64,000 nt of DNA, from contig WFMF01000415.1 in assembly GCA_011033025.1 (NCBI GenBank), positions 96,146 to 160,145 of the forward strand. Direction: 5' to 3'. The stretch is from Beroe forskalii (lineage: Eukaryota; Ctenophora; Nuda; Beroida; Beroidae). The notes below the pieces were generated by a model that saw nothing but the letters and a program-made list of their open reading frames with translations, ran no database searches and was not told the origin of the DNA. The stretch's first letter is position 1, and every line of letters begins with the position of its first letter. The position numbers were made by a program, and so were the translations under genes. This document shows positions 1 through 64,000 of the stretch, one piece after another.

Positions 1-754
1 AAATATTGAAAATCATCGTCACGCCGCAGATTGTGAATGAGGCAATTCAATAATTTTAAAGTGAATGATAATAAGCCTTCTCTCTTGTGTAATATTCGCT
101 AAAATCGGCAATTAAATTGAATAATATTAGTGACTGAAAGATACACTATTTAAAATTTTGTCTCATGGTGGATTATTAAACTCTAGCAATTTTAATTTTC
201 TTACCAGGAAATTTAAAACTAGTATCTGTAATCTCTCAACTTCTCAACGTGAAATGAGTCGATTTATCAGCGGCATCGCATATTATTTCCAAGATTCTCA
301 CGCACACTTACAATTTTCGCCCTTCCTCCAGCAATTATCGCCACCTTCATTCTCCATTCCTTAGTCCGTTTTGCATCCTGTAACTCAATTCTAGGCAGTC
401 GGAAGCGTGTGGTTACAGTTTGCACATTAAATCTGTAGGATTACTGGTGACGTTGATAATTATCCTACAATCGGTTGAACATAAGCGTATCAAAGGACGT
501 TGGGATATTATGACCAATTGATGATGTGAAGATTGAGATGATACTCGAGCTGATTGATCGACCCATGAATTTCTGCTTACCCCTCCCCCTTCGGGTAGCT
601 AATTGGGGGGAGGGGGCCCTCCCCCTCATTTCTGATGGAGATAAAAATTGCCTCTCACTGCGTTCATCCCTGTGAGTAACTAATGGGGAACTAATACACA
701 CTACACTGCCTCTCATCCCAGTGGGTAAACTAATACCCTGCTCTCCCCCGTCAG
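1..754. other. Upstream flank or intron of the EML gene
   Basis: No exon could be recognised here. Since the first EML exon at 755 begins inside a codon, this is most likely intron. Around 575-640 there is a C-rich then G-rich stretch (runs of C, then six or more G, then C again) that could fold on itself. The N-terminal part expected of an EML protein (coiled coil and HELP motif) must lie to the left of the window. Confidence 0.5.
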
Positions 755-3700
755 ACGAGCTGCTCTACTTCCAAGCTGCTGTGGGAGTTATCTACAACCC
801 TGAGACCCGGAGTCAGCGCTTCTACCAGGGCCACAACGACGACATTAAGTGCATCGCCCTGAACCCAGCCACCCCTAACATTGTAGCTACAGGGCAAGCA
901 GCTGGACATGATGAGAAGGAGGGAGATGTGAGTAGGGGGTTCTCGAAATTTATTTGATTGAAAACACCGAAAGGCGCCTCTTATCTAGGGGCTGCAAAAC
1001 ATTTGTTGAATTTATTGTATTGAAAAACTGGAATTATTGAATTCATTGAAATACAGAAACTTTGTTGGAATTTAATAAATTTTCATAAGCCGCTCCCGTC
1101 AAACGTTAGATGAGATGAGATAAATTAACTTTGTTATAGATTTTACTTACAGTCGAATAGTCGACGAATGTAAAATGTTTGCGTTAATGCCGGTTCGTGC
1201 AGTTTTTACATAAACTTCCGGCTAATTTTGGAAGTTACAACTGTGCCCTGTAACATGGCTCATTAACGTTAATTGCTTAAACGTCACTGATGGTTGTTTA
1301 ATATTCGATGTGATGGAGCCCGAGCTTTCTTATTAATAATTGATAACTTTGTAACTTAGCGTTACCTCACATAGCCATAAGACGACCTTTACATTCTACA
1401 AAGTAGCATAGTGCAACAGTGCATACTATCATGAATGTGCCTCAAATTTCACTGCATAAATTATATACACCCTAATATTTCAGCCCCATGTGCGGGTTTG
1501 GAACTGCGAGACTCTGGAGACCCTGGCTGTCTTAGGACTTGGAGTGCTGCAAAGAGCTGTCGGATCAGTCTCATTCAGCCCGGTAAGAACTTCAGATAGT
1601 AGTAATTAATTCTATGGATATAGAAATTAACGAATGGGGGTTTAATTTTCGGGGTTCGTGGGGTTTAAGAAGGCTAACCTGATAAAAATAGCCGTTTTTC
1701 GGTCGGAAAATTCGATTTTCTTTCGAAATGGTATATTATTTAACATTTATTATCCCTGCCTCAATTTTTTGCAGCAAGATACGGCGAACTATTGATATTA
1801 GATAGCTACTAAGATAAGTACTAAGATAAGTACTTCTATCTTAGTACACAGAAGGTATATAGATGCTCTGAATGTCAAAAGCGTACCATAGACCGTCCAC
1901 TCTGGTTCAATAATGTCTCATATGGCACTGTAAATTGAAATATTTCAACATCATAAGCTCTGCATAATTTAAGATCATTTGCCTCATTTAATGCTGTGTG
2001 TGCCCAGAGTCCACTTCACCTGGTCAAATTATAATTCTCCTGTGTATTGATCGTCCATATGGTGACATTATTATCTTGAATTACGTTAGCTTTTCGAACA
2101 TAGTCCGAGTCGAAAGCTCGAAAGTAAATGCAATCTGTGTGATTACCGCAGTGTTTTATCACCAGATAGGTGCTGGTGCGTCTTCTGTTTGTGCAATAGA
2201 GGCAACTTTTCCGTCAATAGAATTCAGTCAAATTAATAATATTACTTTACTACATAATGTTATCTATAAAACACAGTACAAAGTTGCAGCGATTACTCGA
2301 TTAGACCAACTCATGTCTCTGTGTTATGAATATTTTAATGTAATGCAGTTTGTAATAATTTTGCCATAATACAGTCGGTCTGCTTACCGGAGTTCTCCGG
2401 AGTTTCACTCGAATCATGAAACATCTCTGTTCGTGTTATCAGCTCATGCAATCAACGTACTCTTTTTCAGGACGGAAATAAAGTTATTGCTGTAGATGAA
2501 GGAAACGACCATACTATCTACGTGTATGATTGGAAAAAGAAATCCCAGATCGCTTGTCAAAAGGTAGATTATTTCCGGGATACTGGGACTTTTCTAAGAA
2601 AATGTTTGACAATAATTGGTTGTATGTTTGAAATACGTCGTGATAAATCTCAAATATTCTAGAAGATTTATATTTATTTTCATGAATGCTCCTTGCATCA
2701 TAAACTTAAAATGTTTAGTTAAGTAACAATACAGCTTTAAGTAATAGTTCTTAGATTTATTCACTAATCTCGAATATTTCTCTCAGTCTAGACGACTATT
2801 TTCATTCTAAAACAAGATTAAGGATTTGTTCTCTAAAATCTTAGTCAAGGCTGCATAATACTACAATATTATGTAAAATTTTCATTGAACCAATTGTGCT
2901 TGATGGCTCGGAATCAATTAATTACAAATGCTTATGAAATATTATAAAATAACGAAATAGATCTTTAGTATGATTTTAAATACAAGGCTAAAATTAGCAC
3001 ATGTTAATTTCTAGATTCAATGGTATGATCCGGTATGATTACTTCCACTCGTTCAAAATTCTTAGCAAGTACACTTCACTGTTTTTAAATTTACAAAGTT
3101 AGCTTGTCATTAACAAGGAATGTTTTATTTGCAAATTTGTAGGTTGGCAATGTTATTACGGGCATGATTTTAAATTACAATACTAAGAAATTTAATGCAA
3201 ATAATTCGTACAGTGTACTGAATGGCCCATGGTTCAACCCTTTTAACATATTATGAACGTCAAAATATGTGAACATTGAAAAAAATAATCAATTTATTAC
3301 TTTCATGTTCTCTTGATTAAACCTCGATTTTGGGCCGTGAATCGCCATATTCTATGAAAGTACAATGTACATGATAGTACAATGTACAATGTACTTTCAT
3401 CCGACATTGTACGTTGTAAAATGTCTGACACTTCCCACCCAGGGCCACCAAGACCCGGTGTTGGGGGCTGAGTTCCTGCCGACCTGCAACAACAAGTTTG
3501 TCACGTACGGCAAGGGTCACATTATCTTCTGGGAGCTCGAGGGCCACAAACTCGTCAAGAAATCCGGCCTTTTCGAGGTGAGTGGTGCTGTGAGTTTGTT
3601 ATTCCAGTGTAAGATAAGTGTTGTTTAGTGATTACATGAGGGGGATCTTTTTTCGCAGAGTTTGTGATTCCAAACAATTTTCGTGTGTGGGTGTTTGTTT

Positions 3701-6700
3701 GTGTGTTTGTTTGTGTGATTATCGTGTAACCATCGCGTTCAAACGCTTATATACCTCACTCATAATAGCATAAAATACACGCGTCGGACATAACATAAAT
3801 GTAACTTCCTTTTTTCATTATTCGAGGTATATTTCTGAATGTGATGACAATGCCGTAATGTGTAAAGCATCTGTGCTATATTCTCAGATTTCACAAATAC
3901 GGAATGCTGTAAATAATACGCCCAGCAATCCACTCCAGCAGATTCGATGCTGCTGCGACCGCTGTGCGACTTGTAAACACCGTGTTTTTGCACCACAGCC
4001 AAAGGAATCTCATCGAATCGCATGTTTTTCGACTGAATTTACAGCTTGTCCAGTACACTTATACCAGATAATACATCATGAGTTAGGTACAATACATCTA
4101 TAATATTCACGTACATAGCACTCACTCAAATTCAAATATTAATGTGGCGGCGCCACCAATGAGTAGTGCCGCCTAATAACCTCTCGTTCTTTCACCATGT
4201 GCCCACAACACGTCAATGTATTCAGACTATTGACGTAGGGAGGGCTCTGAAGAGTGGGCCAGGTTTTTAGTGTTGAGAAATCAGATCTGCAGCATCTGAC
4301 TTTTCTAAGATATATCCGACATCTGTGATCTGACCCCCTCTGTCCTGAGGCTTTGTCAGGGATTGTATGTCAAGTAAATGCTTTGTCAAGGAATGTATGT
4401 CAAGTAAAGGTTTTGTCAGGGAATCATCATTCCAAAGAATGCGTATTGTCTAGTGGAGATAGGACATTCTGTCCAATTAAGTTGCTAAAAGAAGTAAACA
4501 AATGGGGCTGTTTAAGCAATCAACATACTTATTACTTTTAATTGGATGATATGCGGGGTATGCCGGGTATGCCTGGTATGCAGCTCTGGATAAAGGTCTG
4601 AGGTTCTTACTGTAGCACGTATAAGTAACACGTATGTAAGTGATTGGGAGATTATTGAATAGACTGTTGAATGGATTTGCCCTAGTTCATAATTTCACAA
4701 CGTGTTAGTCCATCACGATAAGCTGAAAAATTTTCTACTGCATCGTCAGTCGTCACTAGTCCCGATTTATTTGTTTGCATGATGTAAATGTCTAAGAAAT
4801 ATCATGCTATGATAATCAGCAATATTTCTATTCAATTGTGAATCTAAAAATGATCTTATTAGTCTGGTAGAACTGCCCATTTCATGCTCTAAGGCCGACC
4901 GTGGACGGGTATTACGAAGCGATCACGATTCACGCTTTCTCACTAAGACCTAAGTTGTGTCTACATTGTGTCTACTGTAGAGTTTATCATTGTGGATATA
5001 TAATAGTTATTGCATGATAATAGTACACTTCACAATCTTGCATTGTGTCTACATATGTATTACTTTGTAGTGATTGTTCTTATCACGCACTCATCTACAG
5101 ACAGCACTGAATAGTATCAGATAATGTATCACTGTAGACAGTACTCCAGGTAGTATTCTAATCTAAAAACACAGTGCAGAGTTGTGGCACTCCGATTTGC
5201 CATGTCTATCACCTTGTCTGATGTTATATTAAAGCGTCAAATTGTTACATTATCATCACCGTTTCCTTCGACTCCAAGACTTTTGCCTGCAGTGACAAGG
5301 CTCTACTATGAGCACGAAAATTTTAATATCAGTTTTTATGATCATCTCCTTGCTCCCACTATCAAGGTTCAAATTATTGTAATTTCAAAATACCTGTCTG
5401 AATTATAAAAGCTCTCATTCAAAACCTCTGCACTCATTTTCCGGATTTTAATACTCTCCGTGACAGGCATTAATATTGCAGTGTTGCAAAGTTACATGTA
5501 ATAGTAATGATAATATGCGATGTAAGGACATCATATTGCGGATATTATGAATTCATGAGCGTGAGTTTTGCAATATTCTCGAGTAGGCGAGTACATAATG
5601 CTTGTTGTAGCTAGGAAGAAAAAAAGGGACGGTTTACCGCTCTGTATTTGACGGGGTATGTGTGTATGTGTGTAAGTTTATAAGCTTGCTAGTGCTGTGT
5701 GTGATGTGTATGTACTTCGAAACTGTGTATGAATGTCCTTCATTTGAATGTCAGCTTGTAGGTAAACCTTATTGAAAGAATGAATGTCCCACTGTCAGTC
5801 TCCCTGTTTGTACGTGTGTATGTCCCTCTGTCAGTATCTCTGCTTGTAGGTGTGTATGTCCCTCTGTCAGTATCTCTGCTTGTAGGTGTGTATGTCCCTC
5901 TGTCAGTATCCCTGCTTGTAGGTGTGTATGTCCCTCTGTCAGTGTGTCTGCTTGTAGGTGTGTATGTCCCCCTGTCAGGGTGTCTGCTTGTAGGTGTGTA
6001 TGTCCCTCTGTCAGTGTGTCTGCTTGTAGGTGTGTATGTCCCTCTGTCAGTATGTCTGCTTGTAGGTGTGTATGTCCCTCTGTCAGTGTGTCTGCTTGTA
6101 GGTGTGTATGTCCCTCTGTCAGTATGTCTGCTTGTAGGTGTGTATGTCCCTCTGTCAGTGTGTCTGCTTGTAGGTGTGTATGTCCCTCTGTCAGTGTCCC
6201 TGCTTGTAGGTGTGTATGTCCCTCTGTCAGTGTGTCTGCTTGTAGGTGTGTATGTCCCTCTGTCAGTATGTCTGCTTGTAGGTGTGTATGTCCCTCTGTC
6301 AGTATCCCTGCTTGTAGGTGTGTATGTCCCTCTGTCAGTATCCCTGCTTGTAGGTGTGTATGTCCCTCTGTCAGTATGTCTGTTTGTAGGTGTGTATGTC
6401 CCTCTGTCAGTATGTCTGTTTGTAGGTGTGTATGTCCCTCTGTCAGTGTGTCTACTTGTAGGTGTGTATGTCCCTCTGTCAGTATGTCTGCTTATCAGTG
6501 TTTGTATGTCTCACGTCTATATTTGACTTGGTAGGTGAGTAATGCACACCAATGTCTCCAGTAAGATGGGCTACAGTTCCCCAGTTAAGCATGACTAACT
6601 GCTCACTCTCTCCTTGACATACCAGAGCTCTCTCGTACTGTGCATTGTGTGCATGACATGACTACTACTGGTCATGTCCCCGTGCAAAATGTGTCAGAGC

Positions 6701-9700
6701 TTGTATATTACCTTGTATGTCCTCTGTCAGTGAAAATTTGCTTGTCCCAGGTGCAAAATACTCCCCTCTGTAACGTGTAATGTGCTTTCTTAATTAAATG
6801 GTCCGACATTAAATGCGTCTGCTTTATTTCAGAATCCGTCGTGTACCGCGCATATTCAACCATGTCATGAAATAATCAGACAAAGAAATATGATGCAGAA
6901 GTGATACACCAGTAATCGATTTAGGATAGTATGATTATGAAGTCCCACATTAAGCAAATCGGTTCCAGTACTCAATCACGTGGGATCACGTGACCTGAAA
7001 CTTTAAAGTGCCATAACTTTTGCTCTTTTGAACCGTTTGAGCTAGAGAGATGATCTTGGTGCAAAATGTCAAACACAATGGTGATTCAGGAGTGTAGGAA
7101 TCTATCAGTAGACTAGCTACTAGATCCGTTCTCAAACATTCAAATTTGTGATTAAGAACTTAAGAAGCCCAATGGATCATTAATATTTACTTTTGTTATA
7201 TTAGGTACTTAAATGAAAATGTCTCATTCTTACTGCCTAAGATGGGCTACAGTTCCCCAGTTAAGCATGACTAACTGCTCACTCTCTCCTTGACATAGCA
7301 GAGCACTGCGCATTGTGTGCATGACATGACTACTACTCGTCACAACCGTGCAAAATGTGTGTCAGAGAATCGCATATTATACCGACTACTGCATAATGTA
7401 GTGAGAGTTAAATAATAAGACAAGTTATCATTGTTCTAAGAAGAGTCGAGAGTAAACGTGCAATAATTCCTAGTTGGTGTAGAGTGGTGCACTCAGCGAA
7501 TAAATTTTGGTTTATAACCGTTTAGCATATTTTTACCGCATTCGAATAAATTTTCCGGTAAATGCATTATGCCTGCGTTCTATAGCTGAAATACACATTC
7601 GAGTGAAGGAACCAGCTTTGTGCCTTAATTATATGAAGGAACTAATTAAACGGGTTCTAAATTTAGCAGTCCAAGTCACAACGTAATCTAATTTATTTCC
7701 CTGCAATACATAGCGGCTCATGCCTTAATTATCCATATTTCCTTACGCAGTATAAGGCGATGTAGGGAGAGTAATCCCATCAATAGCATGTTAAATAGAC
7801 ATGTTTCGTATTGGATTTATCTTAAAAATCGATTGCCAAGTAATTCTAAACTCTAAAATCACACCTGCAATGTTTGGTAATACAGCCCTAAACTGTGAAC
7901 TTGTTTCAGAAACACGCCAAGCCTCGATTCATCACCTCGCTCGCCTTCAACGCCAAAGGAGAGCCTATTTCTGGAGACAGCAATGGCAACCTGTACCTGT
8001 GGAACCCCAGTAAGTCACCTCCAATCAGGTGGTAAATCATCATAGCCTTCATTGCCTCATTGCAGCCAGTAGCCGGACTGGTTGAGCTTCATAGGGTATT
8101 CGGTCATTTGGCCTAACTGGACATCTGGCCTAACACTGGTTAGGGTCAGGGGGAGAGATAAATTCAAAATTTCTTGAGTATTTCTTGAGTTTAAGGTGTT
8201 AGGCCAAATGTCCAGTTAGGCCAAATGACCTAGAACCCTTCATAGCACTTACTTTTGATGACCCCATCCAACTCACAATCCAACTTACTACGCCATTGAT
8301 TGTGCTAATGACTATGTATGAAATACCATGTCTGAAAATGAATAAAATATTCATACTCTACCATTGAATTTGATATTTTGAACTTTCGATGGCTTTTGCT
8401 GATCTATGGGTATGAGGTTAAGGACTCTATTTCTCATGCATTTATTTAATCATCAATCGAAAGATTTTGACATATTGGCGATTTCAGACGAAAGAAAGAT
8501 ATCTAAAGCTAAGATGGGACTTCACGAGGTAAATAATAATTATACCATTTGGAGTAGTAAGATCATTCATGATAGGACTTTATACAGTTATCGTTGATTT
8601 ATTGCACAATATTATCGAAAGGTCCATTAAATTGTAAGCTGTCGACTATAAATATGTCAAGATGCTTCGAGTTTCTCTCTGAAAATTTTGATAATCAATT
8701 TCTGTAACCGAATCTTCATGAAAAGTTTTAAGAACTGTAGAATTAATTTAGTAAATTACCGGCCTAAATCGAGAAAAACTTGGACCAAATTCTAAAAAAT
8801 GTCTCATTTTCGCACATGGTGTATGGAATAGGCGGCCATTTCGTATTACCATTCAAAGCGCGGAGTTCGCGCGCAATTTCATGAATCGCTGCCATTTTAC
8901 CGCCTTCAATGGTCGCGTACGACGCACTGAGGTGATAATGATGTACTGTGAATCGCTCTCTTTCTTTGGAATGTACATTCACTGGAATTATTAACCTTTA
9001 TTTACGTGATTATGGAATGTATAATACCTATGTACTGTTATTGTATTAGTTCTAGTGTGTGAGCCTGAGTGTGTAGAATAAACATGGAATGGACACTCAC
9101 AGAACACTCAATGTGATTGGGATTTGATTATTGGAATTCCTTTCACTTCTGCAGATACCCGGTTCCACCTTAATCCCCATGCTTCCCAGGGCTCCGTGTA
9201 CTCTATCGCCGTGAACGGGGATGAAGTGTTCACTGGAGGCCAGGACTGCAGGATCAAGAGGTGTAATGCTGACGATCTGTCTGAGACTGACTCGTGGCAA
9301 CTCAACGAGGATGCTCACGGTCGAGTCAGGGCTATTGCTTTCGTGGGAGAAAACATTGCGGTGGGAACGTACAATAACGGCATGTTGTTCGGTAAATTCG
9401 GAGAGGATCCTCAACAAATCATCCATGTGAGTTTGAAGGGTTTTCCTTGAGCCTTTTATTTGTAAAAAGTTAGGCGCCCGTAACGTTCATCGGTCGATCG
9501 AATGGAATTGGTCGATCGATCAACTTCATTTGATCGACTGATGTGTTTTAGATAGAAAATCTTCGAGCTAGTAGGGAATTAACAAAATATTGTTAATTCA
9601 AACACGATTCAAGTCATTAGGGACCAGTAAAACACATCATTCGTTCAAATGGAGTTGGTCAATCGATCAACTCCATATACTTTGGGGCTGTATTACCAAT

Positions 9701-12447
9701 TCATGCTAAATTCAAGCTTAGGTTCAGTCTATAATACTCCACTACAGTTCTCCAAACTTAGTAACGACATGTGGAACTTATAAACCAACAATTCTTTTCC
9801 TACTTTTGCATAACCTCACATTATCTCGCCACCTCACATTATCTCACAGGGTCACGGTGCTGGTGATCTTTGGGGCGGGGCAGTTCACCCTGTGGACAAC
9901 ACCTTCGCTACCGTGGGTCAGGACAAAGTCGTGTACATCTGGGACGCAGAGAACCACGTACCAAAGCACGTCTTCAAAGTGGAGAAACCAGCTCAATCCT
10001 GTGCCTTCTCTCCTGATGGTACGTAGTCTGTCGATGGGGAATGCCATATGACTATTGAAAAGCTAATGTACGTGTGTACTGATGCTTTAGAACTATAATG
10101 TTGCCCAGTACCCATCTGATGGTACGTAGTCTGTCGATGGGGAATGCCATGTGACTTTATTGAAAATCACTCCCCTCTTTCACGTACGGCCCCACATCAC
10201 TCCTTGGTTACATTAGAACCTTTTCGCCCCCATCAATCCCCCTTTCACGGCCCCTGGTAGTTAGGGGCAGAACCTGCACTAGGATATCTTTCTCTACGGC
10301 CCCACATCCCTCTGCGGCCCCACCTTCTTTCTCTCTGACTCTACGACACCATATCCCTCTTTTTATCTTTATCAGCCCTCCCCTCTTTCTCTACAGCCCC
10401 ACATCACTCCCCTCTTTCTCTACGGTCCCACATCACTCCCTCTTTCTCTGCGGTCCCACATCACTCCCCACTTTCTCTACGGCTCACATCGCTCCCCTCT
10501 TTCTCTACGGCCCCACATCACTCCCCTCTTTCTTCACGGCCCACATCACTCCCCTCTTTCTCTACGGCTCATCACTCTACCTCCCTCTTTCTACAGCCCC
10601 ACATCACTCCCCTCTTTCTCTACGGCCCCACATCACTCCCCTCTTTCTCTACGGCCCCACATCACTCCCCTCTTTCTCTACGGCCCCACATCACTCCCCT
10701 CTTTCTCTACGGCCCCACATCACTCCCCTCATTCTCTACGGCCCCACTTCACTCCCCTCTTTCTCTACAGCCCCACATCACCTCCCTCTTTCTCTACGGC
10801 CCCACATCACTCCCCTCTTTCTCTACGGCCCACATCACTCCCCTCTTTCTCTACGACACCATATCACTCCCCTCTTTCTCTACAGCCCCACATCACCTCC
10901 CTCTTTCTCTACGGCCCCACATCACTCCCCTCTTTCTCTACAGCCCCACATCACTCCCCTTTTCCTGATGGTTCTGTGCTGGCAGTCGCCAGTACTACTG
11001 GTGAGTGGTGGGTCCTGGACAGTAGTTCTGGGGATGTCCTGTCCTCTTACAAGTCCGGTCCTGAACAGATTGACGCTATCAGCTACAGCCCAGGTCAGAA
11101 AACCACCCTTATACCTTGCCCTTGATTATTTAAAGTTCGCCTTGATATGAAATTCAAATAGGGACTTCCCGACTGTGCTAGAACGTTATATCGTCAGAGT
11201 CGTGTTACAGACCTTCTCTATAATTCTAGAACGTCCTCACGTGACACCCACCCTCTGAGTTAACTCTCTGTAGTGTAATATTTCAATCCTACTCATTGCC
11301 CACTTTTCAGATGGTAAAGTGATCGCAGTGGGGTCACATGACAACATAACGTACCTGTATTCCTGCGATGACCTGAGATCAGAGTACAAGCCGGTGGGCA
11401 AGTGCTCCGGCCACTCCTCATTTATCACTCATCTGGACTTCTCAGAGGACGGGAAAGTGAGTTATTAACATGAAGTGAATGTACGCAAATCTATATGATC
11501 CTGCACTGTCGAATGTCGATTATACTGGGTTTACGGTATCGAACAGAATCAAGCTTCTGTACTAAGACCCTTCCTATGAATTTATGAATGATAATCTCTG
11601 ATTACCTTGCTAATTTGCCCCCCCCGCCCAGACCCTGCAGACTACCTCCGGAGACTACGAGCATCTCTTCTGGGAGACTGAGACCGGGGAACAGATCACC
11701 AACTCCAAGGACCTGCGGGACATTACCATGGCAACGTACACCTGTATCCTAGGCTTCCCTGTGTGTGGCATCTGGCCTGTAGGATACGACGGTACCGACA
11801 TTAACTCGCTGTCCAGGTCTCACAACGCATCTTTGGTGGCTACTGCTGATGACTTTGGTCTTGTCAACCTCTTCAGATATCCCTGCTGCGACCCTACGGT
11901 AAGCGGTCTGTTTGTACTGTGGTGGGTCTGAACTTTATAGTACCTGTATTCTCTGATTTATCTCGCTATGGCGACCAAGTTCTGTTAGAAATAGGGAATT
12001 AGGGATCATTCACGTATTATGTAATCAATTTTTGGCCGACTTCACCCCCTCCCCCCCTTTATCAAGTTTACTGTAGTTAAAGTTGTATTTGTTACAATAA
12101 CATGTCAGTTAATCTTTCGGAACCCCCCCCCACCTTTGGGTGATTACGTAATACGTCCCAGGATTATATAAACTAAAACACTTTTTAAGTATACTGCTTT
12201 TCATCCTCATCAGATTAGCTGTATACTGCAAAATCTTACTTGAAATTTACAATAGCTCACTACATTCACGATAGCTCCCTAAATTCCCACAACATTCCTA
12301 ACCCCGTGGCTGTGTCCCCAGGCGGCGTGGTCCAGTTTCCGGGGTCACAGCGCCCACGTGACCAAGGTCCGCTTCCTGAACGGAGACCAGGAGCTCTTCT
12401 CGCTGGGAGGCAGAGACCAGTCCATCATCCAGTGGGGCGTCTGCTGA
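755..12447 (+). CDS. EML: EMAP-like (EML) microtubule-associated WD40 protein, C-terminal 11 exons
   Basis: EML proteins bind microtubules through a HELP motif and two linked WD40 propellers. Exons read here: 755-927, 1484-1582, 2471-2563, 3443-3577, 7910-8009, 9155-9426, 9850-10018, 10944-11093 (start uncertain), 11311-11456, 11632-11898, 12322-12447. Phases agree throughout and give about 575 residues ending in GGRDQSIIQWGVC and TGA. Diagnostic EML stretches are RFYQGHNDDIKC, ATGQAAG, PHVRVWNCETLETL, GKCSGHSSFITHLDFS, SGDYEHLFWE, RDITMATYTCILGF, GIWPVGYDGTDIN and TADDFG. Order and length match the C-terminal three quarters of human EML1-4. The N-terminus lies outside the window. The exon 8 acceptor is unclear: the AG at 10943 and the AG at 10985 are both in frame, and homology to the family starts near 10960, between them. 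Which vertebrate EML paralogue is closest cannot be said by eye. Confidence 0.95.
5785..6515 (+). repeat. 36-bp minisatellite in EML intron 4, about 20 copies
   Basis: The unit contains TGTCCCTCTGTCAGT, then (G/A)TGTCTGC, then TTGTAGGTGTGTA. Because 36 is a multiple of three, long open frames run through it in more than one frame; these are not genes. Variation between units is mostly GTGTCTG, ATGTCTG or ATCCCTG in the middle. The unit has an acceptor-like TTGTAG directly followed by a donor-like GTGTGT. Confidence 0.95.
6564..7367 (+). repeat. Direct repeat of about 130 bp in EML intron 4
   Basis: The segment 6564-6698 (starting AGATGGGCTACAGTTCCCCA) recurs at 7240-7367 with small gaps and substitutions. 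The 540 bases between them show no gene. The rest of the intron (3578-5784 and 7368-7909) shows only short local repeats, such as three copies of a CTTTGTCAGGGA-type phrase at 4349-4425. Confidence 0.8.
8093..8239. mobile_element. Short MITE with terminal inverted repeats, EML intron 5
   Basis: About 147 bp. The ends are AGGGTATTCGGTCATTTGG and the complement of CCAAATGACCTAGAACCCT, so they pair over most of their length, and the inner TGGCCTAAC / GTTAGGCCA segments extend the pairing. TTCAT or TCATAG flanks both sides, a possible target duplication. There is no coding capacity. The rest of intron 5 (8240-9154) holds nothing I recognise. Confidence 0.75.
9485..9680. mobile_element. MITE with GATCGATC-rich inverted ends, EML intron 6
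   Basis: Both ends carry a palindromic GGTCGATCGATCAACT-type block beside AATGGAATTGG / CAAATGGAGTTGG. A second copy in opposite orientation is at 35755-35945; the shared middle reads GTGTTTTA, CTAGTAGGGA, AATCATTAGGGACCAGTAA-like. It is non-coding and about 200 bp long. Confidence 0.7.
10011..10153 (+). repeat. Duplicated end of EML exon 7 with its 5' splice site
   Basis: The exon 7 end plus the start of intron 7 (CTGATGGTACGTAGTCTGTC and the next 18 bases) occurs at 10013-10050 and again at 10108-10151. The second copy preserves a second candidate donor GATG|GTACGT. Using it would add an in-between segment to the transcript. Confidence 0.8.
10165..10958 (+). repeat. 29-bp minisatellite in EML intron 7 built on an acceptor-like unit
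   Basis: The unit is CACTCCCCTCTTTCTCTACGG plus CCCCACAT, repeated about 25 times with gaps. Most copies read CTACGG, but several (near 10394, 10593, 10768, 10880 and 10938) read CTACAG, which with the preceding pyrimidine tract is a plausible 3' splice site. The last such copy stands directly before exon 8 of EML and is in frame with it. Confidence 0.9.
12001..12160. mobile_element. MITE of the TTACGTAATC family, EML intron 10
   Basis: The left end AGGGATCATTCACGTATTA and the right end GATTACGTAATACGTCCCA are inverted copies, with C-rich and AGTTTACTGTAGTT segments inside. A closer-to-perfect copy lies at 41298-41460, and relatives at 38765-39003 and 56858-57017. Confidence 0.8.
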
Positions 12448-12532
12448 CCACCTCAATAGTCTTGCCTGGTGCTGCTGATATGGGGGTATGTTAGCTTGCT
12501 CATAGAATCCCACAATCACCATGACATTGACC

Positions 12533-12564
12533 AATCAATGCGTGAGTTAACTCACGCATTGATT
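12533..12564. promoter_or_regulatory. Perfect 32-bp palindrome in the EML 3' region
   Basis: Each half is AATCAATGCGTGAGTT, and the second half is its exact complement reversed, with no loop. It starts 86 bases after the EML stop codon, so in the mRNA it could form a strong hairpin. No function is assigned. Confidence 0.85.
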
Positions 12565-12992
12565 CAGATTGTTCGATGTCAATCCGATTTCTGGATCCGA
12601 TGGGAAAGCTAACACGCCGCCGATATAACACCCGCTAGCCGTGGCTCCCGAGGGACTATCTAGGCAAGAAGAGTCTCCATAATATATATCATGATGTGTA
12701 TGTCTCGCACATAGTATTTAGTTAGCCAGAAACACGTATATCTTTCACGAGAAAATAATCTGTAGAACTTCACATCCCGTCCGCAGGCGTTTCCTTGAAA
12801 GTCAGCGTTGTTTTTCCTGTCATTGGTTCGGATCGGTTTCAGATCTGTTTTTCAAAATGAAAATGATTAACATGTTGAATGATATTTTTAAGATTTTACA
12901 AATTTCGCTGAATTGAACACAAGGAAACGGTTGCATTTTTCAGTATATTACTATTACAATTTATATATGGCGGGGAATGATATATAATTATA

Positions 12993-12998
12993 AATAAA
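12993..12998 (+). terminator. Candidate EML polyadenylation signal AATAAA
   Basis: An AATAAA hexamer stands about 550 bases after the EML stop, in A/T-rich sequence. It is the first good match downstream of the stop. The actual cleavage site is not shown. Confidence 0.4.
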
Positions 12999-12999
12999 A

Positions 13000-13969
13000 T
13001 GAACACGTTCAACTTCTATGTGATATGTTTAGAAATATGAAGATATTCCTTATTTTTACACCAATTTTTAATATTTTTTGCAAATTGCTTGCGATATTAG
13101 TCGAAATAGCCTTTTTCTTGTGGGCGTTGTTCTGGGAACTGTTTAAAATCCCAGTGTTCAAATTCAATTATTGAGCATTTCAAATTAGATTTGTAAAATT
13201 CAGCATTTCTTACGTTCGATCAAAATTGTCATAATATTTTAAAATGTATAGGTATAATTTCCTTTGTAAGGAACCATTTTTGCATTACGTCATTGCTAAT
13301 GTAACTTTGATTGTCAATACTTTTGGTTTTGAACTTAAATTTTGTGGAAGAATTTGAATGTTGAAATGAGATAAATTCTCTTGCAAAACATATCATTTAT
13401 CAATATAATAAACAAGGATATCAACGTTTATTATTTGAATATTTGTTTGGTGCTGTAATAATTATCAATTATGATGGCTAACTCTCATAAACTTTTATAA
13501 CCGACAACAGCTGTTTATTGAATTGATATTCAAATGTGTACCTAAAAATCTAGTAGTTTATGGCATATTTTAAATTGAAGCGTGCGGCATAATATGAGCA
13601 ATGAGCATGACAATGTGCAATGTGCATATTCTGTTGAAGTTTGTCCGATTACATTTACAAATACAGTTAAACTGCAGAATGGCACCCGTACTGCCGCGCT
13701 TAAATTGTGCTGCGCCACTTCTGATAGAAACATCGGATTCACTTGAAAATAGTTGCGCTGTGTCAGGGAGAACAAGACCTTTCCAACGGTATATAATTTG
13801 TCATATGTTGGTTTGGCGCCGAGTAGCGCAAAAATCGCCCCAACGAGTGCACAGTGTTCGCTGGGCGCGCGCATTAATTTGAAATATTTGACAACTCGCC
13901 AGACGTCTGACCTTCTCTGTCTCAGGTGTTGCCTGACTCCCTCGCGCGCACCACAACTCGCAAATATTC
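13000..13969. other. Intergenic A/T-rich stretch
   Basis: I see no gene. Near 13926-13955 there is a GTTGCCTGACTCCCTCGCGCG phrase that recurs with changes at about 36305 and 50695, so it is a dispersed repeat end and not coding. Confidence 0.5.
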
Positions 13970-14634
13970 GCGTGCAAATGAACATTTGCGTGCAAATAAA
14001 CATTTGCGTGCAAATGAACATTTGCGTGCAAATAAACATTTGCGTGCAAATGAACATTTGCGTGCAAATGAAAATTTGCGTGCAAATGAAAATTTGCGTG
14101 CAAATGAACATTTGCGTGCAAATGAACATTTGTGTGCAAATGAACATTTGTGTGCAAATGAACATTTGCGTGCAAATGAACATTTGCGTGCAAATGAACA
14201 TTAGCGTGCAAATGAACATTTGCGTGCAAATGAACATTAGCGTGCAAATGAACATTAGCGTGCAAATGAACATTTGCGTGCAAATGAACATTAGCGTGCA
14301 AATGAACATTAGCGTGCAAATGAACATTTGCGTGCAAATGAACATTTGCACGCTGTGTAAATGAACATTTGCGTTCAAATGCTTATTTGCGTCCAAATGT
14401 TTATTTGCGTCCAAATGTTTATTTGCGTTCAAATGTTTATTTGCGTGCAAATGATTATTTGCGTGCAAATGATTATTTGCGTGCAAATGATAATTTGCGT
14501 GCAAATGATTATTTGCGTGCAAATGATTATTTGCGTGAAAATAAATTATTTGCGTGCAAATGATTATTTGCGTGCAAATGATTATTTGCGTGCAAATGAT
14601 TATTTGCGTGCAAATGATTATTTGCGTGCAAATT

Positions 14635-14958
14635 GGGGGCCATCCATAAAGGACATCCGCAATGAGGGAGGAGGGGGGAGTCTGGCCAATGCGGACGTTT
14701 GCGGACGTAGGGGGGAGGGGAGTGTTTAGCCAAATGCGGACGTCCGCAATTCACGGAAATTTTGGGCGATTTGACGGCTATTTCACTAGAAAATCATGAA
14801 ATTTTGGGGCTAAAAATGATGACCCAAAAGATTTTGAAGAAAAATGCGGACGTCCGGGGGGAGGGAGGGGTTTCTGGATTGCGGACGTTTGCGGACAAGG
14901 GGGGAGGGAGGGGTCTGAAATGGCCGAAATTTTGCGGACGTCCTTTATGGATGGCCCC
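14635..14958. mobile_element. 324-bp MITE (CCATCCATAAAGGAC family), copy 1
   Basis: The ends are GGGGGCCATCCATAAAGGAC and its reverse complement (ending CCTTTATGGATGGCCCC). The inside is rich in GCGGACGT phrases and G runs and is itself partly palindromic. It lies inside the 18-bp satellite; CAAATT occurs close to both ends and may be the target duplication. There is no coding capacity. Confidence 0.85.
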
Positions 14959-15527
14959 TTGCCAAATTATTATTTGCGTGCAAATGATTATTTGCGTGCA
15001 AATGATTATTTGCGTGCAAATGATTATTTGCGTGCAAATGATTATTTGCGTGCAAATGATTATTTGCGTGCAAATGATTATTTGCGTGCAAATGTTTATT
15101 TGCGTGCAAATGATTATTTGCGTGCAAATGTTTATTTGCGTACAAATGTTTATTTGCGTGCAAATGTTTAATTGCGTGCTAATGTTTATTTGCGTGCAAA
15201 TGTTTATTCGCGTGCAAATGTTTATTTGCGTGCAAATGTTTATTTGCGTGCAAATGTTTATTTGCGTGCAAATGTTTATTTGCGTGCAAATGTTTATTTG
15301 CGTGCAAATGTTCATTTGCGTGCAAATGTTTATTTGCGTGCAAATGTTTATTTGCGTCCAAATGTTTATTTGCGTTCAAATGTTTATTTGCGTGCAAATG
15401 ATTATTTGCGTGCAAATGATAATTTGCGTGCAAATGATTATTTGCGTGCAAATGATTATTTGCGTGAAAATAAATTATTTGCGTGCAAATGATTATTTGC
15501 GTGCAAATGATTATTTGCGTGCAAATT

Positions 15528-15850
15528 GGGGGCCATCCATAAAGGACATCCGCAATGAGGGGGGAGGGGGGAGTCTGGCCAATGCGGACGTTTGCGGACG
15601 TAGGGGGGAGGGGAGTGTTTAGCCAAATGCGGACGTCCGCAATTCACGGAAATTTTGGGCGATTTGACGGCTATTTCACTAGAAAATCATGAAATTTTGG
15701 GGCCAAAAATGATGACCCAAAAGATTTTGAAGAAAAATGCGGACGTCCGGGGGAGGGAGGGGTTTCTGGATTGCGGACGTTTGCGGACAAGGGGGGAGGG
15801 AGGGGTCTGAAATGGCCGAAATTTTGCGGACGTCCTTTATGGATGGCCCC
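15528..15850. mobile_element. 323-bp MITE (CCATCCATAAAGGAC family), copy 2
   Basis: Nearly identical to the copy at 14635-14958, with a handful of single-base differences. Since the surrounding 18-bp units match as well, it arose by duplication of the array segment and not by a second insertion. Confidence 0.85.
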
Positions 15851-16545
15851 TTGCCAAATTATTATTTGCGTGCAAATGATTATTTGCGTGCAAATGATTA
15901 TTTGCGTGCAAATGATTATTTGCGTGCAAATGATTATTTGCGTGCAAATGATTATTTGCGTGCAAATGATTATTTGCGTGCAAATGTTTATTTGCGTGCA
16001 AATGATTATTTGCGTGCAAATGATTATTTGCGTGCAAATGTTTATTTGCGTGCAAATGATTATTTGCGTGCAAATGTTTATTTGCGTGCAAATGTTTATT
16101 TGCGTGCAAATGTTTATTTGCGTGCAAATGTTTATTTGCGTGCAAATGTTCATTTGCGTGCAAATGTTTATTTGCGTGCAAATGTTTATTTGCGTGCAAA
16201 TGTTTATTTGCGTGCGAATGTTTATTTGCGTGCAAATGTTTATTTGTCTGACGTTGACAGACCCTCTCGAGAATGTTTATTTGCGCGCGCGGCTTTATTT
16301 TGACGTGCTGGCGTCAGCGGGCCATACAACGTACGGCAAATGTTTATTTGCGTGCAAATGTTTATTTGCGTGCATATGTTTATTTGCGTGCAAATGTTTA
16401 TTTGCGTGCAAATGTTTATTTGCGTGCAAATGTTTATTTTCGTGCAAATGTTAATATGTTCGTGCAAACTGCAAATGTTTGTTTGCGTGTAAATTTTTAT
16501 TTGCGTGCGCTGCAAATTAAATGTTCATTTGCGTGTAAATGACCA

Positions 16546-17345
16546 AAAAGTAATATCTAAGTAATATTTAACGTTTCTTTTCAACGAGACATTCCTAAAA
16601 TGTCGAATCATTTAGAGAATTTGTAGTCTCCAACACTCGAGGCCCCACATTATAACGAACCAGAATCCTGAAGTGGAATGAAATCAAGGGTTGAGTAGTA
16701 TTAGTAAAGTTCTCGTTGAGAATGAGGTCAGTGCAGCCATGACAAGTGATACTGATAGGGTGTTCAGGGTATGGGAATCAGTGAAAATTAACCATGTAAC
16801 CGAGCACCGATATTAAATTCGATATTAAGTAGGAGCGGTCACCACACATTGACATATGCGGTCTGCACACATTGTGCAGGTATGGAATTGGAAGGCATGA
16901 AATGACGCAAGTTCTGCTCGTGACTGTGATAAGGAAAGAATACAAAAATCGAAAATGCAGGAAGCAAAACTCAACGCACGTTTTTGCATCAATATCAAAG
17001 ATAGGAAAGAGAAATGTTCTAATTTCGTGTGATTTCGAATTTTGCATTGCGTGGGGACACAGCTGTCAAGGACAGTATAAATACTCGGTCATTTTAGAGA
17101 TAAACCATTATTTTCTTATCGAATGAATTTGTCCTTTCTCATTTTGTTTTCAAGTGGCCTTTTTGTTCCAAGATCAGATTCTTTTCTTTAGTTCTTTCAA
17201 TTGAATATTGAACATTTTGTCATTTGATGCGCCAGTTATGCGGTATGGCTTATGTTGGCGCATAGTGGCACCATATATCATAAGTTATGACACAGAATTA
17301 GGAAGTAACTTATACACCTCCAGTACATTTACTGAAGCCTGAAAT
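16546..17345 (+). promoter_or_regulatory. Upstream region of the flavin oxidase gene with TATA-like box
   Basis: No gene is seen. TATAAATA at 17076-17083 sits 263 bases before the start codon and is a reasonable core promoter candidate for the oxidase. No other regulatory site stands out. Confidence 0.35.
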
Positions 17346-19429
17346 ATGTCTGGGAACACTGAATTCAGCGATGCTGATCGTTACTACGGAGACACTGAAC
17401 GTCCAGGAGATTACATTATTACCATGAATAATGCCCGGAAATCAAAGGTTTTATTCTTTGTTTACTTCAGTTATTATTTAGAATGGAGTAACAATTCCCC
17501 CCCCCATCTTCTCAGGATAAACTAACATTAGATTATTTTCAACGAATACGATTGGAATGAATCACATTTTAATTTATATTTCAAAACAGCCCATAATACC
17601 AACGTTTTCAGGTCCCGAATTCGAATCACTACGACGTAGCTATCATTGGAGGAGGGGTGTCGGGGCTGTACAGTGCCATGCAGTTACTGGAGAACTCGGA
17701 GGAGCTCGCCAGACGCCGGATAAGGAAGGTCCTGTTAGTGGAGAGATCGAACTACTGGGGAGGAAGACTCGACACAGACCTGGTGAATGTCGAGATGGAG
17801 GGGGAGTCGCTAGGCCACATCAAGGAGGAACAGGGCGGCATGAGGTTCACCTACCACCAGGATTCAGAGGGAGGTGTCAAGTCGAACATGCCGTTACTGG
17901 CCAGGCTCATTGATGGCTTGGACTTGAAGGATGACGTGGAGCCTTTCTACATGGAGCCCCAGCCAGACCCGTTGCCGTGCGAGAGTGACAGTAAAACCAG
18001 GAAAGTACCTAACTGCAATGCTCGGAATGTGAACGGGCGCTACTTCACAGACTGGTATGCGACCCAGAACCCTGGAATGTGGGCTGACCTGTTCAACCTG
18101 AAGGGAGAGGAGACGGCTAAGTCTGCAGACGACATCATGGAGGAGATCTACAAACGTCTCCTGGTCGAAAACAAGTCCAAAATCCAGGAGAAATTCCCGG
18201 ATGAAGCCGATGTGATCCTGGCCCACGAAGACAAGGACCTCCTGCAGAAGCACCTGGATCCCAAGTACTGGTCCTTCTTCAGGAACAAGTTCACATGGAG
18301 GGTGGGAGCAGAGGATGTCCCTCTCAAGAGATTCTCAATGGAAGCCTTGCTGATCATCATGGGGTACTCACATGGGTGCATCATGATGATGAAGAGGACC
18401 TTGGGATTCCTCCAGGACATTCTGTCTGGAGGGAACGCAGGCTCTATCCTGCAGGATCTCATGACCTTCAACATAATCTGGGACCGTCTGTACCAGTTTA
18501 AAAAGGGCTGGGGCCAAATGATCAAGAAAATGGTATCATCCATCAAGAAACGGAGTGGAACAAATGGTGTCGAGGTAGAGATGGTTAAGCAATGCGAAGT
18601 ACAAAGAATAACCACTACTGACGGTGGTTTCCGCCTGGAATTTGACGATCACACAGTAGCTGTAAAGTGGCTGATCATGACACTACCCCCAGCTGCAATG
18701 GAAAAGATCATCGACATGGAGGACACAGACGACCAAGAAGATCTACTGGAAATCTGTCGCTCTGTCATTGGTTTTGAAATGACGAAGATCAACCTCTACT
18801 TCAAAGACGACTGGTGGAACAGAGTGGAGGGAGTAAAGATGTTCGGGCCTAATATTACCAGCCTCCCATGTGCATTCATATACCCCTTCTACGCTGAATG
18901 CAAGAAGAATGGGTGTGAAGGATGTGAGAAGTGTCAGAACGATGAGTGCCCTGCAGCCCTAACGATCTACGCAGACATCAAGAATTCCCAATTTTGGAGT
19001 GGACTGCAGATTCTAGGCTCCAAGTTCCATTCACCGCTACAGAAACGCCACAAAGACTTCCTCCCTGCATCTGAAGCTGTGGTCCACGAAGCACTGAAAC
19101 AGTTCAGGGAAGTGTTTAACATTGATGACATTCCCCAACCAATCCTCACGAGTTACAGGTGCTGGGGAGGCATGGACCGATCTACTGCTGACCCACAACC
19201 CAACGCCAACTTCGGATACGGTGTCCACATGTGGCGGATTGGGGTGAACGACTATGAGATCCGGAAGAAAGTGGCTAAACCCCTGCAGAACAGGCACCTG
19301 TACATGTGCAATGAGGCGTGGAGTGAGTATCAGAGTTGGGTGGAGGGCTCACTGCTGTCCACTGAGGCAGCCATGAAGAAGTTCTTCAAGGACCTACAGC
19401 TGAATGAAGAAGAAGAACTCATAAGATAG
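17346..19429 (+). CDS. Flavin amine oxidase, L-amino-acid-oxidase-like
   Basis: Exons 17346-17447 and 17612-19429 give 639 residues with a phase-0 intron after residue 34. Residues 43-52 (VAIIGGGVSG) are the FAD dinucleotide-binding loop and E78-R86 (ERSNYWGGR) the second flavin motif of the amine oxidase family. The C-terminal FAD/substrate part includes GVHMWRIG and NEAWSEYQSWVEGSLLST, near residues 560-625. Family members oxidatively deaminate amines or amino acids, releasing hydrogen peroxide and ammonia. The substrate cannot be read from the sequence; the shape is closest to L-amino-acid oxidases. No signal peptide is visible, so a cytosolic protein is likely. One oddity is a cysteine cluster at about residues 453-470 (C-x4-C-x2-C-x2-C-x4-C). 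Codon use looks like its neighbours, and the intron argues against recent bacterial transfer. Confidence 0.9.
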
Positions 19430-19937
19430 AGACTTATCGACACAATCTTATATCAGAGACAATTCACTGATTCTCCAGCGAGAGTCAGACTGACAGACAT
19501 AGATTTCGCACTTTTTTTAAATGTATTTGTTATTTCTCATTGTAAAATTTGTATACTGGTGTTTCTATAGTATTTAGTTATGAAAATTTGTAGACAATGT
19601 TGTTTGATTTCATCACCCAACCTATCTTAATGTAAATTCAGGCTACACCACTTCCTTACAAATAGATGTTGAGCAACTAATTATCATGGAAAGTACAATT
19701 CAATGAGGCGGATTAAAATAGTGCAAAGATAATCTAGTTTTTACATGCTTTACAGAATAACTTAAAATAATCTTTCGAAATCATGAAATAAGCTGAAACA
19801 ACTTCAAATGTGTATTCTTGAACGGTTTTTGCACTATGTTGGATTATCATGTCAATGGGCAAAATGATTAAAAATGGCGAAATCTCGAAATTGAAAATAT
19901 TGTCCAAATGTTCATCTCAGATGAGATGATACACTGC
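19430..19937. other. Tail-to-tail intergenic region, oxidase and CREB3-like copy A
   Basis: The oxidase (+) and the CREB3-like gene (-) converge, with 508 bases between their stop codons that must hold both 3' ends. The part from about 19680 matches the far right end of the window in reverse, so the large inverted duplication starts at or before this point. Confidence 0.6.
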
Positions 19938-22900
19938 TCATCTGAATAGGGTTTCATTGTTGATGAAAACAGTCTCTGGAGGACCTTTGTAAATCTGAGA
20001 GATCTCAATGTTGTCAAGTTTCTCGACAATGTATTCGACCATGGTGTCAACGAACGACGCTTTTGGGGTGTCAGACATTGACAGTAGACTTCGTCCAGGA
20101 ACTGAAATAAAATGATCGATCAATTTTAAATAAAGATTTTTGAATACAAGGAAAGGTCATTGGTATTAATCACGGATACCCCCGAGGTCAAAATTCAAAT
20201 CCCTTATAAATTCGGCGCACCAAAAATGGAGTGCCTTGTGAATCGGACGTGTTTTTAATTGTATAAATTTTCAAATTACATGTTCATATTTGTATTGTAC
20301 AAGCATTTCTATTGTAATTCCATGCAATTATCGATGATCTAATGTCACTTGGAATCGCCACGTCTTTGTTTTTGTGCGCAGGAAATTTTCCAAAAATAGC
20401 GATTCCGCGAATCGGATCAGAAGAAATTGCTCGCGCGTTACGCAAAGTCGGCTAACCAGGCCGAAGCAGTAGACCTTACGACCCTTGCCACACTGCCACA
20501 TTGCCACACTGCCACACTCGAGAGTGTGGCAAATATAGTGTGGCACTGTGGCAGTGTGGCAGATTTTCGAGTTCTGCCACACTATTTTACGCTTTTTGCC
20601 ACACTGCCGCATTGCCACACTCGAAATCAGTGTGGCAGCCACACTGCCACACTCCGTTATCCGACCTTACGAAGAGTGTGGCAGCCACACTACTCCAAAA
20701 AGAAGAAAATTATCTGATTGATTATTTCATTTCATAACTACGGTTAAGAGTCATCTGTTGAGATGAACTAGTGGCTGAACTTATCATCCTATGGCGGGCT
20801 AACTACCCCTTGCCTGATGTTAACAGAGCATGTGCTTCAGTAATCAGTTGGTTCCTGCCGACTTTGGTAAGTGGTAACCAACCTTTGATTGAGAATGCAA
20901 GATAATTATAGAGTCAATTTGTAATAAATTTAAGTTTCATACAAATTACATAACAATTTACAATTGCATTTACAACACCTGACAATCACGTGTGAATTGT
21001 GATCCTAAACCAACACTACAGAGTAGAGTTCATTCACGTTCCATGATGGCACAGCTTACCAAATATCAAATGATTGATCCGATAGAATCTTACATAGTTC
21101 ATATCATTATTGCGGTATGACAACAACAACAAATTAAGTAGAAGCTGAAGTGCATATTCACGTTGTCAAATCCTAATTCAATAAACCCGCCTATTGCAAT
21201 ATAAATTTAGTTACTACTCTTCAGATTACAGGATAGCTGAATTACATGCAACTAGCAAGCACCACGTTTGTCTGTACCGTGTACGATTAACTTCCGAGTA
21301 CATAATATATTGTTTCTTGTTTAAGGATGATGATAATTATTCAAGGTTGGCACTTGGTGGGCTAAAAGATGAAACTTCGTAGGCACTATACGTCAACATA
21401 CTTGAATAGCCAGGGAAACATAAATACCGAGACGCGGTATTGATTAAAACAGATTAAGCAATACTTCAATATTGCTATTCAATCATTAATTATCATTAAT
21501 CATTGATATAATTTGTTTCACCTCTCTTTTCAAATCTAATAAGTCATTACAATTACGCTACGTAATTTCATCAAAAGTAACATGTACGGTAATAAATCGA
21601 ATCATATTATGTGGCAGTCATGACTCGTAAGGTCAACATTGCCACACTATCTCATTAGGCGTGCTGACCTTACAGCGAGTGTGGCAGTGTGGTATTAAAA
21701 GGTTGCCACACAGTGTGGCAATGCGGCAGTGTGGCAAATGAGTGTGGCAGTGTGGCAAACGAGTGTGGCAGTGTGGCTGCCACACTGCTCGTAAGGTCTA
21801 CTCGGCCGAAGTCACTAGTATAGGAAACATAACCACCAAGGTGTACCGACCAAGATTCAATGCAGCAAAATTATAGGTGAGGTATAAAAATCCAATAGTT
21901 AAAAAAGTTAGCGCTTGAAAACTGTGAATATTGAAGAATATTTCGATCAAGCATAGCACTCAAGGCTCAAGCCCTAAGAACATAAAACGACGAAAATCCA
22001 GGGGTCCACTTTCGTTTTCGACACTGAATGTATGCGCTTACCTTGCGTATTGTGACGTAGAAGTGTCAAAGGCACTTAGTGGCATGCTATTTTGTGTGAC
22101 GTAGTGGTGCCAAAGGCAGGTAGTGGTATGCTATGTAGTGTGACGTAGTGGTGTCAAAGGCACGAAGTGGCATGCTATGTAGTGTGACGTAGTGGTGTCA
22201 AAGGCAGGTAGTGGCATGCTATCAAGTGACGTAGTGGTGTCAAAGGCAGGTAGTGGCATGCTATGTAGTGTGACGTAGTGGTGTCAAAGGCATGTAGTGG
22301 TATGCTATGTAGTGTGACGTAGTGGTGTCAAAGGCAGGTAGTGGCATGCTATGTAGTGTGACGTAGTGGTGTCAAAGGCACGAAGTGGCGTGCTACCAAG
22401 TGACGACGTGACGTAGTGGTGTCAAAGGCAGGTAGTGGCATGCTATTTTGTGTGACGTAGTGGTGTCAAAGGCAGGTAGTGGTATGCTATGTAGTGTGAC
22501 GTAGTGGTGTCAAAGCCAGGTAGTGGCATGCTATGTAGTGTGACGTAGTGGTGCCAAAGGCAGGTAGTGGCATGCTATGTAGTGTGACGTAGTGGTGTCA
22601 AAGGCAGGTAGTGGAATGCTATTTTGTGTGACGTAGTGGTGTCAAAGGCAGGTAGTGGCATGCTATGTAGTGTGACGTAGTGGTGTCAAAGGCAGGTAGT
22701 GGCATGCTATGTAGTTTGACGTAGTGGTGTCAAAGGCAGGTAGTGGTATGCTATGTAGTGTGACGTAGTGGTGTCAAAGGCAGGTAGTGGCATGCTATGT
22801 AGTGTGACGTAGTGGTGTCAAAGGCACGAAGTGGCATGCTATGTAGTGTGACGTAGTGGTGTCAAAGGCAGGTAGTGGTATGCTATGTAGTGTGACGTAG

Positions 22901-25900
22901 TGGTGTCAAAGGCAGGTAGTGGCATGCTATGTAGTGTGACGTAGTGGTGTCAAAGGCAGGTAGTGGTATGCTATGTAGTGTGACGTAGTGGTGTCAAAGG
23001 CAGGTAGTGGCATGCTATGTAGTGTGACGTAGTGGTGTCAAAGGCAGGTAGTGGCACGCTATGTAGTGTGACGTAGTGGTGTCAAAGGCACGAAGTGGCG
23101 TGCTATGTAGTGTGACGTAGTGGTGTCAAAGGCAGGTAGTGGCATGCTATCAAGTGACGTAGTGGTGTCAAAGGCAGGTAGTGGCACGAAGTGGCATGCT
23201 ATCAAGTGACGTAGTGGTGTCAAAGGCATGTAGTGGTATGCTATGTAGGGTGACGAAGCGGTGAACTCTCAAAACTGTGTGCGAACCCTGTACAATGTTT
23301 ACACCATGTATCAAATCATTGGTTTTAGGCCACGAAGCGTGGCGCTCCAGAAGAATTTCTCTTGGGCAAGGAGATGTCTATGATCCCGTGTACTAAATCA
23401 TTCCATTTGAAATGGACTATAATTCGATTTGAGGATGCTAATCAGGAGTAATTTGTATGATGAATCAATATACATTCACTGATCATCAGTAGATTAATTT
23501 CGTGTAATAAGGTAATCAGTAGATACAACTGTAGCAAAACTCACTGATGTTGGAGGTAGCAGTATTGCTGACACCTTGGAAGGGTGATGCGAATAAGGGG
23601 AAGAGGAAGATGGTGAATGACAGGAAAATACCCTGAAAATAAGTTCAAGTTTCAGAAAATTATGATATGCAAAATTCGAGGGAGCAATGAAATTATGGGG
23701 GATTTTATGTGGATCATGTGAAAAATATTCAACATAATTAAATTTTAGCAGCATATTTCATTCGCTAATCTATAGTGGTTCTGCTGAACGAGGAGTGTAA
23801 ATTGGTGCCTTCATCACTCTAGAAGAAGTCAAATGCTGATCACTTCACCAAATTACTAATTCCTACACTAGTTGGCACGAGGAGTCAGCCGAGTGAAATA
23901 AGTGCAACAGTATCACTTTTGTGGCGTGATACATCAAGTGAATACTGAAAATTGTACCACCACCAGTTGTCTTCGGCTTCTAATTGCACGAGAATAATTT
24001 GCATGACAAATAATCTCATTTTGATAAATTGAGAAGGAAAATGTCATTACCATGAGGCAAGTGGTAGTCTGGGAGCCGATCGTACACTTCTTTGTCGAAC
24101 AGACAGCTTTCTTCAGCTGCTCCATTAGAGACCTGCAAAGTTGGAAGGTTCAGAGCAAGCCGAAAATAATGATTAACAGATCAATAGGTGGGCATAATAC
24201 TATATCAGTTTTGTACATTCGATCTTTAGTTCTAGTATAGGGATAATTTCTTGGACATGACAATAATAATTTCTTGGACATGAAACATAGGAATTGGGCT
24301 TTTCTCTCTTAGTGACAAGTAAACTGTGGATTTATTTTAATTTTCAGATTAATGAATAGCTTCCTCTCAGAGTACAATAATACAGGAACAACGCCCCAAA
24401 TTGAGCAGCTCTTCAACAAAACCCCAATCCTTAGCACATCGCACCTGTTTCGCTTCTGCAGTTCATCAATTGTGTTCTGCAGCTTGACATTGACTACTGT
24501 GTGCTCTTCAACTCTGAAAAGAGATCACAGTTAAAACCGTGCCCGAGGTTGACAGTGAATGTTATGATGTCATCATCAGGACATGTAGTGGTGAGATGCT
24601 GGCGTTGAAACGTCTATTTTTCTATGCGCGGGTATTCATGGATCTGCAAAGAATGCTAGAACTCGCTCTGTATCGAACTTGTGAGGAACATTAGATTAGA
24701 AAATATACATTTCATTCAGAGAAAAAAGGTTTTGAGTGCGTAATATTTGAAAATAAACATTTTATTCAGAGAAAAGGGCCTTAAGAAAGGAACATTAACT
24801 CATCAAAAAATGTACATTTTATTCAGAAAGAAAGGTTTTGAGAAAGGCTCTAGGGTAAAGCGGGGTGAAGTGGGACAATTTGAGACATATTCAGGTGCCA
24901 CAGTCACACTTTTAACGAAAAATTGATTTTTGGTTGATGATTTTAGCAATGAACCCATCCTCTTTCCATAGAATTGGTCGAAAAAATCTCAACCAATGGT
25001 TTTCATATAGAAAAAGCTGTCCATCTTTCCCGCAGCATGTCCCACTTCACCCCTCATGTGGAGGTAAAGAGGGACAGTCTCTGCAGCCCTGAGATAACCA
25101 TTTGAGAAGTTTATTCTTCATTGGACATGTACAGTTCTTTAGAATAAGTCGAATAAACCACCTTGGAACAGAGACAGATTGAGTCTAATTGGGCAAATTG
25201 GAGAATTGAATGAATTGGTCCACTTTACCCCAAAAATTATTCTTTTAGATTTAAACTTTCAAATTTCATAAAGAGGTTCATATATGGCCAAACATGGAAA
25301 ATAAGTACCTCTTTGGCAAGAATTTTGGTTTTTGGTCATTTTACAGCCTTTTTAAAAATGTCCCACTTTACCCGCGCTCACCTAAAAACTTCGTAAATTT
25401 GTTGTATGGGAACCATTTATCGATTTTTCTCCATTCCAACGGTTCAGTTGTCATCTGAGTGAAGCCCAAAATGACGAAATTTAATGAGAAAATGTAATTA
25501 CCTATAATTAGCACGTTGTGGGGGAAAGAGGGACACTAATAGTTAACAAGGATAATTATCACAATATAAGCAATAAAAGCATTTGCAATTCATAATTTGT
25601 TTACTAAAACATCCTTTATAAGTTTCTCAGGCATGAAATTTTATTTTCATTGAAAATCATGTTAATGGGGAAAGTGGGACAGTCAAGTCAGATCAAATGA
25701 AATCATGTATTCCTAAGGAAACAATTATGCTGTGGAGGTTGTTTTTCATCAAGATTTTTCACTTTGGTTGTAGTATACTTTATTTTTCTTGAAAATAGCA
25801 CTAAATGATATGGTATAATAATTTTGGGGGGAAAGTGGGACAGTTGCGCAAAAATTGTCAAAATGCAATAAAATCTATAATTTTAATTCGTGATGCTGTA

Positions 25901-28900
25901 TTAAAAGTTTTAATAGGCATTATTGATATTCTCACATACATAAGTCACAAAAACAGGGCGATTTTCGATTAGTTACATACTTTTTATCAATTGTCCCACA
26001 TTACCCCACCAATCCAATAATCAAGATTATATTCCTGTTCCACTTTCCCCACTCACCTGTAAAGTCTTGTTGGCAATAGAATTCCATCTGAATTATAACA
26101 AATAAATGTCTAGATCATTATAAAAATCAATCGTTATTGCTGTACCACTTTACCCCACAATGGGTAAAATATATAAAATATGACTGTCCCACTTTACCCA
26201 GTGGCTTTTATTGCATGAAATACTGTTGGGGTGTTGCTTTGAAAAAAATTCGAAAATTTGTCCCACTTTACCCCACATCGGTCTTATGCATCATTTTGAC
26301 AGTGTTCCTCTTTACCCAAAGTGTAGTCTTCACCAAAGCTTTGCATAGGTGAAGGTTTTTTGAAATTTCTTTAAGTGTCCCACTTTCCCCCCAGGTGTTC
26401 CATTTCACCCCAATTTGTCCCTCTTTACCTCCTGTCCCACTCCACCCCGTTTTACCCTACGTACTGTTATAAGGCTATAAGCTTATACAAACAAAGAATT
26501 TCTGTGTAAAGGACACCGCAGAATGGATTGTGAACAACAGTCTAGTCGCATACTTAAAGGGATACTGAAGTTTTAAATCTTAAAATTTTATTTTCCAAAA
26601 TATTATCATAAAACTATCACTATTCACCATACAAACGCCTTCCGATCATTAAAAATGCCCCAAAATGCTAAATATAGGGAGTGTAGCGGATTTTCACCAA
26701 GGTGCGAAACAAGTTGCGACGTCATCACGGGGGTAGAGTTCACCTAGACCGCAGTAACCCAGTGTATTTATAGGTATCATATTGTGCTAATAGACCATAG
26801 TGTAGTGTTTCTTTTGCTTCCTGCATGATTTCCCCGATCGAGCTTGTAGTTAATAAACAGTAAATTTTACAATATCAAGCCTGTTAAAACGTTGATAGTC
26901 TCATGATACTTAGATAAAGTATGAATTAGTTATTATGCATGTCGATTTAGTTCTAAAACACACTTATGAAGCTTCTGGGTCACATGGGTAGAAATAGACT
27001 TCAAAACCCTGTGGAATAGTGGTGTTTGTGTGAGTAAAGCAATGAATACGGAGATCTAGAATGTTTGCGTTGCTGCGAATATTATGTTATTGCTTAACAC
27101 ATATGTGATGCTAAATTTATCGACTCGAAGGTCTCAATTGCAGTCGGTATTTGAACTCACTTATTGTCGATGACGAAAAACACTGAAATTAGGTGAAAAA
27201 TAAAAAAGGGGTAGGCGCTGCAAACTTGCAAATCTGCAATTTTTGGCACATAAATCATTCATAAACATTATTTCATCGAGTGAAATTGACAGAAAATACG
27301 ATATATACCATCTTGTGTTGTAAAAGCTGCCAGAGAAAAGTTTCCTATGTTCCTAACCCTGAAGGAGTGCCATACCATATTATATTGGTATATCGAGATC
27401 CAAACAAGTAACTCCTTGAAATTAACGTGAACTTTGAAGTTATAGAAGGAAAACATGAACTATATACCTATGTGTATTAATTAGAATGACCAAATATTCA
27501 AACATACTGCTCCCATTCACTAATAATTAAGGATAAATCATAAGATAGATCGTATAGTAAAATAGGTAATCGACTTTACAGATAACTAGGTGCACACTTA
27601 GATACTATAGTTCGAAAGAAGAATAGCAGATGGAGAATTGCCTTTCCTAAATGAATGCGATGTTACAATTATATTATTAAATGCTAAACAATCAATGATT
27701 GCCAATCAGAATGATATTATTGGGAGCAAATTTTCAAGCAGTCTACATAACATAATTAATGGACTATTCATAAATAATTCAATATAGGTATTTAAAAACA
27801 TGCAACAAAAACTCGTACTTTACGGTACTTTATCATCTTATTGATACTTTACACTATAATTTCACACTATACTGTGCGCTCTCTCCTATGATCAGTCCCC
27901 CGACCCCCGTGATGACGTAGCACGCCTAACCACAGAATTATTTCACACGCTTATTATAGCACATAGGGCGGAGATAGAAGTGTCGGAATTTCACCAATCG
28001 ATTTCTTATGATATAAATATTCAAATAAAGTGAATTTAAGAAAAAATAAAAATTTTGTCAGAAAACTTCAGTATCCCTTTAATGAAATTATCAGATCAAT
28101 TTGTAATAATATGCTCTTTAGAACTTTAGAATGCAGCAGGGGACAGTGATCACATTCTGAGGTGCTTTCTTGAAATGTATTCTTGATTGTGGCATATTTC
28201 ATTACACGCGATACACAGAATGTTTTCATAAATCCTTTCCGAAGATAAGTTTCATTACAGTTAATAATGACAAAATTAAAGAGGTGATTTCATAAGCTTG
28301 ATATTTAGCATCATGGTAGCGACTAGCGTGTTATGAAAAAACATCACACGAGGGTTAGCCGAGTGTGATAATTTTGAATAAAACACGATCCATCAGTTTG
28401 TTGTTTTCATTATCACTCGACATTTCAGTTCTCATCGGTCATTGATCATTCATAACGTTTTTGTTCGCGCCACTGACAAGTTTGAAGGGGTGTGATATCA
28501 ATACTTATCCCACTCTAAGGAGGGGGGAAGGGGTACTACCTTCTCTCGAGCCCCCCGATGTACTCCTTCCTCCGCTTCCTGCTCTCTGCAGCGGATATCT
28601 TGTTCTTTATCTTCCGTCTCACTCTCTTCAGAGCTCGTTCCTCGTTCTGAAGCAGGGGGAAGTTAAGTGCCGTCAGCACAAAGGTTAAAAATACTGATAA
28701 ACCAATATAACGTGGTTACATCTGCTTCATCAAGTCTTCAACGGTGTCATGGAAGTAGAGAAGTTGTACATTTTGCAGAGCTCATTCCTCCAGTGACACA
28801 CTGTTCAGAAGCGAGCTGAGGCATGTGAAATCATAACCCAAAATATACGCGGGTCAAAAGAAACCATCTCACCGTGTATCGAATGTCAGTTAATTCGTGC

Positions 28901-31900
28901 ACTGATTTCACAGATAGGTTACGTGAAATAGTCTGCAGACAGCATGACACTCTCACTTCACTCGTTATCATGGTATCGTGCGTATAAGAGTTACAGATCC
29001 TAGGACTTTTTAAGGAATGTAAGAATTGTGCAGCTGAATTCTCGTGAAGTTATTTGTAAGAAATCCAGACAAAGCACAGTTCATCACTTCATCACCACAC
29101 ACCAAATGCAGACCTTCAGTTATGATTTCATTGTGCATAGAATTTCCATGATTAAGAAATCAGGAATAATATTCTTTTTATTCAATTTGGAAAACATAAA
29201 GCTGCAAATTATGCAACAATCATGCCATGCTCTCTGTCGCCTGAACGCTACAGTTTGGATTAGTAGGATTTGAAACATGAGACAAAATTTCAGAAGGATT
29301 CCCGGAAAATTGAGTAAATCATACACACTTTAATTTGTCTACTGACTACTACCGCTATAAAACAGTGTGGTGCATTATGTACACAGTGTATTTCTAAAAA
29401 ATACAGTACAGAAGTGCTGAAGTATAAGACTGAACCACCGCAATACTCTGAGTCGTAGAATTTCAGTGCATATTTTTATACGAAATAATGATTCAAGTTT
29501 CACTTATATTCCATGACCTTCGATGACAAATTGTAGCCGCCATATGGTGTAATTAAAGTTAATTAATTATTGGGCACTGCTGCAGAATTACTGCATAAAT
29601 GTTCGAATGTCTTATCAGTTCATAATCTAATAACTCGAACGACACTGCACACTCACTAATTTAAATTAATATTACCTGGTGGAAATTCCATGTAGTAATA
29701 ATATATTAGTAGGTATGTCTAAACATTCAATAACTCATTTTCTAATTAAGAAAATTATAATTTAATTTATTGAATTTAGTTATTTATGACTTTATGTCGC
29801 AAGAGGCCAACTATTTCATGTAGGTACTAACAGCTATGATCCAAGATAATATGTACATTTTCAATGCTGTTTTTCATAATTCAAAACTCACTCAAGAATG
29901 CAAATCTCTCGTATTCATATCAAATTCAATAAAGTTTTCCTTCATGGAGTCTATAGCATTACTAATGCACTACTTCATTGGGTGAGGTGTTTATTTCTTC
30001 CTCTAGAGTTCCATGAGCACCAGCAACTGACAACCCATCGCCTGACCTATCCTGACCAATCACAACACAGTAGGCGACCAATCAGCGCCCGGTAAAGGAA
30101 CCTCGTGACCCCCACTGTCTCGTGATTGGTGTATTACAGGTGCTGTGGAGGGAGTGGTGGAGAGGACGCGTGACCTCACAGAGATGTGTCGGTGTAGTGA
30201 ATAGATCGGTCACTGCCCCTTGTATACTAATGCTACACACAAAGTACACAACATACACGGCCAAGTTTACATACAAGGTAACAAATGTTCATTGGCGTTC
30301 TTTGAATAGACAAGATGAAAGAGGGATCGTAAATTGTGATGCAAAGAGTGGAGTAATGCTGATTGCTTTGGAAAATCATAGTATTATCTCAATTTAAATT
30401 TTTACTATCATATTTTTGTATTTCCAGCTTTGAGAAATATTCAGGTTTCAGAGGCTCAAAGAAACATTATTGAAAGTAACATTATGTATTTAGTAGAATT
30501 AATCTTACTCAAGAGTAAGTAACAGGTTATGACGACACAATTAGATTCAACAAGCTTCCAGTCTTCTTTGTCAAATTCTATGCTTGCTACACCTCTCTTT
30601 CTCCATTACTTAGGAGACATTAATTCAAGCATTAACTGATGAAGCACAAAATATAGAAATTTGTTGCTGCATCTTGCAGCAGGCAAACGGCATGGTGGTT
30701 AACGTTCAAATTAGCAGCATTATTTTACGCCACATTATGGATTTATGGATGTACGGAAATCATCGTGGCACTAGGAAACCGATGTACTGTATTTTGATAT
30801 GTTTTTCATCTACCAATGCACCATTATAGATAAAACCTTGGATTGAGACAAAACATCACTGCGTACTACGTAACCACTACTTATTACAAGAATATGGAAT
30901 TATTAAGTCGTAGTTAAGTCTAAATTAAATTTAAGCCCCCACAAAACTCATAACTAGCACTGTCAATAATGATTTGCAGTACAATCAGTAGATTCTTAGA
31001 TCTTCATAATCATTGAAATAACTCACCTTCGTCAGCACCACATTGAATGGAATGTTGACTCCTTCCTCCTCCAGCATTTTCCTTTCCTCTTCTGTTATGT
31101 CCCGACCTTTCAACTGGAACAAGGAAAGCAGATAATTTCAGGATACTACCGGGTGGGCCAAAAAGAACGTTGCAAAAGTAACGCGCTGTAACTTTGGTTG
31201 TGTTTTGAGTTTCTTGATGAAATTTTAGGATGTCATAGGTATAGGCTGTAAGTTTTTGCACCAAAAATTTGGAGTGTCTAGCACAAAAAATGTCCGAGTT
31301 ATCAACAAAAAACCGGTTTTTCGGCTATATTTCAATATTCGAGAGTCAATAACTCGGCTTGTGTTTGGAGTTTCTTGACCAAATTTTAGGAGGTCGTAGG
31401 TATAGGCTATAAGTGTTTGCAACATAAATTTGAAGTCTTTAGCTCAAAAAATGTTTCAGTTATCAACAAAAAGCGGGTTTTTTGCCCCTATCTCTGTTTC
31501 CTTGCCCATATCTCTGTTTCCGGGACTCAAAAATGTTAGCAACTCCAGGGTCATATTGGTCAGATGTTGCCCGAAATATCCTGAAAGTTTCATCAAGATT
31601 GCACGAAAAACCTCGGAGATATGCGCTTTTTTGTAACGCAAAAAAGTGTACATACGCAAGCGTGCATAGTTTTAACTTCCTCAAAGACACAGTAATTACG
31701 CGCTATACACTTTTTTGGGTTACAAAAAGGTGCATATCTCCGAGGTTTTTCGAGCAATCTTGATGAAACTTTCAGGATATTTCGGGTAACATCTGACCAA
31801 TATGACCCTGGAGTTGCTAACATTTTTGAGTCCCGGAAACAGAGATATGGGCAAGGAAACAGAGATAGGGGCAAAAAATCCGCTTTTTGTTGATAACTGA

Positions 31901-33805
31901 AACATTTTTTGAGCTAGAGACTTCCAATTTATGTTGCAAACACTTATAGCCTATACCTACGACCTCCTAAAATTTGGTCAAGAAACTCCAAACACAAGCC
32001 GAGTTATTGACTCTCAAATATTGAAATATGACCGAAAAAACGGTTTTTTGTTGATAACTCGGACATTTATTGAGCTAGACACTTTAAATTTTTGGAGCAA
32101 AAACTTACAGCCAATATCTATGACATCCCAAAATTTCATTAAGAAACTCAAAACACAACCAAAGTTACAGCACGTTACTTTTGTAACGTTCTTTTTGGCC
32201 CACCCGGTATTATAACACAAATGATATCATAACACATGTACACATAGCTGATGCAGAGTCTTAACTTTTGTTTCCGTGACTCGTGGTACCATATCAAATA
32301 TCAATAAATCAAGGAACTAAGTTTAGGGGAAAGGCTGAAGTAGGTCACAATTGTTTCATGGAATATCATCATGCGACATGCTATCCAATCAATGGACTGT
32401 AGGCATATGTATCCTTAATTGTAAATTCTAGTTTTCTAGTTCTATCCAACTCAAACTGCCACACCGAATATCGTCTGTGTTAATGCGGCTTCCTCTGAGG
32501 GCCACTCTTGTAGCTGGGGTGCTATCGTACATTCCAGAGCGCTTTGGAATGTTAACCATAACATCATTGTCACAACCTAAAACACATAAAATTTACCCAT
32601 CAAAGTAAAAGTAATAAGCATGAATGGAATAAATTGCATGGATTAAACTTAGTATTATGAACCAATGAAATACATCATCTTTTAAATGGGTGTAAACAAC
32701 AATGAAATTGCCAAATCCCAAAGATGAGTTGGATTAAATTACTTTACAAAACTCACGGGTTCTGTTGGCAGTTGGTTTGTTGAGGAATATGTCCACATTG
32801 ATACCCTCATCACAGACACTGGGCTTTTCATCATCAGAAACTCCATTGGAGTACCTGTCTGATCCAGACGAGGCAGGACTCCCACCATCGCTCAGCAGTT
32901 CCTGACAAGAATCAATATTTGCAAATCATTGTTGTCATTTTGTCACAACAGAACGATCACCAGGATTGTTGATTGTTTCCCTGTATGAGAAAATTTAAGG
33001 ATCAAAAAAAATTATAAGATTTCATACTGTTATTTCAAAATTTGACACACATTTGGCTCAAGATATTGAAGTTTAAACGAGATAACTGATACAAGAGAAT
33101 TGTAATCAGAAGCTTTCGAAAATCATGTGATTATTGTCATCAGCTGAGAGAGAAGGATGGAACAGTGTTTAAATATGAGTGATTGAGTGGTTTCAAAGGT
33201 GGCTAGTGAATATGAATGAAATTGAAAAAATGTTGATGCTCTCAAAATTCTTACATTTTTGACAGGTGGGTCATCACCATCTGGATCAAAGTCCCAAAGG
33301 TCATGCTTCAGGTTACTCTGAACTTCTATTTCCTTCTGAAATTGGCAGAATAATTGCTTACACATATTGTACATAAGTACATAATGAGCTTTGAGAGAAC
33401 CTTAAATACATTTTTACCCAAGCAATTAATGCATCTATGTAATATCACAATGAAATCTGAATCATAATTGCTAAAGCATTGAAAAGAATTGATATGTTAA
33501 GACTTTGGTGTAATGGCTACAAAATACAAATTACTAGTTTTAAGACATTCAATTGTTTTAATAATTTAACTTCATTAAATCCTATCCATTATATTGAGGT
33601 AGCTAATACTGAATCTGTCTAATATCATAGCTGGATAAATTTTAGTGAAGAATTTCAGGACAAGTTGACAATAACAAACCACAGAAAAGGTTGATGTGTC
33701 ATCCAGTGGAAGTTGATCTAAAAAGAAGTCCAACTCTGTGCCAGGCATTGGTAGCTCTGATGATATCACATCACCGAAAAGGTGATCAATTACACTGTCA
33801 GACAT
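19938..33805 (-). CDS. CREB3L: CREB3-like ER-membrane bZIP transcription factor, copy A
   Basis: Exons in order of transcription: 33680-33805, 33255-33335, 32757-32901, about 32465-32576, 31027-31113, 28540-28646, 24445-24513, 24051-24132, 23545-23632, 19938-20101. They give an acidic N-terminus (start [12 protein letters not shown]), a Ser/Asp-rich part, the pre-bZIP segment [18 protein letters not shown], the basic region [21 protein letters not shown] with the N-x7-R signature, a leucine zipper, then QTTTCLM joined to the hydrophobic span [18 protein letters not shown], and a luminal tail with [12 protein letters not shown]3 proteins sit in the ER membrane; S1P (RxxL sites) and S2P release the N-terminal half to the nucleus, where it raises secretory-pathway genes. 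GRSLL is a fitting S1P site about 15 residues after the membrane span. All junctions keep frame except exon 4 to 5, where I found no clean phase-0 donor; a small exon may be missing. Confidence 0.9.
20469..21803. mobile_element. Element with GCCACACTG-rich ends, only in copy A
   Basis: AGTAGACCTTACGA at the left and its reverse complement at the right bound a 1.3-kb block. Next to each end is a run of CCACACTGCCACAC (20490-20690) and its complement (21640-21785). The middle has no coding sequence. At the same place the other arm has a different 3-kb insertion (about 60225-63190), so the border of the block is inferred from that comparison. Confidence 0.65.
22040..23265 (-). repeat. 44-bp minisatellite in the last intron of CREB3-like copy A, about 27 units
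   Basis: The unit is TGTGACGTAGTGGTGTCAAA followed by GGCAGGTAGTGG and CATGCTATGTAG. Nearly every unit keeps TGACGTAG, which contains the ACGT core of CRE-type bZIP sites. The same array is present in the other arm at 59075-59985, with fewer and more varied units, so it predates the duplication. Confidence 0.95.
24853..26457. mobile_element. 1605-bp TA-flanked DNA transposon, only in copy A
   Basis: The ends are GGGTAAAGCGGGGTGAAGTG and the complement of CCACCCCGTTTTACCC-type sequence, flanked by TA on both sides. The matching spot in the other arm (57367-57368) is intact with a single TA, so this is a clean insertion. Inside, a GTCCCACTTTACCCC-like phrase recurs about 17 times in both orientations. 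No transposase frame is present; it is a non-autonomous element. TA duplication fits the Tc1/mariner group but does not prove it. Confidence 0.88.
26558..28078. mobile_element. 1521-bp TTAA-flanked piggyBac-like element, only in copy A
   Basis: The terminal inverted repeats are 17 bp, AGGGATACTGAAGTTTT, flanked on both sides by TTAA, the target of piggyBac transposases. The other arm lacks it and reads TTATTAA around 57267-57273. Inside are only short open frames, so it would need a transposase from elsewhere. Subterminal GTGATGACGT / ACGTCATCAC segments are also inverted. Confidence 0.85.
28647..31026. other. Intron 5 of CREB3-like copy A
   Basis: The left part (to about 29330) is shared with the other arm; the rest is single-copy and A/T-rich. 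I see no exon, RNA gene or transposon in 29331-31026. Confidence 0.5.
31149..32207. mobile_element. 1059-bp fold-back element with 500-bp arms
   Basis: Two arms of roughly 500 bases (31149-31650 and 31705-32207) are near-perfect inverted copies with a spacer of about 55 bases. The ends are CCGGGTGGGCCAAAAAGAAC, flanked by TA on both sides. It lies in the intron between exons 4 and 5 of CREB3-like copy A. Open frames of 60-94 codons mirror each other across the arms and are not genes. Its transcript would form a very long hairpin. Confidence 0.9.
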
Positions 33806-34398
33806 TCCTCAAATTTGATTGTATGAAGTCATGAAGCTTTGCATATTAATTAATAAATCATATATTTACAGAAAGACTATACGATCTTAGTATAATTGCA
33901 TGTGCTAATTATCTTCAGCCATAGGATATGCTGATGGTTAATATAAATGTGTTTGACAGAGTATTGGTGTTTCAGAGACTTTATCATTTATGATAGCCAG
34001 TCAGATGTCAGGAGTGGAAGGGTGGAATATCAGTGACGAGATCAAAGGGTGAGATGTCAGAGACTAACTGAAAGGGTGCTATGTGGTTTGATATGGGATG
34101 GTACAAGTTGAGAGGGTGTGGTTTGGAGTGCTTAATAATATCAATTTTACAGCTCTCATTCTAAAATTATCCTTTTCTCACGTATAAAATGCTCGAGCCA
34201 TGCTGAGTTTAGGACCAGACTTCTGAAAAAGTTGTTCCACAAATGATAGAAAACTCATGCAGAGAGATTGAGAGATTTCATGCAAATTGGTACTTCTTGA
34301 AAAAATCTCCGAGGAGATTCAAATATTATATAGAATGAGACGGATAGTGTATCGCAATAACAGAATCAAATAATAAAATAATAAATTCTGATATCAGA
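33806..34398. promoter_or_regulatory. Upstream region of CREB3-like copy A
   Basis: This is the 5' flank of the minus-strand gene and should include its promoter. I see no clear TATA box or other motif. Confidence 0.35.
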
Positions 34399-35720
34399 TT
34401 GATGTCTTGATATCAGATTGATGTCAGATTGATGTCAGATTGATGTCAGATTGATGTCAGATTGATGTCAGATTGATGTCTTGAAGAAAGATTTCTTTTT
34501 AATTCAAATATGTTTTAACCCTGATTTTCAGGAGAAGCATCTCTCAAGACAAAGTATTGGATCAGGATGCATGCCACTTTATAAATTTCATTAATGTGCA
34601 ATGTAAAAGGACACAAATAACCCAGATCCATCCACCGGTCCTCTACTTCTCTTCACTAAGTGTTTTGCTTAATTTCTTGATGCTTGGAGTACAAACAAAG
34701 ACCAAAGAGCAAGTTTCAGTTTCATTCAGGCAGGTGGTCACTGCACTTGACAGTGCTATACCCTGGTACCAGGGGGTGACTGCTGGGGGCCTACCTCATA
34801 AAAAGCTCTCGCAATTTAAACACCCTGAAAGCTGAGGTAGGTATTGGACTGAAGATGCCTGCACACCAATCATCTAGGTGTGACTCATTTGGATTTGGCT
34901 GTTCTTACATAGTATTTCTCAAGAAATCGTGTCAAAGTTCAAGTCCAAAGTTGGAGAAAAGTCTTGCAGATAGATGTGTTTTAAAGGATTCATTCTTTAA
35001 TTGTTGATATAAATATATCAATAAATATTATAAATACTATGATTCAAGGTTTAATAGTGAAGGAGAGTGCAAGTGATGATAAAATAGATAAGGAAAATAT
35101 TATGCAGATTGATGTCTTGAAGAAAGATTTCTTTTTAATTCAAACATGTTTTAACCCTGATTTTCAGGAGAAGCATCTCTCAAGATGAAGTATTGGATCA
35201 GGATGCATGCCACTCGCATTAATTTTATTAATGTGCAACGTAAAAGGACACAAATGACCCGGATCCATCCACCGGTCCTCTACTTCTCTTCACTTAGTGT
35301 GTTGCTTAATTTCTTGGTGCTTGGAGTAAAGACAAAGACCAAAGAGCAAGTTTCAGATTCATTCAGGCAGGTGGTCACTGCACTTGACGGTGCTATACCC
35401 TGGTACCAGGGGTGACTGCTGGGGGCCTACCTCATAAAAAGCTCTCGCAATTTAAACACCCGAAAGCTGAGGTAGGTATTGGACTGAAGATGCCTGCACA
35501 CCACTCATCTTGGTGTGACTCATTAAGATCCTACTGCTCTCCACATTGCATTACCTAAAGGAATCATGTTGGTGTTCAAGTATGGAGTTGGAGAAAAGTC
35601 TTGCAGATTGATGTCTTGAAGAAAGATTTCCTTTTAATTCAAACATATTATGCATATATTTGTTTTAAAAATAAATCTTTCTTCAAGACATCAATCTGCA
35701 AGACTTTTCTCCAACTCCTT
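34399..35720 (+). repeat. Tandem duplicated element with 11-bp repeat and terminal hairpin
   Basis: AGATTGATGTC repeats seven times at about 34399-34473. A unit beginning AGATTGATGTCTTGAAGAAA is found at 34461, 35106 and (short) 35608. The first two run on for about 420 similar bases and share an open frame (KYWIRMHA to AIPWYQG) that I do not recognise. At 35586-35631 and 35671-35717 the unit end is present as an inverted pair of about 45 bases. The pattern looks like a nested or tandemly duplicated transposon fragment. Confidence 0.75.
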
Positions 35721-35754
35721 ACTTGAACACCAGCATGAGGCGCCAATAACATTT

Positions 35755-35945
35755 GTCAGTAAATCGAATGGAATTGGTCAATCAATCAACTCCATGTTTG
35801 AACAAATTATGTGTTTTACTGGTCCCTAATGACTTGAATCGTGTTTAAATGAGCAATATTTAGTTGTTTCCCTACTAGCTCATAGATTTTCTATTTAAAA
35901 CACATTAGTCGATCAAATGAAGTTGATCGATCGACCAATTGTTCT
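35755..35945. mobile_element. MITE with GATCGATC-rich ends, second copy
   Basis: Inverted relative of 9485-9680. It ends in GTCGATCAAATGAAGTTGAT and CGATCGACCAATT and has the same middle in reverse. Confidence 0.7.
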
Positions 35946-36047
35946 ATGCATACACCTGATCCCTCCAGTGCAGGTAATGCTTATTGTGAAGAGCAGCTGC
36001 CTGTAGGATCCAAGTGCTAAAAGCACATCTGAATCTTGCCCTAACCA

Positions 36048-36860
36048 GGACCCTGGTTAAATTACGCGCACGGAGTGCGCGGTGCGACGCCCCTGGTTAG
36101 GGAAAATATGAATCGTAATTGAATTCCCTAAGCCCGCATAGGTGAGAGTACTCTGTACGTGCGCGGTGCTTCCATTCCCTACGGGATAAAAGGGGTATGC
36201 GTGTTTAGCAAAGCAAGTGCGGAACTTCCCTTATTAATTAACCAAATTAAATTCTATACGACATGACACTGCACCTTATGCGTGAAACCAGGGCCTTGGT
36301 TGGGGTTGCCAGGCGTTGCCTGGCCCCCTCGCGCGCGCGAAGCGCGCGCGCCCCGACTCGAAGAGTCGGGAAAAAATTTGCTAAACACGTATATCCCTGT
36401 GTGGGCTCGCGCGGCGCGCTTCGCCAACACAGGGAAGCGCGCGGCGCGTACACACACCTATGCGGGCTTAGGAAGGAAAAAATATGGGGCAGACAACGTC
36501 TGGCAAGGTTGGGGTATAAATGGGGCAAGCGCATAACGCCGCGCCGCGCTTGTCTGAGAAAGTGAAGCGCGCCGCGCAATGGGAACAGCTGGATATACGT
36601 GTTTAGAAAAGAAAACCGACAATACGCGCGCAAAAAGGAATTTGGTTAAAACTAGCTATTTTGTAACATTATAATACAACTTTTTAGATTTTTCATATAA
36701 TTCAGTGCTTTCTTGAATATTTTCAATAAGAAAGCTTTGTGATCTGAGGTTGTTTTCTTTTTGTCATTCGAATTATATTTTCTGTTAGTTCGTCTTATGC
36801 CTCAATTAAGTACATTTTTTTCCACCTAACCAGGTGCTAACGACGGCGCGCAAAAGAGGG
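36048..36860. repeat. GC-rich hairpin repeat region
   Basis: It contains GCGCGCGCGAAGCGCGCGCG, CCGACTCGAAGAGTCGG, and repeated GCGCGGCGCG blocks, bounded by CCTGGTTA / TAACCAGG phrases. Parts (GGGAAGCGCGCGGCGCGTAC and CACCTATGCGGGCTTAGGA) recur at 50590-50640. Open frames here are on both strands and reflect the repeats. It is most likely a composite of MITEs. Confidence 0.7.
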
Positions 36861-37677
36861 CTCTGGTTAGTTAGAGTAAATAGATTTTCAAAAACAACAG
36901 TGAAATGCTCTTGAAAATTGAATAAATGGACACCTGGGTTGAAAGGTGTGTTTTTAGTGGAAGCTATTGTTTTGATATAATGAAAGGAAGCGTGATGGTT
37001 CAATACCATAATTTATTCTATTTCTTTTTTTTAGTTGAATAAGTTTTATCTTTGGGATACAAATGCAGCCATCTTTGTAAAGTCAAGCCACAAGTTGAAT
37101 AAGTGAAAACTAAATTGCCATCTGCTTGTTTCATGATGCCTGCATCTATTAATCTTTGGGGTACACATATTTTCAACGTTTATTTATTTTCAATATATCA
37201 TTGGATTTGAAATGCACTGTGTGGTATAGCATGAAGATTCTAGTTTTTTAATACAACTGATCATTGGGCTCACAATAAGGAGCAGCTAATACTGTGGGTA
37301 TAACTAAGTAAATTAATTTATTAATTATCATTGACAAACATGGGAACAACGTTTATCTTGTATTGCTCAACAAGATATGATCAACAGTAACAAGTTTGAA
37401 ATTGGGCAATGGGTACCTTCCTACCATTAGCATTTGAAGAGGTTATTAACAGAAAAAAAGTTTCATTTCATAGCTCATTTCGTGGCATTGTCCTTGAAGT
37501 TACTGGTCTTGTGGTAAAAGACAACATGTTATTGTGCCAAATCTTGTGCATGTCAAAGTGCTATAAAACCTTCTCAAAACTTGAATTTGAATAAAATGTT
37601 TACAGCACAATGACAATGAATATATTTTCTTGAGTTTATATGAATGAAGCTTCTATGATGTGCTGTAAGAATGAGAA
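36861..37677. other. A/T-rich intergenic stretch
   Basis: No gene is seen. The part 37405-37475 is repeated in reverse at about 38488-38540, so the LINE tail between them is bracketed by a short inverted pair. Confidence 0.45.
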
Positions 37678-38280
37678 TTGAATTGAATTGAATTGAAATA
37701 AATAAATAAATAAATGTTAAATACTTATAATACGCTTTATAGTTCTCTAGAATTCAAAGTTTAAAGAGAGTATCTTAAAACCTAACTCCACTATCTAAAG
37801 CGTCTCTTACAAACATGTCATAAATTATCAAAGTCAAACATTACATCCAGGACGTTCAGTTACAAAATGCAATAGAAAATAGGTGAGTTTTCAAGTTCTT
37901 CTTGAATAAAGAAATTTCATTTGAACATCTGATATCATATGGGATTGAGTTCCAATCATTAAGACTGTTAACGAGGTTGCCCACTACAGAAATATCTATA
38001 CTATATTAAAAGTTTTAAACTTAACAACACTGCTATAAAATATCGAATTTGAGAATGTTGTGTCACACTTTGTGGAGTTCCTGAAGAAGAGATATTTTAT
38101 CTCGAAACTGACAGTTGAATAGCGGTGCAAAGTGTATGGGTTTGATTTCATATTTGAGAATTTTTCACTGAAATGATCAATCACTTGAAACACATTCCTG
38201 ATAAGAATGGTGAAATTAAATAATGCACTCTCAGAACAGTACATACTGAAAATAATAGGTGGTAATTTATTCAACATAAA
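37678..38280 (-). mobile_element. 3' tail of a LINE retrotransposon
   Basis: The minus strand encodes a reverse transcriptase C-terminus: RYSTVSFEIKYLFFRNST, then after more residues LVNSLNDWNSIPYDIRCSN and EISLFKKNLKTHLF, the usual end of CR1/L2/Jockey-type ORF2 (LWN-LP-IR...FK-LK-L). A frame shift or stop separates parts of it. Beyond the stop the sequence ends in TTTATTTATTTA and repeated TCAAT, as LINE 3' ends often do. It is a dead, 5'-truncated copy. Confidence 0.75.
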
Positions 38281-38764
38281 ATAAAATAAGGCTTGGGAAC
38301 AAGATTTATCTTAAACAATATTCATCTTCCATAAAAACTGACTTCAGGATTGCTAAGGTGTTTGACATTGGAATTAGTTGCCCATTGCTATTTGTAGCCT
38401 CTGCTGACTCAAGTTGTTAATGAAGATCTAGCAGAATCTATATGTTTTTGTAACCATATTGTAATGAGCTAAGAAATGAATCTTTTTTCTGTTAATAACC
38501 TCTTCAAATGCTAATGGTAGGAAGGTCCCCATTGTCTAATTTAACAAGCTTTAACTTGTCTCATAGAGCTTTCTAGTACAAAGGTTATTCCTATATGATA
38601 GGTTTGAAAGTAAGGGTTTTCTATGCAAGAGCAGCACAAATAGTTACTATTACCTAATTGATCTTCAAATATTTAGAACAGCAGCTTTATTTACATTATT
38701 CTAGTTATCTTTTAAGTTGCATTTCTGTTCAAACTGATTTTGCTATCCAGGGGGTAGCCCAAAA

Positions 38765-39003
38765 AATTAAGGGATTGTTCATATATTAATAATCACCAAG
38801 GGGGGCTGTTGTTTGGAATGATTATTTATTATATTATAATCAGATGATACTGAGAATTTTTGTGTTTTGCTGAAATGATCAATCAATGTTACTGTAACAA
38901 ATATAAATACTGTAAACTTGATTACAGGGGTGGGGGTGAGAACTGGGAGTGGGAGGTGTAAAGTCGGTCAAAAATTGATAAAGTAATATGTGAACCATCC
39001 CAA
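38765..39003. mobile_element. Degraded MITE of the TTACGTAATC family
   Basis: AGGGATTGTTCATATATTAAT at the left and AGTAATATGTGAACCATCCC at the right are imperfect inverted ends. The inside holds GGGGTGGGGG and a TGATTACAGG segment. It stands just upstream of SEC61G. Confidence 0.6.
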
Positions 39004-39240
39004 ATATGCCACAGGCTATATTTTTTAGAAATGGTGCCATTTTGTTGGCAATTCTGGAAAATCTATGAAATTGAATTTTGGCCTTTTTGGTGTCCCCCCC
39101 TATTGTTAATTGCCTCATTGGAATCATCTATGGTAGGCTCTCATGCTTAGATAGTTAGAAATGGTAGAAATACCATTCTTGAGACTTCAGCATGTGATGA
39201 TTACATTTCATTATTCAACAACTATTTGAGGCTTGTAGAT

Positions 39241-39447
39241 ATGGACCAAATTCTTGGATTGTCAGAACCAGCTCAGCAGTTCTACAAAGATTCTTGCCGG
39301 TTGGTGAAAAGGTGTACCAAGCCTGACAGAAAAGAGTTTCAGAAAATTGCCATGGCAACAGCTGTTGGATTCTGTATCATGGGGTTCATAGGATTCTTCG
39401 TAAAGCTCATTCACATCCCCATCAATAACATCATTGTTGGAAGTTAA
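39241..39447 (+). CDS. SEC61G: Protein transport protein SEC61 subunit gamma
   Basis: A single exon of 68 codons, the same length as the human protein. The stretches [39 protein letters not shown] are almost unchanged across animals. SEC61 gamma is a tail-anchored helix that clamps the SEC61 channel for protein entry into the ER. I chose the ATG at 39241, which opens MDQ as in other animals; an upstream in-frame ATG at 39226 would add five residues. The hydrophobic anchor is about residues 36-60. RPN1 follows in the same direction 626 bases later. It has no intron. AATAAA at about 39555 may end the transcript. Confidence 0.95.
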
Positions 39448-40073
39448 ATCTACATCCAACTCATTAAATGCTTGGGACTGAAGTTTTGATCTGGTTTACA
39501 GTGTTATTAATTAATGCATATTTTCAAACTCCAGATTTAACTCAATTGCAGTGAATAAAAATTTGTAAAATTTAACAATTTGAAGTTAAACTGATTTCGA
39601 ATTTACAATGACAATTAATTTCCTTTGCTATTTCCCATAACCTTACTTTGAAACTTACCAAATTGTGGTCATAACAATTCTGTGTTATTGTGTAACTCCA
39701 TCTGAATTTCAATGCAATGGTTATTAGAATTACCTTCGAAGTCAAGTTGCTCTAATTGAATTCTTATATAACAACTATTATTGAGAGATTCTCTTTATGA
39801 TCTGTTTGGAGTATATGAATATTACATTTTATCAATATAATTTTTGACTTTCTTTTGTGTAAGGTTGTATTGAAATTCCAATAAGAATAAATTAGTGAAA
39901 TTGCCACAATATGCAATGATATAACCTGCTACCAACTCAAGGGTGACATTAGTTTCTGTTCAAAAACGCAAAACTTACATGAAATCTAAGGACTTATTAA
40001 GGCATCTTGATCCTATGTTTACCTCACTGAAACTAACTTTATGTTGATTATTTACTAAAATATTTTTGATAGC
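39448..40073. other. SEC61G 3' end and RPN1 promoter region
   Basis: A/T-rich, no gene. It must contain the SEC61G polyadenylation site (AATAAA near 39555) and the RPN1 promoter. I see no conserved promoter motif. Confidence 0.45.
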
Positions 40074-43000
40074 ATGAGACTGCTGGTGGTATGCTTTCTG
40101 GTTTCCTTCAGCAATGCTCAAATTATCAACAAACAAGTAGATCGGGTTGTTGATCTTTCTACCCAGATTGCTAAGGTATGTTTTAGCAATATTTGTTTGA
40201 TTACAGCTTATTAGGATATAATATAATATGAATGGATCAAATGGATATGAAATGAGTTGCCGACCATTTTACTGACACATGGATGCTAGTTTCAATGAGT
40301 AATGACTGTGATATAATGATAAATTTCAACATCTCGCCATCTCAGTTATGTTCAAACTGTAGTTTTATCGATATGGTTTCCAGGTGACATGCATGGTGGA
40401 AGTGGAGAACACTGGCTCTAGTGCAGTTAGTGTGTACGAGGTGGCAGTGGACCCTCTTTCCAAGGATCACTTGTCTTACATCGCAGTGACTGAAGGAGAC
40501 CAGGATCTACTTGTCAGCAAGGTCACGGAGGGGTAAGTTACCATAGAATGATATGTATTTTGTAGGTTAGTAGTTGTACGCAGCCACAGGGAGGTGAATA
40601 ATGAATTTCCATCACTCCTAAAATGGGTTTTTGAATTCAAGTGAAATTGATTTGAGATATCAATGATAACTACCTGTATTCCTCTCATAATAGCATAATA
40701 GTAAGACATTATTCTAGTTTTCATTGTAAATATGCAAATTGAGCTCTGCGCAGTGTATACGAAGTGTCTCTACAATCCCCCCTCTCCCCTGGCGACACCA
40801 CCTCTCTCACCATCATCACAACCTTGACCCACGTTCTGGAGCCTTTCCCTCGTGCCATCAACCAGCCAGACAACCAGCTAGTCCGCCACAACAGCAACGC
40901 TTACTACTACTCTCTCTACGAGACTGCAGAACAAACGTCCAGTAAGTTTTTTTTTTAATATTACTGAGAAGGGAAGAATGGCTATTTTATTTTGGGTATT
41001 TTCATAAAATCCATTTATACGCGGCTATCTGGTCCATTTTGAAAAATATCCGGTTTTGACCTGATCAAGCACGTGTCTATTTATTAGAAATAGGCACCAA
41101 TAGGTAGTTACTTATTTTGGTGTCTGCATAGACTTAGGTTGATCGATCAAATTCACAAACTGCAAAAGTGGACGTGCAGGCTCCGCTTTGTGTCATCGTA
41201 ATTTTCAAGCATCTTCACAATACTTTTCCTTCAAATCCGCTGATGTTCAAGCACTTGTACATGTTTGGAAATTAAATAATTTGATTACAGACCCCTTAGG
41301 GATCGTTCACATATTACGTAATCAATTTTTGGCCGATTTCAACCCCCCCTCCCCCTCGTAATCAAGTTTACAGTAGTTGTATTTGTTACAATAACATGTG
41401 ACGTAATCATTCGGAAACCCCCCCCCCTCTAGGTGATTACGTAATATGTGAACGATCCCTTACCTCTGTCTGTTGCTTCTAACGTGTCTCTTTATCTTAC
41501 CCGATCTGACTGTTAAGATGTACTTGCGTGATGCGAATTGATTTGCGATCACAATTATTTTGTGGCTTCAAAATATTCAGAAGTTTATTTTTACATTTTT
41601 AATTGAATCTTTTAATGCTAATTTCAGAGTTCAGCCTTGGCTCCAGCAAGATTGAGTCCTTCACCCCGCGGACTCCCAGCACTAAAGAGGGACAGTCAGT
41701 AAAATACGGTCCTTACACCGACATTGCTGCTAAATCCAGTGCCAGGATCACTCTTCACTTCGAAAATAACTCTCCCTTCCTCACCATCAAAGATCTTACT
41801 CGAATTGTTGAAGTGAGTGTTATTTTGGTGAACCTGGTGTGCAGAGGTTTGAAAAGAGGACCTTGGCAATTACTCGTATTCCTTCATACAAGTTTATATC
41901 ATGTGTTATTTAAACGGATATAAGAACTGTATGATATCACCGCCACTCTAACACCAACATCTCTCAGGTGTCTCACTGGGGTAACATTGCCGTTGAGGAA
42001 CACTATCACATGTCGCACGATGGTGCTACGCTCAAGTCACAGTTCTCTCGATTAGACTTCCAGCGTAACCCCATCGGTTGGTGTGCGCTTCATCTATATT
42101 GCTGTGTTATTAATCAAATCGTCTTTGTAGAGAAAACAAATTGGATACTGTTTAGATTAGCTGATGAATGTAATGCTCAGGAGAAACTTATCTTCGGATA
42201 GTTTTACTTAGTCTCCACACGAACATTTCACTATGACACAGGTGCCCCTACTGCTATCAAGTCCTTTAGAACTGTGCTGCCCGCCTCTTCCAAGGACGTT
42301 TATTACAGGGACGACATTGGTAACATCTCCACTAGCAACCTCAGGTATCGTACTTCGTTTATCCGTTGTTTTGATTAGACTGACACTTGTTCTACCCTGT
42401 CTTAAACAGATCTTTATTTTCTATTTTTGAGTAATAGTTCACTTCTTACCCGTCCTAACCTCATTGCAACTCCATTCACCTATGTTAAATTTAACACTTC
42501 AGGGAGACAGAGGATGCCAACGAACTGGAAATCCGGCCCAGATTCCCGTTGTTCGGCGGCTGGAAAACCAAGTACTACATCGGGTACAACGTCCCCAGCT
42601 ACGAAATGCTGTCCCACGCCGGAAACAGATACAAACTGGAGTTCCCTTTCGTAGACCACACCTACGATAACCTGGTAGTGGACGCAGTGGAGGTGAAGGT
42701 CATCCTCCCTGAGGGATCAATTTAACTGCCATTCTCCCTGAGGGATCAAGGTAACTCCTCCCTGAGGGATCAAGGTAACTCCCCCTGAGGGATCAAGGTA
42801 ACTCCCCCTGAGGGATCAAGGTAACTCCCCCTGAGGGATCAAGGTAACTCCCCCTGAGGGATCAAGGTAATTGCCATTCTACCTGAGGGATCAAGGTTAC
42901 TACCATTCTATCTGAGGGATCAAGGTAACTCCCCCTGAGGGATCAAGGTAACTCCCCCCCTCATGAGGGATCAAGGTAACTCCCCCTGAGGGATCAAGGT

Positions 43001-46000
43001 AACTGCCCCTGAGGGATCAAGGTAACTCCCCCTGAGGGATCAAGGTTAATCCCCCCGAGGGATCAAGGTTACTGCCATTATCTCTGAGGGATCAAGGTAA
43101 CTCCCCCTGAGGGATCAAGGTAACTGCCATTCTCCCTGAGGGATCAAGGTAACTCCCCCTGAGGGATCAAGGTCACTGCCATTCTCCCTGAGGGATCAAG
43201 GTAACTGTCATTCTCCCTGAGGGATCAAGGTAACTGCCATTCTCCCTGAGGGATCAAGGTAACTCCCCCTGAGGGATCAAGGTAACTCCCCCTGAGGGAT
43301 CAAGGTAACTACCATTCTACCTGAGGGATCAAGGTAATTGTCATCCTCCCTGAGGGATCAAGGTAACTGTCATTCCCCCTGAGGAATCAAGGTAACTCCC
43401 CCAATACACTATACTGAAGTTGCCGATTTTTATTTTACTACCAGCTTCATTTCATAAAATTATGCAGATTAGTGAAAACCCGAGCTCTCTATCTGCTTTC
43501 TACACTGAGTTACAGCGATATTAAGTGTACGTAATTTGATCATGCTTCTACGTCATAAATCACTGATTCGCAGGAAGAGGAATGTATCACGCACTGCGTA
43601 ATATCATAGTTTACATTAGAACGTAGTCGGAAATCATTGTTTGCTTGTCGTGTATTGTTCCACCCTGTTTACTAATATTTTTGAGGGACAATAATTACAT
43701 AGTTTGGAATTGATATTAATTACTAGGGATCAATTATGCAACTTCTAAGGAGGTTTACGCAGTGCTCCTTTATACCCATTATGCACGCTAAAACAGTTAC
43801 ACTTTTTAAAAAGTGCAACTACAGTGCCAAAAAAAGTGGCATTGTACTGGTGTTTTTCAAAATGACCTTACTATTGGAGGGAGAGGTGTTAGAAATGAAC
43901 ACTGGGGTGACAGATTTCACACTGAAGGATACGTGTACTTTTTAATAGCTTTAGACAAGCCAATAACACTACATATTCTCATATTCTTGCTTGAATTATA
44001 TAATTACGAAATATATACCCTTGTCGTTGCATACTAGTTTTGTAACTCGCAAAACTGCAAACCTTCCATTAAAACCTCGGCCTTCGGCCTCGGTCTAAAA
44101 AAGCCGTTGCATAATATCGCGGTTTGCAATTTTGCTAGTTACAAAACTAACAGTATATTTGCATTACTGATTAATATGATATATCAAATCAAGGGAAGTG
44201 AGCAACTGAGCACATTAGCTTTATGAATAGCACCGTACAGATAGGAAATTAACTCCTACTGCTCTAGTGTTTTACTGGCTCCACTTCTAAAAAATCAGTT
44301 CAGAACTCAGTTTCCTAGAGTATGAACTAGAGTATGAACACTGTAGGTACTGGTCTGAGTCCATGGAATCCACTTAGATTCATTCATCAGAATGGTCAAT
44401 GGACATGTCAAGTTCATCGTCATTGGACTATTGAACTTATGATTTCGAATGTCCCTCGTTGGATTTGATCATTAACTGTTAGTTTCAATCCTATCAGATG
44501 GTTTTATGATTACGTACTTGGACCCATCAGAAATTTTAGATTATAGGACTTATGATGTTCATCGGACCACAATTACCATAATCACATCAACATTAGCTGA
44601 ATTTTCTTAGCCAAGTTAGATTTGCCCAGAACATACATTGCGTTTGTTTAAGAAGTTAAAAAAGTTAGAAACATATTAATATTGCAATGAATATTGTCAA
44701 TAAATCAATTAAGCATTGTCAACCCATTACTATACTTAATCGGACCAAATTTTTGGGAATTTGGGGTGTCAGATGGGCACAATTGGACAATACCATCTAT
44801 GATCAACGGATGTTTCGACCGACGACTCCTGGAAGTGACTTAAAGATCAATATACCTTCAATATAAAAGACAAGATTTGCTAATTTTTACCGCTTTTAAT
44901 ATGTATGATCCAGAAGCATTTGCTTCATCATTTTTCAAAGATTTTACCAAATTAGATAATTAGCACAATAATAGAAACCAGTTGATATCATCCATAGTCA
45001 CCAATTTGAGTAAACAATGCACCCCTGAACCAAAACAAAACAAAACACATCATTATACAGTGTTTATACAGCGCTCAGAGGCGTAGCAGCACTAATTGTA
45101 ATCGATATCAGTGATTCGTGACGTATCATAGCGGAATACAGAGTTACATTTTACACGCTTGTATCTCAGAAATTAGATCACGTAGAGAGATCGGAATTTC
45201 ACTAAAGTGTGTGTAATAAATTGCTGCGTAATATTGGATGATTAATCATTTAATTTTTAAACTCGATTCTATAGTGTATTGGTTACAAACTATAAGCAAA
45301 AACACATAACGCTAACGATTCCGAAGTTGTGGCTGTATACGCTTACGATTCCGAAGTTGTGGCTGTCGTGTTACTCTTTTGTACTCATACAGTAAAGTAT
45401 CTTACTGGTTAGAGTGCAAGATCACATTTTGTTACACGACGAGATATCTGCAGGCCATGAAATGATATGTCCTTCACAGTAACCATTCTCCAAGTTCTTA
45501 CATCTATTTAACCGCCTTACCATGACGCATCGACTGTTCCCAATAAGTGAGCAATTAAGGAAATCAAAAATTTATTTAAAAAGTACTCTGCAATGGGCAA
45601 CCTTTATTTCCTCTCTGACTTGAAAGGTGTCTGTTAAGGTTATCATTTTGGCATAGATCGAAATGTAAGTATCTGCTTTGGCACGGTAGTGCCCAGCTCT
45701 GACTTTCAGTTTTACTTTTGAGCTACCCAATGTTATTTGTGTTCAATGAAGTTATTATAAAAGGAGTCGTCGTACTCAAACATGAACGCCGGTAACCAGT
45801 CCTACCAAGACATTTGATCTTACACCGTTGACGTTAGAATCGAGATTGGGACGGTCTCACATAAAATTATGCTTCGCGGAACGCGCGGTGCAAAACATCT
45901 ATGTCGGGTTATCGCTCAAGTTATTATTCGCTCAGATTTTACGTGTCATTGCGCGCAGCACAATAATGATACGTCAATGCTACGTATGATCTCCGAACGA

Positions 46001-47251
46001 GATATACCCATTCGAATCCATGTTTACCACCCTGAATCCCGAAAACACAGAATTCTGAAACCGTAGAAGAGACTTGTTCACCCAGGACTGTCATACAACT
46101 CCAGCACAACTTCTATCTCTTTCATGGCAATTATTTTCGATGCTTATTAACAAGACAATCTTTGAGATTTACTACAACTTCAATTCCATCCTGCTCCTTC
46201 AAGAACCTCTTCTTGTTGTCATGGCCTTCATGGTTCTGTTCGTCTCTGTTATTGTACTGGTCCGACTCGACTTCTCTATTTCGGTGGTAAGTTGTATATA
46301 TCATCGGTCCCCGGTTGGAATCTCGGCAAATACGGACTGAAATTAGAGATGACAGTTGACACGTGGTTTTATGTAAGAAAAAGTAGTATGGTATTTCAGA
46401 TTCCGCTCATACTTCTCAACTTGCTGCCAATCCTCATTCTTCCCTACTCTCCCAGGACGAGGACAGAGAGGCCAGACAACGTGTTTCTTTCCTGGTCGAG
46501 GAGCTGTTCGCTCTGACTGGCAGAATAAAGAGCGAAGTGAGTGACGAAACCATCGCTCTGCTCGCCGCAGCCAAGGTCAAGAAGGACAGCAAGCAGTTGA
46601 AGACAAGCAAGAAGGAGTTGGAGCTCCTCTACAAGCAGATCTGCGACTCTATCTCTGCTGTCTCGGTCAGTTGAGTTTACTGCGTGTTACATTTTAAAGC
46701 TCACTGAGTGGCTGTGATGATTTGATGCTTGTCTAATTTCGCCCTTTATGTACTCTGTTAATCCTGCAGAAGAAGATTCTGGCCTCTGCCCCCAACCTGG
46801 CGGACAAAGTGGCTGAGGTTTCGCGCAGAGAAGGCGAAAGGAGGTCCATTCTTGCCAGCATAAACAGCCTCGCTGAACAGGTTGTTACGATTCTTTTTCA
46901 TATCTGGAAACTAAAAACTAATCCTCAATAAAACTTAAAATAAATGTAATCTAAAATGATTTGTTCTGGCCCATTTCAACTTTCAAACAATTTTCCCTCA
47001 CCAGGTTATCAAATATGGTTATTTATTCTTCAAGCGTTTTATTTCAATTTAAAGTGATTTTTAGCAAAATTCCACGATAGTGATCACTAAAATAGATTGA
47101 AATAGAAAAGAGACCTTCACTAACTCTCACTATATTCCAGGTTGTTGGGGACAAGGTGAGTAAGAATGTTTGCTCAACGCAAGAAAGCTCCCTCACTTCG
47201 AAGCTGTACACAGCTCAGTGTAACATCGAGGATGCCCTCGCTGCGTTGTAA
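40074..47251 (+). CDS. RPN1: Ribophorin I (oligosaccharyltransferase subunit 1), apparently interrupted
   Basis: Ribophorin I is an ER membrane subunit of the oligosaccharyltransferase that N-glycosylates proteins at the translocon. Exons: 40074-40175, 40384-40532, 40754-40941, 41628-41812, 41968-42076, 42242-42344, 42503-42719, then 46155-46286, 46456-46665, 46770-46880, 47141-47251; phases agree within each block. A signal peptide (about residues 1-15) precedes [14 protein letters not shown]. Family hallmarks are [55 protein letters not shown] and [19 protein letters not shown]; the membrane helix is [18 protein letters not shown]. Exon 7 runs into a stop (42723-42725) because its donor copy reads AATTTAACT in place of AAGGTAACT. 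About 50 residues expected between LPEGS and IYYNFN were not found in 42726-46154. Either this allele is broken, or the assembly lost an exon. Confidence 0.93.
41298..41460. mobile_element. MITE of the TTACGTAATC family, RPN1 intron 3
   Basis: About 163 bp with near-perfect ends AGGGATCGTTCACATATTAC and its complement (ending GTGAACGATCCCT). TTA occurs on both sides and may be the target duplication. The inside has two C runs and a CAGTAGTTGTATTTGTTACA segment. Confidence 0.88.
42698..43400 (+). repeat. Minisatellite made of the RPN1 exon 7 end plus its 5' splice site, 26 copies
   Basis: Units of 23 or about 30 bases contain CTGAGGGATCAAG followed by GTAACT. CTCCCTGAGGGATCAAG encodes the last residues of exon 7 (LPEGS and two bases), so each unit is exon end plus donor. 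The copy joined to the exon has lost the donor (AATTTAACT); 26 later copies follow, most with AAG|GTAAC intact. The unit near 43340-43366 is closest to the exon because it keeps GTCATCCTCCCT. Confidence 0.93.
43401..46154. other. RPN1 intron region where an exon is expected
   Basis: This 2.7-kb stretch should hold the coding sequence linking the two RPN1 blocks, but no frame resembling it was found. At 44033-44149 there is an inverted pair (ACTAGTTTTGTAACT with its complement) around a CCTCGGCCTTCGGCCTCGG hairpin, a MITE-like structure. An 18-base near-repeat CGATTCCGAAGTTGTGGC occurs twice at about 45315-45365. Confidence 0.6.
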
Positions 47252-48603
47252 TGACGTCACCAAAGGATTAGCAGCTAATTAATTAACAACCTTGATTCGC
47301 AGTTAAATATAAACGGACAGCTGATTTAGTAATGAATTTGTTAGGAGAATATTCGGTGCCAGATTTACCAGCGATACTTGGCTGGACCTCAGTAAAACGC
47401 ATTGCATTTGTCGACTAGATCTTTCGAGGCTGCAGAGTTATTCGGGAAATAGTGTCGAGACTTTTCTAAGCCGAAGTCCATATCATATCAACTATCAATT
47501 TTGCAGTGTGACTTGCAGATTTTTTGGCTGAAGTACATGCTCGAACTTTTCGCTGGATGACTTTGCTAATTTTGTGGTGATGAGAGGCTGGGATTGAATT
47601 TATTGCTAAATTATTCAGACGCTTATGTTAATATTGGATGCTTTTCAAAGTGGTGCAGTGAAAGTGTTTTATATTTTATTTTGACCTTTTAAATCATAAT
47701 CACCATTTGAGGACAGGATGGAATACTCACATTCCTGATTATATGAAATATTAATAAGCAATCACTTTTTACATTTGCTAGCTCGACAATGTTACACAAG
47801 TTTTTAGTGCTGTAATATTTAACCTTCATTCTGTGGTTAGGCTGGGCACCTCTTTTTGTGCTATGGTTTTGTTGTTGTATTCATTTACCGTTTTCTCATA
47901 TTGTGTATTTGTGAGGTCTCGTAATACCGGCTTTTCATGGGCCATGAGCTCTGCTTTTTAGAGCGTTTGTAGAAATTTGATTATGTATTTATTTTATGAG
48001 GTCAAATTTATTACAAAATTAAAGTGATAACTGAGTGTTTCTGAGTATGTATCCTATTCCCATTACTTAAACTAATAATGGACTGCTATTGCAACATTTT
48101 TGAGAACTCCCGGAAATGTGTGTCCCATGGCCATTGGCCGCATTACTTTACGTTTTCACCACAATTTCCTATTTCTCAGTAAGCATGTCTGAGCGTCAGG
48201 AGTCCTCTCCGGCCTGTAGCCTGTGCCACGTTGCCGCAATTTCATGTATGAAAGCGCTACACCTCACGTAGCGCCTCAGAAACCAATTCATTGGTAGTGA
48301 TGTGTTTGCAGAGGATCAACTGAACAAAGCATCCACCTCACATATAAACTGCTTGGTAACTGTAATTGGACTTGACAAGCAGCTTCGTCCTCCCAGTGGG
48401 GTCCAGTGAACTGCTCAGGAATGTGTGGAGTTGTACCCCACGTGGGGGTGTCACGTGGGGGTATCACGTGACTCTACCACCACCACGATGCAGTAGGACG
48501 GTACTGCCGACCATTGCAACAAAGCAGCAGCTGCACAGCACCTCTCTGGTTCACTTGTTGAAGCTCCTGCTCAGCTCTACATTACCCCACTTTACTCTGA
48601 GAT
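47252..48603. other. RPN1 3' region and intergenic sequence
   Basis: No gene was recognised. ATTAAA near 48020 might serve as the RPN1 polyadenylation signal. An ATG at 48186 opens a short frame rich in cysteine (23 codons), which I do not call. Confidence 0.4.
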
Positions 48604-49625
48604 ATGCCCACTTCCAGCACGTACAAGTCGCTGGGCAAGTGCCGGACTTGCCGGAAGGACTTTTCTGGGACCGTGTGGCTGTCCAATAATCTTTGTTGCA
48701 GGGTAGGTTGGTCTCCATGAATGTTCCTGTTTTCATTCGACTGCTTATGTTTTAACTTTAAAGTATCAATTTCATTATTTTTTGGGAATTCCCATTGAAT
48801 TCACCCCACCTTTTCAGCTAGAAAACGGTTTCCTGCCTAAGATATTCTTCAAGAAGCCGCCATCCTCAAGCCGTCGGGTGAAGCATTTTGTTTCCCACAA
48901 CAACATCTGCCCTTGGTATACGCTCCAGGTAATACAAAGCTGATGTTGTCCCTTCGCTTAGTTTACCTTTCATATTTTGGAAAACACGAATTTCAATTTG
49001 GGATATGAGTTAGCCAGGATGACCTGGACGAGTGTCAACGTTTTGACGGTGGTCTTTTGTCCATAGCTGTAGGTCCCACATTGCTCATAGAGATGGTTCG
49101 CATTATATCTTGAATTATTAATATTATCATTATGTTATCAAGTTTTTGCCGATTCTAACAGTAAGTGTAACCCCCCTCTCCCTCGTAATCCGACGAAAGA
49201 TTCGAACTTCCGTCGTCTCGAACTTCCGTCATGTTTGGCGACGGAAGTTCGAACTGCTCATTTTGTTCGAACTTACGTCGTTTCTGACTTTCGTCGTTCG
49301 AACTTCCGTCGTACAATCCTTTTTTGAATAAAAAAGATCTGATTGCATTCGATTTGACTCCACGAGCTGATTATTTTAGTGTATTTGTCAAAATACTATA
49401 CACTGAAATGGCCTGATGGCCAATATACGAAACGTGGCGCTGGCCTATTTTTGGCCTAAACTTAAAATATTGCCATTATCGTGTGTGGATGATTTTAAAT
49501 TCAAGTTGTGTAACAAACTTTTATTCACAATTCAGGAGGATCGCTGTGGCTACGGATTTTCTTGGCTGAAGTCCAACAAACGCAAGAAGCTCAGTATAAC
49601 TCCTACAACTGCATCGCAATGGTAG
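48604..49625 (+). CDS. Small three-exon gene, product unknown
   Basis: Exons 48604-48702, 48818-48928 and 49536-49625 have good GT-AG borders, are all phase 0 and join to 99 residues: MPTSSTYKSLGKCRTCRKDF, a middle with LPKIFFKKPPSSSRRVKHF, and an end in SWLKSNKRKKLSI. Cysteines (CRTC, CC, ICPW, DRCGYG) could bind zinc. I do not recognise a family. The three matching borders in a row are the reason to call it; the start is uncertain because upstream coding exons may exist. The protein is basic at its end, which might be a nuclear signal. Confidence 0.45.
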
Positions 49626-49870
49626 TATGATCAGCATTGGATGAACATCTCATTGGACTTGGAGGATACTCTGATTTTGAATGTGGACTCAGACTAGGAT
49701 GTTATATTTAGAAAGGGCTATATTTTCATATGTTCAATGTTCAGACTTACCTTATTAGCCTTTATTTAACCGGCCCTTAAGGATAAAAACGACTTTGAGA
49801 TTTTTGTCCAAAGGGCCGGTTAAAAAAAGGCCGGTTAAAGTGGGGCCGGTCAAATTAAAGGCCAGTAAAT
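49190..49870. repeat. Short repeats in and after the small gene
   Basis: At 49198-49315, inside the last intron of the small gene, TTCGAACTTCCGTCGT repeats four or five times in both orientations. At about 49766-49863, after the gene, AACCGGCCCTT and AAGGGCCGGTT pair, with further GGCCGGT copies, as in a MITE. Confidence 0.65.
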
Positions 49871-50253
49871 CTTAAAAAATCTGAAGATTGGACATAAAAA
49901 TTGCCCATGGGTATGTACATTAATTTGTGTTAATAAATATAATTCTACTTCATGATACCTTATATATACTGCTTATATACGAAATGAATTTGCATGGTGA
50001 TGGAGGAATAATTCCGGGGATTGAAATTTTGGGGTACGAAATTTGGGAATATTATTGCGGATATAACGCATGATGATTGTGTCATTTTGAAACTTTGCGG
50101 GGAACAAAAATATAGGGATTTTTCGAAAAAAATCCCCAAATTTCATATAAATCCATAATTGCATCGTGTGGAGTAAAATTGGACAAACGTGGTATTGGTA
50201 AGGCTATAGCTTATTACTCCTAGATGGATTTCACCCATCCGATCCCTAGTATA

Positions 50254-50507
50254 GGTATGTCTCCCATATAAACGGCTCTGAGTGACGTCACAGATCTAAA
50301 CGTCAATTTTTCTGTATCCTAAACCTAACCATTGCCCTAACCAAAACCCTAACCTTAATCCTAACCCTGAACCTAACAAATCCTGACCCTAACCAGAACC
50401 CTAACCTTAATGCTTAAAGCGCTAGATGCGCTTAATTATATTTTCTGAGTGACGTCATTGTCCATGTCATAGATAATGAAGGCTCCCGTTTACATGGGAG
50501 ACGCACC
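50254..50507. mobile_element. 254-bp MITE with 8-bp target duplication and telomere-like core
   Basis: The ends are GGTATGTCTCCCAT and the complement of ATGGGAGACGCACC, and CTAGTATA stands on both sides (50246-50253 and 50508-50515), a clean 8-bp target duplication as made by hAT-like transposases. The middle contains about 80 bases of CCCTAAC-like repeats. Sub-ends carry GAGTGACGTCA on both sides. A partial inverted copy is at about 55085-55198. Confidence 0.87.
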
Positions 50508-50515
50508 CTAGTATA

Positions 50516-50892
50516 GCGCGCAACACTCGGAAATTTGGAGGGTCGTGTTGCAGAAAAAATGGCGCGCGTATATCCCTGTTATCGTGATCCCGTAGGGAAG
50601 CGCGCGGCGCGTACAAACACCTATGCGGGCTTAGGAACTGAAACCTTAGGCACCTGCATCGTTCTGCGTCGATCGAATGAATTGATCAAATGAAAAACGC
50701 ACACAATTGCTTTGTCAGGCGTTGCCTGACCCCCTCGCGCGCGCGAAGCGCGCGCGCATTTAAATAATGGGTCTGACGACGTCACACTCACACAACAATT
50801 GCTCGCACTTGCTGTTTTGCGCGGAAGTCATCATGAAAGTGTATTGTGCGCGTTTTTCATTTCATCAGTTCATTCGATCGACGCGAAACGAT
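50516..50892. repeat. GC-rich repeat and MITE
   Basis: 50516-50640 repeats part of the GC-rich block at 36048-36640. 50658-50892 is a MITE-like segment: GCGTCGATCGAATGAATTGA at the left and the complement TCATTCGATCGACGC at the right, around a GCGCGCGAAGCGCGCGC hairpin. Confidence 0.7.
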
Positions 50893-50901
50893 GAAACCAC
50901 C

Positions 50902-51300
50902 TTATGGTTGCACCACATATTCACATAACAAATTCACGCCGTCAATTACAACTTTGTTCAGGATTTTACTTGACCCAAATATAGTAATTTGAGTCTTGGG
51001 TTCATTAAGCTGTAGATAAAACTTAGACATCCATTTTCTGATAGCATCAAAGCAGTCATTTATCTGATTTGTCAATACATCTAGTTGTTCTGTTGGACGA
51101 AATTTTTTGGTAACCTGATGATCATCAGCATAGCCAAAAATACTGAAGCCAAGTCTATTAACACACAAGTAGATTGATCGAATATAAATGTTGAATAGGA
51201 CTGGACCTAGTACTGAGCCCTGTGGAACTCCAAACTTGATAATGATAGTTTCAGAAGTGACTGAGCCAAGTCTAATTCTTTGTGCATTTGGTTATTTACC
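50902..51300 (-). mobile_element. LINE reverse transcriptase fragment
   Basis: The minus strand encodes IIIKFGVPQGSVLGPVLFNI and, after 17 residues, SIFGYADDHQVT: the GxPQGSxLGP and (Y/F)ADD motifs of a retrotransposon polymerase, in the right order and spacing, followed by FDAIRKWMSKFYLQLNEPKT. Only about 130 codons survive; the element is dead. It may belong to the same family as the tail at 37678-38280. Confidence 0.85.
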
Positions 51301-52298
51301 TTGTTTACCTGAAATGAATCCAAAACTATAAGTCTAAAAGGCTGCACCTCGGAGATCCTGAAGATGATTCATAGCTTTTCATAAAGTCAAGTTATGTTTC
51401 GAAACTGTCAGTTGATATTGTGGAGTAGTTATTTGCCTTGAATCATAATTGTTACTTTCAATTAAAGACAGCAGTCTTATTATGATGAATCTTGTTGGAA
51501 ACCATTTGACATCAATAGCATCACGATTAACCCACTTCATACCAGCAACTACTCCAATATAACAGTACTTTATATAGGATCTGGCTTGTAATGGGTGAGT
51601 GTCTTACTCCACTATACCCCAGTGTAGTGTAGTACTAGTTTTAAAATTTACAACACTGTTATACAATCAAATTTGAGGCACTGATGATGTTTAAAACGAA
51701 AGATTTCTGCCTCATTTTGAATTTAATTCAGTATACCAGCATTTCATTCTTGTCAGAGCGATTGGGAATTTATTTGTTCACTACTCCAGCAACCCCTCCT
51801 CCAGGTACCCATATAGTGGACAGTTGTAGTAACACAGTACAGCTGTATTAACCCACTACATGCCAGCAACGTCTCCAATAAACGGTACTATACATAGGAC
51901 CTGGCTTGTAATGGGTTAAAATAGTGTGAACAACCCATCTAGGCATAATTCAAAAAATTTTGAAAGACCCACCCAAAAAACAAAAAATGCCTACCCTACT
52001 CCTCCGATTCTTGGGCTAGGTTTTTTTTTGTTGGGTTACAAACCTCCCTCCCCCCAGAAAACTGTTGGACGGTTGCTCAAAACCCTCTGTGGGTTTGGCT
52101 TGACAAGTGAACCCGAAAAGATGCAAAATTGACTGACCAAATCCAAACCAGTATCAGTTACTAGATCAACAGTCCAGTGGTTTTGGTGGTGATACAATGT
52201 GTGTATTATGTATCAATTTCATCACTTCCAGTTTCTCTAGTATGTATGAGTTTACTGAATTAGACACATAGTCAAGGTACTGTAAAAGAGTTTGCTTA
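51301..52298. other. Intergenic sequence with a diverged inverted repeat
   Basis: No gene is seen. GTTGGACGGTTG and CAGTGGTTTTGGTGGTGATA at 52062-52195 are a diverged copy of the hairpin element at 55539-55683. Phrases around GGACCTGGCTTGTAATGGGT occur twice (51580 and 51897). Confidence 0.5.
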
Positions 52299-52596
52299 GG
52301 GGTCATGGACCATAAAGGACATCTGCAAAATTTCAGCCTTTTTAGACCCTTCCTTGAGCTAGCTCTCGGTTGTCCAGAAACCCCTTCTTCCCCTCAGACG
52401 TCTGCATTTTTCTTGAAAATCTATTAGGGTCATCATTTTTGGGCCAGGAATTTCACGATTTTATTGTGAAAAACTCATCAAATTGACCAAAATTTTACAC
52501 ACACACTGCAGACATCCACATTTGGCCAAACACCCTCTCCCCCAATAATATGTCCGCAAACATCCCCCTTATTGGGGGCATCCTTTATGGATGGCC
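52299..52596. mobile_element. Diverged MITE (CCATCCATAAAGGAC family) directly upstream of the ALKBH2-like gene
   Basis: CCATAAAGGACATCTGCAAA at the left and CATCCTTTATGGATGGCC at the right are the ends of the same element seen at 14635 and 15528, here older and in reverse orientation inside. It stops 33 bases before the start codon of the next gene. Confidence 0.8.
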
Positions 52597-52629
52597 TTGT
52601 ATATGTCTATCTCATATAATTCATGTAGG

Positions 52630-53313
52630 ATGAAACGAAAAGCACAAACTACTCTTGATAGCTTTTTCGACAGTGAAAGATCTTCTTGTAAATATACTAA
52701 AACTTCTGTTAAGTGGCAAACTATTTCTCGAGATGGATTAGATATTCGCTATGCAGTCATATTTTCCACTTCCTTGTGTAGTAGATACTTTGCAGACCTT
52801 GAAAACGAAATTGAATACTTAACTGGTGATTTTTCAAAGATCCAAGTTTTTGGAAAATGGCATGATATTCCTCGAAAGCAATCTGCATATGGAGATGAAG
52901 GGATTAAATATAAATATAGTGGCCTAACTATTTCTGCAAAACCATGGACAAAGACATTAAATTTGATCAAAGATCATATTGAAAGCTTAACTTCAGTGGC
53001 CTATAATTTTGTCTTAATCAATAGATATGCTGATGGAAATGATAAAATGGGTTATCATAAGGATGACGAGAAGGAATTAGATATGTCAGTGCCCATTGCA
53101 AGCTTTTCACTTGGGGCATCAAGAGATTTTATTTTCAAATATCATGATAAAGATGCTGGGATTACGAATGAGGCCATTTCTCTATGTGATGGTATGTTGC
53201 TACTCATGGAAAAGGATACCAATAAATACTGGTATCATGGTATCCCACCTCGTAAGAACTGCCATGAGCCTCGAATAAATTTGACTTTCAGAAAAATTTT
53301 ACCTCTGTTGTGA
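52630..53313 (+). CDS. ALKBH2: ALKBH2-type 2-oxoglutarate/Fe(II) DNA demethylase with PIP box
   Basis: A single exon of 227 codons. ALKBH2 removes 1-methyladenine and 3-methylcytosine from double-stranded DNA. The iron ligands are H143, D145 and H203, and R215 and R221 fit the 2-oxoglutarate site. Family stretches are PRKQSAYGDEGIKYKYSGLT, YNFVLINRYADG, YHKDDEKEL, IASFSLGASRDFIF, YWYHGIPPRK and PRINLTFRKIL. Residues 6-13 are QTTLDSFF, an exact Q-x2-L-x2-F-F PCNA-binding box. I start at 52630 because it places this box at the N-terminus; the in-frame ATG at 52591 lies in the MITE end. The length is close to human ALKBH2 (261). It has no intron, and a retrocopy cannot be excluded. Confidence 0.93.
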   Translation: MKRKAQTTLDSFFDSERSSCKYTKTSVKWQTISRDGLDIRYAVIFSTSLCSRYFADLENEIEYLTGDFSKIQVFGKWHDIPRKQSAYGDEGIKYKYSGLTISAKPWTKTLNLIKDHIESLTSVAYNFVLINRYADGNDKMGYHKDDEKELDMSVPIASFSLGASRDFIFKYHDKDAGITNEAISLCDGMLLLMEKDTNKYWYHGIPPRKNCHEPRINLTFRKILPLL

Positions 53314-53329
53314 AATAGCAAAGGAACAC

Positions 53330-54900
53330 AGCGAAAATTAGTATCCATTAGTTACCATTAGTATCCGTGGTAACTGAGTGGATACTGGGTGGATACTATG
53401 GTGGATACTAAATGTCAGATTTAGTATCCACGGATACTAATGGATACAGTAGTCTATTTTTTAATAAATAGTATCCACCGTGGATACTAAATTAGTATCC
53501 ACTAGTTACCATTAGTTACCATCAGTTACCATTTAGTATCCACCCAGTTTCCACGGATACTAAAAATTGCCGTTAGTTACCATTTAGTATCCATTAGTAT
53601 CCACTGACGAATTAGTATCCATCAGTTACCACAAAACGGCAAAAAATAATTTTAAGAGTCCATAATTCGAGCCATGGATTATTTTTTACAGTGCCAGTGG
53701 TAACTAACACCTTTCTGTGGATACTAAATTCGATTAAAAACACAGTTAAATTTTAGTATCCACCAAAAGTGATATATACCTTAAAATGACTTTAGCTGTG
53801 GACAAAAAAATACTTGGGTTACCTAAAATCAGCTAGCCCCAAAAAGATATATTATTGTTCATGATACATTTATTACTTTTATTATGCCTCAAAAAGCACC
53901 AATTTTGAACATTTTAGTATCCACACAGTTGCCATTAGTATCCACTAAGTTACCATTGTACCAAGTTACCATTAGTATCCACTCAGTTACCATTAGTATC
54001 CACTCAGTTACCATTAGTATCCACCCAGTTACCATTAGTATCCACCCAGTTACCATTAGTATCCACCCAGTTACCATTAGTATCCACCCAGTTACCATTA
54101 GTATCCACCCAGTTACCATTAGTATCCACCCAGTTACCATTAGTATCCACCCAGTTACCATTAGTATCCACCGAGTTACCATTAGTATCCACCCAGTTAC
54201 CATTAGTATCCACCCAGTTACCATTAGTATCCACCCAGTTACCATTAGTATCCACCCAGTTACCATTAGTATCCACCCAGTTACCATTAGTATCCACCCA
54301 GTTACCATTAGTATCGTACCCAGTTACCATTAGTATCCACCCAGTTACCATTAGTATCCACCCAGTTACCATTAGTATCCACCCAGTTACCATTAGTATC
54401 CACCCAGTTACCATTAGTATCCACCCAGTTACCATTAGTATCCACCCAGTTACCATTAGTATCCACCCAGTTACCATTAGTATCCACCCAGTTACCATTA
54501 GTATCCACCCAGTTACCATTAGTATCCACCCAGTTACCATTAGTATCCACCCAGTTACCATTAGTATCCAACCAGTTACCATTAGTATCCACCCAGTTAC
54601 CATTAGTATCCACCCAGTTACCATTAGTATCCACCCAGTTACCATTAGTATCCACCCAGTTACCATTAGTATCCACCCAGTTACCATTAGTATCCACCCA
54701 GTTACCATTAGTATCCACCCAGTGACCATTAGTATCCACCTAGTTACCATTAGTATCCACCCAGTTACCATTAGTATCCACACAGTTACCATTAGTATCC
54801 ACCCAGTTACCATTAGTATCCACCCAGTTACCATTAGTATCCACCCAGCTACCATTAGTATCCACCCAGTTACCATTAGTATGCACGCAGTTACCCTGAT
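53330..54900 (+). repeat. 21-bp satellite, about 46 regular units, with scrambled copies before it
   Basis: From 53925 to 54895 the unit CAGTTACCATTAGTATCCACC repeats about 46 times, with one longer unit at 54305-54327. From 53340 to 53770 related GGTAACT and GTATCCAC phrases occur in both orientations at irregular spacing. Since 21 is divisible by three, long open frames (for example seven-residue repeats) appear on both strands and are not genes. The array starts within 20-30 bases of the ALKBH2-like stop codon. Confidence 0.95.
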
Positions 54901-55084
54901 GTCACGTGATAATGACATCACGAGACGTATTACGTAGCATATCACATGACCTCTAGTTCTATCCAGTGCGGATTATATCCAGTGCTGATTATATCCAATG
55001 CCGATTTTATCCAGTGCTGTGTTAACCATTAATATCATTATAGTACATGCGCGGCTTTGTCAGGTTGATTATTCATGTTGAAAT

Positions 55085-55700
55085 TATTTAGGTTTAGGGT
55101 CAGGATTAAGGTTAGGGCCATATTTAGGTTTAGGATACAGAAAAATTTACCTTTAGGTCTGTGACGTCACTCAGCCAGAGTTATATGGGACACATACCAA
55201 ATATTCCCGCCCTGGCCAGGGCGGTAACCCCCCGCGGTAAAAAGAAAACTGGCCAGGGGTATAAGTTATAGATTTGAGTGTCACAGGGTGATATAATATG
55301 TAGTTACATAACGAGCAACAGTGAAGTAACATGATTTATGCCTCGAGCGAAGCGAGTGGCATAAATTGCATTATTCACCGAAGCCGAAGGCTGAGTTGAA
55401 TAATGATTTGTTTTCATCGAGGGCGCAGCCCGAGTTGAAAACAATTTGCTACTTCGCTGTTGGGAGTTATGTAACGATATTATTTACCAAGTTTTTCAAA
55501 CGCAAGAAAACATTTTCTTCACTCTCAGCATATAAATACACCACCAAAACCGTTGGACGGTTGGTCTAGTAACCCCCCGCTGGTTTGGATGTGATCAGCC
55601 CATTTTGTCTCTTTTCAGGTTCCGTTGTCACATCCAAACCCGCGGGGGGTTACTAGACCAACCGTCCAACGGTTTTGGTGGTGATATCTTGACAGATGTA
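55085..55700. repeat. MITE remnant and strong hairpin at the border of the right arm
   Basis: 55085-55198 is the right half of the MITE seen at 50254-50507, in reverse. At 55539-55595 and 55629-55683 two arms of about 55 bases are near-perfect inverted copies (CACCACCAAAACCGTTGGAC and its complement). In between, 55325-55460 has CGAGCGAAGCGAG, GAAGCCGAAGGC and GAGGGCGCAGCCC, small mirror phrases. Confidence 0.75.
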
Positions 55701-56857
55701 TGTAGTTTGAACCCATGTTACTTGCCCAAAGGCAGTTTGGACCCACGTAACTTGCCCACACGTAGTCGGAACCCTCGTTACAAGCCCACACGCAAGTCTA
55801 ACCCACATAAATCACCCTGAGGAAGTCCAAAACTAAGTTATTCTAACTTGGAATTACTAGAATTGATATATGTCTTAATTTCTACAAAGCGTCCGTGTGT
55901 ACTCACGTGCTGAAATATAGCAACCAGATCTAATTTCACGTGCATTAGTCGAATTTGAACTCATTTCAACGTAACCAAGTCGAAAATCCCGTGTAAATAT
56001 CAATTTCTTCAAATCTCCTAATAATCGTATTTCAACTGCATTTAATTTGCAGCTTTATGTTGTCCGAATTGAATAAAAAGAATATTATTCCTGAGTTCTT
56101 AATCATGGAAATTCTATGCACAATGAAATCATAACCGAACCTGCATTTTGTGTGTGGTAATGAAGTAATGAAGTAATGAACTGTAATAGTTTGAAGTTTT
56201 ACAATAATGATGAACTGTAATTAATTCACGACATTTCCTTAAAAAGTCCTAGCAACTGTAACTCTTATACGCACGATACCATGATAACGAGTGAAGTGAA
56301 AGTGTCATGCTGTCTGCAGACTATTTCACGTAACCTATCTGTGAAATCAGCGCACGAATTAACTGACATTCGATACACAGTGAGATGGTTTCATCAGACC
56401 CGCGTATATTTTGGGTTATGATTTCACATGCCTCAGCTCGTGTCTGAACACTGTGTCACTGGAAGAATGAGCTCTGCAAAATGTAGAACTTCTCGACTTC
56501 CAGGGGTTGTGCTGACGGCACTTAACTCCCCCTGCTTCAGAACGAGGAACGAGCTCTGAAGAGAGTGAGACGGAAGATAAAGAACAAGATATCCGCTGCG
56601 GAGAGCAGGAAGAGGAGGAAGGAGTACATCGGGGGGCTCGAGAGAAGGTAGTACCCCCTCCCCCGGATTAGAGTGTGATAAGTGTTGATATCACACCCCT
56701 TCAAACTTGTCAGTGGCGCGAACAAAAACGTTAATGATGAGCGATGAAAACTGAAATGTCGAATGATAACGAAAACAACAAACTGATGGATCGTGTTTTA
56801 TCTAGAATAGTAGAATTATCACACTCGGCTAACCCTCGTGTGATGCTTATCCATAAG

Positions 56858-57017
56858 GGAGCCGTCACATATTACGACATTACGTCATCACTCGACCCGG
56901 AGGAGGGGGTTTGAGGTTTGCTGACGTCAGCATGGGGGAGGGGGTCAGCAAATGATGACAGACGGGGGGGGGGTTGAAAATGAGCAAAAAAATGATGACG
57001 TAATATGTGACGGCTCC
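56858..57017. mobile_element. 160-bp MITE only in the right arm
   Basis: The ends GGAGCCGTCACATATTACG and their complement are flanked by ATAAG on both sides. The left arm has no such element at the matching place (about 28330-28350). It is distantly related to the TTACGTAATC family. Confidence 0.85.
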
Positions 57018-59074
57018 ATAAGAGGATAGTCGCTACCATGATGCTAAATCTCAAGCTTATGACTTTAAGAAATCACCTCTTCAATGTTTTCATTGCTATT
57101 GTTAAATGTAATGAAACTTATCTTCGGGAAGGATTCATGAAAACATTGTGTAGCGCGTGTAATGAAATATGCCACAAGAATACATTTCAAGAAAGCACCT
57201 CAGAATGTGATCACTGTCCCCTGCCGCATTCCAAAGAGAATATTACTACAAATTGATATGATAATTTCATTAATAAGTATGTGACTAGACTGTTGTTCAC
57301 AATCCATTCTGCGGTGTCCTTTACACAGAAATTCTTTGTATAAAGCTTAAAGCCTTATAACAATACGTAGAGCCTTTCTCAAAACCTTTCTTTCTGAATA
57401 AAAGGTACATTTTTTGATGAGTTAATATTCCTTTCTTAAGACCCTTTTCTCTGAATAAAATGTTTATTTTCAAATATTACGCACTCAAAACCTTTTCTTT
57501 TCTAAATGAAATGTATATTTTCTAATCTAATGTTCCTTTCTTAAGGCCCTTTTCTCTGAATAAAATGCTTATTTTCAAATATTACGCACTCAAAACCTTT
57601 TGTCTCTGAATGAAATGTATATTTTCTAATCTAATGTTCCTCACAAGTTCGATACAGAGCGAGTTCTAGCATTCTTTGCAGATCCATGAATACCGCGTAT
57701 AGAAAAGTAGACGTTTCAACGCCAGCATCTTACCACTTTATGCCCTGATGATGACATCATAACATTCACCGTCAACCTCGGGCACGGTTTTAACTGCGAT
57801 CTCTTTTCAGAGTTGAAGAGCACACAGTAGTCAATGTAAAGCTGCAGAACACAATTGATGAACTCCAGAAGCGAAACAGGTGCGATGTGCTAAGGATTGG
57901 GGTTTTGTTGAAGAGCTGCTCAATTTGGGGCGTTGTTCCTGTATTATTGTACTCTGAGAGGAACCTGTTCATTATTCTGGAAAAAGAAAAAACTACAGTC
58001 TACTTCTCACTAAGAGACAAAAGCCTTTAACTCCTATATTTCATGTCCAAGAAATTATCCCTATACCAGAATTAAAGATCGAATGTACAAAACTGATATA
58101 ATATTATGCCCATATTATATTGATCTATTAATCATTATTTTCGGCTTGCGCTGTACCTTCCAACTTTGCAGGTCTCTAATGGAGCAGCTGAAAAAAGCTG
58201 TCTGTTCGACAAAGAAGTGTACGATCGGCTCCCAGACTACCACTTGCCTCATGGGTATTTTCCTGTCCTTCTCAATTTATCAAAATGAGATTATTAGTCA
58301 TACAAATTATTATCGTGCAATTAGAAGCCAAGGACTGCTGGTCGTAGTAAAGTATTCGCTTGGTGTATCACGCCACAAATTTGATACTGTTGCACTTATT
58401 TCACTCGGCTGACTCCTCGTGCCTTTTATAGTGTACAGGAATTATTAATTTGGTGTAGTGATCAGCATTTGACTTCTCCTCGAGTGATGAAGATTTACAC
58501 TCCTCTAGCAGTGCCACTATGCACCGTTAGATTAGCGAATCAAATATGCTGCTCAAATTTTATCATCTTAAATATTTTTCACATGATCCACATAAAATCT
58601 TCCATAATTTCATTGCTCCCTCAAATTGTGCCCATCATAATTTTCTGAAACTTGAATTGTGCCTGTGTGCCTCAACTTAAACTTATTTTCAGGGTATTTT
58701 CCTGTCCTTCACCATCTTCCTCTTCCCCTTATTCGCATCACCCTTCCAAGGTGTCAGCAATACTGCTACCTCCAACATCAGTGAGTTTTGCTACAGTGGT
58801 ATATTTTAATCTACTGATTATTTGTGAATGTATATTGATTCATCATGCAAGTTACCCCTGACTAGCGTCCTCAAATAGAATTATAGTCCATGTCAAATGG
58901 AAGGTTTTAGTACACGGGATCATAGACATCTCCTTGCCCAAGAGAAATTCTTCTAGAGCGCCGCGCTTCTTGGCCTAAAACCAATGATTTGATACATGGT
59001 GTTAACATTGTAAACATTGTACAGGGTGTGCAATGGCCCTGTAAACATTTGGAGGGTTCACCGCTTCGTCACAC

Positions 59075-59985
59075 TAGACAACATGTCACCACATGCCTTT
59101 GACACCACTACGCACACTACATAGCATACCACTACATGCCTTTGACACCACTATGTCACCCTAGATATCATACCACTACTTGTCTTCGACACCACTAAGT
59201 CACTTGATAGCATGCCACTTCGTGCCTTTGACACCACTATGTTACACTACATAGCATACCACTACATGCCTTTGACACCACTATGTCACCCTACATAGCA
59301 TACCACTACGTGCCTTTGACACCACTACGTCACTTGATAGCATGCCACTTCGTGCCTTTGACACCACTATGTTACACTACATAGCATACCATTACATGCC
59401 TTTGACACCACTACGCACACTACATAGCATACCACTACATGCCTTTGACACCACTATGTCACTCTACATAGCATACCACTACATGCCTTTGACACCACTA
59501 TGTCACCCTACATAGCATACCACTACGTGCCTTTGACACCACTACGTCACTTGATAGCATGCCACTTCGTGCCTTTGACACCACTATGTTACACTACATA
59601 GCATACCACTACATGCCTTTGACACCACTATGTCACCCTACATAGCATACCACTACGTGCCTTTGACACCACTACGTCACTTGATAGCATGCCACTTCGT
59701 GCCTTTGACACCACTATGTTACACTACATAGCATACCACTACATGCCTTTGACACCACTACGCACACTACATAGCATACCACTACATGCCTTTGACACCA
59801 CTACGTCACTTGATAGCATGCCACTTCGTGCCTTTGACACCACTACGTCACACTACATAGCATACCACTACATGCCTTTGACACCACTATGTCACTTGAT
59901 AGCATGCCACTTCGTGCCTTTGACACCACTACGTCACGCAGAATAACATTCCACTACGTGCCTTTGACACTACTACGTCACAATA
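59075..59985 (+). repeat. 44-bp minisatellite in the last intron of CREB3-like copy B, about 20 units
   Basis: The reverse-oriented counterpart of 22040-23265: TGCCTTTGACACCACTACGT followed by CAC and ACTACATAGCATACCACTAC. Roughly half the units have TACGTCAC and half TATGTCAC or TACGCACAC, so the ACGT core is less well kept than in the left arm. Confidence 0.93.
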
Positions 59986-60224
59986 CGCACATACATTCAG
60001 TGTCGAAGCGAAAGTGGACACCTGGATTTTCGTCGTTTTATGTTCTTAGGGCTTGAGCCTTGAGGGCTATGCTTGATCAAACTGGAATAATTCTTCAATA
60101 TTCACAGTTTTCAAGCACCAACTTTGTAAACTATTGGATTTGTATACCTCACCTACTTTTGCAGCATTAAATCTTGGTCGGTACACCATGGTGTTTGTTA
60201 TATTTCCTAGGCCTAGTGGCTTCG

Positions 60225-61270
60225 GGAGAGGGACGGGGACCTACGTGTACCAAGTGTACCAAATTACGGGATTTGGTACAAGTTGACATAGCTCCCAAAC
60301 TAGCCGTCACATTTTAATGAAAATTTCCAGTTTGGTCAAGCATGACTAAAAAACATAATAACGTCAAAAAAGGGGTCTATATGCTAAATTTCAAGCTATA
60401 ACGGAACACAAGGAAATACCATTTTTCTTTTCTTTTGACGTTTTTATGTTATTTTGATCATTCTCACCCTGATTGGAAAGCTTCATTCAAATGTGACAAC
60501 TAGTTTTCGAATAACCGTTGTACCAAAATACCGTAAAATCGCTAAAATTCTCTGGGTCATGCTTAACTTAAATACAAAGTTCCTTAAAAATCTGAAGAGC
60601 AGTTTTCGAAAAGTTGTTGTACCAAAACACCTTACTTTCCGCAGTCTTCTTGGTACACTTTTGATTTATGTCTTAGATGGCTTCGGCGAGAAGGTGTTCT
60701 CGAGGTTTACAATCTTACCTTGTTAACAATCGTACCGTGTTAACGACGGTACCTTTTAAACAACGGTACCTTATTAACAACGGTACGTCATTTACAACGG
60801 TACTTAACTGGGTACCTCAACAACAACGGTTCCTAACTGGGCACCTAAATATCAACGGTACATCATGGGTACCCTAACAACAACGGTACCTTTAACAACA
60901 ACGGTACCTTAACAACAACGGTACCTTAACAACAACGGTAACTTAACAACAACGGTACCTTAACAACAACGGTAACTTAACAACAACGGTACCTTAACAA
61001 CGACGGTACCTTATTAAGAACAACAGTACCTTTAACAACAACGGTACCTTAATAACACAGTACCTTAACAGCAACGGTACCTTAACAACAACGGTACCTT
61101 AACAACAACGGCACCTTAACAACAACGGTACCTTAACAACAACGGTACCTTAACAACAGCGGTACCTTAACAACAATGGTACTTAATTTACAAAACGTTA
61201 AGCAAGACAAGTTGAACATCAAGAAAACAAATAGAACTAATGGCGAGAGGGGCAGCACACGGCATTATTA
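60225..61270. repeat. Arm-specific insertion with 17-bp GGTACC satellite
   Basis: From about 60740 to 61190, GGTACCTTAACAACAAC repeats about 20 times; each unit has the palindrome GGTACC. The part 60225-60735 is non-repetitive apart from TTGTACCAAAA phrases and shows no gene. The left arm has a different insertion at the same site. Confidence 0.8.
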
Positions 61271-62735
61271 GGGTGGTTCAAAAATCCTTTTTCTCATCAA
61301 ATCAATAGCTAAGACAATGTGGATAAGTTGCTCCAGGATATCAAGAAACACCACAAAAAATTTCAAGTCAAAATTCGATCGGGAAAAGCCGCCTCCTGGC
61401 CACGCCCTTTTTTCGGGATTTCTTATACAGGTAAAAAACCGAAAAATGGCTTTTTCGGCGTTTTACTTCCATTTATTTGTATTGGAACCATTTTCCTTTA
61501 ATATAAACCGTAGGAAGGCATTTTGTTTACTTGGGGTTTCAAAAGTTGGAGGTCGAGGTCGTCGTTGGGGGCAGAGAAGAGGGATGAGCATCTCAATCAC
61601 GACTGCAGGTAGCCAAAGAGAAGGAAGAAAGCTATCCTTTCCAGCTTCTTCTTCTTGTGGCAGGGGATGTCAGGAAAATGATGCTCCAGGAGCTTCCGTA
61701 GAAATTGAACAAAGGTGAGGGAGAAGTTGCTTCTGATTCCTTCAGCACCATCCTTCCTTGCAGAGGCTCGGGAACGTCTGACAGTGCAAGGAAGTATGGT
61801 GCTAAAGAAATCAGAAGGTACTTCTCCCTCCACCATCCTCTTCTCCCTCATCCATGTACCTAACACCTTCCTGGCTGACCCTCAATAGCCAATGAGGACA
61901 GAGAATTATTGCCTCGTAAAATGTTTACAACTCGTGAAAATGGGCGTGGTCGATATATCGGGTTGGGTGTGGTCTGACACCTTTGCAAGCCAAAATGAAC
62001 AAAGTATCGTCATACGGTTCATATTAAAGGAAAATGGTTCCAGCATGAAAAAGTGAATGTAACATGCCAAAAATGCCGATTTTCGCGATTTTGCCTGTTA
62101 AAATAGGGCGTGGTCAGAAAATCGGTTTGGGCGTGGTCGTACACTTTTGAAACCCCAAGTAAACGAAATGCCTTCCTACGGTTTATATTAAAGGAAAATG
62201 GTTCAAGCATGAAAAAGTGAAAGTAAAATGCCAAAACGCCGATTTTAGCGATTTCGCCGGTTAAAATAGGGCGTGGTCAGAAAATCGGTTTGGGCGTGGT
62301 CGTACACTTTTGAAACCCCAAATAAACGAAATGCCTTCCTACGGTTTATATTAAAGGAAAATGGTTCCAGCATGAAAAAGTGAAAGTAAAATGCCAAAAA
62401 CGCCGATTTTAGCGATTTCGCCTGTTAAAATAGGGCGTGGTCAGAAAATCGGTTTGGGCGTGGTCGTACACTTTTGAAACCCCAAGTAAACAAAATGCCT
62501 TCCTACGGTTTATATTAAAGGAAAATGGTTCCAACACAAATAAATGGAAGTAAAACGCCGAAAAAGCCATTTTTCGGTTTTTTATAAGAAATCCCGAAAA
62601 AAGGGCGTGGCCAGGAGGCGGCTTTCCCGATCAATTTTGACTTGAAATTTTTTGTGGTGTTTCTTGATATCCTGGAGCAACTTATCCACATTGTCTTCTA
62701 TTGATTTGATGAGAAAAAGGATTTTTGAACCACCC
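61271..62735. mobile_element. 1465-bp TA-flanked element with about 280-bp inverted ends
   Basis: The ends are GGGTGGTTCAAAAATCCTTT and its complement, flanked by TA, and the inverted match continues for about 280 bases on each side. Near the right, a segment of about 165 bases (GGGCGTGGTCAGAAAATCGG and so on) is repeated three to four times (61945-62520). A smaller inverted pair surrounds 61610-61850. No transposase is encoded; open frames follow the repeats. Confidence 0.85.
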
Positions 62736-62754
62736 TAGGCATTATATATGGTGA

Positions 62755-63010
62755 CTGACACCACTCCATCATCAATGACGAACGACGACGTATGCACATT
62801 CCACATACCAACGCAATGACGTTGACACCACTCAGTACCAAATCAAGCATGACGAATAGCGTGCGCATACCAACTGTATGACGTTGACACCACTCTGCAC
62901 CATATTAAGCGTGACGAATAGCTACGTTTACACATTCCACATACCAATCCTATGACGTTGACACCACTTTAGGCACCCAATGGAGCATGACGAAAAATGT
63001 TACGTGCACA
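62755..63010 (+). repeat. Short tandem repeat of about 65 bp
   Basis: The phrase ATGACGTTGACACCACT with AAGC(A/G)TGACGAATAG occurs three to four times. It is distantly like the 44-bp satellite (TTGACACCACTACGTCA) nearby and could share its origin. Confidence 0.6.
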
Positions 63011-64000
63011 TACCAAGTTGATCAGATTGAGTGCACACAAATTTGTTACGATAAAAAGAGCCTCTTTTCTTTCTCTCTCATTTCATGCTTCGATCATTCA
63101 CTCATAACCAGCGTAATTTATGAATGCACAAAAATTTTAGGTACAACTCCTGTAAAATCATGACAATATTGGGCTAGAAAATCTACTGGCTTTGGCCTGG
63201 TTCACCGACTTTGCGTAACGCGCGAGCAATTTCTTTTGATCCGATTCGCGGAATCGCTATTTTTGGAAAATTTCCTGCGCACAAAAACAAAGACGTGGCG
63301 ATTCCAAGTGACATTAGATCATCGATAATTGCATGGAATTACAATAGAAATGCTTGTACAATACAAATATGAACATGTAGTTTGGAAATTCATACAGTTG
63401 AAAACACGTACAATTACAATGTACTCCATTTTTGGTGCCCTTAAATATATTAGGGATTTGAATTTTGACCTCCGAAGGCGAAGGGGTCAGACAACGTCTG
63501 ACAAGGGGTATCCGTGATTAATACCAGTTACCTTTCCTTGTATTCAAAAATCTTTATTTAAAATTGATCGATCATTTTATTTCAGTTCCTGGACGAAGTC
63601 TACTGTCAATGTCTGACACCCCAAAAGCTTCGTTCGTTGACACCATGGTCGATTACATTGTCGAGAAACTTGACAACATTGAGATTTCTCAGATTTACAA
63701 AGGTCCTCCAGAGACTGTTTTCATCAACAATGAAACCCTATTCAGATGAGCAGTGTATCATCTCATCTGAGATGAACATTTGGACAATATTTTCAATTTC
63801 GAGATTTCGCCATTTTTAATCATTTTGCTCATTGACATGATAATCCAATATAGTGCAAAAACCGTTCAAGAATACACATATGAAGTTGTTTCAGCTTATT
63901 TCATGATTTCGAAAGATTATTTTAAGTTATTCTGTAAAGCATGTAAAAACTAGATTATCTTTACTATTTTAATCCGCTCACTGGTTTTTACTTTCCCAAA

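What the first reader, a model, noticed from the sequence alone, without database searches (positions are those of the whole stretch)
58172..58271. Exon 8 of copy B runs directly into the first 18 nt of exon 9 in the genome
At 58254-58271 copy B carries GGTATTTTCCTGTCCTTC, identical to the start of its own exon 9 (58693), exactly at the exon 8 border. Copy A has the normal donor there (GTAATGACATTTTCC). Eight of thirteen bases differ, while the surrounding sequence differs by only a few percent, and the length is unchanged. The exact exon-exon border suggests copying from spliced RNA or cDNA during repair. The result destroys the splice donor.
Basis: partly seen in the sequence, partly recalled or inferred. 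Interest (0 to 1): 0.8.

Follow-up and report, generated by a model that had tools for sequence, protein, structure and literature searches.

The report
Exon 9 start copied over donor
In one of two copies of an animal CREB3-like gene, the first bases of an intron have been overwritten with the first bases of the next exon, which removes the splice site; this is most likely a small DNA-repair copying accident, but it may be a trace of repair templated by spliced RNA.

Summary
In copy B, exon 8 (58172-58253) is followed by GGTATTTTCCTGTCCTTC, identical to the start of its own exon 9 (58693-58710). Copy A (minus strand, border 24051/24050) has a donor there. Length is unchanged; 8 of 18 bases differ, all in positions 2-12.

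Two details soften the reading. The match extends one base left into the acceptor G (19 nt). Its right end, TCCTTC, already stands in copy A's intron in register: a 6-nt microhomology. One templated repair event copying copy B's own exon 9 fits best. The exact exon-exon border favours a spliced RNA or cDNA template over a random genomic switch (1 of 110 simple switches; 1 of 1358 products), but in my judgement base rates favour ordinary microhomology repair. I cannot separate the two. A consensus artefact from RNA reads is less likely but open.

The gene is CREB3/OASIS-like. Exons 7-10 look constrained (9 differences, 8 synonymous). Copy B has no detectable exon 6, ends at the contig end and starts 20 nt after a high-copy repeat, so its placement, and whether it is paralogue or misjoined allele, is uncertain.

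The parts
58172..58253 (+). Copy B exon 8 (82 nt), ends ...CTCATG
   Evidence: alignment with copy A and reading frame
58254..58271 (+). Tract identical to start of exon 9; replaces the donor; altered bases confined to 58255-58265
58266..58271 (+). TCCTTC, shared in register by copy A intron 8 and copy B exon 9: the right-hand microhomology
58693..58780 (+). Copy B exon 9 (88 nt), the probable template sequence; acceptor TTTTCAG intact
56541..56647 (+). Copy B exon 7 (basic region)
57811..57879 (+). Copy B exon between 7 and 8 (zipper), called ex8a here
63586..63749 (+). Copy B last exon with stop codon
24051..24132 (-). Copy A exon 8; normal donor GTAATG from 24050 downwards
23545..23632 (-). 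Copy A exon 9 (TCA where copy B has TCC)
31027..31107 (-). Copy A exon 6 (start of the exon approximate); the only exon-6 match found in the assembly
56043..63996 (+). Copy B, inverted relative to copy A (29211-19688); contig ends at 64000
55684..56022 (.). High-copy repeat 20 nt left of copy B
   Evidence: 38 other places listed with the full 339 nt at 96-100% (40 of 1239 candidates scored, so a lower bound)

Best explanation
One microhomology-primed templated repair event in intron 8 of copy B, with copy B's own exon 9 as the template sequence. A break or stalled end just inside intron 8 used TCCTTC (6 nt, present in both places) and GG (at the donor and at the exon 9 start) to copy 11-19 nt of exon 9 from the chromosome, and then rejoined the intron. 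The product replaced the donor GTAATG with GGTATT. Shown: the sequences, the altered span, the microhomologies, and that copy A keeps a normal donor. Inferred: that copy A is ancestral, that one event occurred, that a polymerase-theta-like or template-switch pathway was used, and that the template was chromosomal DNA. Expected result: exon 8 either reads through (79 codons from exon 8 to a stop) or splices one base later at GG|GTATTT with a frameshift. Either way the normal membrane segment and tail would be lost.
For: Exact 19-nt match 439 nt away in direct orientation. Altered bases 2-12 are flanked by shared bases on both sides. TCCTTC occurs on the plus strand within 1.5 kb of copy B exon 9 only in exon 9 and at the tract, and the only G run in the 40 nt before it in exon 9 is the GGG at the exon start. 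The observed product is among those reachable with a 2-nt primer and a 6-nt return. Short local template switches in great apes have a median copied length of 12 nt, and 5.5% of the gold-standard events are length-neutral (PMC7954356, passages seen). Flanking templates for end-joining insertions, in direct and reverse-complement orientation, are common in Drosophila (PMC2895639, passages seen).
Against: Nothing in a genomic-template model requires the exact border. Of 110 left switches with 2 or more nt of microhomology only 1 gives it, of 408 with 1 or more nt only 1, and of 27 with 3 or more nt none (template range -60 to +12 around the exon 9 start). In a wider enumeration over 4 kb and both strands it is 1 of 1358 products with a 6-nt return, 47 of them length-neutral (the part of that output for 3-nt primers was cut and not seen). 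The left microhomology is only 2 nt; overlaid by eye (TCATGGTA on TCAGGGTA), the two splice sites would have given one G fewer. No outgroup proves polarity.
Confidence: 0.42

Rival explanations
1. RNA- or cDNA-templated repair. The right-hand broken end (3' end GAAGGA) anneals to UCCUUC in exon 9 of the gene's own spliced transcript, is extended through the start of exon 9 and across the junction into exon 8, and then pairs with chromosomal exon 8. It is an aborted intron loss.
For: Predicts the exact exon 8-exon 9 border with no left microhomology and needs only the 6-nt right anchor; a random genomic switch gives that border in 1 of 110 or 1 of 1358 cases. The 6-nt anchor exists with copy B's exon 9 (TCC) and not with copy A's (TCA). 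RNA-templated break repair with precise whole-intron deletion is reported in human cells (PMC12065846, passages seen).
Against: The known signature is loss of the whole intron; here the intron remains. No transcript data. Genomic exon 9 carries the same sequence 439 nt away. The one copy B exon 9 base that differs from copy A lies inside the tract, which would also fit DNA-DNA exchange.
Confidence: 0.33
3. Separate small mutations (+G, -6, +5 nt) or chance, or the copy B state is ancestral.
For: A gapped alignment drawn by eye needs only three indels.
Against: 0.02 matches expected by chance at up to 3 mismatches in the window; it would be a coincidence that three events give 19 nt of exon 9. 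A copy-B-like ancestor would lack this donor.
Confidence: 0.05

Closest known systems
Templated insertions/delins of polymerase-theta end joining (PMC2895639, passages seen)
   Same: short copied stretch, microhomology at the ends, nearby direct-orientation template
   Different: template 439 nt away and the copy joins exon to exon exactly
Short-range template-switch mutation clusters (PMC7954356, passages seen)
   Same: dense cluster of substitutions explained by one local copy, similar length
   Different: in the passages seen the copied fragment is a reverse complement; this one is direct
RNA-templated break repair / whole intron deletion (PMC12065846, passages seen)
   Same: exact exon-exon junction in genomic DNA
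   Different: the intron is not lost; 11-19 nt were copied and the intron continues
CREB3/OASIS family bZIP membrane transcription factor genes
   Same: bZIP plus following hydrophobic segment; PDB chain 6iak_A matches residues 2-125 of the 140-aa query (that this chain is a CREB3 is recalled)
   Different: copy B lacks detectable exon 6 and the exon 8 donor

Membership tests
Microhomology-mediated templated delins | inserted bases match a nearby template | tested here: met
   19-nt exact match 439 nt away
Microhomology-mediated templated delins | microhomology at both switch points | tested here: met
   GG on the left (2 nt), TCCTTC on the right (6 nt)
Microhomology-mediated templated delins | dependence on polymerase theta or replication switching | not testable with these tools
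   needs genetics
RNA/cDNA-templated repair | exact exon-exon junction in genomic DNA | tested here: met
   ATG|GGTATT, ambiguous by one base on the template side
RNA/cDNA-templated repair | intron removed between the joined exons | tested here: not met
   the rest of intron 8 remains
RNA/cDNA-templated repair | RNA was the template | not testable with these tools
   exon 9 DNA and RNA have the same letters
CREB3 family | bZIP domain | tested here: met
   PF00170, E 2e-13
CREB3 family | membrane segment after the zipper | tested here: inconclusive
   the [14 protein letters not shown] stretch aligns with a hydrophobic stretch of 6iak_A; no membrane predictor was run
CREB3 family | site-1 protease cleavage | not tested
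   recalled feature; not examined

The most novel reading that the evidence does not exclude
Direct genomic trace of germline repair templated by the gene's own spliced transcript, aborted after 11-19 nt, so that exon 8 joins exon 9 while the intron stays: a half-finished intron loss in an animal.
Probability: 0.3. Interest if true: 0.72.

Novelty: new member of a known kind. Interest (0 to 1): 0.36.

Why it matters
If RNA was the template, short exon-exon tracts at donors would be a searchable signature of RNA-templated repair that whole-intron deletion scans miss, and would make the mechanism of intron loss testable. If genomic DNA was the template, it is one more splice-site mutation made by local templated repair, and a warning that an exact exon-exon border alone does not prove RNA.

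Tried and rejected
Homology of the two splice-site neighbourhoods as the sole cause: the local alignment score (11) is reached by 15% of shuffles and by 3.5% of 115 other windows of the region, so it is not special.

My argument that GG plus TCCTTC forces the border: true only if the return at TCCTTC is given; the open enumeration gave 1358 products with a 6-nt return, so the border is not forced.

Other templated clusters between the copies: of 8 dense ungapped difference windows, 7 besides the tract border gaps or poor alignment. The template search (14 or more nt, 5 or more differing columns) listed 5 rows for copy A and 10 for copy B. By eye, those other than the tract (2 rows) are tandem or inverted repeats, edges of the aligned blocks or misalignments. 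A 16-nt tandem-repeat row (56165) overlaps the first of the 7 windows and a 19-nt row (59009) the last two.

Recurrence: no further tract at evident splice borders, by eye, in 280,494 bases for the donor side. The mirror (acceptor-side) scan was run only on the window and L009 and gave one 12-nt hit in a repeat-rich stretch, against one 13-nt hit in the controls. This is too little to exclude rare recurrence.

Exons of copy B upstream: no second exon 6 in the window, in the 10 kb upstream of it, or in the assembly at E 0.001; a diverged short exon could be missed.

Retained haplotypes in general: two test stretches had no second copy longer than about 250 nt among the candidates scored (40 of 597 and 40 of 1199).

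Literature: seven searches whose listings were capped at 10-12 of 73, 24, 59, 222, 42, 55 and 23 papers. No title or abstract start shown described a partial exon-exon tract at a donor. I read passages of four papers only.

Full report
Observation. Copy B (plus strand) carries ATG|GGTATTTTCCTGTCCTTC at the end of exon 8. The 18-mer recurs exactly at the start of exon 9, and the only other place in the window within 3 mismatches is exon 9 of copy A; 0.02 matches were expected. Copy A (minus strand) has ATG|GTAATGACATTTTCCTTC at the same aligned place. Eight of 18 bases differ, in positions 2-12, without length change. In the four aligned blocks 245 of 2816 non-coding bases differ (8.7%, the tract's 8 included), and 9 of 512 exon bases (my exon limits there were off by one base at four exon ends). 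Of 2971 ungapped 11-column windows, 8 non-overlapping ones with 6 or more substitutions were listed; one is the tract and the other 7 border gaps or poorly aligned stretches.

The gene. Exons 6-10 of copy A translate to a bZIP protein (PF00170, E 2e-13) that matches PDB chain 6iak_A from before the bZIP into a hydrophobic segment. The listing calls that chain 'Uncharacterized protein'; that it is a CREB3 structure is my recollection. Exon 9 encodes the hydrophobic stretch [18 protein letters not shown], so loss of the exon 8 donor should remove it. Read-through of copy B would give 79 codons from exon 8 to a stop; copy A's intron is also open, for 65 codons, so the open frame is nothing special. 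A donor one base later (GG|GTATTT) would frameshift. In copy A the joined exons 8, 9 and 10 read through to the stop of the last exon (all).

Constraint. Of the 9 exon differences, 8 are synonymous and 1 is E to D (codons read by eye from the positions). One or no non-synonymous change among 9 has P 0.0001 if both copies were neutral, and 0.004 if only copy B were neutral by my rough 0.6 expectation. Exons differ less than non-coding sequence (Fisher P 6e-10). Against a simple reading, conservation is patchy: more than 80 nt of intron after the exon before exon 8 are also identical between the copies. Still, exons 7-10 of copy B, including those beyond the lost donor, were probably functional for most of the divergence, so the donor loss is recent, polymorphic or not real.

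Context of copy B. The inverted copies run 29211-19688 and 56043-63996. The contig ends at window base 64000. Exon 6 was found once in the assembly, in copy A. The 339 nt just left of copy B (55684-56022) have 38 further listed places with the full length at 96-100% identity, with 40 of 1239 candidates scored. The stretch 53314-55088 is also high-copy, with best matches at 95-98% (40 of 7690 candidates scored). Thus copy B hangs on the contig by high-copy repeats. It may be a true 5'-truncated duplicate, or an allele or paralogue misjoined there. Two other test stretches showed no second copy longer than about 250 nt among the candidates scored, so unpurged alleles do not look general. This does not change the local tract, but it limits what can be said about gene function.

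Mechanism. The tract must be templated from exon 9. Copy B's own exon 9 (TCC) fits the full 18 nt, while copy A's exon 9 (TCA) fits only 14 from the border. The right end TCCTTC is already in copy A's intron in register. In copy A intron 8, 3 of 400 18-mers, the first included, match exon 9's start at 10 of 18. Such a return microhomology is expected of repair synthesis and not of a consensus artefact. On the left, donor and exon start share GG. If the return is at TCCTTC, the only G run within 40 nt before it in the template is the exon start. But in open enumeration the spliced border is 1 of 110 left switches with 2 or more nt of microhomology, 1 of 408 with 1 or more nt and 0 of 27 with 3 or more nt, and 1 of 1358 products with a 6-nt return. 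In-register return is 1 of 39, 1 of 11, 1 of 4 and 1 of 2 sites at 3, 4, 5 and 6 nt. So the border is real evidence for a spliced template, set against the lower prior I give to RNA-templated repair.

An RNA route needs only one microhomology. The right end's 3' strand ends in GAAGGA, pairs with UCCUUC of exon 9 mRNA, is extended through the junction into exon 8, and anneals to exon 8 DNA. This is inference. Human cells can use spliced RNA in break repair, leaving whole intron deletions (PMC12065846, passages), and transcripts guide end joining (PMC11390984, passages). Genomic local templating is well known (PMC2895639, passages; PMC7954356, passages). I give genomic templating 0.42, RNA/cDNA 0.33, artefact 0.12, separate mutations or reversed polarity 0.05, and the remainder to readings I have not thought of.

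Recurrence. A scan of 280,494 bases (window, 10 kb upstream, three 50-kb samples and 18 short loci; held loci L008, L015 and those overlapping the window's contig were left out) for 12 or more nt repeated exactly after an acceptor gave 6 hits against 7 in controls. By eye only this one sits at evident splice borders; I built no gene models for the others. The sample is about 0.13% of a 216-Mb genome and says only that such tracts are not common.

Noticed in passing
53314-55088 and 55684-56022: High-copy repeats, the first containing a 21-bp tandem array and with best matches at 95-98% identity on other contigs; they lie just left of copy B.
   Followed up: partly
52549-53313: ORF with a 2OG-Fe(II) oxygenase (AlkB-like) domain ending exactly where the high-copy repeat begins; a reverse-transcriptase fragment lies at 50902-51291. 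Possibly a composite mobile element carrying an AlkB-like gene.
   Followed up: no
17597-19429: Uninterrupted 610-codon flavin amine oxidase ORF; about 1.4 kb (window about 18102-19528) has a 96% copy on another contig (C247:60833-62262), and the rest of the 2.7-kb query was not matched there.
   Followed up: partly
31143-32213: 1.07-kb stretch that matches its own reverse complement at 92%, directly upstream of copy A exon 6.
   Followed up: no
58707: The single exon 9 difference between the copies (TCA in A, TCC in B) lies inside the shared tract and lengthens it from 14 to 18 nt; it may be chance or part of the same exchange.
   Followed up: no
22047-23263 and 59059-59986: 44-bp tandem arrays in the same intron of both copies.
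   Followed up: no
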